DNA of 64,000 nt, from assembly GCA_937141935.1 (NCBI GenBank), contig CAKZQS010000002.1, positions 1 through 64,000 of the forward strand, written 5' to 3'. Numbering within the stretch: the first letter of the stretch is position 1; each line of letters begins with the position of its first letter. The position numbers and the translations under genes are program-made. This DNA is from an uncultured Ectothiorhodospiraceae bacterium (GTDB taxonomy: Bacteria; Pseudomonadota; Gammaproteobacteria; Nevskiales; Oceanococcaceae). The notes beneath the pieces were generated by a model. That model was given only the letters and a program-made list of their open reading frames with translations. It made no database searches and was not told where the DNA came from. This document shows positions 1 through 64,000 of the stretch, one piece after another.

Positions 1-864
1 CTCAAGGTCTATCGCAGCGCGGCCGCCTACGCCCAGGGCCTGGCCCAGGTGGCGCCGCTGCGCGAGGCGGGGCTGGAGCTGCGCGAGCTGGATAGGGCCG
101 CGGCCGTGGCCACCGAACCCCTGCTGGCCGACAGCGCCGACAGCATCGCCGGCGCGCTCTACGCGCCCGGCGACCTGACCGGCGATGCGGCGCGTTTCTG
201 CCAGGCGCTGCGCGACGTGCTGCAAGACGCCGGCGTGGTCATCGAAACGCAGCTCAGCGTGCGCCGGCTGCGGGTCGTCGGCGGGCGCGTGGTCGGCGTC
301 GACACCGACCGGGGGCCGCGCGCCGCGCCCCGGGTGGTGCTGGCCGCCGGCTGCTGGTCGCCGCAACTGGCCGCCGGTCACGGCCCGCGGCTGTGGATCC
401 GGCCGGTCAAGGGCTATTCGATCACCGCGCCGGTGCACGACCCCGGCGCGCTGCCGCGGCGCTCGAGCATCGACAACGACCTGCACGCGGCCGTGACGCC
501 CTTCGACGACCGCCTGCGCCTGGCCGGTACCGCCGAGTTCGCCGGCTTCGACCGCAGCCTGGATGCCGCCCGCCTGGCGCAACTGTGGCGTTTGGCCGAT
601 GCGATCAGCCCGCGCCTGCGGGCGAACATGCAGGTCGCGCAGGCGCGGCAATGGTGCGGGCTGCGGCCCATGAGCGCCGACGGCAACCCCTACATCGGCG
701 CCACCGCGCTGCCGGGCCTGTACCTGAACACCGGCCACGGCTATCTGGGCTGGACCCAATCCGCCGGCAGCGGCCAGCTGCTGGCCCAGGCGGTACTCGG
801 CGAGGCGGCGGACATCGACATGGCGCCTTACGCCCCCGATCGCGGCGCAGCCTCCCGCGCTTAG
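1..864 (+). CDS. dadA: D-amino acid dehydrogenase (DadA-like FAD oxidoreductase), C-terminal part
   Basis: The reading frame is open from the first base of the window, so the N-terminus, including the FAD-binding GxGxxG, lies outside. The visible 287 residues match the DAO/DadA fold: a substrate-domain segment with the stretch GALYAPGDLTGD, then the late motifs RPVKGYS, GLRPMSADGNPYIG and YLNTGHGYLGWTQS, which close the FAD site and active site in D-amino acid dehydrogenases. The family oxidatively deaminates D-amino acids and passes electrons to the respiratory chain at the inner membrane. No operon partner is visible; the next gene starts about 200 bases on with its own ribosome-binding site. 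DadA is the best fit, but a related glycine/D-amino acid oxidase cannot be excluded without the N-terminus. Confidence 0.8.
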   Translation, partial: LKVYRSAAAYAQGLAQVAPLREAGLELRELDRAAAVATEPLLADSADSIAGALYAPGDLTGDAARFCQALRDVLQDAGVVIETQLSVRRLRVVGGRVVGVDTDRGPRAAPRVVLAAGCWSPQLAAGHGPRLWIRPVKGYSITAPVHDPGALPRRSSIDNDLHAAVTPFDDRLRLAGTAEFAGFDRSLDAARLAQLWRLADAISPRLRANMQVAQARQWCGLRPMSADGNPYIGATALPGLYLNTGHGYLGWTQSAGSGQLLAQAVLGEAADIDMAPYAPDRGAASRA

Positions 865-1067
865 GCGCCCGCAGCCGCGCACTGTCAGACCAGGCTCACA
901 GCGTCGCAGGCGCAGGGCTGACGCGACAGCGCGTCAAGTCCTTCAAAAGTCGCGAGAAATGGGCAAAAACCCGTAGTAAATACTTTGGCCGCGCGTTGCC
1001 GGCCGAAGGCACTGCCTAGTATCGGCGCCGCCACAGGACGTGGCGGGAGAGATCACAGGGACGCGAT

Positions 1068-3458
1068 ATGAGATTGAGCATGGCTCTATGCGCGGTGGCG
1101 CTGTTGGCCGCCTGCCAGGGAGGGCGCAGCCCCGAAACACCGCGCGGCAACGATGCGCCCGCACCGACGGCGGCGCCATCCTTGCCCGGCAGCCCGGGCG
1201 GGGCCGCCGCGCCGACGGATGTCTACGCCGCCGCAAACCGCTGCCTGCGGCTGGAGGATGCGCAGGGCCGCAGCCTGAGCTTGGTCGAGGGCCAGCCACA
1301 GATGCGCGAGCGCGCCGACGAGGCCACGCCGCTGCGCTTCCAGGCCACCGGCCTGGGTCGCTACCTGTTGCTGGCGCAGGCCGAGCGTGCCGCAGCGCCG
1401 TTGCTCGACAACGCCAGCGGCAGCGGCGACGCCGGGCGCAAGGCGCTGCTGGGCGTCAGCGACCCCGCCCAGGCGCTGCTCGACGGCGCCGGCACGCTGG
1501 TCGTGGAGCTGGGAATCCTGGTTGCGGCCCTGGGCGATATCGCCGACGTGGTGCTCGATCCCCTGGCGCCGCTGGGCGGCGCCGTGCGCGAGGTCGGCGA
1601 CACGGTGGGCGACGCCGGCGACAGGTTGGGGGATGTGACGCTACAGCCACGCCTGGCCGTGGTCGATGCGGCCTCCGATCTGGCCGAGTGGGAGCTGCGC
1701 CAGGGCCCCGACGGCGATTTTCTGTTCACCCATGTGCTCAGCGGCCTGCTGCTCAGTGCCGGCGAGCAGGGCAACGTGGCGCTGGCGGCCACCGGCAGCG
1801 TGCCGCGGGGCCAGGGCTTTCGCCTGGCGCCCGCGCAGGGCTGTGCCGACTACCCGGAGGCCACGCTGAACGCCCGCCTGCTCGACCCGCGCGGCCCGCG
1901 CCGGCAGTGGGACGACGGCGCCGTCTACGGCTGGGTCGACGACCACGCCCACATCACCGCCTATGAGTTCATTGGCGGGCGCGTGAACTACGGCCAGACC
2001 CACCACCGCTTTGGCGTCGAGCACGCGCTGGGCGACTGCGCGGTGCACCACGGCCCGCAGGGCGCCACCGGCATCCTGGAAATGCTGACCTCGAACGACT
2101 TCGACGGCCACGAAACCCAGGGCTGGCCCAGCTACAACGCCTGGCCGCGCTCGGATTCGCTGCAGCACCACCAGACCTACTACCGCTGGATCGAGCGCGC
2201 CTGGCTGGGCGGGCAGAAGGTGCTGGTCAACCTGATCACGCACAACGAAGTGCTGTGCCAGTTGATGCCGCAGAAAAAGAACGCCTGCGACGGCATGGAA
2301 AACACCCGCCTGCAGGCGCAGCGCAGCTACGAGCTGCAGGACTACATCGACGCCCAGCATGGCGGCCCCGGCCAGGGCTGGTTCCGCATCGTGACCAGCC
2401 CGGCGCAGGCCCGCGAGGTCATTGCCGCCGGCAAGCTGGCGGTGGTGCTGGGCATCGAGATGTCCAAGCCGCTGAACTGCGGCGAATTCCTGGGCGTGGC
2501 CGAATGCTCGCGCGCGCAGATGCTGCGCAACCTGGACGAGCTGCACGCACTGGGCGTGCGCGTGTTCTTCCCGGTGCACAAATTCGACAACGCCTTTGGT
2601 GGCCACCTGCCGCACTCGGGCTTCGCGCTGGGGCCCTTTTTGACCGTGGGCAACCTGGTCGAGACCGGCCACCCGCTGGAGCTGGAGACCTGCCCCCTCA
2701 GCGGCGACGGCGCCGACGATTTCAGCGCCGACCCGAACAGCCCGCTGAACAACCCGGCCGGCCTGGTCGACTACCTGCTGGCCAACATCGGATACCTGGT
2801 CGCGCAGTTCCCGGACGCCGGGCAGGGCACTGACACCACCCACCTGTGCAACATCCGCGGCCTGCACGCGGAGGGCTATGACCTGCTCGACGCGTTGATG
2901 GCGCGGCAGATGCTGATCGACGTCGACCACATGAGCCGGCGTGCGGCCAGCGCCGCCATCGACTACCTCGGCGCGCGCGGCTATCCGATGATCAGCTCGC
3001 ACGACTGGACCGGCAGCGAGAGCCTGCTGAACCGCATCGCGCAGGCCGGCGGCTTCATCGGTCGCTTCGCCCGCGGCGGCCGCGACCAGTGGGTCGAACG
3101 CCTGCTCGGCATGGCCGCGCGGCATGGCGACGCGCCCTATTACTCCGGCGGTATCGCCTCGGACGTCAACGGCATCGCCAACCTGCCGCGGGACCCGCGC
3201 GAAGGCGCGGCGCTGGCCGACGGGCAGATCGACTACCCCTTCCGCTCCTTCGACGGCCGCGTGGAATTCGACCGCCAGCAAACCGGGGACCGCGTCTTTG
3301 GCCTCTACGACGGCCGCGGCGTGGCCCACTACGGGCTGTACCCGGACTACCTGGCCGACACCCAGGCCTTTGGCGGCCCGCAGGCCGAGCAGGCCCTGGA
3401 CATTTTCTTCCGCTCGGCCGAGGCCTGGCTGCGGATGTGGGAGCGTACCGGTGCCTAA
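1068..3458 (+). CDS. M19 (membrane dipeptidase)-like amidohydrolase lipoprotein
   Basis: 796 residues. The N-terminus is a lipoprotein signal with lipobox LLAAC, followed by a Pro/Ala linker. Residues up to about 280 form an uncharacterised extension (including LGRYLLL). After this come M19-like metal-site motifs in order: DDHAHI (the HxD/HxH), VLGIEMS (bridging Glu), GVRVFFPVHKFDNAFGG, IDVDHMS, ISSHDW and SDVNGIANLP. The family normally hydrolyses dipeptides or related amides with two zinc ions; the first pair here is HxH rather than HxD and the protein is about twice the usual 350-400 residues, so the substrate is unknown. AGGGA seven bases ahead supports this ATG. The stop overlaps the next gene's GTG by eight bases, indicating translational coupling. 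A paralogue lies at 12640-14847. Confidence 0.8.
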   Translation: MRLSMALCAVALLAACQGGRSPETPRGNDAPAPTAAPSLPGSPGGAAAPTDVYAAANRCLRLEDAQGRSLSLVEGQPQMRERADEATPLRFQATGLGRYLLLAQAERAAAPLLDNASGSGDAGRKALLGVSDPAQALLDGAGTLVVELGILVAALGDIADVVLDPLAPLGGAVREVGDTVGDAGDRLGDVTLQPRLAVVDAASDLAEWELRQGPDGDFLFTHVLSGLLLSAGEQGNVALAATGSVPRGQGFRLAPAQGCADYPEATLNARLLDPRGPRRQWDDGAVYGWVDDHAHITAYEFIGGRVNYGQTHHRFGVEHALGDCAVHHGPQGATGILEMLTSNDFDGHETQGWPSYNAWPRSDSLQHHQTYYRWIERAWLGGQKVLVNLITHNEVLCQLMPQKKNACDGMENTRLQAQRSYELQDYIDAQHGGPGQGWFRIVTSPAQAREVIAAGKLAVVLGIEMSKPLNCGEFLGVAECSRAQMLRNLDELHALGVRVFFPVHKFDNAFGGHLPHSGFALGPFLTVGNLVETGHPLELETCPLSGDGADDFSADPNSPLNNPAGLVDYLLANIGYLVAQFPDAGQGTDTTHLCNIRGLHAEGYDLLDALMARQMLIDVDHMSRRAASAAIDYLGARGYPMISSHDWTGSESLLNRIAQAGGFIGRFARGGRDQWVERLLGMAARHGDAPYYSGGIASDVNGIANLPRDPREGAALADGQIDYPFRSFDGRVEFDRQQTGDRVFGLYDGRGVAHYGLYPDYLADTQAFGGPQAEQALDIFFRSAEAWLRMWERTGA

Positions 3459-6400
3459 GCGTCTATTCCCCCAAACGATTGCCGGCCCGCTGCGGCGGGG
3501 CCTGCGCCTGCCGAGGCCCCGGCGGCTCGGTGGCCTCATGCTGGGCCTCCTCGCGCTTGGCCTGAGTGGCTGCGAGGGCGGCCGGCCTGCAACGGCGACG
3601 GCGCCCGGTCAGGTGGAGGCCCCCGCGCCGACCCCGGCCGCCGACCAGGCCCGCCGCATCATCGACATCCCCAACGACGGCGAGGCCAGCGTCAACATGC
3701 TGGTGGCCGCCGTGCAGGCGCGCCCGGGCGACACACTGCGCTTCGCCTGCGGCTATTACGAGCTGGATGCGGGACTGGTGCTGCAGACCACCGAGGACAT
3801 CGTCATCGAGGGCTGTGGCATGGACCGCACGGTGCTGTCCTTCAAGGGCAGCAACAGCGCCGAGGGCATCCTGGCGGTGAACGTGCGCGGTATCGTGGTG
3901 CGCGACCTGACCGTGCTGGATACGCCCGGCGATGGCATCAAGCTCAAGGGCGTCGATCACGGCACGCTGGAGCGCGTGCGCACGATGTGGTCCAGCGGCG
4001 GCGGCGCCGGCAGCGCCACACCGGTCACGGCCGACAACTACGGCCGCACGCTGAAGGTGGCCTGCACCCAACCGCCGACCCGCGACCCGGAGAACCCCAT
4101 CAGCGCCATCCCGCTGGTAGGCCAGCTCGGCTCGGCGCCATTGATCGAGCAGCTGCCGCTGCTGCGCGATTTGCCGGTGGTCGCCGACCTGATCGGGGCC
4201 GGCACCCGCTCGCCGGATTACACGCCCAGCCGGCAGACCGGCCGCTACGGCATTTACCCGGTGGCCTCGCGCAACATCCTGGTCGTCGACTCCGAGGCCA
4301 TCGGCGCCTCGGATGCCGGCATTTACGTGGGGCAGACCAGCAACGCGATCATCCGCAACAGCCGCGCCGCCTACAACGTGATGGGTTTCGAGATCGAGAA
4401 CGTGCAGGGCGGGGAGTACGCCGGCAACGTCGCCGAGTGCAACACCGGCGGCTTTCTGATCTACGACCTCGACGGGCTGGACCAGTACGGCTACGGCACG
4501 CGCATGTACGACAACATCGCGCGCAAGAACAACACCTACAACTTCAACTCCGGCGGCTTCGTGGGCAACGTGCCGGCGGGCAGCGGCATCATCACGCTGT
4601 CCTATGACCGCATCGACATCTTCAACAACGAGATCTACGACAACAACACCGGCGGCTTCATCTGGGCCAGCTATGCGCTGTTCCCCGAGGGCGCCGGGCG
4701 GCCGTCGGAGAACCAGATCGACTGGTACACCGAGGGCGTATCGCTGTACGACAACGTCTTTCGCAACAACGGCAACCACCTGCCGCCGCCGGATTTCGTC
4801 AAGATCCTGTCCTCGCAGCTGGGCGACATCAACTCGCTGCTGCCCTACCTGGTGGGCATCAAGCACGCCGCCAGCCTGAGCCCCGACCTGACGCTGGGGC
4901 AGCTGCTGAACCCGCTGGCGCTGGCCGGTTTTCGCGGCGCGCACATTGTCTGGGATGGGCTGCTGGACGAATACGACCCGGATTGCCCCTATCCGGTCGA
5001 CACCCAGGGCCAGCCGGTGCCGGAGGCGACCTACGCGCCCGGCAAGCCCGAATACCGCAACGCCTATGGCGACCCCGGCTGCCAGTACAACGCCTACAAG
5101 TTCGACACGCAGGCACCCGGCGCGCCGCGCATCCGGCCCGAATGGCTGGGCTGCATTGCCGCCAGCAACGAGTTTGCCGCCGACTCCGAGCGCTTCATCA
5201 ATTTCAACGGCACGCGCGGCCTGGAGCTGCTGGTCACGCAGGACTTCGACCCGCAGGCGCTGGCCGAGCTGCCGGCCAGCAAGGACATGAGCGCGCTGGA
5301 TTGCGAGGCCGCCTATGGCCGTACGCTGACGCCGTTGCCGCCGGTGGTCATCCCGCCCTTCGAGCGCAGCGGCCTGATCAGCCCGGCGCCCACGCCCGAG
5401 CGCATCCGCGCGCTGTGCGAGGCGAGCACCGGCGGGGCCGTGAACTTCGCCGCCGCGCGGGAGGTGAACTGCCCGGACCTGGCCCAGTACGCCCTGTTTG
5501 CCGATGCCCAGGACCCGCGCAGCGCGCCGCGCAGCGGCGGCGTGCCCTTCACGCTGAACAGCAAGCTCTTCAGCGACTACGCCACGAAGTACCGCGTGGC
5601 CTTCCTGCCCCCGGGCGGGCAGGCGCTGTGGCGCGACGCCGAGCGCTTCGGCGCCAACGCCACGCTGGCCTGGCCGGTGGGCACGATCCTGGCCAAGACC
5701 TTTGCCTTCCCCGACGACAGCCAGGGCGTCGAAGAGGTGGTGGAGACAAGGCTGCTGATCAAGCGCGCCAATGCCGAAGGCGCCGTGCGCTGGGATGGTC
5801 TGGCCTACCTGTGGGAGACCGACGCCGACGGCCAGCGCCGCGCGCGGCTGGTGCCGGCCGGCGCCAGGCGGGCGGTGCAGTGGGACTATGTCGAGCCCGA
5901 CAGTGGGCTGCGCCTGCAGGGCGCCACGGCGGCCTACCAGGTGCCGCATGCGAACCAGTGCATCACCTGCCATGGCAATGACGACGCCGAGGTGGGCGCC
6001 GCCCCCATCGGCCCCAAGGTGCGCATGTGGAACCGGCCCTATGCGCCGGACAGCGCCCGCGACAGCGGCCAGGCCAGGCACCCGATCGCCGGGCACAACC
6101 AGCTGGAGTACTTCTGCGCCAACGGCCTGCTGCAGGACTGCCCGCCGCTGGCGGTGGACGCGGCCACGCAGGTCGCAACGGCCGTGGCCCGGGTGCCGCG
6201 CTATCTGCGCCCCGGCGATGCCGGGCACCCGGCCGGCAGCGACGCCGACGTCGAGGCGCGGGCGCGCGCCTGGCTGGAGGTCAACTGCCAGCACTGCCAC
6301 AACCCCAAGGGGGCGGCCTCGAACACCGGTGTGTATTTCGACAGCCTGCGCACGGTCGACCTGAACTACGGCGTGTGCAAGCGCCCCACCGCCGCCGGGG

Positions 6401-6627
6401 GCGAGGGCAGTGGGGGGCGCGGGCATGACATCGTGCCCGGCGCCGCGGCGCAATCGATCCTGAGCTATCGCATCGGGCCCGAGGCCAATACGGCCGCGGC
6501 GCGCATGCCGCCCATCGCCCGCAGCGTGGTCGACGAGCAGGCCGCCGAGCTGATTGCCCGCTGGATCGATCAGGTCGTGGTTGCCGACGAGTCGCGCTAC
6601 CCGAACTCCACCGCCTGCGCGCCCTGA
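3451..6627 (+). CDS. Fused parallel beta-helix / SO2930-type dihaem cytochrome c lipoprotein
   Basis: 1058 residues from the GTG that overlaps the upstream stop; an in-frame ATG at 3538 is the alternative but would lack the basic n-region. Signal peptide with lipobox LGLSGC. Residues about 55-560 form a right-handed parallel beta-helix with many asparagine-rich turns (for example NNEIYDNNTGGF). Residues about 640-1058 form a cytochrome domain with two c-haem sites, CITCH at about 837 and CQHCH at about 946, the latter in a segment rich in HNPKG. These halves correspond to the beta-helix family (TIGR03805) and its habitual neighbour, the HNE_0200/SO2930 dihaem family (TIGR03806), usually adjacent genes and here one polypeptide. 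The function of the pair is unknown. It is predicted to be a periplasmic or outer-membrane lipoprotein, coupled to the M19-like gene. Confidence 0.85.
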   Translation: MPKRLFPQTIAGPLRRGLRLPRPRRLGGLMLGLLALGLSGCEGGRPATATAPGQVEAPAPTPAADQARRIIDIPNDGEASVNMLVAAVQARPGDTLRFACGYYELDAGLVLQTTEDIVIEGCGMDRTVLSFKGSNSAEGILAVNVRGIVVRDLTVLDTPGDGIKLKGVDHGTLERVRTMWSSGGGAGSATPVTADNYGRTLKVACTQPPTRDPENPISAIPLVGQLGSAPLIEQLPLLRDLPVVADLIGAGTRSPDYTPSRQTGRYGIYPVASRNILVVDSEAIGASDAGIYVGQTSNAIIRNSRAAYNVMGFEIENVQGGEYAGNVAECNTGGFLIYDLDGLDQYGYGTRMYDNIARKNNTYNFNSGGFVGNVPAGSGIITLSYDRIDIFNNEIYDNNTGGFIWASYALFPEGAGRPSENQIDWYTEGVSLYDNVFRNNGNHLPPPDFVKILSSQLGDINSLLPYLVGIKHAASLSPDLTLGQLLNPLALAGFRGAHIVWDGLLDEYDPDCPYPVDTQGQPVPEATYAPGKPEYRNAYGDPGCQYNAYKFDTQAPGAPRIRPEWLGCIAASNEFAADSERFINFNGTRGLELLVTQDFDPQALAELPASKDMSALDCEAAYGRTLTPLPPVVIPPFERSGLISPAPTPERIRALCEASTGGAVNFAAAREVNCPDLAQYALFADAQDPRSAPRSGGVPFTLNSKLFSDYATKYRVAFLPPGGQALWRDAERFGANATLAWPVGTILAKTFAFPDDSQGVEEVVETRLLIKRANAEGAVRWDGLAYLWETDADGQRRARLVPAGARRAVQWDYVEPDSGLRLQGATAAYQVPHANQCITCHGNDDAEVGAAPIGPKVRMWNRPYAPDSARDSGQARHPIAGHNQLEYFCANGLLQDCPPLAVDAATQVATAVARVPRYLRPGDAGHPAGSDADVEARARAWLEVNCQHCHNPKGAASNTGVYFDSLRTVDLNYGVCKRPTAAGGEGSGGRGHDIVPGAAAQSILSYRIGPEANTAAARMPPIARSVVDEQAAELIARWIDQVVVADESRYPNSTACAP

Positions 6628-6661
6628 GGGACGCTAGGGCAGTCGGTGGGTTGACCGGCGG

Positions 6662-8170
6662 CTAATCGGCGCGCCGCTCCGGGCGCTGGTCCGTGGTCGG
6701 TGGCGTCGCCTCGGGGCCGGCGAGCCGGGCGGCCAGCGCCAGGCTGTCGCACAGGCGGGCGCGCAGCGCTGTCGCCTGCCCGGCGGGTGCGCGCAGCAGG
6801 GCGGCCGGGTGGGGCGCCAGCAACAGCGTTGCGGCGCCGTAGCGGTATCGCTGGCCGGCGCTGTCGGCCAGCGCCACGCGACGGCCCAGCAGGGCCTCGC
6901 AGGCGGTCGCGCCCAGCGCGACGATGACGGTGGGCGCGATGGCCGCCAGCTCGTTCTCCAGCCAGGGCCGGCAGGCCTCGATGTGTGCCCGCTCCGGGTT
7001 CTGGTGCAGGCGCCGCTTGCCCTGCGGGCGGTAGCGGAAGTGCTTGACCGCATTGGTCAGGTACAGCGCCTCGCGGGCCAGGCCCACCTCGGCCAGCAGG
7101 CCCTCCAGCAGCTGCCCGGCCGGGCCGACGAAGGGCCGGCCCGCCAGGTCCTCGGCGTCGCCGGGTTGCTCGCCGACGAGCACGATGCGGGCCTGCGCCG
7201 GGCCCTCGCCAAACACGGTTTGCGTGGCCGGCCCGGCCAGCGGGCAGGCCTGGCACCGCGCCGCCTCGCGGGCCAGCCGCGGCAGCGAGCCCGGGCGCAG
7301 CGCGGCCGCTTCGCGTTGCAGCGCGCCGCCCGGGCTCTCCGGCCGCGGGCCGCAGTGCAGCGCGGGGGTGGCCGCCGGCGCGTCCAGCATGGCCTGGGTG
7401 CGCGCCTCGGCGGCGCGGATCAGGCCCGGGATTTCCGCCGCCTCGGGCAGGTTCTTCCAGTATTTGCGCGGCATCTCGGCGCACATCGCCGCGATCTTCA
7501 GCCGTGCGGGGTTGAAGATGTTGCGGTAATACACCCGCCAGGCCTCCTCGAAGGCATCGCCCCGCGGGGCGTCGGCGGCGCTGGCGCCGGGGCCGAACCA
7601 CACCGCGCCCTCGCCCTCGTAGTGCATCGCCAGCTCCGGCGTCAGGATCGACCAGGCCAGCGTGGCGTAGCGGCGACGGAAAAAGCCGGCCAGCGTGGGC
7701 AGCACCCGATGCTCGGGCTCGAACCAGGCCACATAGCGCGGGCGGGCTTCGCCCCCCACCTCGGGCGCGGCCTCACGAAAGCGCACGAAGGCCTTGGTTT
7801 TGTGCGCCTCGCGGCGCACCGCGCGCTCCCAGCGGCGCAACATGGCCACGTCCGGGTCGGCGGCCAGATCCAGCAGCCCCGGCTCGCCATGGCGCAAGCG
7901 CCACAGCAGCCGGTACAGCCGCGGGCGGACCTCGGCGCCGACGTGCGCATGCGCGGCCGCGGCGTAGCGGGCAAAGCCGGGCGGCAGGCCCGCGCCGTCC
8001 CCGCGGCGTTGCTCGCGCCATGCGCCCTTCGCGGGCTGCCAGTCCAGGCTCTCCGGCGCGTGCCCGGCCGCCAGGGCCACGTCGGCGGCGGCCACCCAGT
8101 CGGCAAAGTTGGGCCCGGCCGGCCAGGGGCGACCGGCCGGCGCCGCGGCCGAAAACAGCGAGCCCTGCAC
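6662..8170 (-). CDS. DUF4130 DNA-repair domain fused to UdgX-type uracil-DNA glycosylase
   Basis: About 502 residues from a GTG eight bases after the upstream stop; an ATG at 8275 would give a longer version overlapping the upstream gene by 97 bases, and the start is uncertain. The N-terminal half matches the TIGR03915/DUF4130 family (FADWVAAADVAL onward), the C-terminal half a family-4-like uracil-DNA glycosylase of the UdgX type: CQACPL cluster cysteines, GEQPGDAEDLAGRPFVGPAG, the insertion KRRLHQNP whose His (about residue 389) forms the covalent bond to uracil's abasic site in UdgX, IEACRPWL with a further cluster cysteine, and the late HPAALLR. UdgX binds and covalently traps uracil in DNA. 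The gene follows its radical SAM partner on the same strand, the standard arrangement for these families. Confidence 0.9.
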   Translation of the reverse strand: MQGSLFSAAAPAGRPWPAGPNFADWVAAADVALAAGHAPESLDWQPAKGAWREQRRGDGAGLPPGFARYAAAAHAHVGAEVRPRLYRLLWRLRHGEPGLLDLAADPDVAMLRRWERAVRREAHKTKAFVRFREAAPEVGGEARPRYVAWFEPEHRVLPTLAGFFRRRYATLAWSILTPELAMHYEGEGAVWFGPGASAADAPRGDAFEEAWRVYYRNIFNPARLKIAAMCAEMPRKYWKNLPEAAEIPGLIRAAEARTQAMLDAPAATPALHCGPRPESPGGALQREAAALRPGSLPRLAREAARCQACPLAGPATQTVFGEGPAQARIVLVGEQPGDAEDLAGRPFVGPAGQLLEGLLAEVGLAREALYLTNAVKHFRYRPQGKRRLHQNPERAHIEACRPWLENELAAIAPTVIVALGATACEALLGRRVALADSAGQRYRYGAATLLLAPHPAALLRAPAGQATALRARLCDSLALAARLAGPEATPPTTDQRPERRAD

Positions 8171-8178
8171 CGGCCGGG

Positions 8179-9573
8179 CTACAGCGCCAGGCTGTGCTGG
8201 CGCGGCGGCGGGGCCAGCCGCGCGCGCAGATTCTCGGCGTCCAGCTCGCCCAGCGCGGGGCGGTGGTCGGCGCAAACGATGAAGGGCAGCGCCTTGCGTA
8301 CCGGCGCGCGCATGGCCTCCAGGTCGGCCAGCCGCACCGCCTGCTGGCGGCGCAGGCGCAGGATGCGCGCCACGGTTTTGGTGCCCAGACCCGGCACCCG
8401 CAGCAGCAGCTCGCGGCTGGCGCGGTTCAGGTCCACCGGGAAGCGCTCGCGGTTGCGCAGCGCCCAGGCCAGCTTGGGGTCGATATCCAGCGGCAGCATG
8501 CCGCTGTCGGGCGTGGTCAGCTCGGCGTGCTCGAAGCCGTAAAAGCGGATCAGCCAGTCGGATTGATACAGCCGGTGCTCGCGGGCCAGCGGCGCGCGTT
8601 GCAGCGGCAGGGCGGCATGCGCGTCCGGGATTGGCGAGAAGGCCGAGTAATAGACGCGGCGCAGCCCGTAGCTGGCGTAGAGCTGCGCCGAGCTGGCCAG
8701 AATCGTGGCGTCGTTGGTGGCATCGGCGCCGATAATCATTTGCGTGGACTGCCCGGCGGGCGCGAAGCGCGGCGGGCGCCGCGCCGGGCGGCCGGCCTGG
8801 CGGGCCTCGCGCCGCGCCTCCCGGTTCTCCTCGACCCGGCTGCGGATGCGCCCCATCGTGCGGCGGATCGTGGTGGCGTCCTTCTCCGGCGCCAGGGCCG
8901 ACAAGGCCTGCACGGTGGGCAGTTCGACGTTGATGCTCAGCCGGTCGGCGTAGCGGCCGGCCGCGGCCAGCAGCTCGCCGTCGGCATCGGGGATGGTCTT
9001 CAGGTGGATGTAGCCGCGAAAGTCATGCTCTTCGCGCAGCTGGCGCGCCACGGCGACCAGCTGCTCCATCGTGTAGTCGGGGCTGCGAATGACGCCGCTG
9101 CTCAGAAACAGCCCCTCGATGTAGTTGCGGCGGTAGAAGTTCAGCGTCAGCGCCACCACCTCCTCGACCGTGAAACGCGCGCGGCGCACGTTGGAGGAGT
9201 TGCGGTTGATGCAGTAGTGGCACTCGTAGATGCAGAAGTTCGTCAGCAGGATCTTCAGCAGCGAGATGCAGCGGCCATCCGGCGCGTAGGCATGGCAGAT
9301 GCCCATGCCCTCGGTGGAGCCGATGCCGCGGCCGCCCACCGAGTCGCGCCGGCTGCTGCCGCTGGAGGCGCAGGAGGCGTCGTACTTGGCCGCGTCGGCG
9401 AGGATGGCGAGCTTGTCGAGGGTCTGCACGCGGCGCTGGGGGGCGGGGGACGCAGGGGCGGGCGAGGAGTTTAGAGGCAGCGCCGCCGCGAAGGTTCCGC
9501 CCCGCGCCGCGGGCCGCGAGGGGGCGCCTTCGCGGCGTGAAATCCGGGGGGTGTGGGCTGTGACCTTGGCCAT
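8179..9573 (-). CDS. Radical SAM protein linked to UdgX (putative DNA modification/repair, TIGR03916-like)
   Basis: 464 residues. The CX3CX2C cluster motif (FCIYECHYCINRNSS) at about residues 113-120 ligates the SAM-cleaving 4Fe-4S cluster. It is preceded by the highly conserved N-terminal LDKLAILADAAKYDASCASSGS, characteristic of the radical SAM family that accompanies UdgX genes. The C-terminus carries a helix-hairpin-helix DNA-binding element (LLLRVPGLGTKTVARIL). Reaction unknown; the neighbour and HhH motif point to DNA repair or base modification. The first about 50 residues are low-complexity Pro/Ala/Arg and unlike the family, so the true start may be nearer the LDKLAIL segment (for example a GTG at 9429). 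Expressed with the UdgX fusion gene, eight bases downstream. Confidence 0.9.
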   Translation of the reverse strand: MAKVTAHTPRISRREGAPSRPAARGGTFAAALPLNSSPAPASPAPQRRVQTLDKLAILADAAKYDASCASSGSSRRDSVGGRGIGSTEGMGICHAYAPDGRCISLLKILLTNFCIYECHYCINRNSSNVRRARFTVEEVVALTLNFYRRNYIEGLFLSSGVIRSPDYTMEQLVAVARQLREEHDFRGYIHLKTIPDADGELLAAAGRYADRLSINVELPTVQALSALAPEKDATTIRRTMGRIRSRVEENREARREARQAGRPARRPPRFAPAGQSTQMIIGADATNDATILASSAQLYASYGLRRVYYSAFSPIPDAHAALPLQRAPLAREHRLYQSDWLIRFYGFEHAELTTPDSGMLPLDIDPKLAWALRNRERFPVDLNRASRELLLRVPGLGTKTVARILRLRRQQAVRLADLEAMRAPVRKALPFIVCADHRPALGELDAENLRARLAPPPRQHSLAL

Positions 9574-9635
9574 CGAAACTGGGCCCGGGCCGGGGCCCGG
9601 CGCAGGCTATGCGCGACCTCCCCATGTAGAGCCTT

Positions 9636-10079
9636 ATGAACATCTTTGAAGCCTTGCGCGAAGACCACCAGACCCAGCGCTCGCTGGCCGACATCCTGAT
9701 CAAGACCAGCGGTGACAGCGACGGGCGCGCGGAAATCTTTGCCAAGCTCAAGGCCGAGCTGTCAGCGCACGCGGCCGCCGAAGAGCGCCACTTTTACCTG
9801 CCGCTGATGCGCGACGACATGACCCAGGAGAAGGCGCGCCACAGCGTGGCCGAGCACCACGAGCTGGACGAATACATCGAAGAGCTGGAGTCCACCGACC
9901 CCAGTTCGCCCGCCTGGCTGGCCACCGCCAAGAAGCTGCACCACCGCCTGAACCACCACCTCGACGAGGAAGAGCAGGAGGTGTTCCAGCTCGCCGGCCG
10001 CGTGCTCAAGGACGGCCAGAAAACGGCGCTGGCCGATGCCTACGTCGAGGACATGGAGGAGCAGAAGGCCGCGGCCTGA
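9636..10079 (+). CDS. Hemerythrin HHE-domain protein
   Basis: 147 residues, all alpha-helical in character, with the hemerythrin cation-binding pattern: REDHQTQR, then HAAAEERHFYLPL, VAEHHELDEYIEEL and HHRLNHHLDEEEQEVF. The His and Glu/Asp residues in these positions build the oxo-bridged di-iron site. No signal peptide, so cytoplasmic. Such stand-alone HHE proteins are linked to oxygen or nitric-oxide sensing, iron-sulfur repair or stress tolerance. It is divergent from the radical SAM gene, with only 62 bases between their starts, so both promoters must lie in or near this short gap; I could not make out a clear one. Confidence 0.9.
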   Translation: MNIFEALREDHQTQRSLADILIKTSGDSDGRAEIFAKLKAELSAHAAAEERHFYLPLMRDDMTQEKARHSVAEHHELDEYIEELESTDPSSPAWLATAKKLHHRLNHHLDEEEQEVFQLAGRVLKDGQKTALADAYVEDMEEQKAAA

Positions 10080-10144
10080 TGCGCATCCCCCGATAAGCAT
10101 TCGGTGTCGCGCCCGGCCTACAAAGACGGCGGGCGCGGCGCCCC

Positions 10145-10741
10145 CTATCGCGCCAGCGGCGGGTCCCCGTCGCTGGCGTTTTCGTTTGCGCGCGGCGCCG
10201 GTTCGTCCAGCGCGCCGACCAGCTCCAGCGCTTCCGCGCACCAGGCCAGCGAGGCCTGCTCCAGCAGGATGCCCAGGCGCAGGCCCAGATAACGCCCGCG
10301 CTGCCGTGGTTTCAGGCCGCTGGGCTGCGGGTAGTGCTGCTCGCGCAGGGCCTGGTACTCGGCCAGCCGTTCGCGATGCAGCCCCTGGCGCGCCGCGATC
10401 TGCCGCAGCAGCGTCTCCGGCGCGGCCTCGCCCAGCGCGAAAAGCTTGACCAGCAGCTCCTCCTTGACCGAGGGCGGCGCCGTGGGCGTCGCCACCCACT
10501 CCTGCAGGGCCTGCTGGCCGTCGGCGGTCAGCGCGTAGACGATGCGATTGGGCCGCTCGGCCTGCGCCACCGTTTCGCCATCAATCAGCCCCTGCGCGGC
10601 CATCTTGTGCAGCTGCTGGTAGATCTGCTGGTGGCTGGCCTTCCAGAAAAAGCCGACGGTGCGCTCGAAGCGCTTGGCCAGCTCATAGCCCGTCTGCGGG
10701 CGGTCCAGCAGCGAGACCAGGATGGCGTGCGACAGGGCCAT
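10145..10741 (-). CDS. PadR family transcriptional regulator
   Basis: 198 residues. The N-terminal winged helix has the PadR signature (HAILVSLLDRPQTGYELAKRF, wing residues HQQIYQQLHKMAAQGLI), followed by the C-terminal Vir-like dimerisation helices (YQALREQHYP region). PadR proteins repress detoxification or aromatic-acid genes and respond to small ligands. It lies 22 bases downstream of the nitronate monooxygenase-like gene on the same strand and is probably co-transcribed with it, making that flavoenzyme a possible target through autoregulation of the shared promoter. Confidence 0.92.
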   Translation of the reverse strand: MALSHAILVSLLDRPQTGYELAKRFERTVGFFWKASHQQIYQQLHKMAAQGLIDGETVAQAERPNRIVYALTADGQQALQEWVATPTAPPSVKEELLVKLFALGEAAPETLLRQIAARQGLHRERLAEYQALREQHYPQPSGLKPRQRGRYLGLRLGILLEQASLAWCAEALELVGALDEPAPRANENASDGDPPLAR

Positions 10742-10763
10742 GCGGTGGCGGGCCGGCCGGCCC

Positions 10764-11732
10764 TCAGGCCGCCAGGCTCAGGCGGCTGCGCGCGGCCTCG
10801 TATTCGCGGCGCAGGCGGGCGACCAGCTCGGCCGCCGGCAGCACATCCTTGACGGCGCCGATGCCCTGGCCACAGCCCCAGATGTCTTTCCAGGCCTTGG
10901 CGTCGCTGTTGCCGCCGGAGCCGAAATCCATCTTGCTGGGGTCGGATTCGGGCAGGTTGTTCGGGTCCAGGCCGGCCGCTTCGATCGAGGGGCGCAGGTA
11001 GTTCCCGTGCACGCCGGTGAACAGGCTCGAATAGACGATGTCGGCCGAGTTGTGGGCAACGATGGCCTGCTTGTAACGCTCCTCGGCGCGCGCCTCCTGG
11101 GTGGCGATGAAGGCCGAGCCCAGGTAGGCCAGGTCGGCGCCCATGGCCTGCGCGGCCAGCACGGCGTCGCCGGTGGCAATCGAGCCGGACAGCAGCAGCG
11201 GGCCATCAAACCACTCGCGGATCTCCTGCACCAGCGCGAAGGGCGAGGTGGTGCCGGCATGGCCACCGGCACCGGCCGCCACGGCGATCAGCCCGTCGGC
11301 GCCCTTCTCGATGGCCTTGCGGGCAAAGCGGTTGTTGATGATGTCGTGCAGCGTGATGCCGCCATAGGAGTGCACCGCCTGGTTCAGCTCCTCGCGGGCG
11401 CCCAGCGAGGTGATCACGATGGGCACCTTGTACTTCACGCACATCTCGATGTCGTGCTCCAGCCGGTCGTTGCTGCGATGCACGATCTGGTTCACGGCGA
11501 AGGGCGCGGCCGGCGCGTCGGGGTGGGCGCGGTTGTGCGCCTCCAGCTCCTCGGTGATCTGTGCCAGCCAGTCTTCCAGCTGGCTTGCCGGGCGGGCATT
11601 CAGTGCCGGAAAGCTGCCCACAACGCCCGCCTTGCACTGGGCGATGACCAGATCCGGGTTGGAAATGATGAACAGCGGCGCGCCGACAACGGGAACGGAA
11701 AGACGGTTTTGCAGCAGGGCGGGCAGGGCCAT
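10764..11732 (-). CDS. NAD(P)H-dependent flavin oxidoreductase / nitronate monooxygenase family
   Basis: 322 residues; the chosen ATG is preceded by AAGGA at good spacing, and the protein then begins with the family's usual LPALLQNRLSVPVVGAPLF. It is a TIM-barrel FMN enzyme of the NMO/2-nitropropane dioxygenase type: GAPLFIISNPDLV at the start, VNQIVHRSNDR, VITSLGAR, the FMN phosphate motif AAGAGGHAGTTSPFAL, and GADLAYLGSAFIAT. The family oxidises nitronates or acts as FMN-dependent NADH:quinone reductase. It is cytoplasmic and probably forms an operon with the PadR regulator downstream. The precise substrate cannot be told from sequence. Confidence 0.88.
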   Translation of the reverse strand: MALPALLQNRLSVPVVGAPLFIISNPDLVIAQCKAGVVGSFPALNARPASQLEDWLAQITEELEAHNRAHPDAPAAPFAVNQIVHRSNDRLEHDIEMCVKYKVPIVITSLGAREELNQAVHSYGGITLHDIINNRFARKAIEKGADGLIAVAAGAGGHAGTTSPFALVQEIREWFDGPLLLSGSIATGDAVLAAQAMGADLAYLGSAFIATQEARAEERYKQAIVAHNSADIVYSSLFTGVHGNYLRPSIEAAGLDPNNLPESDPSKMDFGSGGNSDAKAWKDIWGCGQGIGAVKDVLPAAELVARLRREYEAARSRLSLAA

Positions 11733-11899
11733 CGCGAGTCCTTGCAAGGGCGGAAGAGAGCCGCAGGTTATGCGCAAAAAGCTGCATATGCAACGATTGG
11801 CATAAAGCGGGGCGGCGCGAGCATGCCCTGCGGCCTGACTACGCCCGCCTCGTCGTCAGGCGGAGCGGGCGACGTAGCAGGCGGAGAAGGCAGCGGCCG

Positions 11900-12463
11900 T
11901 CAGCGCGGCGGCGCGGCCCGCAGATGCTCACCCAGGGCCCCGAGCTGCTGGGCCTGCACGCGGTCCACCACGTCCACGAACTCGCCCAGCGGCTCCGGCG
12001 TGTAACCGCCCACCTGGTAGCGCAGCGTGATCTGGCTGCCGCCCTCCTGCGCGCGGATCACCCAGTCCAGCGCGCCATGCAGGCCCATGCCCTGCAGCGG
12101 GCCCAGGCCGCCCAGCATGCGCAGCCGCTGCGGCGGGTCCACATGGCTGATGCGCATGTGCTCGACCTGCCTGGCGCCGTCGATCTCGCAAAAGCAGCCG
12201 CCGGCGACGGCGCGGATCCGGAAGTTCTCGCTGGCGCCAAACCAGGAGTGGTCGGCGGGCCACCATTGGCCGACTTCGTCGACCAGGGCCTGCCAGGCGC
12301 GCTCCGGCGGCACCGCGACGCTGATGCGGTTTTCCAGCAAAAACCCGCCCGGCCCGCGGGCCAATACCTCGGCGCGCGCGGGGAGCGCGAGCAGCAGGGC
12401 GAGCAGCAGCCAGGCGCCGGCGAAGGCGTTGTGGCGGATTCGGGCAAAGGCGGTGCGTGGCAT
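11900..12463 (-). CDS. Exported SRPBCC-fold protein
   Basis: 187 residues with a clear signal peptide (hydrophobic WLLLALLLALPARA, cleavage after ARA). The mature part is a single SRPBCC/START-like hydrophobic-pocket domain (ISVAVPPERAWQALVDEVGQWWPADHSW, then RISHVDPPQRLRMLGGLGPLQGMG and LRYQVGGYTP). This is the fold of polyketide cyclase and AHSA1-like proteins, but periplasmic members are less common and their ligands are mostly unknown. It is divergent from the second M19-like lipoprotein gene across 176 bases. Confidence 0.8.
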   Translation of the reverse strand: MPRTAFARIRHNAFAGAWLLLALLLALPARAEVLARGPGGFLLENRISVAVPPERAWQALVDEVGQWWPADHSWFGASENFRIRAVAGGCFCEIDGARQVEHMRISHVDPPQRLRMLGGLGPLQGMGLHGALDWVIRAQEGGSQITLRYQVGGYTPEPLGEFVDVVDRVQAQQLGALGEHLRAAPPR

Positions 12464-12639
12464 GGCGGCATCCCCGGGTCGGTGGCCGCGAATCTAGCCC
12501 GCGCTGCGCCTGCTGGCCAGTGGCCCTGCGCGTGCATGGCGACGCTGGGCCAGTGAGCATCCGTTCACCCGGCCCGTTAATCTATAGCCCGTTCAGACAC
12601 GGTGTGAGCCGGCGCCCGCTGCGCCGGCGGAGGAGAGAG

Positions 12640-14847
12640 ATGCGAAAGGATGCGAGCCTGCGCCAGGGATTGGCGTTCCGGGGATTGGCGCTGATCTTGG
12701 GTGCAGGGCTGCTGGCCGCCTGCGGTGGCTCCGGCGGGGGCGGCGGTGGCGTGGCCAGCGGCGCGGCGCCCAAGACGCGCTTTGACATGGCCCATGGCTG
12801 CTATGTGCTGCGCGCCAATGAGGCCTATGTGGCCCGCAGCGGGGGTGGCTTTGCCGCCGTGGAAGACGCGCCGGATGCCGGGGTGCGCTTTTACATGCAG
12901 CCCGCCAACCTCGGCCGCTACCTCTTCTACACGGTCGACGAGCAGCTGATGACCGGCAGCGGCAGCAACGTGGCCGCGCAGGCCGACCCGGCCGACGGCT
13001 CGGACTGGACGATTGACGGCGGCGACGGCCGCTTCACCGCGCAGACGCTGGGCCAGCCGCTGGCGCTGGCCGCCGACGGCACGCTGGTGCTGGGCGGCAC
13101 GCCGGCCGAACTGGTCTTCGAGCCGACCTCGGGCTGCACCGCCTACCCGGAGATGCCCACCGGCATCGAGGGCAAGACCTTCCGCGGCCCGGCCGTGGGC
13201 CAGCCCGTACTGGGCTTTGCCGAGGTGCATGCGCACATGGGCATGGGTTCGGAGCTGTCCGACGGCAGCGAGGATGTGGGCCCCTCGGCCGCCGGCGTGC
13301 TCTACGGGCAGGCCATCAACCGCTTCGGCGCGCCGCATGCGCTGGACGATTGCGCCGAGGCGCACGGCCCCGACGGGCGCCTGTCGGCCGAGAACATCAT
13401 TCTCGACGGCGACCCGCTCGCCAGCCACGACACGCAGGGCTGGCCCAGCTTCGTGGACTGGCCTTTCCAGGATTCGTTTCTGCACCAGCAGATGTACTGG
13501 CGCTGGGTGGAGCGGGCCTGGCTGGCCGGCATGCGCGTGATGGTGGTGCACGGCACCACCATCGAGGCGCTGTGCAACATCGCGCGGGCCACCTATGGCG
13601 ACAAGACCTCCGAGTGCGTCGACATGCTGACGGGCACGGAGCAGGTGGAGTTCGTTTACGACATTCAGGACTACATCGACGCGCAGTCCGGTGGCCCCGG
13701 GCAAGGCTGGTTTCGCATCGTCACCGACCCGCGCGCGGCACGCGAGGCCATTGCCGAGGGCAAGCTGGCGGTGATCCTGGGCTATGAGTTCTCCAACCTG
13801 TTCTTCTGCCGGGTCACCTTCAACCCCGATGGCAGCGAGAACAGCGACTGCACCCGCGAGGACATCGACCGCGAGATCGACGCGGCCTGGGAGCTGGGCG
13901 TGCGCAACGTCTTCCCCTACCACGACGTGGACAGCGCGCTGGGCGGCACCGGCATCTTTTCCTCGGTGCTGAACTATGTGGGCTTCACCGACACCCGCGG
14001 CTTCTGGAAGACCTACGACTGCCCGGATGGCGGCGAGGGTGACACCTACTTCTACAACGCCGGGGCGGTGATGGAGACCGCGCCGCTGACCCAGTTCAAC
14101 GACCCGATCACCCAGGCGCTGATCGACCTGGGCCAGGGCCAGTTGCCGGTGTACCCGCCGGGGCGGCAGTGCAACGCGCGCACGGTGACCGACCTGGGGC
14201 GCTATGCGATCGACAAGATCATGAAGAAGGGCTTCGTGCTGCATATCGACCACGCCGAGCTGGCGTCGAAGCAGTACATGCTGGACGAGGGCGCGCGCGC
14301 CACGCCGAACTACCCGATGGTCTCCGGCCACGGCGGGCAGGGCGGCATCAGCAACGCCCAGGCCGAACAGATGATTCGCCAGGGCGGCATCCTGTACCCG
14401 GCGCTGCCCAACGGCGCCGGCTATGCCAGCTTCCTGGACAAGCTGCGCCCGATCTGGGAGGCCTCCGGCACCAGCCGGCCCTTCTCCTCGGGTTATGGCG
14501 CCGACGCCAACGGCCTGCGCACGTTGCCCGGCCCGCGGGGCGCCGGCAGCGAGCCGGTCAACTACCCCTTCCAGCTCTTCTCCGGGCCGGACTGGGGGCC
14601 GCAGTTCAACGGTGTGGATCCGGTGCTGGTGAACATGCTTGAGGTCCCGGGCGGCAAGGCCTGGAACGTCAACGAGGGCGGCATGTACCACTACGGCCTG
14701 GTCGCCGACATCGTCGAGGAGGCCCGCATCGAGGGCGGCGCCGCGGCCTTGGATGCGCTGTACAACTCGGCCGAGACCTACCTGCAGATGTGGGAGCAGA
14801 CGCTGCAGGCGGCCGAGGATTTCCGCCGCCTGCCGTCGCCGCCCTAG
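12640..14847 (+). CDS. M19 (membrane dipeptidase)-like amidohydrolase lipoprotein, second copy
   Basis: 735 residues from the ATG preceded by GGAGGAGAGAG, a strong ribosome-binding site. Lipobox LLAAC is followed by a glycine-rich spacer. The design parallels the protein at 1068-3458: an N-terminal extension ending near residue 200 (with LGRYLFY), then M19-like motifs EVHAHM, VILGYEFS, GVRNVFPYHDVDSALGG, LHIDHAEL, VSGHGG and GADANGLRTLPG. The shared architecture indicates paralogues that have diverged well beyond a recent duplication. Both have HxH where typical M19 dipeptidases have HxD, so metal binding is plausible but the substrate is open. It sits alone on its strand between a divergent SRPBCC gene and a membrane protein. 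Confidence 0.8.
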   Translation: MRKDASLRQGLAFRGLALILGAGLLAACGGSGGGGGGVASGAAPKTRFDMAHGCYVLRANEAYVARSGGGFAAVEDAPDAGVRFYMQPANLGRYLFYTVDEQLMTGSGSNVAAQADPADGSDWTIDGGDGRFTAQTLGQPLALAADGTLVLGGTPAELVFEPTSGCTAYPEMPTGIEGKTFRGPAVGQPVLGFAEVHAHMGMGSELSDGSEDVGPSAAGVLYGQAINRFGAPHALDDCAEAHGPDGRLSAENIILDGDPLASHDTQGWPSFVDWPFQDSFLHQQMYWRWVERAWLAGMRVMVVHGTTIEALCNIARATYGDKTSECVDMLTGTEQVEFVYDIQDYIDAQSGGPGQGWFRIVTDPRAAREAIAEGKLAVILGYEFSNLFFCRVTFNPDGSENSDCTREDIDREIDAAWELGVRNVFPYHDVDSALGGTGIFSSVLNYVGFTDTRGFWKTYDCPDGGEGDTYFYNAGAVMETAPLTQFNDPITQALIDLGQGQLPVYPPGRQCNARTVTDLGRYAIDKIMKKGFVLHIDHAELASKQYMLDEGARATPNYPMVSGHGGQGGISNAQAEQMIRQGGILYPALPNGAGYASFLDKLRPIWEASGTSRPFSSGYGADANGLRTLPGPRGAGSEPVNYPFQLFSGPDWGPQFNGVDPVLVNMLEVPGGKAWNVNEGGMYHYGLVADIVEEARIEGGAAALDALYNSAETYLQMWEQTLQAAEDFRRLPSPP

Positions 14848-15017
14848 CCCGGACGATTCGTGGGCGCCGAATCGGGCCCCGGCCCGGTTTTCGCTTCCGG
14901 TTCTCGGGCCCGCGTCGGGGGGGGCGGGCCGTTGCCAATGCCGGTAACGGAGCCGATGCCGGTAGCGGTGCCGCCACGCCGACCTCCGCCCGCGCCTGCG
15001 GCCGGGCTACGGCCGGC

Positions 15018-16598
15018 GTGGCGGGCTTGAATTCGCTGCGCGGGGCCGGGCGCCCGCGGCCTTGCGCCGCGCCTCCGAGGCCGGGCTTCATCGCGGCGCG
15101 GCCGGGGCTCATCGGGGCCTTGCTGCTCGGCCTGCCCGCCACGGCGGCCGCGCACGGCTTTGGCCGCCTGTACACGCTGCCGGTGCCCTTCTGGCTCTAT
15201 GCCTGGGGTGCGGCCAGCACGCTGCTGCTGTCCTTTTTGCTGGTCGGCCTGCTGGCGGGCCGTGGCGCGCCGGCAGCGCCCGGGCGAAACGCGGAACAGG
15301 CCGGCGCGCGGCCGGCCGAGCGCCCGCTGCGGCCCTGCGGTCCTCGCGCCCGAGGGCTGCTGCGTCTGGCGCAGGGCCTGGCGCTGGGCGCCTTGCTGCT
15401 GGCCATCGCGACGGCGCTGTTCGGCAACCGCGACCCCTATCGCAACTTCAGCATGGTGGCCTTCTGGGTCGTGTTCGCGCTGGGGCTGCCCTATCTGTCG
15501 GCGCTGCTCGGCAATGTGTATGCGCGGCTGAACCCCTGGCGCACGCTGGCCATCGTGCTGGCGGCGCCGACCGGGCGGCTGGGCCGGTGGGGGTGGGCCT
15601 ATCTGCGGGGCCGCTGGCGCTGGCCGGCGGGGCTGGCCGAATGGCCGGCCTTGGCGCTGTATCTGGGCTTTGTCTGGTACGAGCTCTTCGCCGCCGGCCG
15701 GCCGGGCTCGCTGGGCCGGCTGCTGCTGGCCTACACGCTGCTGAACCTGGCGGCGGTGGGCGCCTTTGGCCTGCGCGCCTGGTTTGCCCGCGGCGAGTTC
15801 TTCGGGCTGCTGCTACGGCTGTACGGCCTGCTCGCGCCGCTGGCCATCCGGGGCCCGCAGGAGCCGGGGGCGCGGCTGGCGCTGCGGCGGCCGCTGCAGG
15901 GGCTGGTCGATGCCCGCGCCGGCAGTGCCGCCCTGCTGCTCTTCGCGCTGGCGATGCTGTCGACCACCGCCTTCGACGGCCTGCGCGCCACGCAGACCTG
16001 GGTCGCGCTGTACTGGGCCGACCCCTTCGGCGCCGTCGAGGCGGTGCTGGGCAGCCGGCCGATGGCCCAGCCCGGGCCGGCCCGCAGCCTGTACCTGCTG
16101 TGGGAGTCCGCCTGGTTGCTGGCCTCGCCGCTGCTTTACGCGCTGCCCTACCTGGCCTGCGTCGCGGCGGCCAAGGCGCTCACTCGCAGCCAGCGCCCGC
16201 TGCGGGCGCTGGCGCTGGACTTCGGCCTGACGCTGCTGCCGATTGCGCTGGCCTATCACGCCGCCCACTACGCCACGCTGCTGCTGGCCGACGGCATGAA
16301 AATCCTCAGCCTGCTCTCCGACCCCTTCGGCCGCGGCTGGGACCTCTTCGGCACCGCCTGGCAGTTCCGCCAGCCCATCCTGCCGCCGGTGGCCTGGGTC
16401 TGGCACGGGCAGGTGGGGCTGATCCTGGCCGGGCATGTGGCCAGCGTCTACGTCGCCCACCGCGTGGCGCTGCGCGTCTTCGGCAGCCGCGGCGCCGCGC
16501 TGCGCAGCCAGCTGCCGATGCTCGCCTACATGGTGCTGCTGACCATCGTCGGCCTGTGGATCCTGTCGCAGCCGCTGACGGCCGAGCGGATGATGTAG
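15018..16598 (+). CDS. Polytopic inner-membrane protein of unknown function
   Basis: About 526 residues if the GTG at 15018 is used; no ATG is available in frame near the start of the conserved part, and no good ribosome-binding site is visible, so the start is uncertain (a TTG at 15027 is an alternative). It begins with a signal-like segment ending ATAAAHGFG, then the conserved-looking LYTLPVPFWLYAWGAA and about 12 hydrophobic segments, ending with LLTIVGLWILSQPL. Several His residues lie at membrane edges (AYHAAHYA, VWHGQVG). I do not recognise a characterised family; the AHGFG...LPVP opening resembles proteins sometimes annotated as fenitrothion hydrolase, which I recall only loosely. No functional neighbour on its strand. 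Confidence 0.6.
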   Translation: MAGLNSLRGAGRPRPCAAPPRPGFIAARPGLIGALLLGLPATAAAHGFGRLYTLPVPFWLYAWGAASTLLLSFLLVGLLAGRGAPAAPGRNAEQAGARPAERPLRPCGPRARGLLRLAQGLALGALLLAIATALFGNRDPYRNFSMVAFWVVFALGLPYLSALLGNVYARLNPWRTLAIVLAAPTGRLGRWGWAYLRGRWRWPAGLAEWPALALYLGFVWYELFAAGRPGSLGRLLLAYTLLNLAAVGAFGLRAWFARGEFFGLLLRLYGLLAPLAIRGPQEPGARLALRRPLQGLVDARAGSAALLLFALAMLSTTAFDGLRATQTWVALYWADPFGAVEAVLGSRPMAQPGPARSLYLLWESAWLLASPLLYALPYLACVAAAKALTRSQRPLRALALDFGLTLLPIALAYHAAHYATLLLADGMKILSLLSDPFGRGWDLFGTAWQFRQPILPPVAWVWHGQVGLILAGHVASVYVAHRVALRVFGSRGAALRSQLPMLAYMVLLTIVGLWILSQPLTAERMM

Positions 16599-16671
16599 GG
16601 CGGCGCTGTCGGGGCAGGAACACGCGCCTCGACCGCCCGCGCCCCCTCGCCGCGGCGTTGCAGGCGCCGGC

Positions 16672-17997
16672 TTAAGCGCTCCAGCGCGCGAAGGTCCGCC
16701 AGCGCGCGACGACGTGGCCTTCGCGGATGGCCAGCAAGGCCCCAAAGGGGTCGATGCCGTCGCCCGATTGCTGCGGGCGCATCAGCACGTAATCCCCCAG
16801 TGCCAGCGCGCCTTTGGGGGCAACGAGTGCAAAGCCGCCGCCCGAGAGTTCGTCCTGGCGCATGCCGGGCGGGTGGGCGAAGTCGCTGCCCGGCCAGGGG
16901 CCGGCCTTGATGATGACTTCCTCCTCCTGCGCGCCGGGCAGCGTGTCCTGCGTCAGCGGCACCGAGGGGTGGTCGCCGGTGATGCGCATCAGCGGCGAGG
17001 CCTGGGTGATGGCCGGCGCCAAACCCTCGTTGTCGAAGGCGCCCAGGTAGCCGGCAAACATGAAGGCCGAGCCGGGGCTGATTTCGTTGGCGACGTCGCT
17101 GCCGGCCCAGTTGCGGTAGTTGGAGCTGCCGGGGCCGTTGCGGATCAGCGTGTCCTCGTCATAGAGGTGGCCGCCTTCCGCGGCCAGCTGGGCAAGAAAG
17201 CCGGCATAGCGATCCTGCGCCGTCTGCGCGACGAGCTGCCGGTAGAGCGCGTTGCCGTTCAGCGTGGCGTGGCCGTCGTAGCAAAGCACCGCGCCCAGCT
17301 GCAGCAGGCCGCGGTTCTGCTCCAGCACGCGGATCAGGGCGGTCAGCTCGGCGGCCGAATCCACGCCGCCACGGCCCATGCCGGAGTCGAATTCCAGCGC
17401 GACGTCCAGCGGCAGCGGCAGTTCTGTCGCGCGTGCGAGCTCGGCGGTGCGCTCGGCCAGCGCGACCGAGTCGATCAGGATGCGCAGGCGCTGGCGGGGC
17501 CCAAGGCGCGGGCGACCTTTGATGAGGTACTGCTCCAGCTCGCCGACGGTGGGCGGGTAGCCCATCAGCAGGTCGGTGTCCGGCGGCGCGGCCTGCAGCA
17601 TCTCGTCGACGGTGCCCAGGTGAAACACCATGCCGCGGGGCTCGGGCAGCGCTTGCAGGATGTAGGCGCAAAGCTCGGGGGACTGGAAGGATTTCAGCGC
17701 CGGGCGCAGCGCAAAGCCGTTCTCGCGGCTCCAGTTCAGCAGTACGGCCGTGTTCTGATCGACGGCGGCCAGGTCGCACATCACCAGCGGCTGCCCGCGG
17801 CCCTCCTGTCGCGCCAGTTCGGCGAGCTGTTCCAGACTGGTGGGCAGGCCGCCCATCCCGGTGGCTGGCGAAGAGGAATCGGCGGCACTGCAGCCCGCAA
17901 GACCTGCGCCCGTCGAGAGCAGCGGCAGCGCAGCCGCCGCGCCCGTGGCGCCGGCCAGGAAGCGTCGCCGGCTCAGTCCATCCTGTGCATTGCCCAT
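16672..17997 (-). CDS. Tat-exported lipoprotein of the D-threonine aldolase / alanine racemase-like PLP fold
   Basis: 441 residues; the ATG is preceded by GGGGAGGGGG. The N-terminus has a twin-arginine motif (LSRRRFLAG) and ends in a lipobox (GLAGC), implying Tat export of a folded holoenzyme and lipid anchoring. The mature protein matches the alanine-racemase-N / D-serine dehydratase-like family: DLAAVDQN, RPALKSF with the PLP lysine at about 102, EFDSGMGRGG, CYDGHATLNG and RNGPGSSNYRNW. The C-terminal domain ends GDYVLMRPQQSGD, where typical members carry a His-x-Cys/Asp metal pair, so the usual zinc site seems altered. Activity on a D- or beta-hydroxy amino acid is likely but unproven. It lies 55 bases downstream of livM and may be the last gene of that operon. 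Confidence 0.75.
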   Translation of the reverse strand: MGNAQDGLSRRRFLAGATGAAAALPLLSTGAGLAGCSAADSSSPATGMGGLPTSLEQLAELARQEGRGQPLVMCDLAAVDQNTAVLLNWSRENGFALRPALKSFQSPELCAYILQALPEPRGMVFHLGTVDEMLQAAPPDTDLLMGYPPTVGELEQYLIKGRPRLGPRQRLRILIDSVALAERTAELARATELPLPLDVALEFDSGMGRGGVDSAAELTALIRVLEQNRGLLQLGAVLCYDGHATLNGNALYRQLVAQTAQDRYAGFLAQLAAEGGHLYDEDTLIRNGPGSSNYRNWAGSDVANEISPGSAFMFAGYLGAFDNEGLAPAITQASPLMRITGDHPSVPLTQDTLPGAQEEEVIIKAGPWPGSDFAHPPGMRQDELSGGGFALVAPKGALALGDYVLMRPQQSGDGIDPFGALLAIREGHVVARWRTFARWSA

Positions 17998-18052
17998 CGT
18001 CCCCCTCCCCAAGCCCTGCGCCGCCGCGCAAGAAGCAGCCCGCCGGCGCCGC

Positions 18053-19141
18053 TCAGTAGCTAAACGGCCAGGCCAGGAAATAGCGCTTGATGCGCAGCCA
18101 TACGCCATACAGGCCCAGCGGCTCGAAAATCAGGAACACGATGACCAGCAGCGAGAACAGCAGCGTGGACTGCTGGCTGGAGGACAGCTCGCTGATCAGC
18201 GGCAGCTGGCGGCCCAGGGCCTCCATCAGCGGGGTGAGCACCACGAAGGCGACCGGGCCGGCGATGGCGCCGAAGACGGTGCCGATGCCGCCGAGGATGA
18301 TCATCGCGATGTACTGCACGCTGAGCAGCAGGTTGAAGGGCGGCTCGACGGTCAGGTACTGCTGCTGGTAGGCGAACATCGCCCCGGCCACGCCGGCCAC
18401 GAAGGAGGACACGCCGAAGGCGGTGATCTTCGTGCGTGCGGGGTTCACGCCCATCACGGCGGCGGCCAGGTCGTGGTCGCGCACGGCCATCATCGCGCGA
18501 CCGGTATCCGACAGTGCGAGGTTGCGCAGGCCGAGCACGGTGGCCAGCGCAATCAGCGCATACAGCGCGTACAGCTTTTGCTCGAAGCCGATGGCGATGC
18601 CGCCGAGCTGCCAGGTTTCGGAGAAGGGCGTCAGCACGCTGCCCTCGGTCTCGGCAAAGCCCAGGTGCATCGGCACGCCGATGCCGCCCACGCCGCCGGT
18701 GATGTCGGGGAAGGACAGCAGCACGTGGTTGACCAGAAAGATCAGCCCGATGGTCACGATGGCCAGATACAGGCCCTCCAGCCGCAACGCGAAGGGCCCG
18801 ACGGCCAGGCCCACCGCGGCCGCCACCAGGCCGCCGGCCGGGATCAGCAGCCAGAAGGGCAGGCCGGCCTGCCCGCCGACCGCGGCGGTGTAGGCGCCCA
18901 GCGCCAGGAAGGCGGCGTGGCCCAGGCTGATCTGCCCGGTGAAGCCGGTCAGGATCATCAGCGCGCTGGCGCCGACGATCGCGATCAGGGTCAGGTTGGC
19001 GATGGTCAGCGCGTTGTGGCCGGCCACCATGGGGAAGACGATGGCGGCCACGATGGCCAGGATCAGCCCGCGCCGCTCCCAGCGCCCGGCCCACAGGCGG
19101 CGCGCGTCGCGGTAGTCGGCCGCAAGAGGTCTATTGGGCAT
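18053..19141 (-). CDS. livM: Liv-type ABC transporter permease (LivM)
   Basis: 362 residues with about ten hydrophobic segments. The family signature GFTGQISLGHAAFLALGAYTAA is near the N-terminus, and the conserved EAA-like region GVSSFVAGVAGAMFAY and ILGGIGTVFGAIAGP follow. It pairs with LivH to form the membrane channel of a branched-chain amino acid/organic acid importer (HAAT family). Order on the minus strand is binding protein, DASS carrier, livF, livG, acyl-CoA ligase, livH, livM. The Liv family also carries aromatic and short-chain acids, and the embedded ligase favours an acid here. Confidence 0.93.
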   Translation of the reverse strand: MPNRPLAADYRDARRLWAGRWERRGLILAIVAAIVFPMVAGHNALTIANLTLIAIVGASALMILTGFTGQISLGHAAFLALGAYTAAVGGQAGLPFWLLIPAGGLVAAAVGLAVGPFALRLEGLYLAIVTIGLIFLVNHVLLSFPDITGGVGGIGVPMHLGFAETEGSVLTPFSETWQLGGIAIGFEQKLYALYALIALATVLGLRNLALSDTGRAMMAVRDHDLAAAVMGVNPARTKITAFGVSSFVAGVAGAMFAYQQQYLTVEPPFNLLLSVQYIAMIILGGIGTVFGAIAGPVAFVVLTPLMEALGRQLPLISELSSSQQSTLLFSLLVIVFLIFEPLGLYGVWLRIKRYFLAWPFSY

Positions 19142-19246
19142 CCGCGGCTCCTTGGGCCCGCCGGGCCGTGCATCGTGTCGCCGCCGCTGCCGCCGCCGCC
19201 GCCGGCAGTCCGCACAGGTGACCGTATTGCTCTGGCATGCCGCCGC

Positions 19247-20143
19247 TCATACGCGCTTCACCTCGGCCTCGCCGAACAGGCCATAGGGCCGGAAGATCAG
19301 GAAGATGATCATCACGATGTAGGGGAAGACCATGTGGAAGTTGTGGCCGAAGTGGCCCAGCAGCGGGTTCACATAGGCCTGCGCCAGCACCTGCAGCAGC
19401 CCCAGCAGCAGCCCCGCCACCACGGCGCCCAGGGCCGACTCCAGCCCGCCCACGAGCACCGCCGGGAAGGCGGCCAGGGCGACGAAGGCGAGGTTGACCT
19501 CGACCTGGCGCGGGAACATGCCCAGGAAGGTGCCGGCCAGCGCGGCGAGCATGCCGGCAATCAGCCAGGTCAGCCCCAGCGTGCGGCCCACCGGGATGCC
19601 CAGCGCCAGCGCCGATTCCTGGTCGGCGCTGGCCGCGCGCATGGCCAGGCCCAGCTTGGCGAAGCGCATCAGCAGGAAGTAGGCGATCAGTGCCAGCGCG
19701 GCGCCGGCCAGCGCCGCCAGCGAGCCCAGCAGCACCTTGGCGCCCAGAATCTCGACCGTGGCCGTCGGCTCCCAGGGTGTGGGCATGCCGCGCGGGTTGC
19801 TGCCCCAGATCAGCAGGATGGCCGTGCGGATCAGGTAGCCAACGAAGATCGTCAGGATCACCGTCACGAACACCGGCCGGCCTACCAGCGGGCGCAGGAT
19901 CACACGCTCCACGCCCATTGCGAGCAGGCCGGTGGCGAGCATCGCGGCGAGCAGCGCCAGCGGCCAGGGCAGGCCGATGCCGCTGGCCGCGACCATGGCG
20001 AAGGCGCCAAAGGCCAGCAGGTCGCCATGGGCGAAGTTGAAGACCTTGGAGGCGCGGTAGATCGCCACGAAACCCAGCGCAATCAGCGCGTAAATCGCGC
20101 CCAGGGCGAGGCCCGAGCTGGCCAGCTGCACCAGATCCGTCAT
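19247..20143 (-). CDS. livH: Liv-type ABC transporter permease (LivH)
   Basis: 298 residues from the ATG of MTDLVQLASSGLALGAIYAL, the conserved LivH beginning; a longer reading to 20281 has no family support. About eight transmembrane segments, with the signatures YRASKVFNFAHGDLLAFGAF and FPAVLVGGLESALGAVVAG. It forms the second half of the permease with LivM, 105 bases downstream. The 165-base gap upstream contains a degenerate duplicate of the ligase gene's 3' end. Confidence 0.93.
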   Translation of the reverse strand: MTDLVQLASSGLALGAIYALIALGFVAIYRASKVFNFAHGDLLAFGAFAMVAASGIGLPWPLALLAAMLATGLLAMGVERVILRPLVGRPVFVTVILTIFVGYLIRTAILLIWGSNPRGMPTPWEPTATVEILGAKVLLGSLAALAGAALALIAYFLLMRFAKLGLAMRAASADQESALALGIPVGRTLGLTWLIAGMLAALAGTFLGMFPRQVEVNLAFVALAAFPAVLVGGLESALGAVVAGLLLGLLQVLAQAYVNPLLGHFGHNFHMVFPYIVMIIFLIFRPYGLFGEAEVKRV

Positions 20144-20160
20144 CGCTTTGGCCCCGCGCT

Positions 20161-20343
20161 CATGCCGTCTTCCCCGCGTCAATCGAATCCACCAGGGCGG
20201 CGTGGTGACGGGAGCCGCGTAGAGGGGCCCCATGCGCAGCATGGGGATCGCAGCGAACGATCCGGCACCGCACGCGGGCACTCGGCGCTGAGTGAAAGCC
20301 GCAGCCGTTCATGCCTTCTTCCCTGCGTAAATCGAATCCACCA
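20161..20343 (-). repeat. Imperfect direct repeat of the acyl-CoA ligase 3' end
   Basis: Bases 20161-20194 and 20310-20343 match at 31 of 34 positions. The second copy is the true end of the acyl-CoA ligase gene (reading LVDSIYAGKKA, stop). The first copy, in the gap before livH, reads LVDSIDAGKTA and a stop in the same orientation. Between them lies a perfect 8-bp palindrome with a 3-base loop at 20228-20246. This looks like the leftover of a tandem duplication or an old second ligase copy since deleted. Confidence 0.75.
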
Positions 20344-22156
20344 AGTCCGCGTGCCGCTCCAGCACCACCTTGCGCCGCACCTTCTGCGTGGCGGTCAGCT
20401 CGCCCAGGTCCTGGTTCAGTTCGGCACTGAGCAGCGCAAAGCCGCGCACCTGCTCCACCTGTGCCAGGCCGGCATTGGCGCGGTCAATCTCGCCGCGCAC
20501 CAGCGTGCGCACCTCGTCGCGCGCCGCCAGGTCGCCAAAGGAGGTAAAGGCGATGCGCTGCTTGGTGGCCCAGTGGCCGACCATCTCGGCGTCGATCTGC
20601 ACCAGCGCGCCAACGAACTTGCGCGCGTCGCCAATGGCCACCGCCTCCTTGATGTAGGGGCTGGTCTTCAGCGCGTTCTCGATGCGCGCCGGCGAGAGAT
20701 TCTTGCCGCCGGCCGTGATCAGGATCTCCTTCTTGCGGCCGGTGATGGTCAGGCAGCCGGCATCGTCGATCTGGCCCACATCGCCGGTGGCCAGCCAGCC
20801 GTCGGCGTCGATGGCCTCGGCGGTGGCCTCGGGGTTGTCCAGGTAGCCCAGGAAGACATTCGGCCCGCGCACGCGGATCTCGCCATCCTCGGCCAGCGTG
20901 CACTCCACGCCCCGTGCCGGCTCGCCCACGCTGCCCAGGCGGATGCGGCCGGGGCGGTTGTAATGCGTGATGCCGCTGGTTTCGGTCATGCCATAGCCCT
21001 CCAGAATGGGCAGGCCGATGGCGGCGAACCACTCCAGCAGTTCGGGCGCGACCGGCGCGGCGCCGGAGAAGGCCACGCGGCAGCGGTTCAGCCCGATGCG
21101 CTCGCGCAGCGCGCCGAAGACCAGCAGGTCGATCAGGCGCCGCAGCAGGCGGTCGGCCGGGCTGGCGGTGCCGGCCTGCTCTCGGGGCGCCAGCCGCTGG
21201 CCCCGCGCGAGCGCCCAGCGGTACAGGCCGCGCTTGATCGGGCTGGCGTTCTCCATGCGCACGGCAATGGCGCTGTGCATCTTTTCCCAGATGCGCGGCA
21301 CGCCCAGGAACACGGTCGGCGCCACCTCGGCCAGGTCGGCCTGCACGGTGTCGATGGATTCGCCGAAATGCACCACGCCGCCCAGCGTCAGCGGGGTGAA
21401 GATCGTGTAGATCTTCTCGGCCACATGGCACAGCGGCAGGTAGGACAGCACGCAGTCATCCGGCGCAAAGCCCAGGTCGCCGGCCACGCCGGGGATCATG
21501 GCCATCGCGCTGCGCGAGGACAGCAGCGCCCCCTTGGGCTGGCCGGTGGTGCCGGAGGTGTAGATGATCATGGCCGGCGCGTCGGCCGGCAGCGCCTCGA
21601 GCCGGGTCTGCGCATCCAGCGCGGCGATCCGCTCGCGGCCCTGCGCCAGCATCTCGCTGAAGTGCAGCAGCCGGAACTCGCCGTAGTTCAGCGTGCCGCG
21701 CGGGTCCACGACGACGATGTGCTCGAGCTGCGGCATCTCGTCCAGGCAGGCCAGCACCTTGTCCACCTGCTCCTGGTCCTCGCAGATGATGGTGCGTGCT
21801 CGGGCGTGGTTCACGACATAGGCCACATCGGCCGGCGGGTTGGTCTCGTAGATGCCGGCCGACATCCCGCCAAGCAGCTGGATAGCCAGGTCGGCATAGA
21901 GCCATTCCGGCCGGTTGCCGCACAGGATCGCCACGCGATCATCCGCGCCCAGCCCCCAGGCGCTGAACTGGGCGGCGACGGCCTGCACCGCCTCCCAGTA
22001 CTGCGCCCAGCTCACGGGCCGCCACAGGCCAAAGCGCTTCTCGCGCAGCGCCACCGCATCGGGGTGCAGCGCGGCGTGGCAGGCCAGACGGCCGGGCAGG
22101 GTGTGGCCGATGCGCTGCGCGAGCGGCGTATCGAGCAGGGATGCCGCCGCGCTCAT
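20309..22156 (-). CDS. AMP-dependent acyl-CoA synthetase (long-chain fatty-acid-CoA ligase-like)
   Basis: 615 residues. The ATG overlaps the upstream livG stop (ATGA) and has AGGAG ahead. ANL-superfamily motifs are all present: P-loop YTSGTTGQPKGAL at about 200-212, GYGMTETSG, the hinge region TGDVGQID, TGRKKEILITAGGKNLSP and the late ALVQID. The enzyme activates a carboxylic acid through an acyl-AMP to its CoA thioester in the cytoplasm. The layout resembles the large FadD15-like group. Its position between livG and livH is a recurring proteobacterial arrangement and suggests that the importer brings in the acid that this ligase traps as CoA ester. Confidence 0.92.
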   Translation of the reverse strand: MSAAASLLDTPLAQRIGHTLPGRLACHAALHPDAVALREKRFGLWRPVSWAQYWEAVQAVAAQFSAWGLGADDRVAILCGNRPEWLYADLAIQLLGGMSAGIYETNPPADVAYVVNHARARTIICEDQEQVDKVLACLDEMPQLEHIVVVDPRGTLNYGEFRLLHFSEMLAQGRERIAALDAQTRLEALPADAPAMIIYTSGTTGQPKGALLSSRSAMAMIPGVAGDLGFAPDDCVLSYLPLCHVAEKIYTIFTPLTLGGVVHFGESIDTVQADLAEVAPTVFLGVPRIWEKMHSAIAVRMENASPIKRGLYRWALARGQRLAPREQAGTASPADRLLRRLIDLLVFGALRERIGLNRCRVAFSGAAPVAPELLEWFAAIGLPILEGYGMTETSGITHYNRPGRIRLGSVGEPARGVECTLAEDGEIRVRGPNVFLGYLDNPEATAEAIDADGWLATGDVGQIDDAGCLTITGRKKEILITAGGKNLSPARIENALKTSPYIKEAVAIGDARKFVGALVQIDAEMVGHWATKQRIAFTSFGDLAARDEVRTLVRGEIDRANAGLAQVEQVRGFALLSAELNQDLGELTATQKVRRKVVLERHADLVDSIYAGKKA

Positions 22157-22958
22157 GCCGGGTTCTCCTGGGCAGCTTCGCCGGGGTCCCCGTCGTCGGG
22201 TGCGCCGCCGATGTAGGCGGCGATGACCTCGGGGTTCTGCCGCACCTCCTGCGGTGCGCCGCAGGCGATCAGGCGGCCAAAGTCGAGCACGGCCACGCGG
22301 TCGGCCAGGTCCATCACAAAGCCCAGCTCGTGCTCGATCAGCACGATGGTGATGTCGCGCTCGGCGCGCAGGTCCAGCAGGTAGGCGGCCAAATCCTCGG
22401 TCTCCTCCTGGTTCAGGCCAGCGGCGGGCTCGTCGAGCAGCAGCAGGCGCGGGGCCATGCACAGTGCGCGACCCAGTTCGATGCGTTTACGCACGCCATA
22501 AGGCAGCAGCCCCACGGGGTAGTCGCGCCAGCGCGCCAAGTGCAAAAAGTCGATGACCTCTTCCACCGCGGCGCGGTGCTCGGCCTCATTGGCCAGCGCG
22601 CCGGGCAGGCCGAGCCAGTCCGCCCACCAGCGGCTGCCCATGCGCGGGTGCCGGCCGAGCATCAGGTTGTCCAGCGTGCTCAGGTTGTCGAACAGCGCCA
22701 GGTTCTGGAACACGCGGCCCACGCCCGCCGCGGCGATCTGGTGTGGCGCCAGCGCCAGCAGGTCGGCCCCCGCCAGCGTGATGCTGCCCTGCTGCGGCCG
22801 GTACAGACCGGAGATGCAGTTGTACAGCGAGGATTTGCCGGCGCCGTTGGGGCCGATGACGGCCAGCAGTTCGCGCTCGTGCACGGCCAGGTCGATGCCA
22901 TCCAGCGCGGTCACATTGCCAAAGCGCAGGCCCAGGCCGCGCACCTCCAGCAGCGCGC

Positions 22959-22971
<13 letters not shown>
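22153..22971 (-). CDS. livG: Liv-type ABC transporter ATP-binding protein (LivG)
   Basis: 272 residues. Walker A is GPNGAGKSS, the signature region is LPYGVRKRIELGRAL (a LivG-type variant), Walker B is LLLLDEPAAGLN, and the switch His is in IEHELGFVMDLADRV. It energises import with LivF. It overlaps livF by 13 bases upstream and the ligase gene by four bases downstream, so the three are translationally coupled. The C-terminal 30 residues are acidic and typical of LivG. Confidence 0.94.
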
Positions 22972-23741
<770 letters not shown>

Positions 23742-23751
23742 CAGACGCGGC

Positions 23752-25125
23752 TCACCCCAGCACCATTAAGCAGACCAGTGTCACGCAGGTCGCGCCGACC
23801 AAATTCAGCAGCAGCCCCTCGCGGGCCATGCGCGCGGCGCTGACCACGCCGGAGCCATACACAATGGCGTTGGGCGCCGTGGCCACCGGCAGCATGAAGG
23901 CGCAGCTCGCGCTCATGGCGGCGGGCAGCATCAGCAGCCGCGGGTCGATGCCCGCCGCGAGCGCGGCCAGCGCGAGGATCGGCATCAGCAGCACCGCCGC
24001 CGCGGTATTGCTGGTGATTTCCGTCAGCAGTGTGACGCTGAGCGCGATCGTGAACACCGCCAGCCACAGCGGCCAGGCACCCACGCCCGCCAGGGCCTCG
24101 CCTAGCAGCGCGCTCAGGCCCGAGACGGAGAAGGCCTTGGCGATGGCAATGCCGCCGCCAAACAGGATCAGCACCCCCCAGGGGATGCGCTCGGCCGCCT
24201 GCCAGCTCAGCAGCCGGCCGCCGCGGCCGTCCGGAATCACGAACAGCGCCACGACGGCCAGCAGCGCCACGCTGGCGTCGTTGGCCTGTGGCAGGTTCAG
24301 CCACTGGCTCCAGCCGCCGAAGGGCTCGCGCCGGGTCACCCAGGCCAGCGCCGTCAGCGCAAACACGATCAGCGTGCGGCGCTCGGCCGGTTGCCAGGGG
24401 CCGACCTCCGGCACCGCCGGCGCGGGGGTGCCGCCCAGGTTTCGCGTCAGCCACAGGCCCGCCAGCGGCACGAAGAGCAGCACCAGCGGCAGCGCCCAGC
24501 TCATCCACTGCGTGAAGCTGGGCACCGTGCCGAACTCGTCGCCGTAGACCTGCATGAAGACCAGGTTCGGCGGCGTGCCGATGGGCGTGCCGATGCCACC
24601 GATGCTCGCCGCATAGGCGATGCCCAGCAGCAGCGGCGGCGCCAGCAGCGCATGGCCGCTGCCCAGCACGGCCAGCGCGACCGGCAGCAGCATCAGCGTG
24701 GTGGCCGTGTTCGAGATCCACATCGACAACAGCGCCGCGGCCGCCATGAAGCCCAGCACCAGCCGCCGGGCATCGCCGCCGCCAAAGAGCCGCACCATGT
24801 TCAGCGCCAGGCGCCGGTGGGCGCCGCTGTGCTCCATGGCCTTGGACAGCACAAAGCCGCCGAGCAGTAGCAGGATCAGCGGGCTGCCATAGGCCGCGCC
24901 GAGCTGCTCCGGGCTCAGCACGCCGACCAGCGGCAGCAGCGCCAGCGGCAGCATCGAGGTGATGGGAATCGGGATCGGCTCGAAGACCCACCAGCAGGCG
25001 CAGACGACGGCCACCGCCGCGGTCCAGGCCCTCGCCGCCGGCTGCCCGTTCGCCAGCAGGGCTGCAAAGGCGCCGCTGGCGGCCAGCAGGCCCAGCAGCA
25101 GCGCCAGGCGGTCGCGTGCGCGCAT
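23752..25125 (-). CDS. DASS/SLC13 family anion (dicarboxylate) transporter
   Basis: 457 residues, about 11-12 membrane segments. The two SNT substrate-binding motifs of divalent anion:sodium symporters are clear: MWISNTATTLMLLP in the first half and TEITSNTAAAVLLMP in the second, in the inverted-repeat arrangement of the VcINDY fold. This family imports succinate-like dicarboxylates, sulfate or related anions with sodium. It sits between the ABC binding-protein gene (15 bases upstream) and livF (10 bases downstream), an unusual neighbour for a Liv operon, suggesting two routes for related acids or a carrier for a product. Confidence 0.9.
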   Translation of the reverse strand: MRARDRLALLLGLLAASGAFAALLANGQPAARAWTAAVAVVCACWWVFEPIPIPITSMLPLALLPLVGVLSPEQLGAAYGSPLILLLLGGFVLSKAMEHSGAHRRLALNMVRLFGGGDARRLVLGFMAAAALLSMWISNTATTLMLLPVALAVLGSGHALLAPPLLLGIAYAASIGGIGTPIGTPPNLVFMQVYGDEFGTVPSFTQWMSWALPLVLLFVPLAGLWLTRNLGGTPAPAVPEVGPWQPAERRTLIVFALTALAWVTRREPFGGWSQWLNLPQANDASVALLAVVALFVIPDGRGGRLLSWQAAERIPWGVLILFGGGIAIAKAFSVSGLSALLGEALAGVGAWPLWLAVFTIALSVTLLTEITSNTAAAVLLMPILALAALAAGIDPRLLMLPAAMSASCAFMLPVATAPNAIVYGSGVVSAARMAREGLLLNLVGATCVTLVCLMVLG

Positions 25126-25140
25126 TGTGGGGCCGGGTGC

Positions 25141-26409
25141 TCAGGGCTGCGCGTTCGGCGTGGCCTGCAGGGCCTGCGGTTGGGCAAAGGGCGCCACCTC
25201 GCGCCAGCTGGCCTGGTCCATCAGCGGCTTGAGCACCCGGGCCTCGACGCCCACGACGTAGGGCATGTCGGTGAAGTCCAGCTTGAAGGGCACCGCGCCG
25301 CCGGCGTCGTAGTCCTCCAGCGTGGTCAGCGCCTGCATGAAGCCCTCGCGCGACGGGTCGCCGGCGGCCAGGGCGCGGCTGAACACGTCCAGCGCGATCC
25401 GGCCCTGCAGGTAGGAGGTCATCATGTAGAAGTCCGGCGGGGCCATGTCGCGGCCGTACTGCTCGTACAGGGCCTCGAATTCGCGGGCGAAGGGCGTGTC
25501 CTCGCCCCAGTAGGGCGAGCCCATGACCCAGTAGTAGTTGTCGAAGACCGAGGGCGGGATGACCTCCGGGTCGAAAAAGCGGTCGATCCAGGAGGGCGTG
25601 TTGCCGATCCAGATCGGCGCGTAGTCCAGCTGCGCCGCCGTGCCCAGCGCCGGACCGGTGGCCGAGGGCAGCACCGTCAGCAGCACATGGGTGGCGCCGG
25701 CTTTTTTGAGCGCATTGATGGCCGCCGTGAAGTCGGCCTGCCCGGGGGCGTTGGCCTGCTCGGCAACGATCTCGACCCCATGGTGTTCGGCGGCCTGGCG
25801 CCAGGCCTGCAGGCCGTCTTTGCCGTAGTCGTCGTGCTGGTACAGGATGCCGGGCCGGATCTGGTCCTTGCCGCCGGCATGTTCCACCGCCCAATCGAAG
25901 GCGCGCATGGCCTCGACCTGATAGGAGGGGCCGCCCGGGGGCGTGTAGCGAAACTCGGCCATCTTCGAGGACAGCGAGGCGGGGAAGGCGACCAGGCCAT
26001 GGCGTTGCAGCAGCGGCCGCAGCGGCAGGGTGTTGGGCGTGCCGAAACTGGTGCCGATGAACAGCACCTCGTCGCGGATCTCGTTGAAGAGCTGCACCGA
26101 GCGCTGCGGGTTGTAGCCGTGGTCGCGCTCGACCAGCTCCAGCGTCCAGCCCGCGGGCAGCAGCCCGCTGTCCCCGTCGTTCACGTGCTTGGCGAGCAGC
26201 CGTTTGCCAATGGCATAGGGGATGCCGACCACGGCGGCGGGGCCGCTTTCGTCGTTCAGCGCGCCGATGCGCAGCACCTTGCCTTCCAGGTCCACGCCCG
26301 GAATCGCGGGCGTCGCGGACTCCCGCCCGCCATCGCCCGAACACGCGGCCATTGCCAGCAGCGCGGACCCGAAGGCCGCAGCCGCACCCAACCGGCGCCA
26401 TTGCACCAT
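25141..26409 (-). CDS. Liv-type ABC transporter substrate-binding lipoprotein
   Basis: 422 residues from the ATG preceded by AGGAGAG. Lipobox LLAMAAC with an acidic-glycine linker. The mature protein is a type-I periplasmic binding protein (peripla_BP_6 family): VLRIGALNDESGPAAVVG, then GTSFGTPNTLPLRP, the hinge-adjacent YQHDDYGKDGLQAWRQ and HVLLTVLPSATGPAL. The ligand is not predictable from sequence; several aromatic residues (WIGNTPSWIDRFF, NYYWVMGSPYWG) line the likely cleft and would suit a hydrophobic or aromatic acid. It is the first gene of the importer operon, divergent from the penicillin-acylase gene across 277 bases. Confidence 0.9.
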   Translation of the reverse strand: MVQWRRLGAAAAFGSALLAMAACSGDGGRESATPAIPGVDLEGKVLRIGALNDESGPAAVVGIPYAIGKRLLAKHVNDGDSGLLPAGWTLELVERDHGYNPQRSVQLFNEIRDEVLFIGTSFGTPNTLPLRPLLQRHGLVAFPASLSSKMAEFRYTPPGGPSYQVEAMRAFDWAVEHAGGKDQIRPGILYQHDDYGKDGLQAWRQAAEHHGVEIVAEQANAPGQADFTAAINALKKAGATHVLLTVLPSATGPALGTAAQLDYAPIWIGNTPSWIDRFFDPEVIPPSVFDNYYWVMGSPYWGEDTPFAREFEALYEQYGRDMAPPDFYMMTSYLQGRIALDVFSRALAAGDPSREGFMQALTTLEDYDAGGAVPFKLDFTDMPYVVGVEARVLKPLMDQASWREVAPFAQPQALQATPNAQP

Positions 26410-26686
26410 GTGTCTTCTCTCCTGCACCCGAGGCGCCAAGGTGCCACAGAGCACTGGGCCGGTCCAGAGTGGATCGGCCGCGCCGCCCGCGGCGTGCCGG
26501 GGTGGCCGCAGGGCCCCGCGCCGCGCCGTGCCCCGGCGCCGCAGCGGCGACGGCACCGGCCGTGGCCGGGCAGCGGCCGGGGCACGGTGCGCGGCTTGCG
26601 GCCGCCCTGTCGTAAGTTTTTCGCAGGCCGGCCCGCTGGGCACGAGCCGGCGCTAGGATCAGCCGCGAGAGGACGGAGACAACACA

Positions 26687-29290
26687 ATGCGCATTCCCCA
26701 AGCCGCCGCTCGCGCGGCTCGCCCCTACCGGCGTCCGCTGCACGCGGCCGCGCTGTCATTGCTGATCCTGAGCCTGTGGGGCTGCGAGGGCGGGCGCGAG
26801 CTGGCGCCGCGTGCCGAGACGCCGCGCGCCGCCACGGGCGAGGTCACGATCTACCGCACCGAACATTCGATCGCCAACATCGTGGCGGCCGATATCTACG
26901 GCCTGGGCCAGGGTGTGGGCTACGCGCAGGCCGAGGACAACTTCTGCCTGCTGGCCGCGATGTGGACCAACCTTGCCGGCGAGGGCGCGCGCTACGAGGG
27001 GCGCTACCTGGGCCGCGGCCGCGTCGACGTGAACCTCTTCAACGCTTACCAGAACGCGACGGCGGGCATTGAGGAGATCCTGAACCTGCCGCCGCCGCAG
27101 GGGCCGACTCAGGAAATCCTTGACCTGCTCGATGGTTACATCGCCGGCTACAACACCTACCTCGGCGAATACGGCGTGGACGGGCTGCCCGATGCCGACT
27201 GCCGCGGTGCCGCGCACGTGCGCCCCATCGCGCGCATCGACGTTGCCCGCCGGCTGTATGAGCTGATCGGCAAGGGCGGTCGCGACCTGGTCTGGCGCGG
27301 CATGCTGGGCGCCAGCCCGCCCAGCGTCACCTCGGCGCCGCGCTTGCCGGCCGAGGCCCCGCTGGCCGGGCGCATCCCGGTCTACTCGGATCTCGCCGAC
27401 GCGGTGAATGCCGTGCTGGATGACCTGGGCGTCGAGCCGCAGACGGTGGATGCGGCGCAGCTGCTGGCGCTGGGGCAGGCCTTTGCCGCGCGCATCGAAA
27501 GCGGCGGCTCCAACGCCGTGGGCCTGGGTGGCGAGGCCACCGACAACGGTTCCGGCTTGCTGCTGGGCAACCCGCACTGGGGTTGGGACGGCTTTGACCG
27601 CTTCTGGCAAATGCATGTGCAGATTCCGGGCACGCCGGTGCACACCTCCGGCATGGGCTTCATCGGCCAGCCGCTGATCATGATCGGCCATAACGAACAC
27701 GTGGCCTGGTCGCATACGGTCTCGGCCGCGCGCCGGCTGGCACTGAGCCAGCTGACGCTGGTCCCCGGCAGCCCGACGCAATACCTGGTCGACGGCCAGG
27801 TGCTGGACATGGAGGCCACCGAGATCAGCATCGAGGTGTTGGAGGAGGACGGCACCCTGGGCACGCGCAGCCACACCTTCTATTCCACGATCTACGGGCC
27901 GGTGACGACCTCGATCCTGGGCATCGAGCTGCTGCCGTGGACGCAGGCCACCGCCTTCGCGATGATCGACATGAACACCGGCAGCGCGCGCATCGCCAAC
28001 CAGTTCTGGGAGTCGAACCAGGCCGGCAGCGTCGACGAGCTGTACGCCGTACACGCCAAGTGGGTGGGCAACCCCTGGGCCACGACCACGGTGGCCGATT
28101 CGGCCGGCAATGCGCTGTGGACCGACGTGGGCACGGTGCCCAACATCTCCAATGCCCACGCCGCGCAATGCAACACCGCCGTTGGCCATGCGCTGTGGAA
28201 CACCTTTGCGGTGGCCGTGCTCAATGGCGCGCTGTCGGCCTGTGATGTGCCCACGGCGCCCGACTCGGTTGCGCCCAAGACCATGCCGGCGGCGCTGCAG
28301 CCGGTGCAAAAGCGCAGCGACTATGTCGCCAACTCCAACGAGAGCCACTGGCTGACCAATGCCCGCGAACCGCTGACCGGCTATTCCCGCGTGTTTGGCC
28401 CGGAGAACTCGCAGCGCGCCATGCGCACCCGCATCGGCCACCGCATGCTGCTGGAGCGGCTCGATGGCCTGGACGACAGCGGCAAGACCACCTTCAGCCG
28501 CCAGGAGCTGCAGGATCTGCTGTTTTCCAACCGCAACATGCTCGGCGAGCTGTGGGTCGACGACCTGGTCCGCTATTGCGAGGCCAGTGGCGGACAGATG
28601 CCGGCTACCCCCAACGCGGAGGGGCCGCCGCAACTGGTGGACGTCAGTGAGGCCTGCGCCGTGCTGGCCAACTGGGGGCGCAGCAACCGCCTGGACGACC
28701 CGGGCGCGGTGCTGTTTTACCGCTTCGCCAAGCTGTCCCTGGCCGAGCTGGACTTCACCACCAGCTATGCCGGTCTGCCGGGGCAGCCGATGTGGCTGAC
28801 GCCCTTCCGGCTGGACGACCCGGTCAACACCCCCAGCGGGCTGAACCCCGCCTACCTGCCGGCCTACACCGCGCTGGCCGATGCCGTGCTGGACTTTGCG
28901 GCGGCCGGCATCCCGCTCGACGCCACGCTGCGCGATTATTCGCGCAGCGAATACGGCCAGGCGCAAACGCCACTGCACGGGGGCGAGGGCACGCTGGGGC
29001 TGTTCAATGCGATGCGCCAGGCCTGGCGCGGGGACCACATCGGCGTGGGGCGCAGCGGTCCGAGCTTTGTGCAGGTCACGCAGTTCTTCGCCGATGGCTC
29101 CTGCCCGGACGACCGCACGCTGCTGCTGGGCAGCCAGCGCAGCGAACACGCCTGGGATCGCGCCGACGAGCAGCAGCGCAAGTACAGCGAAGGCCTGTGG
29201 GTGGACCCGCCGTTCTGCGATGAGGAGCTGGCCGCCGCGCCGAAGGAGAGCGTGACCCGAATCCGGGATGGCCAGGTATTGCGTGACTAG
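26687..29290 (+). CDS. Penicillin acylase family (Ntn-hydrolase) lipoprotein
   Basis: 867 residues. Lipobox LSLWGC. The family precursor layout is visible: alpha-chain part with GVGYAQAEDNFCLL, a spacer, then the beta-chain N-terminal nucleophile Ser at about 275 in GGSNAVGLG, followed by LLLGNPHWGW and the later IGHNEHVAWSHTVS. These enzymes self-cleave before the Ser and hydrolyse amides such as acyl-homoserine lactones, penicillins or aculeacin-type lipopeptides. The family is usually periplasmic; lipid anchoring is less common. The stop shares a CTAG with the convergent methyltransferase gene. Substrate unknown; quorum quenching or side-chain scavenging are possibilities. Confidence 0.9.
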   Translation: MRIPQAAARAARPYRRPLHAAALSLLILSLWGCEGGRELAPRAETPRAATGEVTIYRTEHSIANIVAADIYGLGQGVGYAQAEDNFCLLAAMWTNLAGEGARYEGRYLGRGRVDVNLFNAYQNATAGIEEILNLPPPQGPTQEILDLLDGYIAGYNTYLGEYGVDGLPDADCRGAAHVRPIARIDVARRLYELIGKGGRDLVWRGMLGASPPSVTSAPRLPAEAPLAGRIPVYSDLADAVNAVLDDLGVEPQTVDAAQLLALGQAFAARIESGGSNAVGLGGEATDNGSGLLLGNPHWGWDGFDRFWQMHVQIPGTPVHTSGMGFIGQPLIMIGHNEHVAWSHTVSAARRLALSQLTLVPGSPTQYLVDGQVLDMEATEISIEVLEEDGTLGTRSHTFYSTIYGPVTTSILGIELLPWTQATAFAMIDMNTGSARIANQFWESNQAGSVDELYAVHAKWVGNPWATTTVADSAGNALWTDVGTVPNISNAHAAQCNTAVGHALWNTFAVAVLNGALSACDVPTAPDSVAPKTMPAALQPVQKRSDYVANSNESHWLTNAREPLTGYSRVFGPENSQRAMRTRIGHRMLLERLDGLDDSGKTTFSRQELQDLLFSNRNMLGELWVDDLVRYCEASGGQMPATPNAEGPPQLVDVSEACAVLANWGRSNRLDDPGAVLFYRFAKLSLAELDFTTSYAGLPGQPMWLTPFRLDDPVNTPSGLNPAYLPAYTALADAVLDFAAAGIPLDATLRDYSRSEYGQAQTPLHGGEGTLGLFNAMRQAWRGDHIGVGRSGPSFVQVTQFFADGSCPDDRTLLLGSQRSEHAWDRADEQQRKYSEGLWVDPPFCDEELAAAPKESVTRIRDGQVLRD

Positions 29291-30534
29291 CGACGGCGTG
29301 CGCTGATCAGCAGGTTGCGCGGCGTGACCTCGCGGGCGCAGAAGGTCTGCAGCGTGGTGGTGTAGCCGCGCTCCTCCAGCCGCAGGCGCAGGTCCTGCAC
29401 CAGCCACAGCTCGATCGCGCGGCGAAAGGCCTGGCGGACCAGGCTCAGCCGCCGGGCTCGTTGCAGCCGCTGCGCGCCGGCGCGGCGATAGTGCTCCCAG
29501 TCGACGGCGGCGGGCAGCGCGAGCTGCTTGCGCGCCGCCAACTGCTGGCAGACGGCCGGGAAGCCCTGCTGCAGCACCCGCTGGGGCAGTGAGGGCGTGG
29601 GCAGGTAAGTGTCCACGCCGCGCAGTTCGCGCTGCAATGTGTCAAAACCCAGGCGCCAGGCCGCCAGTTCCTGCTGCCGGCGCAGCTCGCGCTCCGGGGC
29701 GTGCACCGTCTCCTGCACCGCGAGTTGCACCGCGTTGCGCGACAGCGCCAGATCGTGCTGCCGGGCGAGGGCCGACAGCGGCCGATACGGCCCGTCGAGC
29801 CACAGGTGATAGCAGCAGGGGGCGAGCAGCAGGCCCTGCGCCGCATCCATCACCGGGCCGTCGATCAGGCGCCGGTGCAAATCGCCGCAGGCATGCAGCG
29901 CCAGCACCAGGGCCTTGGGCGGCGCCTGCACCGGCTCGCGCAGCACATCGCGGCATTGGTACTGCGCGCCAACCCCGGCCCGGGCGGCGAGGCGCTCGCC
30001 GGCCGCGCACAGCGCCGCGTCGCGCTCCACCGCGTGCAGGGGGCGTTGCTGCAGCCGGGCCAGCGTGCGGCCCAGGTGCGCCTTGCCCGCGCACCAGTCC
30101 AGCAGCGGCTCCGGCCCCGGCGCCAGCTGTGCCGCGAAGTGCGCGATCTGCTGCTGCTTGCGCCCGGGGATGCCGGCCAGAGCCCGCGGTGCGATAGCGG
30201 ACGCGGCGTATGCCGAGCCGCCGCACGGCGCCATGCCCACGGCCATGCCCTCGGCCATGCCCAGCAGTGGCGCCAATGCCTCCAGTGCCGGCAGGCGCGC
30301 GCCAACGAAGGCCTGCAGCGCCGCCGGGTCCGCCCGCAGCGCCGCTACCGCCGCGTCGTCCAATGCCAGGCAGTCGGCGGCCAGTTCCGGGTGGGCCGCG
30401 CACCAGGCGGGCGAGACCTGCATGAAGGGCGAAGCTCGCCAGTACGCCGCCATCGTCCGCAGGCCGCCGCCGAGCGCGTGCAGCAGCGCGGCGGGTGTGT
30501 CTGTGAGGGGTGGCGAGAGGGGCGGCGCGGGCAT
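29287..30534 (-). CDS. SAM-dependent methyltransferase (Methyltransf_32 / METTL25-like)
   Basis: 415 residues from the ATG at 30534; a TTG at 30552 would add six residues. The core Rossmann domain has the motif LLDWCAGKAHLGRTLA (SAM loop), VERDAALC, LALHACGDLHRRL and LAPCCYHLW, the pattern of the Methyltransf_32 group that includes eukaryotic GSTCD/METTL25. The C-terminus ends with CAREVTPRNLLISA, typical of the group. The target (RNA or protein) is not known for bacterial members. Tail-to-tail with the penicillin acylase gene. Confidence 0.8.
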   Translation of the reverse strand: MPAPPLSPPLTDTPAALLHALGGGLRTMAAYWRASPFMQVSPAWCAAHPELAADCLALDDAAVAALRADPAALQAFVGARLPALEALAPLLGMAEGMAVGMAPCGGSAYAASAIAPRALAGIPGRKQQQIAHFAAQLAPGPEPLLDWCAGKAHLGRTLARLQQRPLHAVERDAALCAAGERLAARAGVGAQYQCRDVLREPVQAPPKALVLALHACGDLHRRLIDGPVMDAAQGLLLAPCCYHLWLDGPYRPLSALARQHDLALSRNAVQLAVQETVHAPERELRRQQELAAWRLGFDTLQRELRGVDTYLPTPSLPQRVLQQGFPAVCQQLAARKQLALPAAVDWEHYRRAGAQRLQRARRLSLVRQAFRRAIELWLVQDLRLRLEERGYTTTLQTFCAREVTPRNLLISARRR

Positions 30535-30756
30535 CCCGCCATGGTGGCGCAATGGCTAGCGCCGCGGGTGTTGCAGCGCAGCTTGTGTCCGCTCGTCGCG
30601 GCCTCTACCTTGCACGGGGCGCGAATCAGCGCGCCGCTCGGGAGCCCGGATCGGGCTCGGGGGTGAGCGGGCGCCGAACGGGCCACCGACAGCGACGCTG
30701 GCGGTGTTAGCGCGGCCATTCAGGGTTTGGCCGAATACCTAATGTGGGGATTAAGA

Positions 30757-31020
30757 ATGACAACAAGAACAAGGCCATGGGCGCCCTGGATGGCGCTCGC
30801 ACTGCTGGCGCTCGGCGCCTGCGATTCGCGCAGCGGCGCCGGCCCGGATCTGGGCATGGCGCCCACCCCGGTGCCGGCACCGGTCGCGCAGGCGCCGGTG
30901 CGGCTGGATACGCAGCAGCAGGCCGGCTCGGAGCGCTATAGCGCGACCGTGGCCGAGGCCGAAATCGAAGCGCCGGTCGAGGCGCGCTCGGCCCGCTACT
31001 CGCTGAGGCTGGACCAATGA
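30757..31020 (+). CDS. Small lipoprotein coupled to the collagen-like protein
   Basis: 87 residues from the ATG preceded by GGGGA; lipobox LLALGAC. After the lipid cysteine comes a Pro/Ala-rich stretch and a short C-terminus with the repeated element RYS ([17 protein letters not shown]). No recognised domain. Its stop overlaps the collagen-like gene's ATG (ATGA), so the two are translationally coupled and the lipoprotein may anchor or help export that protein. Function unknown. Confidence 0.75.
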
Positions 31021-32990
31021 GCGCGCGCATTCGTATCACGCGCTGGTTGGCCGCCGGCCTGTTGGGTCTGGCCGCCGCGCAGGTTTCGGCGCTGGCGCCG
31101 GAAGCCATCGTGCGCAGTGGCCAGGTCACCGACGTCAGCACCGGCGAGCCGCTCGTTGGCAGCGGCATTCCGATCACGGTGCGCTTCTATGAGTCCGCGC
31201 TGGCCGAGACGGCCCTGTACGAGGACGTCATCCCGACGGACTTCGTCAACGGCACCTTCACGCTGCGCATCCCGCTGACCGACATGCTGCGCTCGGTCAT
31301 CCGCGACATCGAAACGGTGTTCTTCGCCCTGCAGATCGGCGATGACGCCGAGCTGCAGCCGCGCTTTTCGCTGCAGGCCGCGCCCTTTGCGCTGTTTGCC
31401 CAGGACGTGGTTGGCCCGATTTCTCCGCAGTCCGTCACTGTGGCTGGCGTGCCCGTGATCAACGAGCGTGGCGAGTGGGTCGGGCCCAACTCGGGCCTGA
31501 TTGGTCCGGAGGGCCCGGCTGGACCCGCTGGAGCCCAGGGGCCCGCGGGGGCCGTCGGGCCGATAGGGCCCGCAGGCCCGACCGGGCCCGCAGGCGCCGC
31601 CGGGCGGGACGGCCGCGTGGGCGACACTGGCCCGATCGGCCCGGCGGGTCCGACGGGGGCCACGGGGGCGACCGGCGCCGCCGGCGCCGACGGCCTGGCC
31701 TGCTGGGATCTCAACGGCAATGGCGTGGCCGATATCGACACGCCGGCCAGCGCGCTGGATGAGGACCGCAATGACGACGGCGTGGCCGACGCGGCGGACT
31801 GTCAGGGCCCGCAGGGCGACGTGGGTCCGACGGGAGCGGTTGGGCCCACGGGTCCCATCGGCCCGACCGGCGTGCCCGGGCCGACGGGCCCGATTGGTCC
31901 GACGGGCGTGCCCGGCCCGACAGGTCCGGCTGGCGCCATCGGCCCGACCGGCCCCATTGGGCCGACGGGGCCGATCGGGCCCACCGGTGTTCCCGGACCG
32001 ACCGGACCCGTGGGTCCCATCGGGCCCACCGGTGCGCCTGGTCCCACAGGCCCTGTAGGACCGGTTGGCCCCACGGGCCCCGCGGGGCCGCCTGGCTCCC
32101 CCGGTACGCCCGGCAGTATGGGGCCGCCCGGCAGCCCCGGCGCGACGGGGCCCAGCGGCCCGCCCGGCCCCACGGGTCCCGCTGGCCCGGCCGGGGCGGA
32201 CGCCACGGCCAATGCCGACGTGCTCAGCCAGATCTGCGCCTTGAGTGCCGCCGCGGGCTTGCCGCGCCCCACGGGCGTCGATTGCCCGCTGGAGGTGGTA
32301 ATCAACTCGCCCGCCCAGGGTTCGAACATCGCCAACTTCGTGTTGGTGGGTTTCACCGGCACCAACCACGCCAACAGCAACGGCCTGATCTACGAGTTCG
32401 ATTACTCGACCAACGGCGGCCTGAGCTATCGGCCTGCGACGGACTTTGGCGGCGGCTCGGTCTTCGGCAACCCCTCCATCATTCCCGTGCCCGATGGAGC
32501 GCAAAGCTGGGAGTGGGATACCTCGGCGGATATCCGCACCGACGAGCGCGACGTCGCCTTCCGCGTCACGGTGCGGGATTCGACGACCGGGGACCGCTGG
32601 TCCTCGCGCGTGGTCTGGAACGTGCTCAATCAGGCCAGTTGTGCCATCACCGCGCCGGCACAGCGTTCGACGCTGTCAGGCCAGCCGCTGATCAGCCTGT
32701 CGATCACGCAGCCCTCGCCGAACGGGGCCGACCTGGTCTTCGAGTACTCGACGGACGGTGGGGCGACCTTCAGCGCGGCCACCGACGGCGGCGGCGGCAC
32801 GACGACGGGTAACCCGGTGCTTGGCACGCCGCCAGGTGCGCGCACCTGGCAGTGGAACACGGGGACGGATATCCCCGGCAGTGCCGAGGATGTGATCTTC
32901 CGCCTGACCGTGACCGATGCGGTCTTCGGCGGCGGCACAAACACCTGCGAGCGGGCCTTCGATGTCAACAACGCCGCGGCGCCGCCTTAA
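31017..32990 (+). CDS. Secreted collagen-like protein with Ca-binding insert and C-terminal repeat domains
   Basis: 657 residues. Signal peptide ([16 protein letters not shown]). Residues about 25-150 form an N-terminal domain common in bacterial collagen-like tails ([37 protein letters not shown]). Residues about 158-400 are Gly-X-Y triplets, mostly Gly-Pro-Thr, Gly-Pro-Ile and Gly-Pro-Ala, interrupted at about 228-265 by a cysteine-bracketed acidic insert ([28 protein letters not shown]) like thrombospondin-type calcium loops. The last about 230 residues are two similar beta-rich units, each with an EYST/DYST-NGG pattern and a W-x-W-(N/D)T-x-T/A-D-I element. Likely a trimeric surface or extracellular fibre. 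Confidence 0.88.
31496..32206 (+). repeat. Collagen Gly-X-Y triplet repeat tract
   Basis: Nine-base tandem units coding Gly-Pro-X repeat across two blocks, about 31496-31690 and 31808-32206, separated by the calcium-loop insert. Thr is frequent in the Y position (Gly-Pro-Thr), as in bacterial collagens where threonine substitutes for hydroxyproline in stability or is glycosylated. The tract's low complexity makes copy number prone to slippage and to assembly error. Confidence 0.9.
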
Positions 32991-33084
32991 GGCGGGTCCG
33001 GAAGCGGTGGGCGCCGTGCTTTTGCGCGGCGCCCAGCCTGGCCCGCGGCCAAGTGTTTGATTCCAGGTCGGCGGCCCGCGCGGC

Positions 33085-33114
33085 TTGCGCGCAGGCCTCG
33101 CCGCGTTCTATACT
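33085..33114 (+). promoter_or_regulatory. Sigma70-type promoter of the initiator tRNA gene
   Basis: TTGCGC at 33085-33090 and TATACT at 33109-33114, spacer 18 bases. Predicted transcription start at about 33121, a few bases before the mature tRNA 5' end at 33128. It would also feed rimP-nusA-infB by read-through of the terminator at 33266. Confidence 0.7.
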
Positions 33115-33127
33115 TCGCATTCCCTGG

Positions 33128-33204
33128 TGCGGGGTGGAGCAGCCAGGCAGCTCGTCGGGCTCATAACCCGAAGGTCGCAGGTTCGAATCCTGCCCCCGCT
33201 ACCA
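33128..33204 (+). tRNA. metY: Initiator tRNA-fMet (anticodon CAU)
   Basis: 77 bases including encoded CCA. The anticodon loop CTCATAA is flanked by the three G-C pairs diagnostic of initiator tRNA (GGG...CCC in the anticodon stem). The acceptor stem is unpaired at position 1-72 (T opposite T here rather than the C-A of E. coli), the other initiator hallmark. The D arm GGAGCAGCCAGGCAGCTCG and T arm with TTCGAAT are normal. It is the first gene of the metY-rimP-nusA-infB block, its usual gammaproteobacterial position. Confidence 0.96.
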
Positions 33205-33265
33205 ACTTTGGTCTACAGGCGAGTCTCTCGCCTGCGGGCGATTGATAACGAGCAGGCAACAAGGG

Positions 33266-33289
33266 GCCCCTTCGAAGGGGCTTTTTTTT
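33266..33289 (+). terminator. Intrinsic terminator between tRNA-fMet and rimP
   Basis: Self-complementary GCCCCTTCGAAGGGGC (33266-33281) immediately followed by eight Ts. It separates the tRNA from rimP, and partial read-through would set the level of the downstream operon. Confidence 0.85.
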
Positions 33290-33319
33290 GTCCTGGAACT
33301 AGGAACAGAGCGACACGTA

Positions 33320-33793
33320 GTGCCCCTGGCGCAGGATATCGAAGCCCTGATCAGCCCGACCGTCGAAGGTCTGGGTTATGAACTGCTGTGTCTGGAGCTG
33401 GGCCAGGAAGGCCGTGACCTGATGCTGCGGCTGTATATCGACAGCCCCGACGGCATCGGGATCGGCGACTGCGAGGCGGTCAGCCGCGCGGTCAGCGGCC
33501 AGCTGGAGGTCGAGGACCCGATTCCCGAAGCCTACCGGCTCGAGGTGTCCTCGCCGGGCTGGGATCGGCCGCTGGCCAAGGCCGCGCATTTCGAGGCCTA
33601 CCTGGGCCATGAAGCCAAGATCCGTACGGCCGTCGCCATCGACGGTCGTCGCAACTACCGGGGCCGGATGCTCCGGGTTGCCGATGAGGCCGTTCACATT
33701 GCGGTGGACGGTGAAGAGTTCGTCATTCCCCTGGCCGCAATCGAGCGCGCCCGGCTGGTGCCGGAAAGCGGGCCGAGCCCGGGTGCGAATTAG
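33320..33793 (+). CDS. rimP: Ribosome maturation factor RimP
   Basis: 157 residues from a GTG start (VPLAQDIEALI). RimP N-terminal domain motifs GLGYELLCLEL, LRLYIDSPDGIGIGDCEAVSRAVSGQLEVEDPIP and YRLEVSSPGWDRPL are textbook, and the SH3-like C-terminal domain ends in the usual FVIPLAAIERARLVPE. It helps assemble the 30S head. Upstream extension to 33242 would cross the terminator and is rejected. First protein gene of the nusA operon; nusA follows after 18 bases. Confidence 0.95.
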   Translation: MPLAQDIEALISPTVEGLGYELLCLELGQEGRDLMLRLYIDSPDGIGIGDCEAVSRAVSGQLEVEDPIPEAYRLEVSSPGWDRPLAKAAHFEAYLGHEAKIRTAVAIDGRRNYRGRMLRVADEAVHIAVDGEEFVIPLAAIERARLVPESGPSPGAN

Positions 33794-33811
33794 TTAGCCG
33801 AGGTTTTCGCC

Positions 33812-35329
33812 ATGAGCAAAGATGTACTGAGAGTCGTCGAGGCCTTTTCCGCCGAGCGCGATCTGGAGCCGGAAGAAATCTTCCTGGCGATGGAAGCCAT
33901 GCTGGTGGCGGCCACGCGCAAGCGCTATGGCGAGGACTTCGACATCCGCGTCACCATTGATCGCGAGACCGGCGATTACGAGACCTTCCGCCGCTGGCAG
34001 GTGATCGACGACGAGGACCCGGAGTTCGAAGGCCCGGCCCAGCAGGTGCTGCTGGCCCGTGCCCAGCAAATGCAGGAAGGCATTGCGGTCGGCGACTACA
34101 TCGAGGAGCCGCTGGAGTCCATCGACTTCGGCCGTATCTCGGCGCAGGCCGCCAAGCAGAACCTGGTGCAGAAGATCCGCGAGTTCGAGCGCGCCAAGGT
34201 GGTCGAGCTGTACAGCGACCGCATCGGCACGCTGGTTTCGGGCGAGATCAAGCGCATCGATCGCGGCAATCTGATTCTGGATCTGGGCAACAACGCCGAG
34301 GCCATCGTGCCGCGCGAGTGGCAGATCCCGCGCCAGCCGGTGCGGCCGCACGACCGCATCCGCGGCTACCTCAAGGAGATCCGCACCGAGGTGCGCGGGC
34401 CGCAGCTCTTCGTCAGCCGCACCGCGCCCGAGCTGATCATGGAGCTGTTCAAGATCGAAGTGCCGGAAATCGGCCAGGGCCTGATCGAGCTCAAGGGCGC
34501 CGCGCGTGACCCCGGCTCGCGGGCCAAGATCGCCGTGCAGGCCAAGGACCGCCGCATCGACCCGGTGGGCGCCTGCGTGGGCATGCGCGGTTCGCGCGTG
34601 CAGTCGGTCACCAACGAGCTGGCCGGCGAGCGTGTGGACATCGTGCTGTGGGACGCCAACCCGGCCCAGTTCGTCATCAATGCGATGGCGCCGGCCGACG
34701 TCGACTCGATCATCGTCGACGAGGACTCGCACAGCATGGACATCGCCGTCATTGAAGAGAAGCTGGCGCAAGCCATTGGCCGCGGTGGCCAAAACGTGCG
34801 CCTGGCCTCAGAGCTGACCGGCTGGAAGCTGAACGTGCTGTCCGCCGAAGAGGTGCAGCAGCGTCAGGAAGAGGAAACCGGCAAGGTGCTCGAGCTGTTC
34901 ATGGAGCAGCTCGACGTCGACGAGGAACTGGCCACGATCCTGGTGCAGGAGGGTTTCACCTCGCTGGACGAGGTGGCCTACGTGCCCGTCGAGGAAATGC
35001 TGGATATCGAAGAATTCGACGAAGACATCGTCGAGGAGCTGCGCAACCGGGCGCGCGATGCGTTGTTGACCAGCGCCATCGTCAGCGCCGAGAGCGAAGG
35101 CCGGCCCACCGAGGAGCTGCTGGCTCTGGACGGCATGAGCGACGAACTCGCGGAGGCGCTGGCCGCGGCCGGCTTTGCCGACCGTGAGGACGTGGCCGAA
35201 GCCGGCGTGGATGAAATCGAGGGCATTGGCGGGCTCGACGCCGAGGCCGCCGGCAAGCTGATCATGGCCGCCCGCGCCCATTGGTTCGAAGAGGAAAACA
35301 GCGCCTCGACCGAAGTAACGGAGGACTGA
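33812..35329 (+). CDS. nusA: Transcription termination/antitermination factor NusA
   Basis: 505 residues, close to the E. coli length of 495. Domains in order: N-terminal RNA-polymerase-binding region ([26 protein letters not shown]), S1 domain ([21 protein letters not shown]), two KH domains ([15 protein letters not shown] and [13 protein letters not shown]), and two C-terminal acidic helix-hairpin repeats ([32 protein letters not shown]) found in gammaproteobacterial NusA. It binds RNA polymerase and modulates pausing, termination and rRNA antitermination. infB starts two bases after the stop. Confidence 0.97.
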
Positions 35330-35331
35330 GC

Positions 35332-38115
35332 ATGGCCGTGACTACCGTCCGTGAACTCGCCGAACAGACCAAGACGCCCGTCGACCGGTTGCTCGCGCAG
35401 CTGGCCGACGCCGGCGTCAAGATTGACAACGCCGACGCCGAGATCAACGCCGATCAGAAGCGGCAGTGGCTGGAGCACCTGCAAAGCGGCTCCGCCCGGC
35501 GCTCGCTGAGCACCGGTGGCGGCGCGCGCAAGCTCTCGCTCAAGCGCAAGGAGCAGAGCGAGCTGAAGGTCACCCCGGGCCGCGGCCAGCGGACCAAGAC
35601 CATCGCCGTCGAGGTGCGCAAGAAGCGCGTCGTCGTGCCGCCGCCGGAGGCCGAGGTCGAGCCGACCGCGGCGCCCGAGGCCGCCGCGCCGCCAGCGCCG
35701 GAGGCCAGCGCGCCGGAGCCGCAGGCCGAGGCCAAGCCCAAGGGCAAGGCGAAATCCCAGACCGAGGCGCCGGCCGAGCCGGAAGCCCCGGTCGAGGCGC
35801 CGGCTCAGCCCGAGCCGAGCGCGGAGGCCGAGGCCGAGGCCGAGGCGAAGAGCGCGCCGGAAGCGGCTGCGCCGGAGGCCGAAGCGGCGCCCGAGCCGGA
35901 GGCCGAAGCCGACGCCGCCGCGGTGCCGAGCGCCGCGGACGAGGCCGAGCCTGCACAGGCCGAAGCCGAAGCCGAAGTCGAAGTCGAGGCCGAGGCGGCC
36001 GCGGAGCCGGCGGCTGCTGCGGAGGCCGCGGCCGGCACCGGCGAGGATGCCTCGCTGCGTGGTGAGGTCAGCTCGCTGCGCAAGCGCGTGCTGGAAAACC
36101 TGCGCCGCGCCAAGGAGCAGGAAGCCGACCTGACCAAGGCCAAGGAAGAGCAGGAGCGCGAGCGCGCCAAGGCCGGCAAGCTGGCCAAGGCCAAGGCCCG
36201 CGCCGGTGGCCGCCGGGGCAAGAACGAGCAGCTGCATGTCGCGGCCGACAAGCGTGGCCGCCGGCGCAAGGGCAGCCGCCGCGGCGACAACGTCAAGGTC
36301 GAGACCACGCACAAATTCGAGCGGCCGACCGCCCCGGTCATCCGCGAGGTCGAGGTGCACGAGAACATGACGGTCGGCGATCTGGCCTCCGCCATGGCCG
36401 TCAAGGCCGGCGAGCTGATCAAGACGCTGATGGGCATGGGCATGATGGTCACCATCAACCAAAAGCTCGACACCGACACCGCGCAGCTGGCGGTCGAGGA
36501 GATGGGCCACAGCGTCAAGCGCGTGGCCAGCCAGGACCGCGAGGAAGAGCTGCTGGGCGAGCTTAAGAGCGAGGTCTCCGGCGATCTCGAGGCGCGTTCG
36601 CCGATCGTCACGATCATGGGCCACGTCGACCACGGCAAGACCACGCTGCTGGACTACATCCGCAAGACGCGCGTCGCCGCGGGCGAGGCGGGTGGCATCA
36701 CGCAGCACATCGGCGCCTACCGCGTCGAGACCGACAACGGCACCGTGACCTTCCTGGACACGCCGGGCCACGCCGCGTTTACCCGCATGCGGGCGCGCGG
36801 TGGTGCGGCCGCCGACATCGTCATCCTGGTCTGTGCCGCGGACGACAGCGTCATGCCGCAGACCCGCGAGGCGGTCGACCACGCCCGTGCCGCGGGCGTG
36901 CCGATCATCGTCGCCGTGACCAAGTCGGACAAGGAAGACGCCGACCCGGACAAGGTCAAGAACGACCTGTCCAAGCTCGAGCTGATCCCCGAGGAATGGG
37001 GCGGCGACACGCAGTTTGTGCCGGTGTCCGGCATCACCGGCATGGGCATCCCCGAGCTGCTCGAGGCGGTGCTGCTGCAATCCGAGGTGCTCGAGCTCAA
37101 GGCCAGCACCACGGTGCCGGCCGAAGGCTCGGTCGTGGAGTCCTCGGTCGAACGCGGCCGCGGCAGCGTGGCCACCGTGCTGGTGCGCCAGGGCGTGCTG
37201 CGCAAGGGCGACCATGTGCTGGCCGGCCAATACTTCGGCCGCGTGCGCGCGCTGTTCGACGACCAGGGCCAGTCGGTTGACGCCGCCGGCCCCGCCGTGC
37301 CGGTCCGCGTGCTGGGCCTGGACGGCACGCCGGACGCGGGTGACGAAGTGCTGGTGGTGGCCGACGAGCGCAAGGCCAAGGAACTGGCCGAGGTGCGTGC
37401 CGGCAAGCTGCGCGACGCCCGGGCCCGCTCCAACGAGCGCCGCCTGGCCGGCGACTGGACCCAGCAGATGAGCCAGAGCGAGCAGCGCATGCTGAACATC
37501 GTGCTCAAGGGCGATGTGCAGGGCAGTGTCGAGGCCCTGATCGAATCGCTGACCAAGCTCTCCACCGACGAGGTGCAGATCAAGGTGGTCGGCGCCGGCG
37601 TCGGCGGGATCTCCGAGTCCGATGTGGACCTGGCGCATGCCTCCGAGGCGATTCTGGTGGGCTTCAACACCCGGGCCGACGCCGTTGCGCGCCGTCGCGC
37701 GGGCGAGCTGTCCATCGAGCCGCGTTACTATTCGGTCATCTACGACTTGATCAACGACGTGCGCGACGCCGCCTCGGGCCTGCTGGGCACCAAGACGGCC
37801 GAGCAGATCGTCGGTGTGGCCATGGTTCGCGATGTGTTCCGCAGCTCCAAGTTCGGCGCGGTGGCCGGCTGTCTGGTCGAGGAGGGTGCGGTGCGCCGTG
37901 GCCTGCCGATCCGCGTGCTGCGCGACAACGTCGTGATCTTCGAGGGCGAACTGGAATCGCTGCGCCGGCACAAGGACGACGTCAACAAGGTCGAGGCCGG
38001 TACCGAATGCGGCATCGCGGTCAAGAACTACAACGACGTGCGGGAAAACGATCGCATCGAGTGCTTTGAGCGCATCGAGGTCCAGCGCACGCTCGAGGAG
38101 TCGGCCGAGGCGTGA
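35332..38115 (+). CDS. infB: Translation initiation factor IF-2
   Basis: 927 residues; ATG chosen because the protein then opens with the IF-2 N-terminal fold ([22 protein letters not shown]) and GGAGG lies just upstream. Residues about 95-240 are a long Ala/Glu/Pro-rich linker with very biased codons, then a Lys/Arg-rich segment, the second IF2-N domain ([22 protein letters not shown]), the GTPase with [12 protein letters not shown] at about 430, DTPGHAAF and TKSDKEDAD, and the C-terminal domains that bind fMet-tRNA. The stop overlaps the rbfA start (GTGA). Confidence 0.97.
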
Positions 38116-38483
38116 ACGTCTCCGGTGGGCGGCCCAAGCGTTTTGGCGAAGAGCTGCAGCGCGCGCTGGCCGATATCCTGCGGCGCGGTGTCGGTGACCC
38201 GCGCCTGGCCCTGCTGACCGTGACCGAGGTCGACGTGTCGCCGGACTTCGCCAACGCGCGGGTCCGGGTCAGCCACCTCGATCCGCAGGCGGACCTGGAT
38301 GCCGCGGTGGCGGCGCTGCGCAAGGCGGCGCCGCACATTCGCCACCAGCTCACGCGGCAGGTGCATGCACGGCGCATCCCGCGCCTGCAGTTCGTGGCCG
38401 ACCGGCTGCAGGAGCAGGCCTTCGCGCTGGAGGCCAAGTTGCGCCAGGCGCGCCCGGCGAGCGACGACGACCCGCAGGCATGA
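38112..38483 (+). CDS. rbfA: 30S ribosome-binding factor RbfA
   Basis: 123 residues from a GTG that overlaps the infB stop by four bases. The KH-like RbfA fold is evident: [46 protein letters not shown], and the C-terminal [16 protein letters not shown] (family RxxPxLxFxxD). It acts in late 16S maturation and cold adaptation. Coupled to truB by an ATGA overlap. Confidence 0.95.
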
Positions 38484-39430
38484 GTCGGCGGCGGCGCGGG
38501 CACGCGCTGTGTGCCGTGCTGCTGCTGGACAAGCCGCGCGGCCTGAGTTCCAACCACGCCCTGCAACGGGTGCGCCGGCTGTGCGGCGCGGCCAAGGCCG
38601 GCCACGGCGGCAGCCTGGATCCGCTGGCCGAGGGGCTGCTTCCCATTTTGTTTGGTGACGCCACCCGGCTCAGCGACCGGGCGCTCGCCGGCGACAAGAC
38701 TTACCGCTTCGGCATGGCCTTCGGCCGGCAGACCAGCACCGGCGATACGGATGGCGAAACCGTGCGCGAATGCGCGCAGCCGGCGCCGGACGCCGCGGCG
38801 CTTCGCGCCGTGCTGCCGCGCTTTCTCGGCCCGCAGCAGCAGCTGCCGCCGATGTACAGCGCGCTCAAGCGCGAGGGGCAGCCGCTGTACAAGCTGGCGC
38901 GGCAGGGCATTGAGGTCGAGCGCGCGCCGCGCGACATCACCGTGCATGCGCTGGAGTTGGAGTCGGTCGAGGGCCAGGTGGCCTACCTGCAGGCGCAGGT
39001 GTCCAAGGGCACCTACATCCGCACGCTGGCCGAGGACATCGCCGCGGCGCTGTCCCACTGCGCGCACCTGGTCTACCTGCGGCGCACCGAATGCGCCGGC
39101 CTGCGGGCGCCGCTGTGCAGCCTGGATGACCTGGCGGTGATGCCGCCCCCGCAGCGCTGGCGCCAGCTGCTGCCGGCCAGCGTGCTGGCCCCGCACTGGC
39201 CCTGCGCCACGCTGGATGCCGAGCAGGCGGGCCGGTTTGCCCACGGCCAGCCGCTGCCCTGGGCCGGCGAGGCGGCCGCCCAGATCTGGGTGCGGGACGA
39301 GCCGGGGCGGCTGCTGGGCATCGCCCAGGCCGAGCCACGGCGGCTGCTGCCACAGCGGGTTTTTGCCGCCGAGGCCTGGCAACCGGGGCAGCCGCTGGAC
39401 GGGCTTGATTTCTCCTCGGCGGCCCAGTAA
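38480..39430 (+). CDS. truB: tRNA pseudouridine-55 synthase TruB
   Basis: 316 residues. Catalytic Asp lies in [16 protein letters not shown]; other family motifs are [69 protein letters not shown] and [15 protein letters not shown]. The enzyme makes the T-loop pseudouridine of tRNAs. The C-terminal about 70 residues form the PUA-like part. The gene's last 26 bases also contain the rpsO promoter. Confidence 0.96.
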
Positions 39431-39433
39431 AAT
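39405..39433 (+). promoter_or_regulatory. Sigma70-type promoter of rpsO inside the truB 3' end
   Basis: TTGATT at 39405-39410 and TAAAAT at 39428-39433 with an ideal 17-base spacer; the -10 box overlaps the truB stop codon. Predicted start near 39440, giving a leader of about 53 bases before rpsO. This matches the known habit of rpsO having its own promoter after truB. Confidence 0.75.
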
Positions 39434-39447
39434 TCGTCGTCTTTTGT

Positions 39448-39468
39448 GCGGCCATTCTCTTTGGCCGC
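39448..39468 (+). promoter_or_regulatory. Leader hairpin ahead of rpsO, possible S15 autoregulatory element
   Basis: GCGGCCA and TGGCCGC (39448-39454, 39462-39468) pair perfectly around a 7-base loop in the predicted rpsO leader, 24 bases before the start codon. S15 represses its own mRNA through structured leaders in several bacteria; whether this hairpin binds S15 is inferred only from position. Confidence 0.45.
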
Positions 39469-39492
39469 GGTCGATTATTCGGAGCTCTCTTC

Positions 39493-39762
39493 ATGGCCAT
39501 GACAGCCACCGACAAGGCTGATGTCATCAACAAGTACGCGCGCGGTAGCGGCGACACCGGTTCGCCCGAAGTGCAAGTCGCGCTGCTGTCTGCCCGGATT
39601 AACGAGCTGACGCCGCACTTCTCGTCGAACAAGAAGGACCATCACAGCCGGCGTGGCCTGCTGCGCATGGTCAACCAGCGGCGCAAGCTGCTTGATTACC
39701 TCAAGCGCAAGGACCTGGGCCGCTACCAGGAACTGATTCAGAGTCTGGGGCTGCGCCGCTAG
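39493..39762 (+). CDS. rpsO: 30S ribosomal protein S15
   Basis: 89 residues, the standard length. Conserved segments: [46 protein letters not shown] and the C-terminal [12 protein letters not shown]. It binds the central domain of 16S rRNA. GGAG eight bases before the first of two close ATGs selects this start. Own promoter in truB; intrinsic terminator 20 bases after the stop, with pnp beyond. Confidence 0.97.
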
Positions 39763-39781
39763 AGCCAGCACCGAACACGAC

Positions 39782-39814
39782 AAACCCCCGCCCCTGCGGG
39801 GGTTTGCGTTTTTT
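39782..39814 (+). terminator. Intrinsic terminator between rpsO and pnp
   Basis: Ten-base-pair stem AAACCCCCGC/GCGGGGGTTT with CCCT loop (39782-39805), followed by GCG and six Ts. It lies 31 bases upstream of the pnp GTG, so pnp depends on read-through or an unseen promoter. Confidence 0.88.
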
Positions 39815-39845
39815 ACAAGCAGGAAAAGTAGGAACGGGATACGTA

Positions 39846-41945
39846 GTGCAAGCCACCATCAAGGAATTTACGCTCGGCGGCCATCAGGTCCGCCTCGAAA
39901 CGGGCCGCATCGCGCGGCAGGCCTCCGGCGCCGTGCTGGTCAGCATGGGCGAAACCGCGGTCCTCGTGACCGCCGTCGGTCGCAAGGACGTCAAGCCGGG
40001 ACAGAGTTTCTTCCCGCTGACGGTGAACTATCAGGAGCGTTTCTACGCTGGTGGCCGCATCCCTGGCGGCTTCTTCAAGCGTGAAGGCCGCCCGACCGAG
40101 AAGGAGACGCTGACCTCGCGTCTGATCGACCGGCCGCTGCGCCCGCTGTTCCCCAAGGGCTTTCTGAACGAAGTCCAGGTCATCGCTACGGTGATGTCCA
40201 TTGACCCCGAAATCGATCCGGACATCCCGGCGATGATCGGTGCCTCCGCGGCGCTGGCGATTTCCGGGCTGCCCTTCAATGGCCCCATCGGCTGTGCCCG
40301 CGTCGGCTACATCGAGGGCGAATACGTAATCAACCCCAGCCGCACGCAGTTGGCCGATTCGCAACTGGACCTGGTGGTCGCCGGCACCGCCGACGCCATC
40401 CTGATGGTCGAGTCCGAGGCCAAGGTGCTGTCCGAGGACGTGATGCTGGGCGCGGTGCTGCACGGCCACGACGCCATGCAGGACACCATCCGCGTGATCC
40501 AGGAGCTGGCCGCCGAAGTGGGCAAGCCGCGCTGGGACTTCACGCCCGCGGCCGCCGACGAGACGCTGGTCGAGAAGGTGCGCGCGACGATCGGCGACAA
40601 GCTGTCGGCCGCCTACGACATCGCCGAGAAGATGCAGCGCCAGGAGCAGCTGGCTCTGGTGCGCGGTGAGCTGGTCGAGGCGCTGTGCTCGGGCGAGGAG
40701 CCGGAGCACGACGCCGAGGACGTGCTGGGCATCTTCGCCAAGCTGGAAAAAGCCCTGGTCCGCGGCCGCATCCTGGAGGGCCAGCCGCGTATCGATGGCC
40801 GCGACACCCGCACCGTGCGTCCGATTTCGGTCGAGGTCGGTGTGCTGCCGCGCGCCCATGGTTCGGCGCTGTTCACCCGCGGTGAGACGCAGGCCATCGT
40901 CGCCACGACGCTGGGCACTGGTCGCGACGCCCAGATCATCGATGCGATCGAGGGTGAGTACAAAGACCAATTCATGCTGCACTACAACTTCCCGCCCTAC
41001 TGTGTCGGCGAAGCCGGCTTCATGGGCGGGCCGAAGCGGCGCGAGATCGGCCACGGCCGCCTGGCCCGTCGCGGTATCGCCGCGGTGCTGCCGCCGCTGG
41101 ATTCCAGCGAGTTCCCCTACACGCTGCGCGTGGTGTCCGAAATCACCGAATCCAACGGCTCCTCGTCGATGGCCAGCGTCTGCGGCACCTCGCTGGCGCT
41201 GATGGATGCCGGTGTGCCGACCCGCGGCGCCGTTGCCGGTGTGGCCATGGGCCTGATCCTGGAAGGCGACCGCTTCGCGGTGCTGACCGACATCCTGGGT
41301 GACGAAGACCACCTGGGCGACATGGACTTCAAGGTGGCCGGCACGCAGGACGGCGTGACCGCGCTGCAGATGGACATCAAGGTCGCCGGCATCACCCGCG
41401 AGATCATGCAGCAGGCCCTGGACCAGGCCCGCGAAGGCCGCCTGCACATCCTGGGCGAGATGGCCCATGCGATCTCGACGCCGCGTGAAGAGATGTCGGA
41501 CTACGCGCCGCGCATCACCACGATCAAGATCGACTCCGACCGCATCCGCGACGTGATCGGCAAGGGTGGCGCGACCATCCGCTCGATCACCGAGGAAACC
41601 GGCACCACGATCGACATCGACGACGACGGCACGATCCGCATCGCCGCCGTCGACGGCCGCCAGGCCCAGGCCGCGATCAAGCGCATCGACGAGCTGACCA
41701 AGGACATCGAGGTCGGCGCCGTCTACGAGGGCAAGGTCGTGCGCATCATGGACTTCGGCGCCTTCGTGTCGCTGATGCCGGGCAAGGACGGCCTGGTGCA
41801 CATCTCCCAGATCAGCAACGAGCGCGTCGAGAACGTCAGCTCGGTGCTGTCCGAGGGCGACGTGGTCAAGGTCAAGGTCCTGGAAGTCGACAAGCAGGGC
41901 CGCGTGCGCCTGTCGATGAAGGCGCTGCTCGAAGACAACGCCTGA
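39846..41945 (+). CDS. pnp: Polyribonucleotide nucleotidyltransferase (PNPase)
   Basis: 699 residues from a GTG start ([14 protein letters not shown]); an upstream TTG at 39804 would lie in the terminator and is rejected. Two RNase PH cores ([35 protein letters not shown]), the central alpha-helical region, KH domain ([15 protein letters not shown]) and S1 domain ([18 protein letters not shown]) are all complete. It degrades RNA 3' to 5' phosphorolytically as a trimer and partners RNase E in the degradosome. A terminator follows 17 bases after the stop. Confidence 0.97.
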
Positions 41946-41961
41946 GCCACCGCGCTCGGAC

Positions 41962-41990
41962 AAAAAACCCCGCTCCGGCGGGGTTTTTTT
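41962..41990 (+). terminator. Bidirectional intrinsic terminator after pnp
   Basis: Symmetric hairpin with A-run, CCCCGC, TCCG loop, GCGGGG and T-run. It can end pnp transcripts and, read on the other strand, those of the convergent pentahaem cytochrome gene ending at 42031. Confidence 0.9.
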
Positions 41991-42030
41991 ATGCCCGCCG
42001 CCGGCGCGACAGGCGGGCTCGAACCCGACC

Positions 42031-43392
42031 CTAGGGCAGCGCGCCGCGGAACTGCCGCAGCGCCGCGTTGTAGGCGCCGGCGCGGTAATCCTTGGTGTCG
42101 TTGGTGTACTTGTAGGCCTCGTCTATCGCCGCGCGCATGCGCGTGGAGCGGTTGCCGCTGACCTTGCCCGCGCGGTCCAGCGTCAAGAAGATCGCCTCCA
42201 GCGCCATCGTGGCCTGCTCGGCCAGGTTGTAGTCGGCGCTGGCCAGGGCCTGCTGGCTGACGGCCTCCAGCAGCGCCCAGGCCTCGGCTTCGCTGTAGCT
42301 GCGACCGGCCAGGCTGGCCTCCAGGTCGCCGGCCTGCGCGGCGAGGTTGCCCGCCTGCGTCTGCAGCGCATCGACGCTGCGCTGCGAGGCCGCATGCAGC
42401 TCGCGCAGGCCGCTGCCCCAGGCATTGGCGGCGCGCTCGTCGAGCTGGCGCAGCAGCGTGTGCACCAGCAGCAGGTTCACGCCGTGCAGCCGGACCCGGC
42501 CGGGCGCCAGGCCCGGGGCGGGCGTGCGGTCCCAGCGCGTGTCCGTCATTTCGTGGTGGCAGGCGTAGCAGTCGAAGAAGACCAGCTCCGGGAAGGTGCC
42601 GTCGCGCAGACGCGGGCCCGCCAGTTCTTCGAGGTAGCGGCGCGCCGCCACCAGCTGGCCGTCTGCCCAGGTCTGCAGCGAGCTGCGGATGCCCTTGCGC
42701 GCGGCGTAGTCGGCGTCGAGGTCGTGGTGGGCCGGCTCGATGGCCGTGAAGGTGTCGAGTTCGAAGCCCAGCGGCGGGTGGCCGGCGCCCATGATCTCGT
42801 GGTCGATGGGGTGGTCCGGCCCGCCGAGGTGGCAGCTCAGGCACATGCGCGCGCGGGCGGCGGGCTCCTCAGTGGGGTAGAGGCCGGCGGCGAGGTTGTC
42901 GGCGTGCGTGGCGCCCCGCTCGACGTGGCTCTCCAGCCAGCGCTCGCTGCCGCCGTGACAGGCCTCGCAGCCCACGCCGTCGCTGAGGCGAAAGCGGCGC
43001 CCGCGCTGGGCCTCAGGCACGAAGTCGCTATGGCAGCTCAGACAGCGCGGCGACTGGTGCGGCGTCAGCCCCAGCAGCTCGCCCATGCGCCGCGATTCGG
43101 CGCTGAGCAGGGTCTTGTAGGCCTGCGAGTGGCGATCCTCGCGGGTCCAGATGTAGTACTCGTTCTGCAGGATCGGCGAGTCCTGGTGCGGCGTCGCCGC
43201 GCCATGGCAGGCGGCGCCGGCGCAGGTGGCGACGCCCTCGTGCACCTGGCCATCGGTATAGGGCAGGGCGGGCAGGGCAAGCGCCACGGCCGGCGCCAGC
43301 AGGGCGGCTGCCAGCATGGTGCCTGCCACACGTAGCGTCGCTCTGAGCCTGCGGGCGAGCCCGGGCTCCCCCTGCGCGCGGAATCGCTCCAT
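42031..43392 (-). CDS. Periplasmic pentahaem cytochrome c (cytochrome c554-like family)
   Basis: 453 residues with a signal peptide (LAAALLAPAVALA). Five c-haem sites: CAGAACH (a CX4CH variant) near residue 57, then CLSCH, CEACH, CLSCH and CYACH. Between them are the family-typical QNEYYIWTREDRHSQAY, DGVGCEACHGG and HEIMGAGHPPLGFELDTF. The last about 180 residues are haem-free helices (ELHAASQRSVDALQTQAGNL, DEAYKYTNDTKDYRAGAYN). GGGAAAGAG precedes the ATG. Such proteins shuttle electrons in the periplasm. It is divergent from the flavoprotein-led redox series across 122 bases, so the two transcripts probably share a regulatory region and function. Confidence 0.9.
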   Translation of the reverse strand: MERFRAQGEPGLARRLRATLRVAGTMLAAALLAPAVALALPALPYTDGQVHEGVATCAGAACHGAATPHQDSPILQNEYYIWTREDRHSQAYKTLLSAESRRMGELLGLTPHQSPRCLSCHSDFVPEAQRGRRFRLSDGVGCEACHGGSERWLESHVERGATHADNLAAGLYPTEEPAARARMCLSCHLGGPDHPIDHEIMGAGHPPLGFELDTFTAIEPAHHDLDADYAARKGIRSSLQTWADGQLVAARRYLEELAGPRLRDGTFPELVFFDCYACHHEMTDTRWDRTPAPGLAPGRVRLHGVNLLLVHTLLRQLDERAANAWGSGLRELHAASQRSVDALQTQAGNLAAQAGDLEASLAGRSYSEAEAWALLEAVSQQALASADYNLAEQATMALEAIFLTLDRAGKVSGNRSTRMRAAIDEAYKYTNDTKDYRAGAYNAALRQFRGALP

Positions 43393-43514
43393 CTCTTTCC
43401 CTCGGACCCGGCGTGGCCCCCAGCATAGCGGCAGCGCGGCCCGCGCGACAGGCGGCGGTTGCGGATGCCGGGGTGCGGGGCTAGGCTGAGCCGGTCTGCC
43501 GACAGGGGGTCAAG

Positions 43515-45935
43515 GTGGCGGAAATTTACGAGGTCGCGGTCGTCGGCTCGGGGCCGGGGGGCATGAGTGCCGCGGCGCGGGCGGCCGAAAGCGGCATGTC
43601 GCATGTGCTGCTCGAGGCCGAGCCGCATCTGTCGAACACGATCTTTCGCTACCAGAAGGGCAAGCACGTGATGGCCGAGCCCACGGTGCTGCCGCTGCGT
43701 GCGCCGGTGGGCTTCGAGGCCGGCAAGCGCGAGGCCATCCTGGACGTGTGGAATCAGGGCGTGGCCGCGCTCCAGGTCAACGTCCGCCACGGCGCCGAAG
43801 TCACGGCCATCGAAGGCGGCCGCGGCGACTTCACTCTGACCCTCAAATCCGGCGACAGCGTGCGCGCCAAGCACGTGGTGCTGGGCATCGGCGTGCAGGG
43901 CAACATCCGCAAGCTGGGCGTCGACGGACAAGACCTGGAGCAGGTGCAATACCAGCTCGACGACCCGGATGCCTATGGCGGCGAGACCATCCTGATCGTC
44001 GGCGCCGGCGATGCCGCCATCGAGAACGCGCTGGCGCTGGCCCATGCCGGCAATACCGTGTCCATCGTCAACCGGCGCGACGAATTTACCCGCGCCAAGG
44101 ACGGCAACAACTCCGCGGTGCTGGCCGCCATCGAGGACGGCACGCTGGGCTGTTATTACGAATCCACGCCGCAGGTGGTCGAGGCGCTGCCCGCCGGCCA
44201 CGCCAGCGGCAAGCCGCTGCGCTTCGTGCTGAACACGGCCGAGGGCGAGGCCGAAGTCTTCTGTGACCGCATCATCGCCCGCCTGGGGGCCACCCCGCCG
44301 CGGCGCTTCGTCGAATCCTGCGGCATCGAGTTCCCCTCGGCCGACCCGGCCGCCGTGCCGGCGGTGTCGCCGCAGTACGAATCCAATGTGCCGGGGCTGT
44401 ACATCATCGGCGCGCTGGCCGGCTACCCGCTGATCAAGCAGGCGATGAACCAGGGCTATGAGGTCATCGAGTTCATCGCCGGGCGCGAGGTCAAGCCGGC
44501 CGACGAGCCACTGCTGGAAAGCAAGTTCCAGACGATTCCCTACGGCTTTTCGGTCGACGAGAACCTGGATTTCGTGCAGCAGGTCATCCCGATCCTGGAG
44601 CCGCTGACGACGCTGCAGCTGCGCGAGTTCATGCTCGACAGCCACGTGCGCGCGCCGGCCGCCGGCGAGGTGATCTTCGCGCTCAACGACTACACCAACA
44701 GCTTCTATTCGATCCTGGCCGGCGAGGTCGAGATCCAGGTGGACCCCGAGCAGCCGCACAAGAAGGTGACGCTGGGCGCGGGCCAGTTCTTCGGTGAGAT
44801 GAGCCTGATCTCCGGGCGTCGGCGCAGCGCCACGGTGCGCGCCAAGGGCGAAGGCCTGCTGCTGATCGAAACGCCGCGGCGCTCGATGAACAAGCTGATC
44901 CAGTCGGTGGATGCGGTGCGCCGCGTCGTCGACCAGACCTTCATCCTGCGCGCCATCCAGAGCCAGATCGCCCCCGGCGCCAGCGCCGATGACCTGGCCG
45001 ACGTGCTGCAGGCCAGCACGCTGGAGCACTACAAGCCCGGCGAGACGCTGTTCGCCGAAGGCGATGCCGGCGATGCCTTCTACGTCATCCGCTCGGGCTC
45101 GGTCACCGTGTCGCGCGACATCGGCGGCCGCAACACCCCCATCGCCTACGTCGCCGCGGGCAACTACGTCGGCGAGATGGCGCTGGTCTCGGACATGCCG
45201 CGCATGGCCACCGTCACCGCCGCCGTGGCCTGCGACGCGCTGCGCGTCGAAGGCGAGGCCTTCAAGGGGCTGATGGCGCGCAACCCCGGCGTGCGCGAGC
45301 GGGTCGAGGCCATCTACAAGGAGCGCCTGCTGGCGAATGCGCAGGCCGAAAGCCGCAGCCGCGACGGCTCGATGATCGCCTTTCTGGTCAGCCAGGGCCT
45401 GGGCGAGGCCACCGATGTGTTGCTGATCGACGAGTCGCTGTGCGTGCGCTGCGACCACTGCGAGAAGGCCTGCGCCAGCACCCATGGCAACGTCTCGCGG
45501 CTGAACCGCGAGGCCGGGCCGACCTTCGCCAGCCTGCACGTGCCGACCTCCTGCCGGCATTGCGAGCACCCGCACTGCATGAAGGACTGCCCGCCGGACG
45601 CGATCCACCGCGCGCCCAATGGCGAGGTCTTCATCAACGACTCCTGCATCGGCTGCGGCAACTGCGAGCGCAACTGCCCCTATGGCGTGATCCAGATGGG
45701 CGCGGTGACCGAGGACCGGCCCAAGCTGTGGACCTGGCTGCTGACCGGCGCCGGCCTGGCGCCCGGCACCTCGGTGCCTTATGACAAGGGCGCGGGCGTG
45801 GCCAAGAAGGCGGTCAAGTGCGACATGTGCAAGGACCTCGCCGGCGGCCCCGCCTGCGTACGCGCCTGCCCCACCGGCGCCGCGCTGCGCATGAGCCCGG
45901 AAGAGTTCATGGAACTCGCGGCGGACCGCAGCTAG
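43515..45935 (+). CDS. NAD(P)H-type flavoprotein fused to two cNMP-binding domains and a four-cluster ferredoxin
   Basis: 806 residues from a GTG after AGGGGGTCAAG. Residues 1-330: thioredoxin-reductase-like two-dinucleotide fold with VVGSGPGGMSAA (FAD) and IVGAGDAAIENALALA (NAD(P)), without a redox CxxC. About 355-480 and 490-610: two cyclic-nucleotide-binding domains, each with an intact phosphate cassette (FGEMSLISGRRRSATVRA; VGEMALVSDMPRMATVTA). About 630-790: HybA/DmsB-like ferredoxin with CVRCDHCEKAC, CRHCEHPHCMKDCP, CIGCGNCERNCP and CDMCKDLAGGPACVRACP, sixteen cysteines for four clusters. No signal peptide, so cytoplasmic. It probably moves electrons between a pyridine nucleotide and the membrane protein encoded three bases downstream, under cyclic-nucleotide control. 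Confidence 0.9.
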   Translation: MAEIYEVAVVGSGPGGMSAAARAAESGMSHVLLEAEPHLSNTIFRYQKGKHVMAEPTVLPLRAPVGFEAGKREAILDVWNQGVAALQVNVRHGAEVTAIEGGRGDFTLTLKSGDSVRAKHVVLGIGVQGNIRKLGVDGQDLEQVQYQLDDPDAYGGETILIVGAGDAAIENALALAHAGNTVSIVNRRDEFTRAKDGNNSAVLAAIEDGTLGCYYESTPQVVEALPAGHASGKPLRFVLNTAEGEAEVFCDRIIARLGATPPRRFVESCGIEFPSADPAAVPAVSPQYESNVPGLYIIGALAGYPLIKQAMNQGYEVIEFIAGREVKPADEPLLESKFQTIPYGFSVDENLDFVQQVIPILEPLTTLQLREFMLDSHVRAPAAGEVIFALNDYTNSFYSILAGEVEIQVDPEQPHKKVTLGAGQFFGEMSLISGRRRSATVRAKGEGLLLIETPRRSMNKLIQSVDAVRRVVDQTFILRAIQSQIAPGASADDLADVLQASTLEHYKPGETLFAEGDAGDAFYVIRSGSVTVSRDIGGRNTPIAYVAAGNYVGEMALVSDMPRMATVTAAVACDALRVEGEAFKGLMARNPGVRERVEAIYKERLLANAQAESRSRDGSMIAFLVSQGLGEATDVLLIDESLCVRCDHCEKACASTHGNVSRLNREAGPTFASLHVPTSCRHCEHPHCMKDCPPDAIHRAPNGEVFINDSCIGCGNCERNCPYGVIQMGAVTEDRPKLWTWLLTGAGLAPGTSVPYDKGAGVAKKAVKCDMCKDLAGGPACVRACPTGAALRMSPEEFMELAADRS

Positions 45936-45938
45936 CCC

Positions 45939-46883
45939 ATGGCGCTGCACGAATCCTTTCTCAGCCATGCCGGGGGGCGCTGGCTCAAGCTGGGCCTGCT
46001 GCTGATCCTGGCCAGCATCGCCGCCTATGCCTGGCATGACCCGGCGGCCGGGCCCAACGGCGGCACCTGGCTGGGCTACACGCTGGGCACCATCGGCGCG
46101 CTGCTGATCGTGTGGCTGACGCTGCTGGGCGTGCGCAAGCGCAGCTATCGCTCGAACCTGGGCACGGTCAAGGGCTGGACCTCGGCGCACGTGTGGCTGG
46201 GCCTGGCGCTGATCGTGGTCGGCACGCTGCACACCGGCTGGCAGTTCGGGCTGAACATCCACACGCTGGCCTGGCTGCTGATGATGCTGGTCATCGTGTC
46301 CGGCATCTGGGGCGTGGTCAGCTATGTGCGTTACCCGACGCAGATCACCGCCAACCGCGGTGCCATCCCGGCCCAGGAGATGCTGCGCGAGGTGGCCGAG
46401 CTGGATCGCCAGCTGCTGCTGCTGGCCGCGGAGCTGGGCCGGGAAACCCACGAGCGCACGCTGGCCTCGATCAACCGAACCCGCATTGGCGGCGGCTTCT
46501 GGCGCCAGGTGCTGGGCGTCCGCCAGGGCCAGGCGCCGGCCGAGGGCCTGATCAGCCGGCTGCGCGAAGAGCTGAACAAGCCCGCCTTCGCCGGCTCGGC
46601 GCCGCAGATGGGCCGCGGCGCGGGCGACGGCGGCGACAGCGGCCAGACGATGATGTTCATGGCCAGCGCCTTCGTGTCCGCCGAACAGGACGCCAAGCAA
46701 AAGGAGACGCGGCGCAAGCTGCTCGATGTGTTGTCACGCAAGAAGGCGCTGGTGACCCAGCTCAACGAGGACATCACCCGCCGGGCGCGCATGAGCGTCT
46801 GGCTGTACCTGCACGTGCCGCTGACGATCGGCCTGCTGGCCGCGCTGCTCGCGCATATCCTCTCCGTGTTCCTCTACTGGTAG
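45939..46883 (+). CDS. Cytochrome b-like integral membrane protein of the redox series
   Basis: 314 residues, five predicted membrane helices: four in residues about 15-135 and one at the C-terminus (LHVPLTIGLLAALLAHILSVFLYW). Histidines placed as in dihaem cytochrome b: SAHVWLG, GTLHTGW, NIHTLAW, YLHVPL and LLAHIL. A hydrophilic segment of about 140 residues, partly coiled-coil (EMLREVAELDRQLLLLAAELG), separates helices 4 and 5. No named family recognised. Between the polyferredoxin upstream and FHA-decahaem protein downstream (gaps 3 and 4 bases), it is well placed to pass electrons across or into the inner membrane, probably with quinone. Confidence 0.78.
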   Translation: MALHESFLSHAGGRWLKLGLLLILASIAAYAWHDPAAGPNGGTWLGYTLGTIGALLIVWLTLLGVRKRSYRSNLGTVKGWTSAHVWLGLALIVVGTLHTGWQFGLNIHTLAWLLMMLVIVSGIWGVVSYVRYPTQITANRGAIPAQEMLREVAELDRQLLLLAAELGRETHERTLASINRTRIGGGFWRQVLGVRQGQAPAEGLISRLREELNKPAFAGSAPQMGRGAGDGGDSGQTMMFMASAFVSAEQDAKQKETRRKLLDVLSRKKALVTQLNEDITRRARMSVWLYLHVPLTIGLLAALLAHILSVFLYW

Positions 46884-46887
46884 CGCC

Positions 46888-48603
46888 ATGGCCATCGTGA
46901 TTCGCCAGCTGCGCGGCAGCGGGAACAACCAGACGATCAGCGACAAGCGCATCGACCGGCCACAGGTGACCATCGGCCGTGGCGCCGACCAGGACATCCT
47001 GGTCAACGACCCGCGGGTGGCCTGGGAGCATGCCGAGGTGCGTGCCGGTGGCCTGGGCGGCCACAACATCGAGGTGCTGCGCGAAGCCGGGCCGGTGCTG
47101 CTCAACGGCGCGCCTTCGCGTGGCAGCAAGTTGCGCGATGGCGACGTGGTCACGCTGGGCGGCAGCGAGATCGTGTTTCGCCTCTTCGAGGGCCAGGCCT
47201 ACCTGGAGGTGCGCGAGGCGCCGCGGGTCAAGGATGCCCAGGCGGCGCAGCTGCGGGCGCAGTCCAAGCTGTCGCTGGAGGAGGTCGGCGTCAGCCGCCG
47301 CCGCTGGAGCTGGATCCTGTTCGTGCTGCTGCTGCTGATCACGCTGCTGCTGCCGCTGGCCAGCCGCTTCCTGCCGGTGGTCAGCGCGCAGATCCGCCAC
47401 GCGCCGCTGGTGCCCAGCGATGCGGTGTGGCTGTCGGGGCCGATGTCGGCCGCGCATGAAAGCTTTGGCCGCGACTGCGAGGCCTGCCACCTCGAGGCCT
47501 TCGAGATGACGCCGGACCGCGCCTGCCTGGCCTGCCACGCCACCGTGGCGCATCACGATGACGACGTCGCCCTGCTGGAAAGCAGCGGCATCGAGGACTA
47601 CCGCTGCGCCGACTGCCACCACGAGCACGACGGCGACGAGGGCCTGGTGCTGGCCCACCCCAGCCTCTGCGTGGACTGCCACGCGCTGCCGGGCAGCAAG
47701 ATGCCGGGCAGCGGACTGCAGCCGGTCAGCGACTTCGATGGCGGCCACCCGCAGTTTTCGCCGACCGTCTGGCGGCTGGACCCGCAGGGCCAGCGCGAGG
47801 CCGTGTCGCTGGCGCTGCAGCCGGGCCTGCGCGAGCCTTCGGCGCTGATCTTCCCGCACGATCTGCACCTGGACGCCGATGGCGTCGAGGACCGCGCCGG
47901 CGACGCGCAGCTGCTGGATTGCCAGTCCTGCCACGAATACCAGGCCGGCGAGGTCAGCTTCCAGGCGGTGGACTTCGAGCAGCACTGCCAGTACTGCCAC
48001 AGCCTGGAGTTCGAACCCAGCGACCCGGGCCGCGAGGTCCCGCATGGCAACACGCAGGCCGTGCTCGACGACCTGCGCGGCTATTACGCCCGCCAGGTCC
48101 TGCAGGGCACCGAGCAGCCGCCGCTGACCCTGCCGCGCGGCCCGCGCGGGCGGCAGCGCAGCGTGGTGCTGGACGAGGCCGAACGCAACACGCTGCTGCG
48201 CAAGGCCGACGGGCTGGCGCGCGACAAGATCGACGAGACCATCCGCGTGCGCCTGTGTGCCAAGTGCCACACGATCGGCCCGGCGCCGCAGGAGGGCGGG
48301 GCGGACTGGGATGTCGAGCCCTTCCGCCAGCGCGCGGTGTGGTTCGAGGCGGCGCGCTTTGACCATGGGCACCACCAGACCGAGGGCTGCGAGAGCTGCC
48401 ACGCGGCCTCGACCTCGGAGTCGGCCGACGAGGTGCTGCTGCCCGGCATCGACGATTGCACCGGCTGCCATGCCGGCAATGCCAGCCGACGCGGGCGTAT
48501 CCGTTCGCTTTGCATCGACTGTCACGGTTTCCATCTGGCCGGGGAGGCGCTGATGCACGGCGCGGCCCGGGCCAGCAGCGGGGGTTCAGCGGCGGTGCCC
48601 TAG
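46888..48603 (+). CDS. FHA domain-transmembrane-decahaem cytochrome c
   Basis: 571 residues. Residues 1-110: forkhead-associated domain (VTIGRGADQDILVNDPRVAWEHAEV, then LNGAPSRGSKLRDGDVVTLGG); the usual Ser of the SxxH motif is replaced by Ala (AWEH). One membrane helix at about 135-157 (SWILFVLLLLITLLLPLA). The rest is periplasmic with ten CXXCH sites: CEACH, CLACH, CADCH, CVDCH, CQSCH, CQYCH, CAKCH, CESCH, CTGCH and CIDCH. FHA domains bind phosphothreonine; with a cytosolic FHA and periplasmic haems the protein would join kinase signalling to periplasmic electron flow. Starts four bases after the cytochrome b-like gene. Confidence 0.92.
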   Translation: MAIVIRQLRGSGNNQTISDKRIDRPQVTIGRGADQDILVNDPRVAWEHAEVRAGGLGGHNIEVLREAGPVLLNGAPSRGSKLRDGDVVTLGGSEIVFRLFEGQAYLEVREAPRVKDAQAAQLRAQSKLSLEEVGVSRRRWSWILFVLLLLITLLLPLASRFLPVVSAQIRHAPLVPSDAVWLSGPMSAAHESFGRDCEACHLEAFEMTPDRACLACHATVAHHDDDVALLESSGIEDYRCADCHHEHDGDEGLVLAHPSLCVDCHALPGSKMPGSGLQPVSDFDGGHPQFSPTVWRLDPQGQREAVSLALQPGLREPSALIFPHDLHLDADGVEDRAGDAQLLDCQSCHEYQAGEVSFQAVDFEQHCQYCHSLEFEPSDPGREVPHGNTQAVLDDLRGYYARQVLQGTEQPPLTLPRGPRGRQRSVVLDEAERNTLLRKADGLARDKIDETIRVRLCAKCHTIGPAPQEGGADWDVEPFRQRAVWFEAARFDHGHHQTEGCESCHAASTSESADEVLLPGIDDCTGCHAGNASRRGRIRSLCIDCHGFHLAGEALMHGAARASSGGSAAVP

Positions 48604-48629
48604 GGCCGCCCACGCCAGGGGGGATGACA

Positions 48630-50720
48630 ATGCACACAGCGCTACGCTCGACGGCCGGGGCCATCGTGCTCGCCTTGCTGCTCGCCGCTTGCGGCGAGGG
48701 GGACCGCCCGGGGGCGGCGGGGATCGGCGAGGGCGCCGCGCCCTGCGCCGGCAACTGCGCCACCGACCTGGCGGCCGCGGCCGCGCGGCTCAGCGTCGCC
48801 GAGGTCGAGACGGTTCTGGCCCAGGCCGCCAACGAGGCACAGGCCCAGGGCGTGGCGGCAACCATCGCCGTCGTCGACCGCGTCGGCAATGTGCTGGCGG
48901 TCTACCGCATGGATGGCGCCTCGCCGGACATGCGGGTCGATTCGCTGCGCGCCGAAAACGTTAACACCGGCCTTGAGAACCTCACCGTGCCCAGCGCGCT
49001 GGGGGCGATCAGCAAGGCGGTCACCGGCGCCTATCTGTCCTCGGAGGGCAATGCCTTCACCACGCGCACCGCAGGGCAGATCGTGCAGGAGCACTTCAAT
49101 CCCGGCGAGCTGAACCAGGTCTCCGGGCCGCTGTTCGGCGTGCAGTTCAGCCAGCTCGCCTGCTCGGACCTGGTGCGCCGCGAGGCCGACGCCCGGGTGG
49201 GGCCCAAGCGCAGCCCGCTGGGCCTGGCGGCCGACCCCGGCGGCCTGCCGCTGTACAAGAACGGCACGCCGGTGGGCGGCGTGGGCGTGATGGCCGACGG
49301 CATCTACGGCCTGGATCTGGTGCTGACCGATACCGATCGCGACCTGGATGAGCTGATCGCCGTCGCGGCCAGCTTTGGTTTCGCCGCGCCGCGGGACCGC
49401 CGTGGCGACCGCATCACCGTCGAGGGCAAGACCTTCCGCTTCAGCGATGTCGACTTCGGCGACACGCTGACAGCCGGCACCGCCGCGCCGGCCTTGGGCG
49501 CCATCAATGGCGAACTGCTGAGCATCCCCGGCTATACCGAGAACGCCGGCGGCGCGGTGCGCGCCGGCGTGGCCTTCGGCCGCGCGGCCTCCGGCTACCG
49601 CCCCAGCAACGACCCCCGTTTTGCCGGGCTGGAGGCCTTTGAGCTGGTCGAGCCCGACGGCAGCCGCCGCTATCCGCCGCGCGCCGCCGCCGACAACCCG
49701 GCCGGCGCCGCGGCGCTGAGCGAGGCCGAGGTGGCGGTGCTGCTGCGCAATGCGCTGCGCGTCGCGCGCCAGGGCCGCGCACAAATCCGCCGGCCGCTGG
49801 GCAGCCAGATCCACGTGACCGCCAGCGTGGTCGACAGTCGCGGCGCGGTGCTGGGCGTGCTGCGCACGCACGACGGCCCGATCTTTGGCACCGATGTGTC
49901 GCTGCAGAAGGCGCGGACCGCGGTGTTTTTCTCCTCCGCCGATGCCGGCCAGCGGCTCAGCGACGGCGGCGCCGTCAGCTACCTGGACATCGCCCGCGAC
50001 GCCAATGGCGACCTGGCCATCGACCGCCGTGCCCCGGCGCTGGCCTTCGCCGACTATGTGCAGCGCACCCGCGACCTCTTCGGCCCGACGGCGCTGACCG
50101 GCACCCACGCCTTCGCCGACCGCTCGGGCGGCAATCTGTCGCGGCCCTTCTTCCCCGACGGCTTGCTCAGCGCGCCGCCGGGCCCCTTCAGCAAACCCTT
50201 CGCCGACTGGAGCCCCTTCTCGACCGGGCTGCAGCTGGACATGGTCTACGAGCGCATCATCCAGCACGTCGCCTTCACGCTGGGGCTGGTGCCGGACGTC
50301 AGCGACAGTGGCTGCGCCGGCGGCTTCCCGGCCGGCACCGACGCGGCGCCGCTGTTTTTCGGCACCACGATTCCCGAGGGCCTGGACAATGGCCTGCAGA
50401 TCTTCCCCGGCTCGGTGCCGATCTACCGCGGCGGCGTGCTGGTGGGGGGCATCGGCATCTCCGGTGACGGCGTGGACCAGGACGACATGATTGCCTTCCT
50501 GGGCACGCATAACGCCGGCCTGGAGCTGGGCGGGGCGCTGGGCAATGCGCCGCCGGAGATCCGCGCCGACCGGCTCGAGGCGCGCGGCGTGCGCCTGCGC
50601 TATGTGCAGTGTCCCCAGGCGCCGGGGGCGCCCAACCCGCCACCGGACGTGGCCGGGCCCCGCTTCCCCGAAACGCCCTTCCCGGGCTCGGACCAACAGC
50701 GCGTTTGCGAGGGGCTGTGA
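48630..50720 (+). CDS. Lipoprotein with two HbpS/GlcG-type (haem-binding) domains
   Basis: 696 residues from the second of two close ATGs, which has the better spacing from AGGGGGG (48624 is the alternative). Lipobox LLLAAC. Two copies of the HbpS-like fold: about 50-260 (VETVLAQAANEAQAQG, TIAVVDRVGNVLAVYRMDG, GGVGVMADGIYG) and about 365-640 (LLRNALRVARQGR, TASVVDSRGAVLGVLRTHDG, GGIGISGDGVDQDD). HbpS proteins bind haem or cobalamin-like ligands and modulate redox sensing; GlcG members are uncharacterised. It follows the FHA-decahaem gene by 26 bases and overlaps none, and is predicted to sit in the periplasm facing the cytochromes. Confidence 0.8.
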   Translation: MHTALRSTAGAIVLALLLAACGEGDRPGAAGIGEGAAPCAGNCATDLAAAAARLSVAEVETVLAQAANEAQAQGVAATIAVVDRVGNVLAVYRMDGASPDMRVDSLRAENVNTGLENLTVPSALGAISKAVTGAYLSSEGNAFTTRTAGQIVQEHFNPGELNQVSGPLFGVQFSQLACSDLVRREADARVGPKRSPLGLAADPGGLPLYKNGTPVGGVGVMADGIYGLDLVLTDTDRDLDELIAVAASFGFAAPRDRRGDRITVEGKTFRFSDVDFGDTLTAGTAAPALGAINGELLSIPGYTENAGGAVRAGVAFGRAASGYRPSNDPRFAGLEAFELVEPDGSRRYPPRAAADNPAGAAALSEAEVAVLLRNALRVARQGRAQIRRPLGSQIHVTASVVDSRGAVLGVLRTHDGPIFGTDVSLQKARTAVFFSSADAGQRLSDGGAVSYLDIARDANGDLAIDRRAPALAFADYVQRTRDLFGPTALTGTHAFADRSGGNLSRPFFPDGLLSAPPGPFSKPFADWSPFSTGLQLDMVYERIIQHVAFTLGLVPDVSDSGCAGGFPAGTDAAPLFFGTTIPEGLDNGLQIFPGSVPIYRGGVLVGGIGISGDGVDQDDMIAFLGTHNAGLELGGALGNAPPEIRADRLEARGVRLRYVQCPQAPGAPNPPPDVAGPRFPETPFPGSDQQRVCEGL

Positions 50721-50721
50721 C

Positions 50722-52698
50722 ATGAACATGCAGCAACACACCCACGACGCCCGCGTGTCCGCCGCGGCCCTGCTTCTGACCACGACCCTGCTGGCTCCGG
50801 CGGCCTGGGCCGAGGGGTCCTCCGCCGCGTTTACGCTGGCGCTGCCGCCGGCCCCGCTGCTGCAGCTGGCGCAGGCCGGTGAGCTGGGCGAGGGCGAGCT
50901 GGCCCCGACGCAGGCCATCGACCGCCGCGCCCGCCGCCGCCGCGCGACCATCCGCGAGGAGGCCGAGCCCGCCAGCGCGGAACCGGCCGTCGAGGAGGCC
51001 CGCGGCCGGCGCCGCAGCCGCTCCACCGAGGCCGCGCCCGGCACGGCCAGCAAGCCGATCCCGCGCGACCACTTCGACCCGAACCGCCGGGCCGGTCTGC
51101 GCCCGGTGCCGGCGCCGGGGGCGCAGGCGAATTACGTGAAGGTCGAAGACCGCTGGAAGCTGACCGAACAGCTCGGCATCCTGAACTTCCCCTGGTACGA
51201 CCCCTACAACTTCAACGTCATCAAGGGCGACCGGCCGGTGCACGGGGAGGACTGGTTCTTCCAGCTCAACCTGATCTCGGACACCATTTTCGAGCCGCGC
51301 AGCCTGCCGGTCCCGGTGGGCGCGCAGACCTCGGAGCGGCCGGGCAGCGTGGGCGTGTTCGGCGCCGATGACCAGTTCATCTTCAACCAGAATCTGATCA
51401 TCGGGCTGGTCTATGTGAAGGGCAACACCACCTTCAAGCCGCCGGATTATGAGTTCCGTCTGACGCCGGTCATCAACTACAACTACGTCGACACGGCCGA
51501 ACGCCGGTTGCTGCGCATCGACCCGCGCGAGGGCGACAGCCGCACCGATTCGCAGGTGCTGCTGCAGGAGGCCTTCTTCGACTACCACATCCGCAACGTG
51601 TCGGATCGCTACGATTTCGACAGCTTCCGCATCGGCATCCAGCCCTTCTCGACGGATTTTCGCGGCTTTCTGTTCCAGGACATCCAGCTTGGGGCGCGGC
51701 TGTTCGGCACCCGCAACAACAACATCTTCCAGTACAACCTGGCCTGGTTCCGGCGGCTGGAAAAAGACATCAACTCCGGCTTGAACGACATCCGCCAGGA
51801 CATCCGCAAGGATGATGTCTTCATCGCCAACGTCTATTGGCAGGACTTCCCGCAGCTGGGCTTCTTCTCCCAGGCCACGGTGGTCTACAACCGCAACCGC
51901 GAGGGCGACGAGCCCAGCGCCTTCGACGAGAACGGCTTCATCGCCCGCCCGGCCTCGCTGGGCCTGGAGCAGCCACGCAACTACGACGTGGTGTACCTGG
52001 GTTACAACGGCGACGGCCACTTCGGCCGGCTGAACCTGACGGTGTCGGCCTACTGGGCCGTCGGCGACGAGGACCGGCAAAGCTTCGTCGACCGCGAGGG
52101 CGACATCTCGGCCGGCTTCTTCGCCGCCGAGGCCGGGCGCGACTACAGCTGGGCGCGGATGCGCTTTTCGGCCGTCTACGCCACGCCGGACACCGACCCC
52201 TTCGACGACAAGGCCACCGGCTTTGATGCGATCTTCGAAAACCCGATCATCGCCGGCTTCGACACCAACTACTGGACCCACCAGCCGGTGCCGCTGGTGG
52301 CCGGCGGCGGGGTCTCGATCACGCCGCGCAACGGCATGTTGAACAGCCTGCGCTCGTCCAAGGAGCGCGGCCAGTCGAACTTCACCAACCCCGGCACCGT
52401 GCTGCTGGGCGTTGGGGCCGACCTGGACCTGAGCGTCGAGAGCCGGGTGTCCTTCAATGCCAATTACCTGCGCTTTGCCGACAGCACGGTGCTGGAGGTC
52501 GCGCGCAACCAATCGGACATCGACGAGGAGATCGGCCTGGATCTGTCGACCGCGTGGATCTGGCGGCCCTTTGCCAGCCAGAACGTGGTCTGGCGGCTGT
52601 CCGGCGCCGTCTTGCTGCCGGGGAAGGGCTTCGAGGACCTGTTCCCGGACGAGAGCTACCAGTACTCGATCTTCGGCAACCTCGTGCTGACCTTCTAG
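50722..52698 (+). CDS. Outer-membrane beta-barrel protein of the redox series
   Basis: 658 residues with a signal peptide (LLLTTTLLAPAAWA). Residues 30-130 are a disordered, Arg/Glu-rich linker. From about 135 on, alternating amphipathic strands with aromatic girdles (WFFQLNLISDTIFEP, FIFNQNLIIGLVYVKG, NIFQYNLAWFRRL, GRLNLTVSAYWAVG) run to a C-terminal Phe (IFGNLVLTF), the BAM recognition signal. No CXXCH. It starts one base after the HbpS-like gene stop and precedes the decahaem-propeller gene by 19 bases. A porin-like sleeve for a cytochrome, as MtrB is for MtrA, is an attractive but unproven reading; a substrate channel is the alternative. Confidence 0.78.
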   Translation: MNMQQHTHDARVSAAALLLTTTLLAPAAWAEGSSAAFTLALPPAPLLQLAQAGELGEGELAPTQAIDRRARRRRATIREEAEPASAEPAVEEARGRRRSRSTEAAPGTASKPIPRDHFDPNRRAGLRPVPAPGAQANYVKVEDRWKLTEQLGILNFPWYDPYNFNVIKGDRPVHGEDWFFQLNLISDTIFEPRSLPVPVGAQTSERPGSVGVFGADDQFIFNQNLIIGLVYVKGNTTFKPPDYEFRLTPVINYNYVDTAERRLLRIDPREGDSRTDSQVLLQEAFFDYHIRNVSDRYDFDSFRIGIQPFSTDFRGFLFQDIQLGARLFGTRNNNIFQYNLAWFRRLEKDINSGLNDIRQDIRKDDVFIANVYWQDFPQLGFFSQATVVYNRNREGDEPSAFDENGFIARPASLGLEQPRNYDVVYLGYNGDGHFGRLNLTVSAYWAVGDEDRQSFVDREGDISAGFFAAEAGRDYSWARMRFSAVYATPDTDPFDDKATGFDAIFENPIIAGFDTNYWTHQPVPLVAGGGVSITPRNGMLNSLRSSKERGQSNFTNPGTVLLGVGADLDLSVESRVSFNANYLRFADSTVLEVARNQSDIDEEIGLDLSTAWIWRPFASQNVVWRLSGAVLLPGKGFEDLFPDESYQYSIFGNLVLTF

Positions 52699-52717
52699 CC
52701 GCAGGCAGGAGATAACC

Positions 52718-55700
52718 ATGCGAAACGCAATCCTTGCTGCCGGTGCCCTGCTGCTGGCCTTCACGGGCGCCCCGGCGCTGGCCGCCGGCGGCGAGAAGCC
52801 GGTCGAACGCGACTACGTCACCGCGGACTTCGCGCCGCGCCAGCAAAGCTGGGAAGAGGCGCGCTCCAAGAGCGCCGGCTGCGTGTCCTGCCACGTCGAG
52901 ACCGACGCCAAGACCATGCACGACAACCCCGGCGTGGTGCTGGGCTGCACCGACTGTCACGGCGGCAATGCCGATGTCTGGCAGCCGGCGAACGCGCAGT
53001 TCAAGGATGCCGACTACATGGGCGCGCTGCGCCAGGCGCACGTGCTGCCGCGCTACCCCGAGACCTGGAATTTCCCCTCCAGCGCCAACCCCAAGCACAG
53101 CTACACGCTGCTCAACCGCGAGTCGCCGGAGTTCCTGCGTTTCGTCAACCCGAGCGACTACCGGATCATGGATGAGGCCTGCGGGGCCTGCCACCAGCCG
53201 ATTATCGACAAGGTGCGTACCTCGCTGATGACCACCTCGGCGATGCTCTGGGGCGGCGCCAGCTACAACAACGGCATCCTGCCCTACAAGCGCTACGTCC
53301 TCGGCGAGGCCTACACCCGCGAGGGCGAGGCCGCGGCCATCGAGGCCCCGGTGGCGGTGGACGACAACATGCGCGACAAGGGCATCCTGGAGATGCTGCA
53401 CCCGCTGCCGGCCTGGGAGGTCACGCCGCCGGCCGATGTCTTCCGCGTGTTCGAGCGCGGCGGGCGCAACCTGATCAACCTCTTCCCCGAGACCGGCCTG
53501 CCCAACAGCCTGGGCCAGCAGCAGCGGCTGGAGGAGCCGGGCCGGCCCGATCTGCGGCAGTCCAACCGGGGCCCGGCCACCGGCAACCGCATCGCCGTGC
53601 CGGTGCTCAACATCCACAAGACCCGGCTGAACGACCCCTTCGCCTGGTTCCTGGGCACCAATGACAACCCGGGTGATTTTCGCACCTCCGGCTGCGGCGC
53701 CTGTCATGTGGTCTACGCCAACGACCGCGAGCCCAAGCATTCCGGGCCCTATGCCGAGTTCGGCCACACCGGCCTGACGCAGACGGCCGACCCGACCATC
53801 GACCGCGAGGAGCCCGGCCACCCGTTGCAGCACCGCTTCACCCGGGCCATCCCCACGGCGCAGTGCATGGTCTGCCATATGCACCAGCCGAACATCTTCC
53901 TGAACAGCTTTCTGGGCTACACCATGTGGGACTACGAGTCCGACGCGCCCGCGATGTGGCCGGAAGAACAGCGCTACCCGACGGACGCCGAGATCCACGA
54001 GATCAACAAGCGCAACCCGGAAGAGGCGGCGATACGCGGCAAATGGGGCGACCCGGACTTCGTCAAGCAGGTCTCCGAGCTGAACCCCGAACTCAACGAC
54101 ACCCAGTTCGCCGATTACCATGGCCACGGCTGGAACTTCCGCGCCATCTTCAAGCGCAATCGCGAGGGCGCGCTGCTCGACGCCGACGGCAACATCGTCA
54201 GCGACGACGACCCGGAGAAGTTCGACAAGGCCGTGCACATGGCCTCGATCCACGCCGACAAGGGCATGCACTGCGTCGATTGCCACTTCGAGCAGGATGC
54301 GCACGGCAATGGCCACATCTATGGCGAGGTGGCGCAGGCCATCGAGATCGAGTGCATCGATTGCCACGGCACCGCCGACCGCTACCCGACGCTGAAGACC
54401 TCCGGCCCGGCCTCGCCGCCCGGCGGCAATGACCTGTCGACCATCCGCAACCAGGACGGCAGCCTGCGTTTTGAATGGGTCGGCGGCAAGCTGATCCAGC
54501 GCAGCGCCGTGACCCCGGGGCTGGAGTGGGAGCTGAGCCTGGTGCGCGACTCGGTGCAGCCCGGCTCGGGGGATTACAACGCCAAGGCGGCGCGCGCCAA
54601 GCTGATGGCGGCCGACCCAGCGCGGCAGAACTGGGGCCCGGAGGTCGAATTCGAGGACCGCGCCCATGCCGACGACGAGATGCTCTGCGTGACCTGCCAC
54701 ACCTCCTGGACGACCTCCTGCGGCGGCTGCCACCTGCCGATCCAGGCCAACTGGAAGACCGAGCGCAACCACTACGAAGGCGGCGAGACGCGCAACTACG
54801 CCACCTACAACCCGCAGGTCGCCCGCGACCAGATCTTCATGCTGGGCAAGCACGGACCGGCCAAGGGCAACCGCACGGCACCGGTGCGCTCCTCCTCGGC
54901 ACTGGTGCTGTCCTCGCGCAATGCGAACCGCGAGCTGATCTACATCCAGCAGCCGCCGGTGGCCGCCAGTGGTTATTCCTCGCAGGCCTTCGCGCCGCAC
55001 TTCCCGCACACCGTGCGCAAGACCGAGACCAAGACCTGCAGCGACTGCCACCTCTCGGCACAGGGCGACAACAACGCGATCATGGCCCAGCTGCTGGGCC
55101 ATGGCACCAACTTCATCAACTTCCTGGGCTACTACGCCTATGCCGGCGGCGAGGACGGCATCACCGCCGTGCAGGTCACCGAGTGGGATGAGCCGCAGTC
55201 GGTGCTGGGCAGTTATTTGCACCGCTATGCCTACCCCGACTGGTATGCGGCGCACCAGGAGCGCGGCGGCAAGCTGGACACCGCGCACACCATGGACGCG
55301 CCGGATGCTGTGCGCTGCCTGCAGCTGCGTGGCGAATACCTCTACGCGGCGCAGGGCCGCGGCGGCTTCGAGGTCTATGACGTGGCCTCGATCGCCAACA
55401 AGGGCTTCTCGCAGCGCATCATCAGCGCGCCCTTCTCGCCGCTGGGGCATGACACGCGCGTGGACAGCGAGAACGCGACCTGCATGGCGCTGCCCACCAC
55501 GCAGCCCATCCACCCGGATCGCAACGAAGGCACCCTGATGCGCGAGATCAACCTCGAGCAGCCCTTCCACCCCATCTACGACTACGCGCTGATCAGCGAC
55601 AGCGTCGAGGGGCTGATCCTGGTCGACGTCAACACGCTCTCGGACGGCGAGCCGCGCAACAACCAGTTGCACCGCGCGCTGACCTGGAACGCCGACGGCG

Positions 55701-56512
55701 TGCTCGACGGCGCCCGGCACCTGACCATCGCCGGCCATCACGTCTACGTCACCACGCCCGAGCGCATCGTGGTGCTGGATCTGGACCAGCCGCTGCAGCC
55801 CCGCGTGGCCGCCACGATCCCGGTACGCGACGGCCGCGCCACGGCGCTGCAGTTCCGCTACCTGTTCATCAGCGACGGCGAGGGCTTCAAGGTGGCCGAT
55901 GTCACCTGGCCCGAAGCGCCGCGGCTGATCGACGGGGCCCGGGTCGCCTTGCAAGATGCCCAGCGCATCTATGTGGCGCGTACCTACGCCTACGTGGCCG
56001 CGGGCGAGCAGGGCCTGGCCATCATCAACGTCACCAGCCCGGAGGCGCCGCAGCTCTACTCGCTGTACAACGCCGAGGGCGCGCTCAGCGACGCGCGCGA
56101 CGTGGTGGTGGCCACCACCAATGCCTCGCTCTTCGCCTACGTGGCCGATGGCCGCCATGGGCTGAAGGTGCTGCAGCTGACCTCGCCGGAAAGCCAGCCG
56201 CGCTTCTATGGCTTCTCGCCGGAGCCCCGGCCGCAGTTGATCGCCACGCGGGCCACCGCCGCGCCCTTGCTGGCCTTGTCCAAGGGCCTGGATCGCGACC
56301 GCGCGGTCGACGAGACCGGCCACCAGATGGCCGTGTTCGGGCGCATCGGCTCGCGCCCCTTCAACTATGCCGAGCAGCGCGCCTTTTACCTCGACGATGA
56401 CGGTGAGCCCTGGTTCGTCTTTTACGAGCCGCGCGGCGGGGCGGCCGAGACCCAAGGCGCCGAGACGACTCGCGCCGGGGGCGGCGACGGCGCGGGCGCC
56501 GGCATGCCCTAG
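52718..56512 (+). CDS. Secreted decahaem cytochrome c with C-terminal LVIVD-type beta-propeller
   Basis: 1264 residues, signal peptide (LAAGALLLAFTGAPALA). Ten CXXCH sites in residues about 60-785: CVSCH, CTDCH, CGACH, CGACH, CMVCH, CVDCH, CIDCH, CVTCH, CGGCH and CSDCH. Residues about 855-1190 are a propeller of LVIVD-like blades (RYLFISDGEGFKVADV, YAYVAAGEQGLAIINV, FAYVADGRHGLKVLQL). The segment between has the cytochrome-family stretch FAPHFPHTVRKTETKTCSDCH. Such proteins are extracellular or periplasmic; the propeller may bind a partner or substrate. GCAGGAG precedes the ATG. Last cytochrome of the series. Confidence 0.9.
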   Translation: MRNAILAAGALLLAFTGAPALAAGGEKPVERDYVTADFAPRQQSWEEARSKSAGCVSCHVETDAKTMHDNPGVVLGCTDCHGGNADVWQPANAQFKDADYMGALRQAHVLPRYPETWNFPSSANPKHSYTLLNRESPEFLRFVNPSDYRIMDEACGACHQPIIDKVRTSLMTTSAMLWGGASYNNGILPYKRYVLGEAYTREGEAAAIEAPVAVDDNMRDKGILEMLHPLPAWEVTPPADVFRVFERGGRNLINLFPETGLPNSLGQQQRLEEPGRPDLRQSNRGPATGNRIAVPVLNIHKTRLNDPFAWFLGTNDNPGDFRTSGCGACHVVYANDREPKHSGPYAEFGHTGLTQTADPTIDREEPGHPLQHRFTRAIPTAQCMVCHMHQPNIFLNSFLGYTMWDYESDAPAMWPEEQRYPTDAEIHEINKRNPEEAAIRGKWGDPDFVKQVSELNPELNDTQFADYHGHGWNFRAIFKRNREGALLDADGNIVSDDDPEKFDKAVHMASIHADKGMHCVDCHFEQDAHGNGHIYGEVAQAIEIECIDCHGTADRYPTLKTSGPASPPGGNDLSTIRNQDGSLRFEWVGGKLIQRSAVTPGLEWELSLVRDSVQPGSGDYNAKAARAKLMAADPARQNWGPEVEFEDRAHADDEMLCVTCHTSWTTSCGGCHLPIQANWKTERNHYEGGETRNYATYNPQVARDQIFMLGKHGPAKGNRTAPVRSSSALVLSSRNANRELIYIQQPPVAASGYSSQAFAPHFPHTVRKTETKTCSDCHLSAQGDNNAIMAQLLGHGTNFINFLGYYAYAGGEDGITAVQVTEWDEPQSVLGSYLHRYAYPDWYAAHQERGGKLDTAHTMDAPDAVRCLQLRGEYLYAAQGRGGFEVYDVASIANKGFSQRIISAPFSPLGHDTRVDSENATCMALPTTQPIHPDRNEGTLMREINLEQPFHPIYDYALISDSVEGLILVDVNTLSDGEPRNNQLHRALTWNADGVLDGARHLTIAGHHVYVTTPERIVVLDLDQPLQPRVAATIPVRDGRATALQFRYLFISDGEGFKVADVTWPEAPRLIDGARVALQDAQRIYVARTYAYVAAGEQGLAIINVTSPEAPQLYSLYNAEGALSDARDVVVATTNASLFAYVADGRHGLKVLQLTSPESQPRFYGFSPEPRPQLIATRATAAPLLALSKGLDRDRAVDETGHQMAVFGRIGSRPFNYAEQRAFYLDDDGEPWFVFYEPRGGAAETQGAETTRAGGGDGAGAGMP

Positions 56513-56659
56513 GGCGGTCGCGGGGCGGGGCGCCGGGCGCCCCGGCCCTTGCTCCCAGCGGCTCCGTCGAGCCGGCAGCGGCGCTGTTATCGCAGTGCAA
56601 CAAAGCGGTCATGTCCGCGCCCTAGGCTGGTACTCCCAGGGTGAGGACGAGAACGCAAA

Positions 56660-58324
56660 ATGGAGAGCAGCACCACGGCGACGGCCGACGGCGCGGGGAG
56701 TGGCGGGCGTGCGCGTGCGGTGAACGCGCTGTGGAATCTGAAGCGTCTGTGCGATGCCCGCGCGGCGGCGGGGATGCCGATGATCCACTTCAAGATGCTG
56801 CTGGCGGACCCGGAGTATCGCGAGGACATCCTGCAACGTGCGGAGTCCTTGGGCGACAGCGAGGTGCGTGTGCAGGTGGCGCAGATCCGCGCGATGAAGC
56901 TGCAGGGCGCGCTGGCGCGCGAGAGCGCCGCGCCGGCCGCGAGCCGGCCACCGCCGGTCGAGCCGCATGTCCAGGCGATCCCGGCCCAGAATCGCGGCAG
57001 CCATGCCTCTCCGATCATCATCACCGCCGTGGCGCTGGCGGCCATCCTCGGCCTGGCCTATTACCTGCTGCCGATGGGCCAGCGGGCCGCGGCCGGGCCG
57101 AAGACGGTGCAGGCGCCGCAGCAGATCCTTGAGAACACGACCTGGGAGGCGGGCAACACCTACGTGCTCAGCGGCCCGACCTTCGTGGAGAAGGGGGCGC
57201 GGCTGACCATCCAGCCCGGAGTGCAGGTCCGTGGCCAGCCCGGCTCGGCGCTGTTCGTGACCCGCGGCAGCACGATCCACGCCCGCGGCACGGCGGCCGA
57301 GCCCGTGGTCTTCAGCAGCAACAAGCCGGTGGGCCGACGCGCGCCGGGCGACTGGGGCGGCGTGGTGCTGCTGGGGGATGCGCCGACCAACCGTCGCAGC
57401 AACCGCATCGAGGGCCTGGCCGAGGCCGACGCCCGCGGCGAGTACGGCGGCGCTAACGCCACCAGCAGCTGCGGCGTGCTGGACTATGTGCGCATCGAGT
57501 TCGCCGGTTATGAGATCTCCAAGGACAACGAGCTGAACGGGCTGACCCTGGGCGGCTGTGGCAGCGGCACCATCGTGCGCAACGTGCAGGTGCACCGTGG
57601 CCTGGACGATGGCATCGAGGTCTTCGGCGGCACCGTCGACCTGAAGCGGGTGCTGGTCTCCGGCGCCGGCGATGATGCCTTTGACTGGGATCGCGGCTGG
57701 CAGGGGCGGGCGCAATACGTGCTGCTGCTGCTGTACCCGAACATGGGCGACAACGGCTTTGAGGGCGACAACTACAAGGTGGATAACGATGCCCAGCCGC
57801 GCTCCGCACCCACCTTCTACAACGTCACGATGCTCGCGGCGCCGGATTCGACCCGCGTGCACCGGGGCATGACCCTGCGCCGTGGCAGCGGGGGGCGCTT
57901 CCATAACGTCATCATCTCCGGCTTCAACGGCGAGGCGGTGGATCTGCGCGATGCCGGCGTGGGCGCCCTGTCGGGCAGTGGCGAGCTGGACTTTGCCGGC
58001 GTGCTGCTGCACGAGATCGGGCCGGATGGGCGCACGCCCTTTGCCGATGAAGCCGGCGATGCGGACGACGATGGCGGCTTCGACGAATCCGCCTTCCTGC
58101 TGGCCGAGGGCCGCGCCGCCGTGGTGCGCAGCGTGGGCCTGCTGCCGGGGGCGCTGACCCGCGGCGCGAGCGATCTGGTGCCCAGCGCCGTCGACCTGCC
58201 GCTGACGGCGGTCACGCCGCCCCAGGACGAGTTCTGGGACGAGGGGGCCCGATTCATCGGCGCGATTCCGCCCGGCGGCAGCGGGACCTGGGTCGAGGGC
58301 TGGACCGCGTTCCCGGAGAACTGA
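56660..58324 (+). CDS. Membrane-anchored right-handed beta-helix protein
   Basis: 554 residues. Residues 1-110: cytoplasmic helical region without a recognised domain (NALWNLKRLCDARAAAG, EYREDILQRAESLGDSEVRVQVAQI). One membrane helix at about 115-137 (IIITAVALAAILGLAYYLLP). About 155-554: parallel beta-helix (LTIQPGVQVRGQPGSALFVTRGS, VLDYVRIEFAGYEISKDNEL, VRNVQVHRGLDDGIEVFGG) ending GTWVEGWTAFPEN, a cap common in large secreted beta-helix proteins of unknown role. It follows the decahaem-propeller gene by 147 bases and may be an independent unit or the end of the redox series. Terminator 66 bases downstream. Confidence 0.75.
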   Translation: MESSTTATADGAGSGGRARAVNALWNLKRLCDARAAAGMPMIHFKMLLADPEYREDILQRAESLGDSEVRVQVAQIRAMKLQGALARESAAPAASRPPPVEPHVQAIPAQNRGSHASPIIITAVALAAILGLAYYLLPMGQRAAAGPKTVQAPQQILENTTWEAGNTYVLSGPTFVEKGARLTIQPGVQVRGQPGSALFVTRGSTIHARGTAAEPVVFSSNKPVGRRAPGDWGGVVLLGDAPTNRRSNRIEGLAEADARGEYGGANATSSCGVLDYVRIEFAGYEISKDNELNGLTLGGCGSGTIVRNVQVHRGLDDGIEVFGGTVDLKRVLVSGAGDDAFDWDRGWQGRAQYVLLLLYPNMGDNGFEGDNYKVDNDAQPRSAPTFYNVTMLAAPDSTRVHRGMTLRRGSGGRFHNVIISGFNGEAVDLRDAGVGALSGSGELDFAGVLLHEIGPDGRTPFADEAGDADDDGGFDESAFLLAEGRAAVVRSVGLLPGALTRGASDLVPSAVDLPLTAVTPPQDEFWDEGARFIGAIPPGGSGTWVEGWTAFPEN

Positions 58325-58390
58325 TCCCCGCCGCATTCCTGGTCGCGAGGCCGCTCGCGATCCGCCTCGCGCTGGCGGCGCGGCCGATGC

Positions 58391-58420
58391 AAAAAAGCCC
58401 CCGTGACCGGGGGCTTTTTT
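58391..58420 (+). terminator. Intrinsic terminator after the beta-helix gene
   Basis: Symmetric 12-bp hairpin: AAAAAAGCCCCC (58391-58402), 6-base loop, GGGGGCTTTTTT (58409-58420). It closes the plus-strand redox series and could work in both directions. Confidence 0.9.
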
Positions 58421-58462
58421 GTGCCTGCGAGGGCCAGTCTGGCAGGCCCGGCAGGCGCGCAT

Positions 58463-58488
58463 AAAAAACCCCCGGGGTTGCCGGGGGT
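58463..58488 (-). terminator. Intrinsic terminator of the candidate sRNA
   Basis: On the minus strand, ACCCCCGG and CCGGGGGT pair around a 5-base loop and are followed by six Ts. No annotated minus-strand gene lies within 450 bases upstream, so it has no protein-gene client. Confidence 0.85.
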
Positions 58489-58588
58489 CAAGGTGCGAGA
58501 AAGACTTTGCGTCTTTCTGGAGGAGACACGGTGTACCAGCTGGCGCGGGTCGCTGCCGGGCTGGCGTATGAGCCGGAAAGCTCATGTT
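58463..58588 (-). ncRNA. Candidate small regulatory RNA, about 126 nt
   Basis: A sigma70-type promoter on the minus strand (58596-58624) and an intrinsic terminator (58463-58488) bracket this interval, which has no plausible ORF: the one in-frame ATG reads through the terminator. The predicted RNA has a 6-bp hairpin (58568-58585, ATGAGC/GCTCAT), a single-stranded-looking C/U-rich segment with CUCCUCC complementary to a Shine-Dalgarno (58518-58526), an 8-bp hairpin with GCAAA loop (58498-58518), and the 8-bp terminator stem with six Us. This is the layout of a trans-acting, Hfq-type sRNA. No known Rfam family recognised. A TGCACTGCA palindrome lies just upstream of the promoter. Confidence 0.6.
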
Positions 58589-58595
58589 GCGGTGC

Positions 58596-58624
58596 AGTAT
58601 AAGGAGTCATGGTGCGCTGCGCAA
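58596..58624 (-). promoter_or_regulatory. Sigma70-type promoter of the candidate sRNA
   Basis: Minus strand: TTGCGC (58624-58619), 17-base spacer, TATACT (58601-58596). Predicted start at 58588-58590. The TGCACTGCA at 58626-58634 abuts the -35 box and could bind a regulator. Confidence 0.7.
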
Positions 58625-58940
58625 GTGCACTGCACAAAAACTTTGTCCTCCTTGCGTTTGCGGCCGATTTGCGGGCCAAAAACCACGGCAAAATCACGCG
58701 CGCGGAGGGGCCCTTGGGGGCTGATGCAAAGGCCATGCCGTGGCCGCCGCCAGCGGCGCCGTGCAGGCGGCTGCGGCTCCCGCGATTCGCTGACGAGGGG
58801 GCTTGGTTGTACGGCGGTAGCGGGTGGCAGTGCGGGGCCGCGGCGCGGCATCGCGGCAAGGCGTCGCGGTGGAGGGGTCGCGCTGGGGAATGCCCGTGCG
58901 GGCGTGGCGGCAGTAGCGGCCGCCCGGGCGCTGCTCGGGC
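58625..58940. other. Intergenic region between the sRNA promoter and phaR
   Basis: About 315 bases. Apart from the TGCACTGCA palindrome at its left edge I see no gene, repeat or clear terminator here. GC-rich reading frames exist in several phases but lack start sites with ribosome-binding sequences and any recognisable protein pattern. Confidence 0.5.
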
Positions 58941-59480
58941 TTAGCCCTTGGGCTTGTTGCCGCGCTCGTCCTCGCGGGCGGCGGCCTCATCGCGCTTGTT
59001 CAGGCTCAGCCCGGAGATGAACTCCTGGCGAACCTTGCGCCACAGCGGCAGGTTCTCATCGGCCAGCTCGCGCAGGGCCTGAATGGGGTTGCCGGCGCTG
59101 CCGACCAGCTTGCGCACCTGGTCCTTGAACTGCGCCTGCTGGGCGGAAAACAGCTCCAGCGACAGTTCCAGGTAGTGGCTGACGCTGTTCTGCATCGAGT
59201 CGCCGTAGAAGCGGATGATGTGCAGCAGCACGTCGCGCGACAGGATGGGCGTGCCCTTTTCTTCCTGCTCCATGATCACCTGCAGCAGGATGCTGCGGGT
59301 GATGTCTTCCTTGGTGCGCTTGTCTTCGACCCGGAACTCGATGTTCTCGATGACCAGGTCGCGGATTTCTTCCAGCGTGATGTAACGGCTGATGACCGTG
59401 TCGTAGAGCCGCCGGTTCGGATACTTGTTGATCAGCCGAACCGAGGAGGCGCTCCCGCGGCGACTCAGGACCTTGGCCAT
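58941..59480 (-). CDS. phaR: Polyhydroxyalkanoate synthesis repressor PhaR
   Basis: 179 residues from MAKVLSRRG; the family then shows VRLINKYPNRRLYDTVISRYITLEEI, the PHB/PHA accumulation regulator DNA-binding domain, followed by IMEQEEKGTPILSRDVLLHIIRFYGDSMQNSVSHYLE, the PHB-granule-binding domain. PhaR binds both granules and DNA and represses phasin and often itself. A TGCAATGCA palindrome lies at 59489-59497, nine bases before the start codon, resembling one at the sRNA promoter. No phasin or PHA synthase gene is in the window. Confidence 0.93.
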   Translation of the reverse strand: MAKVLSRRGSASSVRLINKYPNRRLYDTVISRYITLEEIRDLVIENIEFRVEDKRTKEDITRSILLQVIMEQEEKGTPILSRDVLLHIIRFYGDSMQNSVSHYLELSLELFSAQQAQFKDQVRKLVGSAGNPIQALRELADENLPLWRKVRQEFISGLSLNKRDEAAAREDERGNKPKG

Positions 59481-59488
59481 GCCACTGC

Positions 59489-59497
59489 TGCAATGCA
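59489..59497. promoter_or_regulatory. TGCAATGCA near-palindrome before phaR, possible PhaR operator
   Basis: TGCA-N-TGCA, shared with TGCACTGCA at 58626-58634 by the sRNA promoter. PhaR operators reported in other bacteria are TGC/GCA-rich; equating these sites with PhaR binding is inference. Confidence 0.4.
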
Positions 59498-59541
59498 CTA
59501 AAGCCCTAGTGTGCCAGAAGCGCGGCCCCGGGGGTGGCCCC

Positions 59542-60480
59542 TCAGCCCTTGCGCGATGCGGCCTGCAGGCAGTCTGGCCAGGCGCGCACGCCGGCCTCCA
59601 GCAGCGCGGCCACGCTGTGCTGCGCGCCGACCTGCGGCGGCAGGCCCAGTGCCTGCGCGGCCTGCCGCAGGCTGGCCAGCGGGTCGGTAAGCTCCGCCGC
59701 GTCGGCGCCGGTGGCCTTGGACAGCTTGCGCCCGTCGGCGTCGTGGATCAGCGGGTGGTGCAGGTAGCGCGGGGGCGGCGCGCCCAGCGCCTCCAGCAGC
59801 AGCAGCTGGCGGCCGGTTGAGGGCAGCAGGTCCTGCCCGCGGACCACATCGGTAATGCCCTGTTCGGCATCGTCCATGCACACGGCGTACTGGTAGCTGT
59901 AGTCGCCGGTACGCCGGCGCAGCACGAAGTCGCCGCATTGCGTGGCGACGTCCTGGCTTTGCGGCCCGAGCAGGCGGTCGACAAAGTCGCGGCGCGCCGG
60001 CCGGGGCAGGGCAAAGCGCAGCGCGTGCCCTGTGGCGGGCAGGCCCAGGCCGCGGCAGAGGCCCGGGTAACAGGTCTCGCCGGCGCCGCGGTAGGGCGCC
60101 AGCACGCGCCGGTTGCAGCGGCAGGCATAAACCCGGTCGCTGCTCAGCCAGGATTCGAGCTGCTCGGCGTAGCGGTCCAGGCGCTGGCTCTGCGCCGGCA
60201 GCTCGGCGTCCCAGGCCAGCCCCAAGGCCTGCAACTGGGCGCGGATGGTGGCGGCGTGCTCGGGCTTGCAGCGCTCGCTGTCCACATCTTCGATGCGCAG
60301 CAGCCACTGCCCGCCCTGGGCGCGCGCATCCAGCCAGGAGGCCAGCGCGGCGAGCACCGAGCCGGCGTGCAGCGGCCCGGAGGGCGAGGGGGCGAAGCGC
60401 CCCCGGTAGCGCGGGCCGGCGTCGCTCAGCGGCCGAGCTGACGCTCGCGGATCTCTTCGAGGCTCTTGCAGTCCACGCAA
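59542..60480 (-). CDS. gluQ: Glutamyl-Q tRNA(Asp) synthetase
   Basis: About 312 residues if the TTG at 60480 is used. Class-I synthetase motifs: HIGH-like GRFAPSPSGPLHAGSVL, RIEDVD, zinc-site-type cysteines (CRCNR, then ETCYPGLC), and the KMSKS counterpart GRKLSKA. It lacks the anticodon-binding domain of GluRS and glutamylates the queuosine of tRNA-Asp. The conserved part starts just after the dksA stop, and no ATG or GTG is suitably placed: either TTG (overlapping dksA by 55 bases) or a CTG overlapping its stop (CTGA) must serve, implying translational coupling. dksA-gluQ is the normal gammaproteobacterial pair. Confidence 0.93.
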   Translation of the reverse strand: MRGLQEPRRDPRASARPLSDAGPRYRGRFAPSPSGPLHAGSVLAALASWLDARAQGGQWLLRIEDVDSERCKPEHAATIRAQLQALGLAWDAELPAQSQRLDRYAEQLESWLSSDRVYACRCNRRVLAPYRGAGETCYPGLCRGLGLPATGHALRFALPRPARRDFVDRLLGPQSQDVATQCGDFVLRRRTGDYSYQYAVCMDDAEQGITDVVRGQDLLPSTGRQLLLLEALGAPPPRYLHHPLIHDADGRKLSKATGADAAELTDPLASLRQAAQALGLPPQVGAQHSVAALLEAGVRAWPDCLQAASRKG

Positions 60481-60860
60481 AGATCGGCGGTCGGCCGCGC
60501 TTCCAGGCGGCGGATGCCGATCTCCGAGCCGCAGCTATCGCAGAAGCCGAATTCGTCCTCGTCCAGGCGGCGCAGGGTCTTTTCGATCTTGCGGATCAGC
60601 TTGCGCTCGCGGTCGCGGGTGCGCAGCTCGAGGCTGAACTCCGACTCCTGCGTGGCCCGGTCGGTGGGGTCGGGGAAGTTGGCCGCCTCGTCCTGCATGT
60701 GGTGCACCGTGCGGTCCACCTCGGCCATCAGATTCGAGCGCCAGGCCTCCAGAATCTTGCGAAAGTGCGCGCGCTGGTCGGCCGACATGTACTCCTCGCC
60801 AGCCGCGGGCTGGTAGGGCGTGAAGTTGCCGAGTTCTGGGTTCGCGGGGCTGGTGCTCAT
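60426..60860 (-). CDS. dksA: RNA polymerase-binding transcription factor DksA
   Basis: 144 residues from the ATG of MSTSPANPEL. Coiled-coil region with the acidic tip DPTDRA that enters the RNA polymerase secondary channel, then the zinc finger CDSC...CVDC (CX2C-X17-CX2C). It works with ppGpp in the stringent response. The family-typical middle segment YMSADQRAHFRKILEAWR is present. Overlaps gluQ downstream. Confidence 0.96.
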   Translation of the reverse strand: MSTSPANPELGNFTPYQPAAGEEYMSADQRAHFRKILEAWRSNLMAEVDRTVHHMQDEAANFPDPTDRATQESEFSLELRTRDRERKLIRKIEKTLRRLDEDEFGFCDSCGSEIGIRRLEARPTADLCVDCKSLEEIRERQLGR

Positions 60861-61090
60861 GGGCGGTTGATGGCGGTCTGACCGTGGAAACCGGGCATTG
60901 GTAGCAGAGCCCGCAGCGCGAGGCAAGTCACACTCCCCAGTGGCACGCCGGCGTGGGTCGCCGCACGCGGGCAGCGCCGGGCCGTGGGCTGCGTGCGCAA
61001 GAGCCGAATCGGGCCTGTGTTGCCGGCCGTCACGCGCACGCCGGCGGTGTGCACGCTATGCTGCATGGCTAGACCGCACGCACAGCGCAC

Positions 61091-61915
61091 ATGGGAGCGG
61101 CGATCCGCCTCGAAGCCCTGCTCTTCGACGTCGATGGCACCTTGGCTGACACCGAGGCGCTGGGCCACCTGCCCGCCTACAACGAAGCCTTCGCCGAACT
61201 CGGGCTGCCCTGGGAGTGGAGCCCGCAGATCTACCGCGAGGACCTGCTGCTGCAGCCCGGCGGGCAGGAGCGCATTCGCCACTACGTGCTGTCGCACAAG
61301 CCGCAGCTCGGCGAGCATGCCGAGGACGCCGGCCGCAACCTGGCCGCCTGGGTCAACCGCGTGCATGCGGCCAAGTCGCGTATTTTCCGCCGCCGGGTCG
61401 AGCAGGGCCATGTGCCACTGCGCCCCGGCGTGGCCCGGCTGATCCGCGAGGCCGCGCAGGGCGGCGTGCGCGTGGGCCTGGTGACCAACGCCTCGCGCCG
61501 CAGCCTGGAACCGCTGCTGGCCCATTGCCTGGGCGAGGAACTGCTCGGTCGGCTCGATTGCATCGTCAGCGGCGAGGAGGTCAAGCGCAAGAAGCCGGCG
61601 CCGGACCTGTACCTGCGCGCGCTGGAGCGGCTGAACCTGAGCCCCACCAAGGCCGTGGCGGTCGAGGATTCGGCGATGGGCCTGGGCGCCGCGCACGCGG
61701 CCGGCCTGGCCACGCTGATCACGCTCAACGACGACACCCGGGGCCAGGCCTTTGGTCTGGCGGCGGCCGTGTGCGACAGCCTGGGCGAGCCCGATGCGCC
61801 CTGGCGGGCGCAGGGCTGCGGCATGGAGGAATTCAGCCATGCCACGCCCTCGGCGCTGGCGACGCTGTTGCGCCGCTACCACGCCGGGCGCGCGGCGCCC
61901 GAGGGCGGGGCCTAG
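61091..61915 (+). CDS. HAD-superfamily phosphatase (CbbY/beta-phosphoglucomutase-like)
   Basis: 274 residues. HAD motif [14 protein letters not shown], cap domain, motif II VTNAS, motif [17 protein letters not shown], and motif [19 protein letters not shown]. The closest group is CbbY-like phosphatases, some of which act on xylulose-1,5-bisphosphate; no Calvin-cycle gene is nearby, so the substrate is open. The stop shares CTAG with queF, which runs the other way. Confidence 0.9.
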
Positions 61916-62301
61916 CCCAGGTGCACCGGTGCCGGCGGGGTCCAGCCCGGCTGGCGGTGTTCGGCGACCACGTCGGTGTAGATGCCGCCACGCACGTAGA
62001 ACTCGGCGCGCAGGCGCAGGTAGCGCGGCGCCAGCTTTTCGCACAGCGTGTCGGCGATCTCGTTGGTCACCGCCTCGTGGAAGGCGCCGACCTCGCGAAA
62101 GGACCACAGGTACAGCTTCAAGGCCTTCAGTTCGACGCAATGCGTGTCCGGGATGTAGTCCAGGTACAGCGTCGCGAAGTCCGGCTGGCCGGTTTTCGGG
62201 CACACGCAGGTGAACTCGGGCATGCGCATCCTGATCAGGTAATCGCGGCCCGGCTTGGGGTTGGCAAAGACTTCAAGCTCGCGGCTGGGGGCGGTCGACA
62301 T
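61912..62301 (-). CDS. queF: NADPH-dependent 7-cyano-7-deazaguanine (preQ0) reductase
   Basis: 129 residues from MSTAPSREL, the short unimodular type. Nucleophilic Cys in [15 protein letters not shown], and the QueF motif [21 protein letters not shown] that binds NADPH. It reduces preQ0 to preQ1 in queuosine synthesis, giving a pathway link to GluQRS encoded 1.4 kb away, which modifies queuosine in tRNA-Asp. Divergent from smc. Confidence 0.95.
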
Positions 62302-62361
62302 CGGCGGGGAGGGGGCGAAAGGGGGCTGATACACTAGCGTGTTTTGCGGGGGGAGCCCTTC

Positions 62362-63525
62362 TTGCGTCTGACGGCCATCCGGCTCGCCGGCTTCAAATCC
62401 TTCGTCGATCGGACCGAGTTGCGCCTGTCATCCAACCTGACGGCCATCGTCGGGCCCAATGGTTGCGGCAAGTCCAACCTGATCGACGCGGTGCGCTGGG
62501 TGCTCGGCGAATCCAGCGCCCGGCAGCTGCGCGGCACCTCGCTGGAGGACGTGATCTTTACCGGCTCGCGCACGCGCAAGCCCGTCGGCCGCGCCTCGAT
62601 CGAGCTGGTTTTCGACAACAGCGACAACACGCTCAGCGGCCAGTGGGGCGCTTATACCGAGATCGCGGTGCGCCGCGAGCTCAGCCGCGACGGCCAGTCG
62701 CTGTTCTTCATCAACGGCCAGCGCTGCCGCCGCAAGGATGTCACCGAGCTCTTCCTGGGCACCGGCCTGGGGCCGCGTGCCAACTACGCCATCATCGAGC
62801 AGGGCACGATCTCGCGCCTGGTCGAGGCGCAGCCGGATGACCTGCGGCAGATGCTCGAAGAGGCCGCCGGCGTCTCGCGCTACAAGGAAAAGCGCCGCGA
62901 GACCGAGACCCGCATCCGCCACACGCGCGAAAACCTGGAGCGCCTGCAGGACCTGATCGGCGAGCTGGACGAGCGCCTGGCCAAGCTCAAGCGCCAGGTC
63001 TCGGCCGCCGAGCGCTACAAGGCGCTGCGCGCCGAGCAGCGCACCCTGCGCGCGGCGCACTTCGGCCTGCGCTGGCAGCAGGCCCAGGCCCAGTGCGCCA
63101 CCGCCGACGAGGGGCTGCGCGAGCGCGAGGCCGCGGCCGAGCTGTCGCGCCGCGCGCTGACCGAGGCCATGGCCGCGCTGAACACGGCCGAGACCGCCCA
63201 GTCCGAGGCCGCGGCCACCGGCCGTGCCGCCGACGAGCGCTATTACGCGGCGCAGGCCGACCTGGCCCGCGTCGAGCAGGAGCTGGCCCACCAGCAACAG
63301 ATGCGCAACGTGCGCGAGGGCGAACTGGAGGAGCTGCGCGCCGAGGCCCAGCGGCTGGAGCAGCGCCTGCAGCAGGCGCGCGCCCTCGGTCATGGCCTTG
63401 CCGACCGCGGCGTCTTGGCCGCTCATCGGACCGATGAGCGCGATCTTCACCGTGTCTTCGGCAGCGCTGAAAATCCTGGGCGCGAATATCACGGCCTGTG
63501 CGACCACGAAAATACCCAGCAATAG
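62362..63525 (+). CDS. smc: Chromosome partition protein Smc, N-terminal fragment with foreign tail
   Basis: The TTG start gives the canonical opening [16 protein letters not shown] and has GGGGGGAG ahead. Walker [10 protein letters not shown], the [13 protein letters not shown] region and the ATPase-to-coil passage [17 protein letters not shown] are intact, followed by coiled coil up to about residue 341 ([10 protein letters not shown], base 63384). After a GGCGCGCGCC palindrome the frame runs 47 more codons of non-SMC sequence to a stop at 63525. A full SMC is about 1150-1200 residues, so the hinge, second coil and C-terminal ATPase half are missing. Smc is important for chromosome segregation; loss is unlikely, so the break is probably an artefact of the sequence's edge. 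Confidence 0.9.
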
Positions 63526-63546
63526 CCAACTCAAAAGGCGCGTCAT
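63385..63546 (-). pseudogene. 5' fragment of a Liv-type ABC substrate-binding protein gene
   Basis: On the minus strand, an ATG at 63546 opens a signal peptide ([18 protein letters not shown]) and the start of a type-I binding protein: [20 protein letters not shown] followed by TEG. The homology ends at the palindrome 63375-63384, where the smc coil (in the opposite orientation) begins. About 54 codons are present. Its GC content looks lower than the main chromosome but much higher than the AT-rich DNA next to it, so it could come from a third source. Confidence 0.7.
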
Positions 63547-64000
63547 CCCAGGTTCCCCCAAAATTCTTTGAAATTATTTTCGTATTTTTTAGAAACTTGT
63601 AAACATAACTTATTGAACTGTTTTCTTGACATTTTTTGTGCTTTTACATTTTTCTCTTGTTCTACTAATCTCTCAGTTGGTAAGCCATTATTATCAAAAC
63701 CAAATGGATATATACAATTTCTTATTAAGAAAGAATGGCTATGAAACGGAGGATTATACTTACTTGCTGTTTTATTATCCTAAAGAAGTCGCCGATACTG
63801 GAGAATTAATTTTTGACACAAAACTAATCAAAATTAAAACATATCCTAAAAGAGGAGAAAAAGTATTCAAACAAGCAATTAAAATTTTGCAGGGGAATAT
63901 CAAACGATAGTGGATAAATTTCTAAAATAAAATTATCAATTTATGATATATATCTAATTTAATATAAATAAGTTAAGCACAATCAGGACCGAGATAACAG
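63547..64000. other. AT-rich terminal segment of foreign origin
   Basis: From about 63555 the composition falls from roughly 70% to roughly 25-30% GC by eye, with no transition. Long A and T runs dominate. Apart from the nuclease fragment at 63626-63910 no gene is recognisable. No terminal repeats, integrase or tRNA mark an integration. Confidence 0.85.
63626..63910 (+). CDS. C-terminal fragment of a Cas4-like PD-(D/E)XK nuclease family protein
   Basis: 94 codons from a TTG, though homology seems to start only near residue 21 (HYYQNQMDIYNFLLRKNGY). The pattern YYQNQMDIYNFLL, then EDYTYLLFYYPKEV, IFDTKLIKIKT and a C-terminal Lys-rich helix (EKVFKQAIKILQG), matches the end of RecB/Cas4-like PD-(D/E)XK nucleases abundant in Parcubacteria and other candidate-phyla bacteria. 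The catalytic D-ExK part and the cluster cysteines should lie upstream but are missing; upstream frames are closed. Codon use is AT-rich, unlike everything else in the window. Confidence 0.6.
   Translation: MTFFVLLHFSLVLLISQLVSHYYQNQMDIYNFLLRKNGYETEDYTYLLFYYPKEVADTGELIFDTKLIKIKTYPKRGEKVFKQAIKILQGNIKR

Follow-up and report, generated by a model that had tools for sequence, protein, structure and literature searches.

The P2, P3 and P4 genes of the cluster described here form an inner-membrane module that is paired, from one locus to another, with exchangeable outer modules. The complete cluster comprises seven genes spanning positions 42031–56512 of the 64,000-nt window (the whole stretch of DNA that was analysed), and we consider it somewhat probable that together they encode a trans-envelope electron conduit that is fed by NADPH, directed outward and tuned by cyclic nucleotides (cNMP). 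The gene products are listed in Table 1. Every part of the gene content, domain composition and gene order of the original prediction was borne out, with all genes found where it had placed them. The plus-strand genes P2 through P7 are separated by gaps of 3, 4, 20, 1 and 19 bases, and P1 and P2 are divergent with 122 bases between them. Homologues are found in the same order in other genomes at 30–71% identity, so the arrangement is beyond chance.

Table 1. Genes and domains of the cluster, in window coordinates.
Feature	Positions	Strand	Description
P1	42031-43392	-	Pentahaem cytochrome of the c554 family, exported; Pfam Cytochrome_C554
P2	43515-45935	+	Cytoplasmic NAD(P)H flavoprotein / (cNMP)2 / 16-Cys ferredoxin (four [4Fe-4S]) fusion; Pfam Pyr_redox, two cNMP_binding stretches, Fer4 families
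P2, second cNMP-binding domain	45024-45284	+	Residues 504-590; PF00027
P2, polyferredoxin part	45423-45884	+	Residues ~637-790; Fer4 families
P3	45939-46883	+	Five-TM inner-membrane protein, candidate di-haem b; two WX3HX13H and one SGXXG
P4	46888-48603	+	Cytoplasmic FHA-like domain / one TM / periplasmic decahaem (10 CxxCH)
P5	48624-50720	+	Lipoprotein with two HbpS-like domains; likely start ATG 48624
P6	50722-52698	+	Outer-membrane beta-barrel; AF2 model and Foldseek
P7	52718-56512	+	Exported decahaem (10 CxxCH) with C-terminal LVIVD beta-propeller

A search for co-occurrence, as the original prediction had proposed, revealed that the genes are not independently scattered. Of 369 sampled genomes from the window's class, 17 (the window's own genome among them) have P2 and the very same 17 have P3; the 13 class genomes with the propeller protein P7 all fall inside this group. 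The complement of seven genes is complete in 18 of the 27 order-level loci read. P1 was not found in some clusters and is an accessory component. A P2-P3 fusion, one frame of 1118 or 1123 amino acids, is encoded in two genomes of a single genus that lies outside the class. The matching distribution, the fusion and the occurrence of the P2-P3-P4 trio beside mtrCAB in one metagenome-assembled genome (MAG; see below) are supportive of a single functional unit, as had been proposed. The trio also occurs outside the window's class, and the cluster is found in many Proteobacteria. Named strains with P2 belong to Solimonas, Tahibacter, Duganella, Alcanivorax and Cognaticolwellia and are presumably organotrophs; we take the cultured named strains with the trio to be aerobes. 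Since the carriers of the trio include such strains, tests in isolates are possible.

The ligand residues of P2 are strongly conserved. All 16 cysteines of the ferredoxin part are kept in 82 of 82 aligned proteins, as is the Gly-Glu pair of both cNMP cassettes, while the cassette arginines are retained in 82/82 and 81/82; a stretch of the form NRRxEFxR is likewise conserved in this alignment. The FAD part has no well-conserved cysteine (Cys 213, 250 and 269 are found in only 63, 62 and 43 of the 82 proteins), and assignment as a thioredoxin reductase-like or YpdA-type disulfide reductase was rejected, given that redox-active cysteines are not conserved and that P2 reached 113 bits with the YpdA model, whose cut-off is 340. 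P2 also matches PF13247 (8.5e-11), and its gene lies directly upstream of P3.

P3 (314 amino acids) returned no Pfam or NCBIfam match at E 0.01. Its AF2 model (mean pLDDT 84.8) has five long helices at transmembrane positions (residues 7–33, 44–66, 77–99, 107–140 and 252–312). Histidines 84, 98, 108, 292 and 306 are invariant, and 55 of 60 family members have two WX3HX13H motifs; four of the exceptions (L067, L072, L073 and L084) reach a contig end and the fifth (L130) is without one of the motifs. The model gave no Foldseek match in the PDB at E 0.001, and in comparisons with solved di-haem b folds the VIA-align rows were inside the range given for helical bundles. In the absence of a significant PDB fold, haem binding by P3 rests on these motifs, which make it a candidate di-haem b protein. 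PCC3 and PCC4 are predicted porin-cytochrome complexes with an inner-membrane protein (IMP) of about 300 amino acids (He et al. 2017, PMC5566968). P3 could be aligned with PCC3-like and PCC4-like IMPs and agrees with the IMP features tested, namely a length of ~300 amino acids, five helices, WX3HX13H on TM3 and TM5, and SGXXG on TM4. By these sequence features, P3 appears to fit the IMP of PCC3/PCC4.

P4 has one hydrophobic stretch, at residues 138–167. FHA domains read phosphothreonine by means of four binding-loop residues, Arg, Ser, His and Asn. Among 52 aligned P4 FHA domains, Arg is kept in 52, His in 48 and Asn in 48, but Arg, Ser/Thr and His occur together in only 3; Arg is lost in L058 and L060. 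No kinase was found among the 25 commonest of 118 families in 111 flanking proteins. With the phosphothreonine-contacting Ser gone from nearly all aligned P4 proteins, the predicted phospho-peptide sensing is weakened and now appears doubtful; for this domain a docking role is more probable than one in reading phosphothreonine.

Three kinds of outer module are seen with the trio: P5-P6-P7, a PCC4-type module and canonical MtrCAB. The last was found in the Gallionellales RIFCSPLOWO2_02_FULL_59_110 MAG (L138), in which the trio is followed 0.95 kb downstream by MtrA, MtrB and MtrC, all above curated cut-offs. The PCC4-type module accompanies the same trio in L071 (on a contig shared with L059), L048, L068, L072, L073, L075 and L152. 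None of the three modules was present in the stretch read around L130, L142, L158, L159, L162, L166 and L168, which leaves room for the trio to work by itself as well, or together with genes located farther away. That one inner module occurs with MtrCAB as well as with two further outer modules illustrates how extracellular electron transfer can be built up by module exchange.

P1 has four CxxCH motifs and one CX4CH, identical in 32/32 homologues longer than 330 amino acids, and is likely a periplasmic shuttle. PDB sequence searches gave no match at E 0.01 for P1 or P7, and for P5 returned five chains, all weak matches of the HbpS/EfgA/GlcG kind. The AF2 model of P6 is a barrel of 18–19 strands (mean pLDDT 66.9) with an N-terminal region of 150 residues at low confidence; its Foldseek match to AlgE (TM by target 0.68) reflects barrel size, not function. 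The MtrB barrel is wider than an AlgE-like barrel of 18–19 strands, and P6 as modelled may therefore be unable to sheath a decahaem wire. P7 has 10 CxxCH in 37/37 homologues above 1100 amino acids. Its signal peptide is plain, on account of which P7 may stay periplasmic, although the preferred model would place it at the surface. ExtM of Geobacter (NF040943) matches part of P7 (6e-17), but the score is 61 bits where the cut-off is 800, and the assignment was set aside.

In the preferred model, P2 would pass electrons from NADPH through FAD to four [4Fe-4S] clusters and dock on P3, whose two b haems would carry them across the inner membrane to the periplasmic decahaem of P4. From P4, with P1 as shuttle, they would reach the exchangeable outer module (the P5 lipoprotein, P6 barrel and P7 decahaem-propeller) and an acceptor outside. 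This route, in which NADPH electrons would reach the outer membrane by way of FAD, Fe-S, b haems and c haems, would involve no quinone. Binding of cAMP or cGMP by P2 would gate or tune the flow.

Electrons could conceivably run inward instead, with P7 and P6 oxidising a donor outside the cell (Fe(II), Mn(II) or another cell) and P4 and P3 delivering to quinone or, driven by energy, to NAD(P)+. We regard this as unlikely. Reduction of NADP+ from a periplasmic c cytochrome via b haems is uphill and against the membrane potential, and the presumed organotrophy of the named P2-bearing strains also speaks against inward flow. On the other hand, the MAG with the trio upstream of mtrCAB is from Gallionellales, and MAGs of Sideroxydans, Gallionellaceae and Sulfurisoma (L142, L143 and L130) also carry the trio, no outer module being seen in the stretch; IMPs of this type belong to predicted conduits described for Fe(II) oxidisers (PMC5566968).

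About as improbable is a quinone-coupled system in which P3 would be a quinol- or quinone-active cytochrome b and P2 a partner with a role in regulation or priming. He et al. 2017 (PMC5566968) argue for a quinone-active cytochrome b by analogy with bc1 and hydrogenase cytochromes b. The shared distribution of P2 and P3 and their fusion weigh against it, as does a Fer4-flavoprotein near the IMP in four of five PCC3-like loci (L144, in two frames; L145; L146; L172, at 4.4 kb), none being seen in L147. Less likely still is that the cluster does not serve extracellular respiration and that NADPH drives an envelope reductase dedicated to a single substrate, perhaps for acquiring haem or ferric iron, where the HbpS lipoprotein would bind the substrate and the propeller would be the catalytic or binding unit: the HbpS-like P5 occurs in 53 of 80 loci, P6 is AlgE-like and a FecR protein precedes P2 in some loci (4 of 111 neighbour proteins scanned), but the inner module is also found with MtrCAB and the PCC4-type module with no HbpS protein in those stretches, and the FecR genes are part of a cyclase-TPR-FecR set, not of an iron transporter.

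The predicted cNMP sensing gains support from the conservation of both ligand cassettes and from nucleotide cyclase genes near the cluster in several lineages. Eleven of 80 loci have class III cyclase genes (PF00211) within their stretches, whereas 0.8 would be expected from the density in 12 genomes partly chosen for such genes; these 11 represent about five lineages, and the loci are related. The window's genome has eight PF00211 genes, none inside the window. Tentatively, the outward conduit may be a quinone-independent export route gated by a second messenger, in which cAMP or cGMP from a neighbouring sensor cyclase binds P2 and switches NADPH electrons via the di-haem b protein to interchangeable outer conduits, allowing aerobic heterotrophs to shed reducing power on signal. 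If true, direct cNMP control over an electron conduit would represent a novel mode of regulation.

The original prediction stated that no described system combining these parts was known. A literature search at the level of main articles turned up nothing recognised as describing this gene set; an unnamed entry, such as the L. cholodnii SP-6 IMP-porin cluster in He et al. Supplementary Table 6, may correspond to it. The cluster does have described kin: P3 has every IMP motif of PCC3/PCC4, making the cluster a relative of predicted conduits of iron bacteria, and the PCC4-like locus L171 carries a cNMP-ferredoxin, IMP and decahaem protein in the same order. By match to the descriptions of He et al., L171 fits PCC4, and L144–L147 and L172 fit PCC3.

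In the description of PCC4 (PMC5566968), an Fe-S gene (PF13247) precedes that of the IMP (subgroup II), and a porin is joined by multihaem proteins with 4, 5 and 10 haem sites. The window has the same PF13247–IMP gene order in P2 and P3, but its haem sites number four CxxCH plus one CX4CH, 10 and 10, and no kinship was detected between its barrel and that of L171 and relatives. L171 shares with the window an Fe-S protein encoded ahead of a five-TM IMP that has the motifs of P3, together with a decahaem protein and a c554-type cytochrome with four CxxCH; it matches P3 at 6e-14 by BLAST and P2, in its cNMP-ferredoxin half, at 2e-44. It differs in that the flavin reductase, judged from its sequence, is a separate FNR/2Fe-2S protein, the decahaem protein is without FHA, the barrel shows no recognisable relationship with P6 (hhalign 4%), and neither HbpS lipoprotein nor decahaem-propeller occurs in its 9.1 kb contig. 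For PCC3, giant periplasmic and extracellular multihaem proteins with a median of 21 and 34 sites are described (PMC5566968). PCC3-like loci share an IMP homologous to P3 (hhalign 99.5%, E 2e-22) with an adjoining multihaem gene; their cytochromes, however, have 19–66 haems, compared with 10 sites in the largest window proteins, and no cNMP domain was among the families listed for the PCC3-like flavoproteins scanned.

Likeness to MtrCAB, MtoAB and PioAB lies in the logic of barrel plus multihaem proteins. The cluster is not of Mtr type, as none of the seven window proteins reaches the cut-offs for MtrA (TIGR03508), MtrB (TIGR03509/PF11854) or MtrC (TIGR03507). None reaches that for NapC/NirT/NrfH either, and PF11854 has no match in the window's genome. 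The Uet system of Tenderia, a predicted porin-multihaem conduit, was ruled out as identical, its described gene set being different (undecahaem, trihaem, tetrahaem and NHL proteins; PMC10734462). A Methylobacter cluster described with a DmsE/MtrA decahaem and an MtrB/PioB barrel (PMC13322032) is on that account of Mtr type and was set aside, and the M. capsulatus MCA0424–0433 operon, considered by description only, has 58 CxxCH and one barrel.

The conduit would work like an NADPH oxidase or ferric reductase (FRD) wired to a porin-cytochrome conduit. Like these enzymes, it would move electrons from NADPH and FAD over a single membrane by way of two b haems bound to HX13H pairs, and an HX13H analogy between the IMP and FRD was proposed by He et al. 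(PMC5566968); the window cluster differs in its Fe-S relay and periplasmic multihaem acceptor, and P3 is without a Pfam match. For the PCC3/PCC4 IMP, predicted in 2017 without a known partner, the P2-P3 fusion and distribution supply an NAD(P)H/Fe-S partner in the cytoplasm and a model open to testing.

Re-reading of the window upheld every gene, haem count and spacing originally predicted for the seven-gene cluster: a pentahaem c554-type cytochrome (P1), a flavoprotein-(cNMP)2-four-[4Fe-4S] fusion (P2), a five-helix candidate di-haem b protein (P3), an FHA-TM-decahaem protein (P4), a double-HbpS lipoprotein (P5), a barrel (P6) and a decahaem-propeller (P7). Corrections were confined to two start codons (48624 for P5, 50722 for P6) and to P1, whose fifth haem site has the form CX4CH. 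The 3.57 Mb genome that has the window as its contig 2 is 98% complete and belongs to the order of Solimonas. An open frame just 3' of P7 gave no Pfam match and lies outside the conserved set.

The prediction of a single cluster of cooperating genes is borne out by co-occurrence, linkage and a P2-P3 fusion. Of 85 genomes searched in the order with P4 as query, 39 matched at E 0.001: 28 (own included) hold a real homologue and 11 an FHA-like stretch alone. The trio P2-P3-P4 occurs together in 27 of the 27 other order-level loci read. Barrel and propeller genes travel with the trio in part: all seven genes are present in 18 of these 27 loci, but elsewhere the trio has another outer module or none. 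Named genomes were also scanned with the P2 alignment, and the best 80 of at least 500 confirmed relatives were taken as a wider set, which shares at least nine contigs with the order-level set (L071 is L059, for example) and so is not independent of it. Clustering of open reading frames in these best 80 loci recovered P2 in 80 (by design), P4 in 64, P3 in 59, P5 in 53, P7 in 51, P6 in 49 and P1 in 28, all lower bounds because many contigs are cut; the commonest other family reached only 8 loci. Some loci, mostly betaproteobacterial by title, have the permuted order P4-P5-P6-P7-P1-P2. P3 was detected in all of the 16 genomes searched for it, of which 13 show the permuted order and 3 have cut loci; in the four whose coordinates were compared (L087, L092, L128, L132), it falls directly before P4.

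The search of the class covered 369 genomes, counting the window's own: P2 (E 1e-80) and P3 (E below 1e-80) occur in the same 17; weak P3 relatives alone (E 1e-10 to 1e-17) occur in 13 more. P7 (E 1e-30) was found in 13, each among those 17. Of the four without it, G190 carries an outer module of PCC4 type, the contigs of G312 and G464 end after P5 and P6, and that of G127 stops 1.4 kb past P4. A survey of 398 genomes of the phylum returned 17 P3 matches (E 1e-6), 15 strong and 2 distant, with 12 of the strong ones outside the window's class. Two congeneric genomes among the 15 have P2 and P3 fused in a single frame, 1118 aa long in one and 1123 aa in the other, and a P4 with 9 CxxCH motifs. 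Two copies of trio genes are seen in L109 (G092 contig 116) and on contigs 12 and 14 of G211. In L054 (also L025) the P4 homologue is alignable only from about residue 128, the FHA part being unmatched. Between P4 and P5, 8 loci encode a small protein (family c8, about 150 aa) that is apparently exported; several of these loci are titled alphaproteobacterial, and the one member scanned had no Pfam match.

Features flanking the cluster and at compared loci
Feature	Location	Strand	Remark
Housekeeping block	upstream of cluster		infB and truB (Pfam), pnp (reading of sequence)
PHB accumulation regulator	downstream of cluster		
Open frame 3' of P7	window 56660-58324	+	reads as TM segment and right-handed beta-helix; gene status unsure
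P2-P3 fusion	L158:3850-7206		genus outside window's class; P4 downstream
P2-P3 fusion	L159:3052-6423		genus outside window's class; P4 downstream
c8 example	L091:12649-13122		
c8 example	L126:14945-15394		
PCC4-like locus	L171:1460-5544		FNR/2Fe-2S protein and cNMP-ferredoxin protein with three cNMP stretches

The trio has no fixed pairing with one outer module. It adjoins the P5-P6-P7 set as an opposed operon in L160, L163 and L165, and is accompanied in L071 (Solimonas terrae), L048, L068, L072, L073, L075 and L152 by a PCC4-type module: a barrel (c11), P1-type cytochromes and, except in L152, where it was not in view, a cytochrome with five CxxCH motifs (c14); kinship of the c11 barrel with P6 was undetectable. 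In L138, a Gallionellales MAG, the trio is followed 0.95 kb on by MtrA (3.4e-79), MtrB (2.7e-110) and MtrC (1.2e-118), each above its own cut-off. This mtrCAB set is discussed in PMC8805035, in the main text of which neither FHA nor cyclic nucleotide appears as a term. No known outer module was seen in the stretches read of L130, L142, L158, L159, L162, L166 and L168. On a FastTree phylogeny of P2 (94 rows, local support only, the 22 rows without known outer module left uncounted), outer type requires 3 changes against a minimum of 2 for three types, with Solimonas terrae branching from within the window-type rows. Rows L072, L112, L097, L101, L113, L115 and L123, titled Klebsiella pneumoniae, Bordetella parapertussis or Mycobacteriaceae, group with other environmental MAGs, and these names may be wrong.

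In an alignment of 82 P2 sequences, the 16 Cys for four [4Fe-4S] clusters are present in all 82 and both dinucleotide-binding glycine motifs are kept; the flavin part has no well-conserved Cys. The named positions of an N-R-R-x-E-F-x-R stretch, which resembles the NADPH motif of thioredoxin reductases, are kept in 75-82 of 82, apart from the second R (36/82). Both cNMP cassettes retain Gly-Glu in 82/82, and Arg in 82/82 and 81/82. A CHASE2-class III cyclase gene with a TPR gene, mostly with a FecR gene, precedes P2 in L095, L099, L103, L105 and L122; the set recurs in L067 (before P2, with one other gene between), L154 (between P2 and P3) and L100 (cut). The cyclase model (c9) matched in 11 of the best 80 loci, some up to 8 kb off; the density of PF00211 genes in 12 genomes (45 in total) would give 0.8, an expectation raised because some of the 12 were chosen for the linkage. 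Of the 12, G845-G848 have only two PF00211 genes each. The cyclase-bearing loci are related, and about five lineages were counted. In the window genome all eight PF00211 genes lie outside the window. Both G211 contigs carry a class III cyclase gene close to their copy of the trio.

Phospho-peptide sensing by the FHA domain of P4, as originally predicted, is doubtful. Arg is kept in 52/52, His in 48/52 and Asn in 48/52, but Arg, Ser/Thr and His occur jointly in only 3/52. A sub-threshold Pfam match to the type III secretion YscD cytoplasmic domain, an FHA-like fold that is not known to read phosphopeptides, points the same way.

The best explanation, which we favour by a modest degree, is that the seven genes encode a trans-envelope electron conduit fed by NADPH and tuned by cNMP; our confidence is slightly lowered because some loci have no outer module in view. 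We infer that electrons would pass from NADPH through FAD, Fe-S and b haem to P4, from which P1 and the outer module would receive them. Flow towards the outside would be easier than the reverse, given the low potential of NADPH and a membrane potential that helps electrons leave the negative interior. In its model P6 forms a barrel of 18-19 strands whose closest match is AlgE, so that an MtrB-like sheath and a Cyc2-like or docking role are equally likely.

The inner membrane protein (IMP) of the predicted conduits PCC3 and PCC4 is described, in the accessible part of He et al. 2017 (PMC5566968), as having five helices, two WX3HX13H motifs and SGXXG, all of which P3 possesses. P3 profiles picked up weakly matching relatives next to cytochromes of 19-66 haems (L144-L147, L172) and one more at L171; by locus content the former fit PCC3, and L171 fits PCC4. 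Aligned with P3 by hhalign, the PCC3-like IMPs alone gave 99.5% (E 2e-22). A Fer4-pyridine-nucleotide flavoprotein lies near the IMP in L144 (two frames), L145 and L146, and at 4.4 kb in L172; none was seen in the L147 locus. It is a possible electron partner of the IMP, and is not named as such in that part of He et al. 2017 (PMC5566968). At L171 a cNMP-ferredoxin protein upstream of the IMP matches P2 at 2e-44, and the decahaem protein has a Cys-rich N-terminus where P4 has FHA.

The statement that no described system combines these parts stands insofar as the open-access literature searched, mostly at title or listing level, yielded no description of this conduit type, but P3 fits the PCC3/PCC4 IMP. 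P1-P7 is a real, widespread type of predicted conduit. It belongs as a variant to the predicted porin-cytochrome systems grouped as PCC3/PCC4, to which it adds new parts: the NAD(P)H-cNMP-ferredoxin fusion, FHA-anchored decahaem protein, HbpS lipoprotein and decahaem-propeller.
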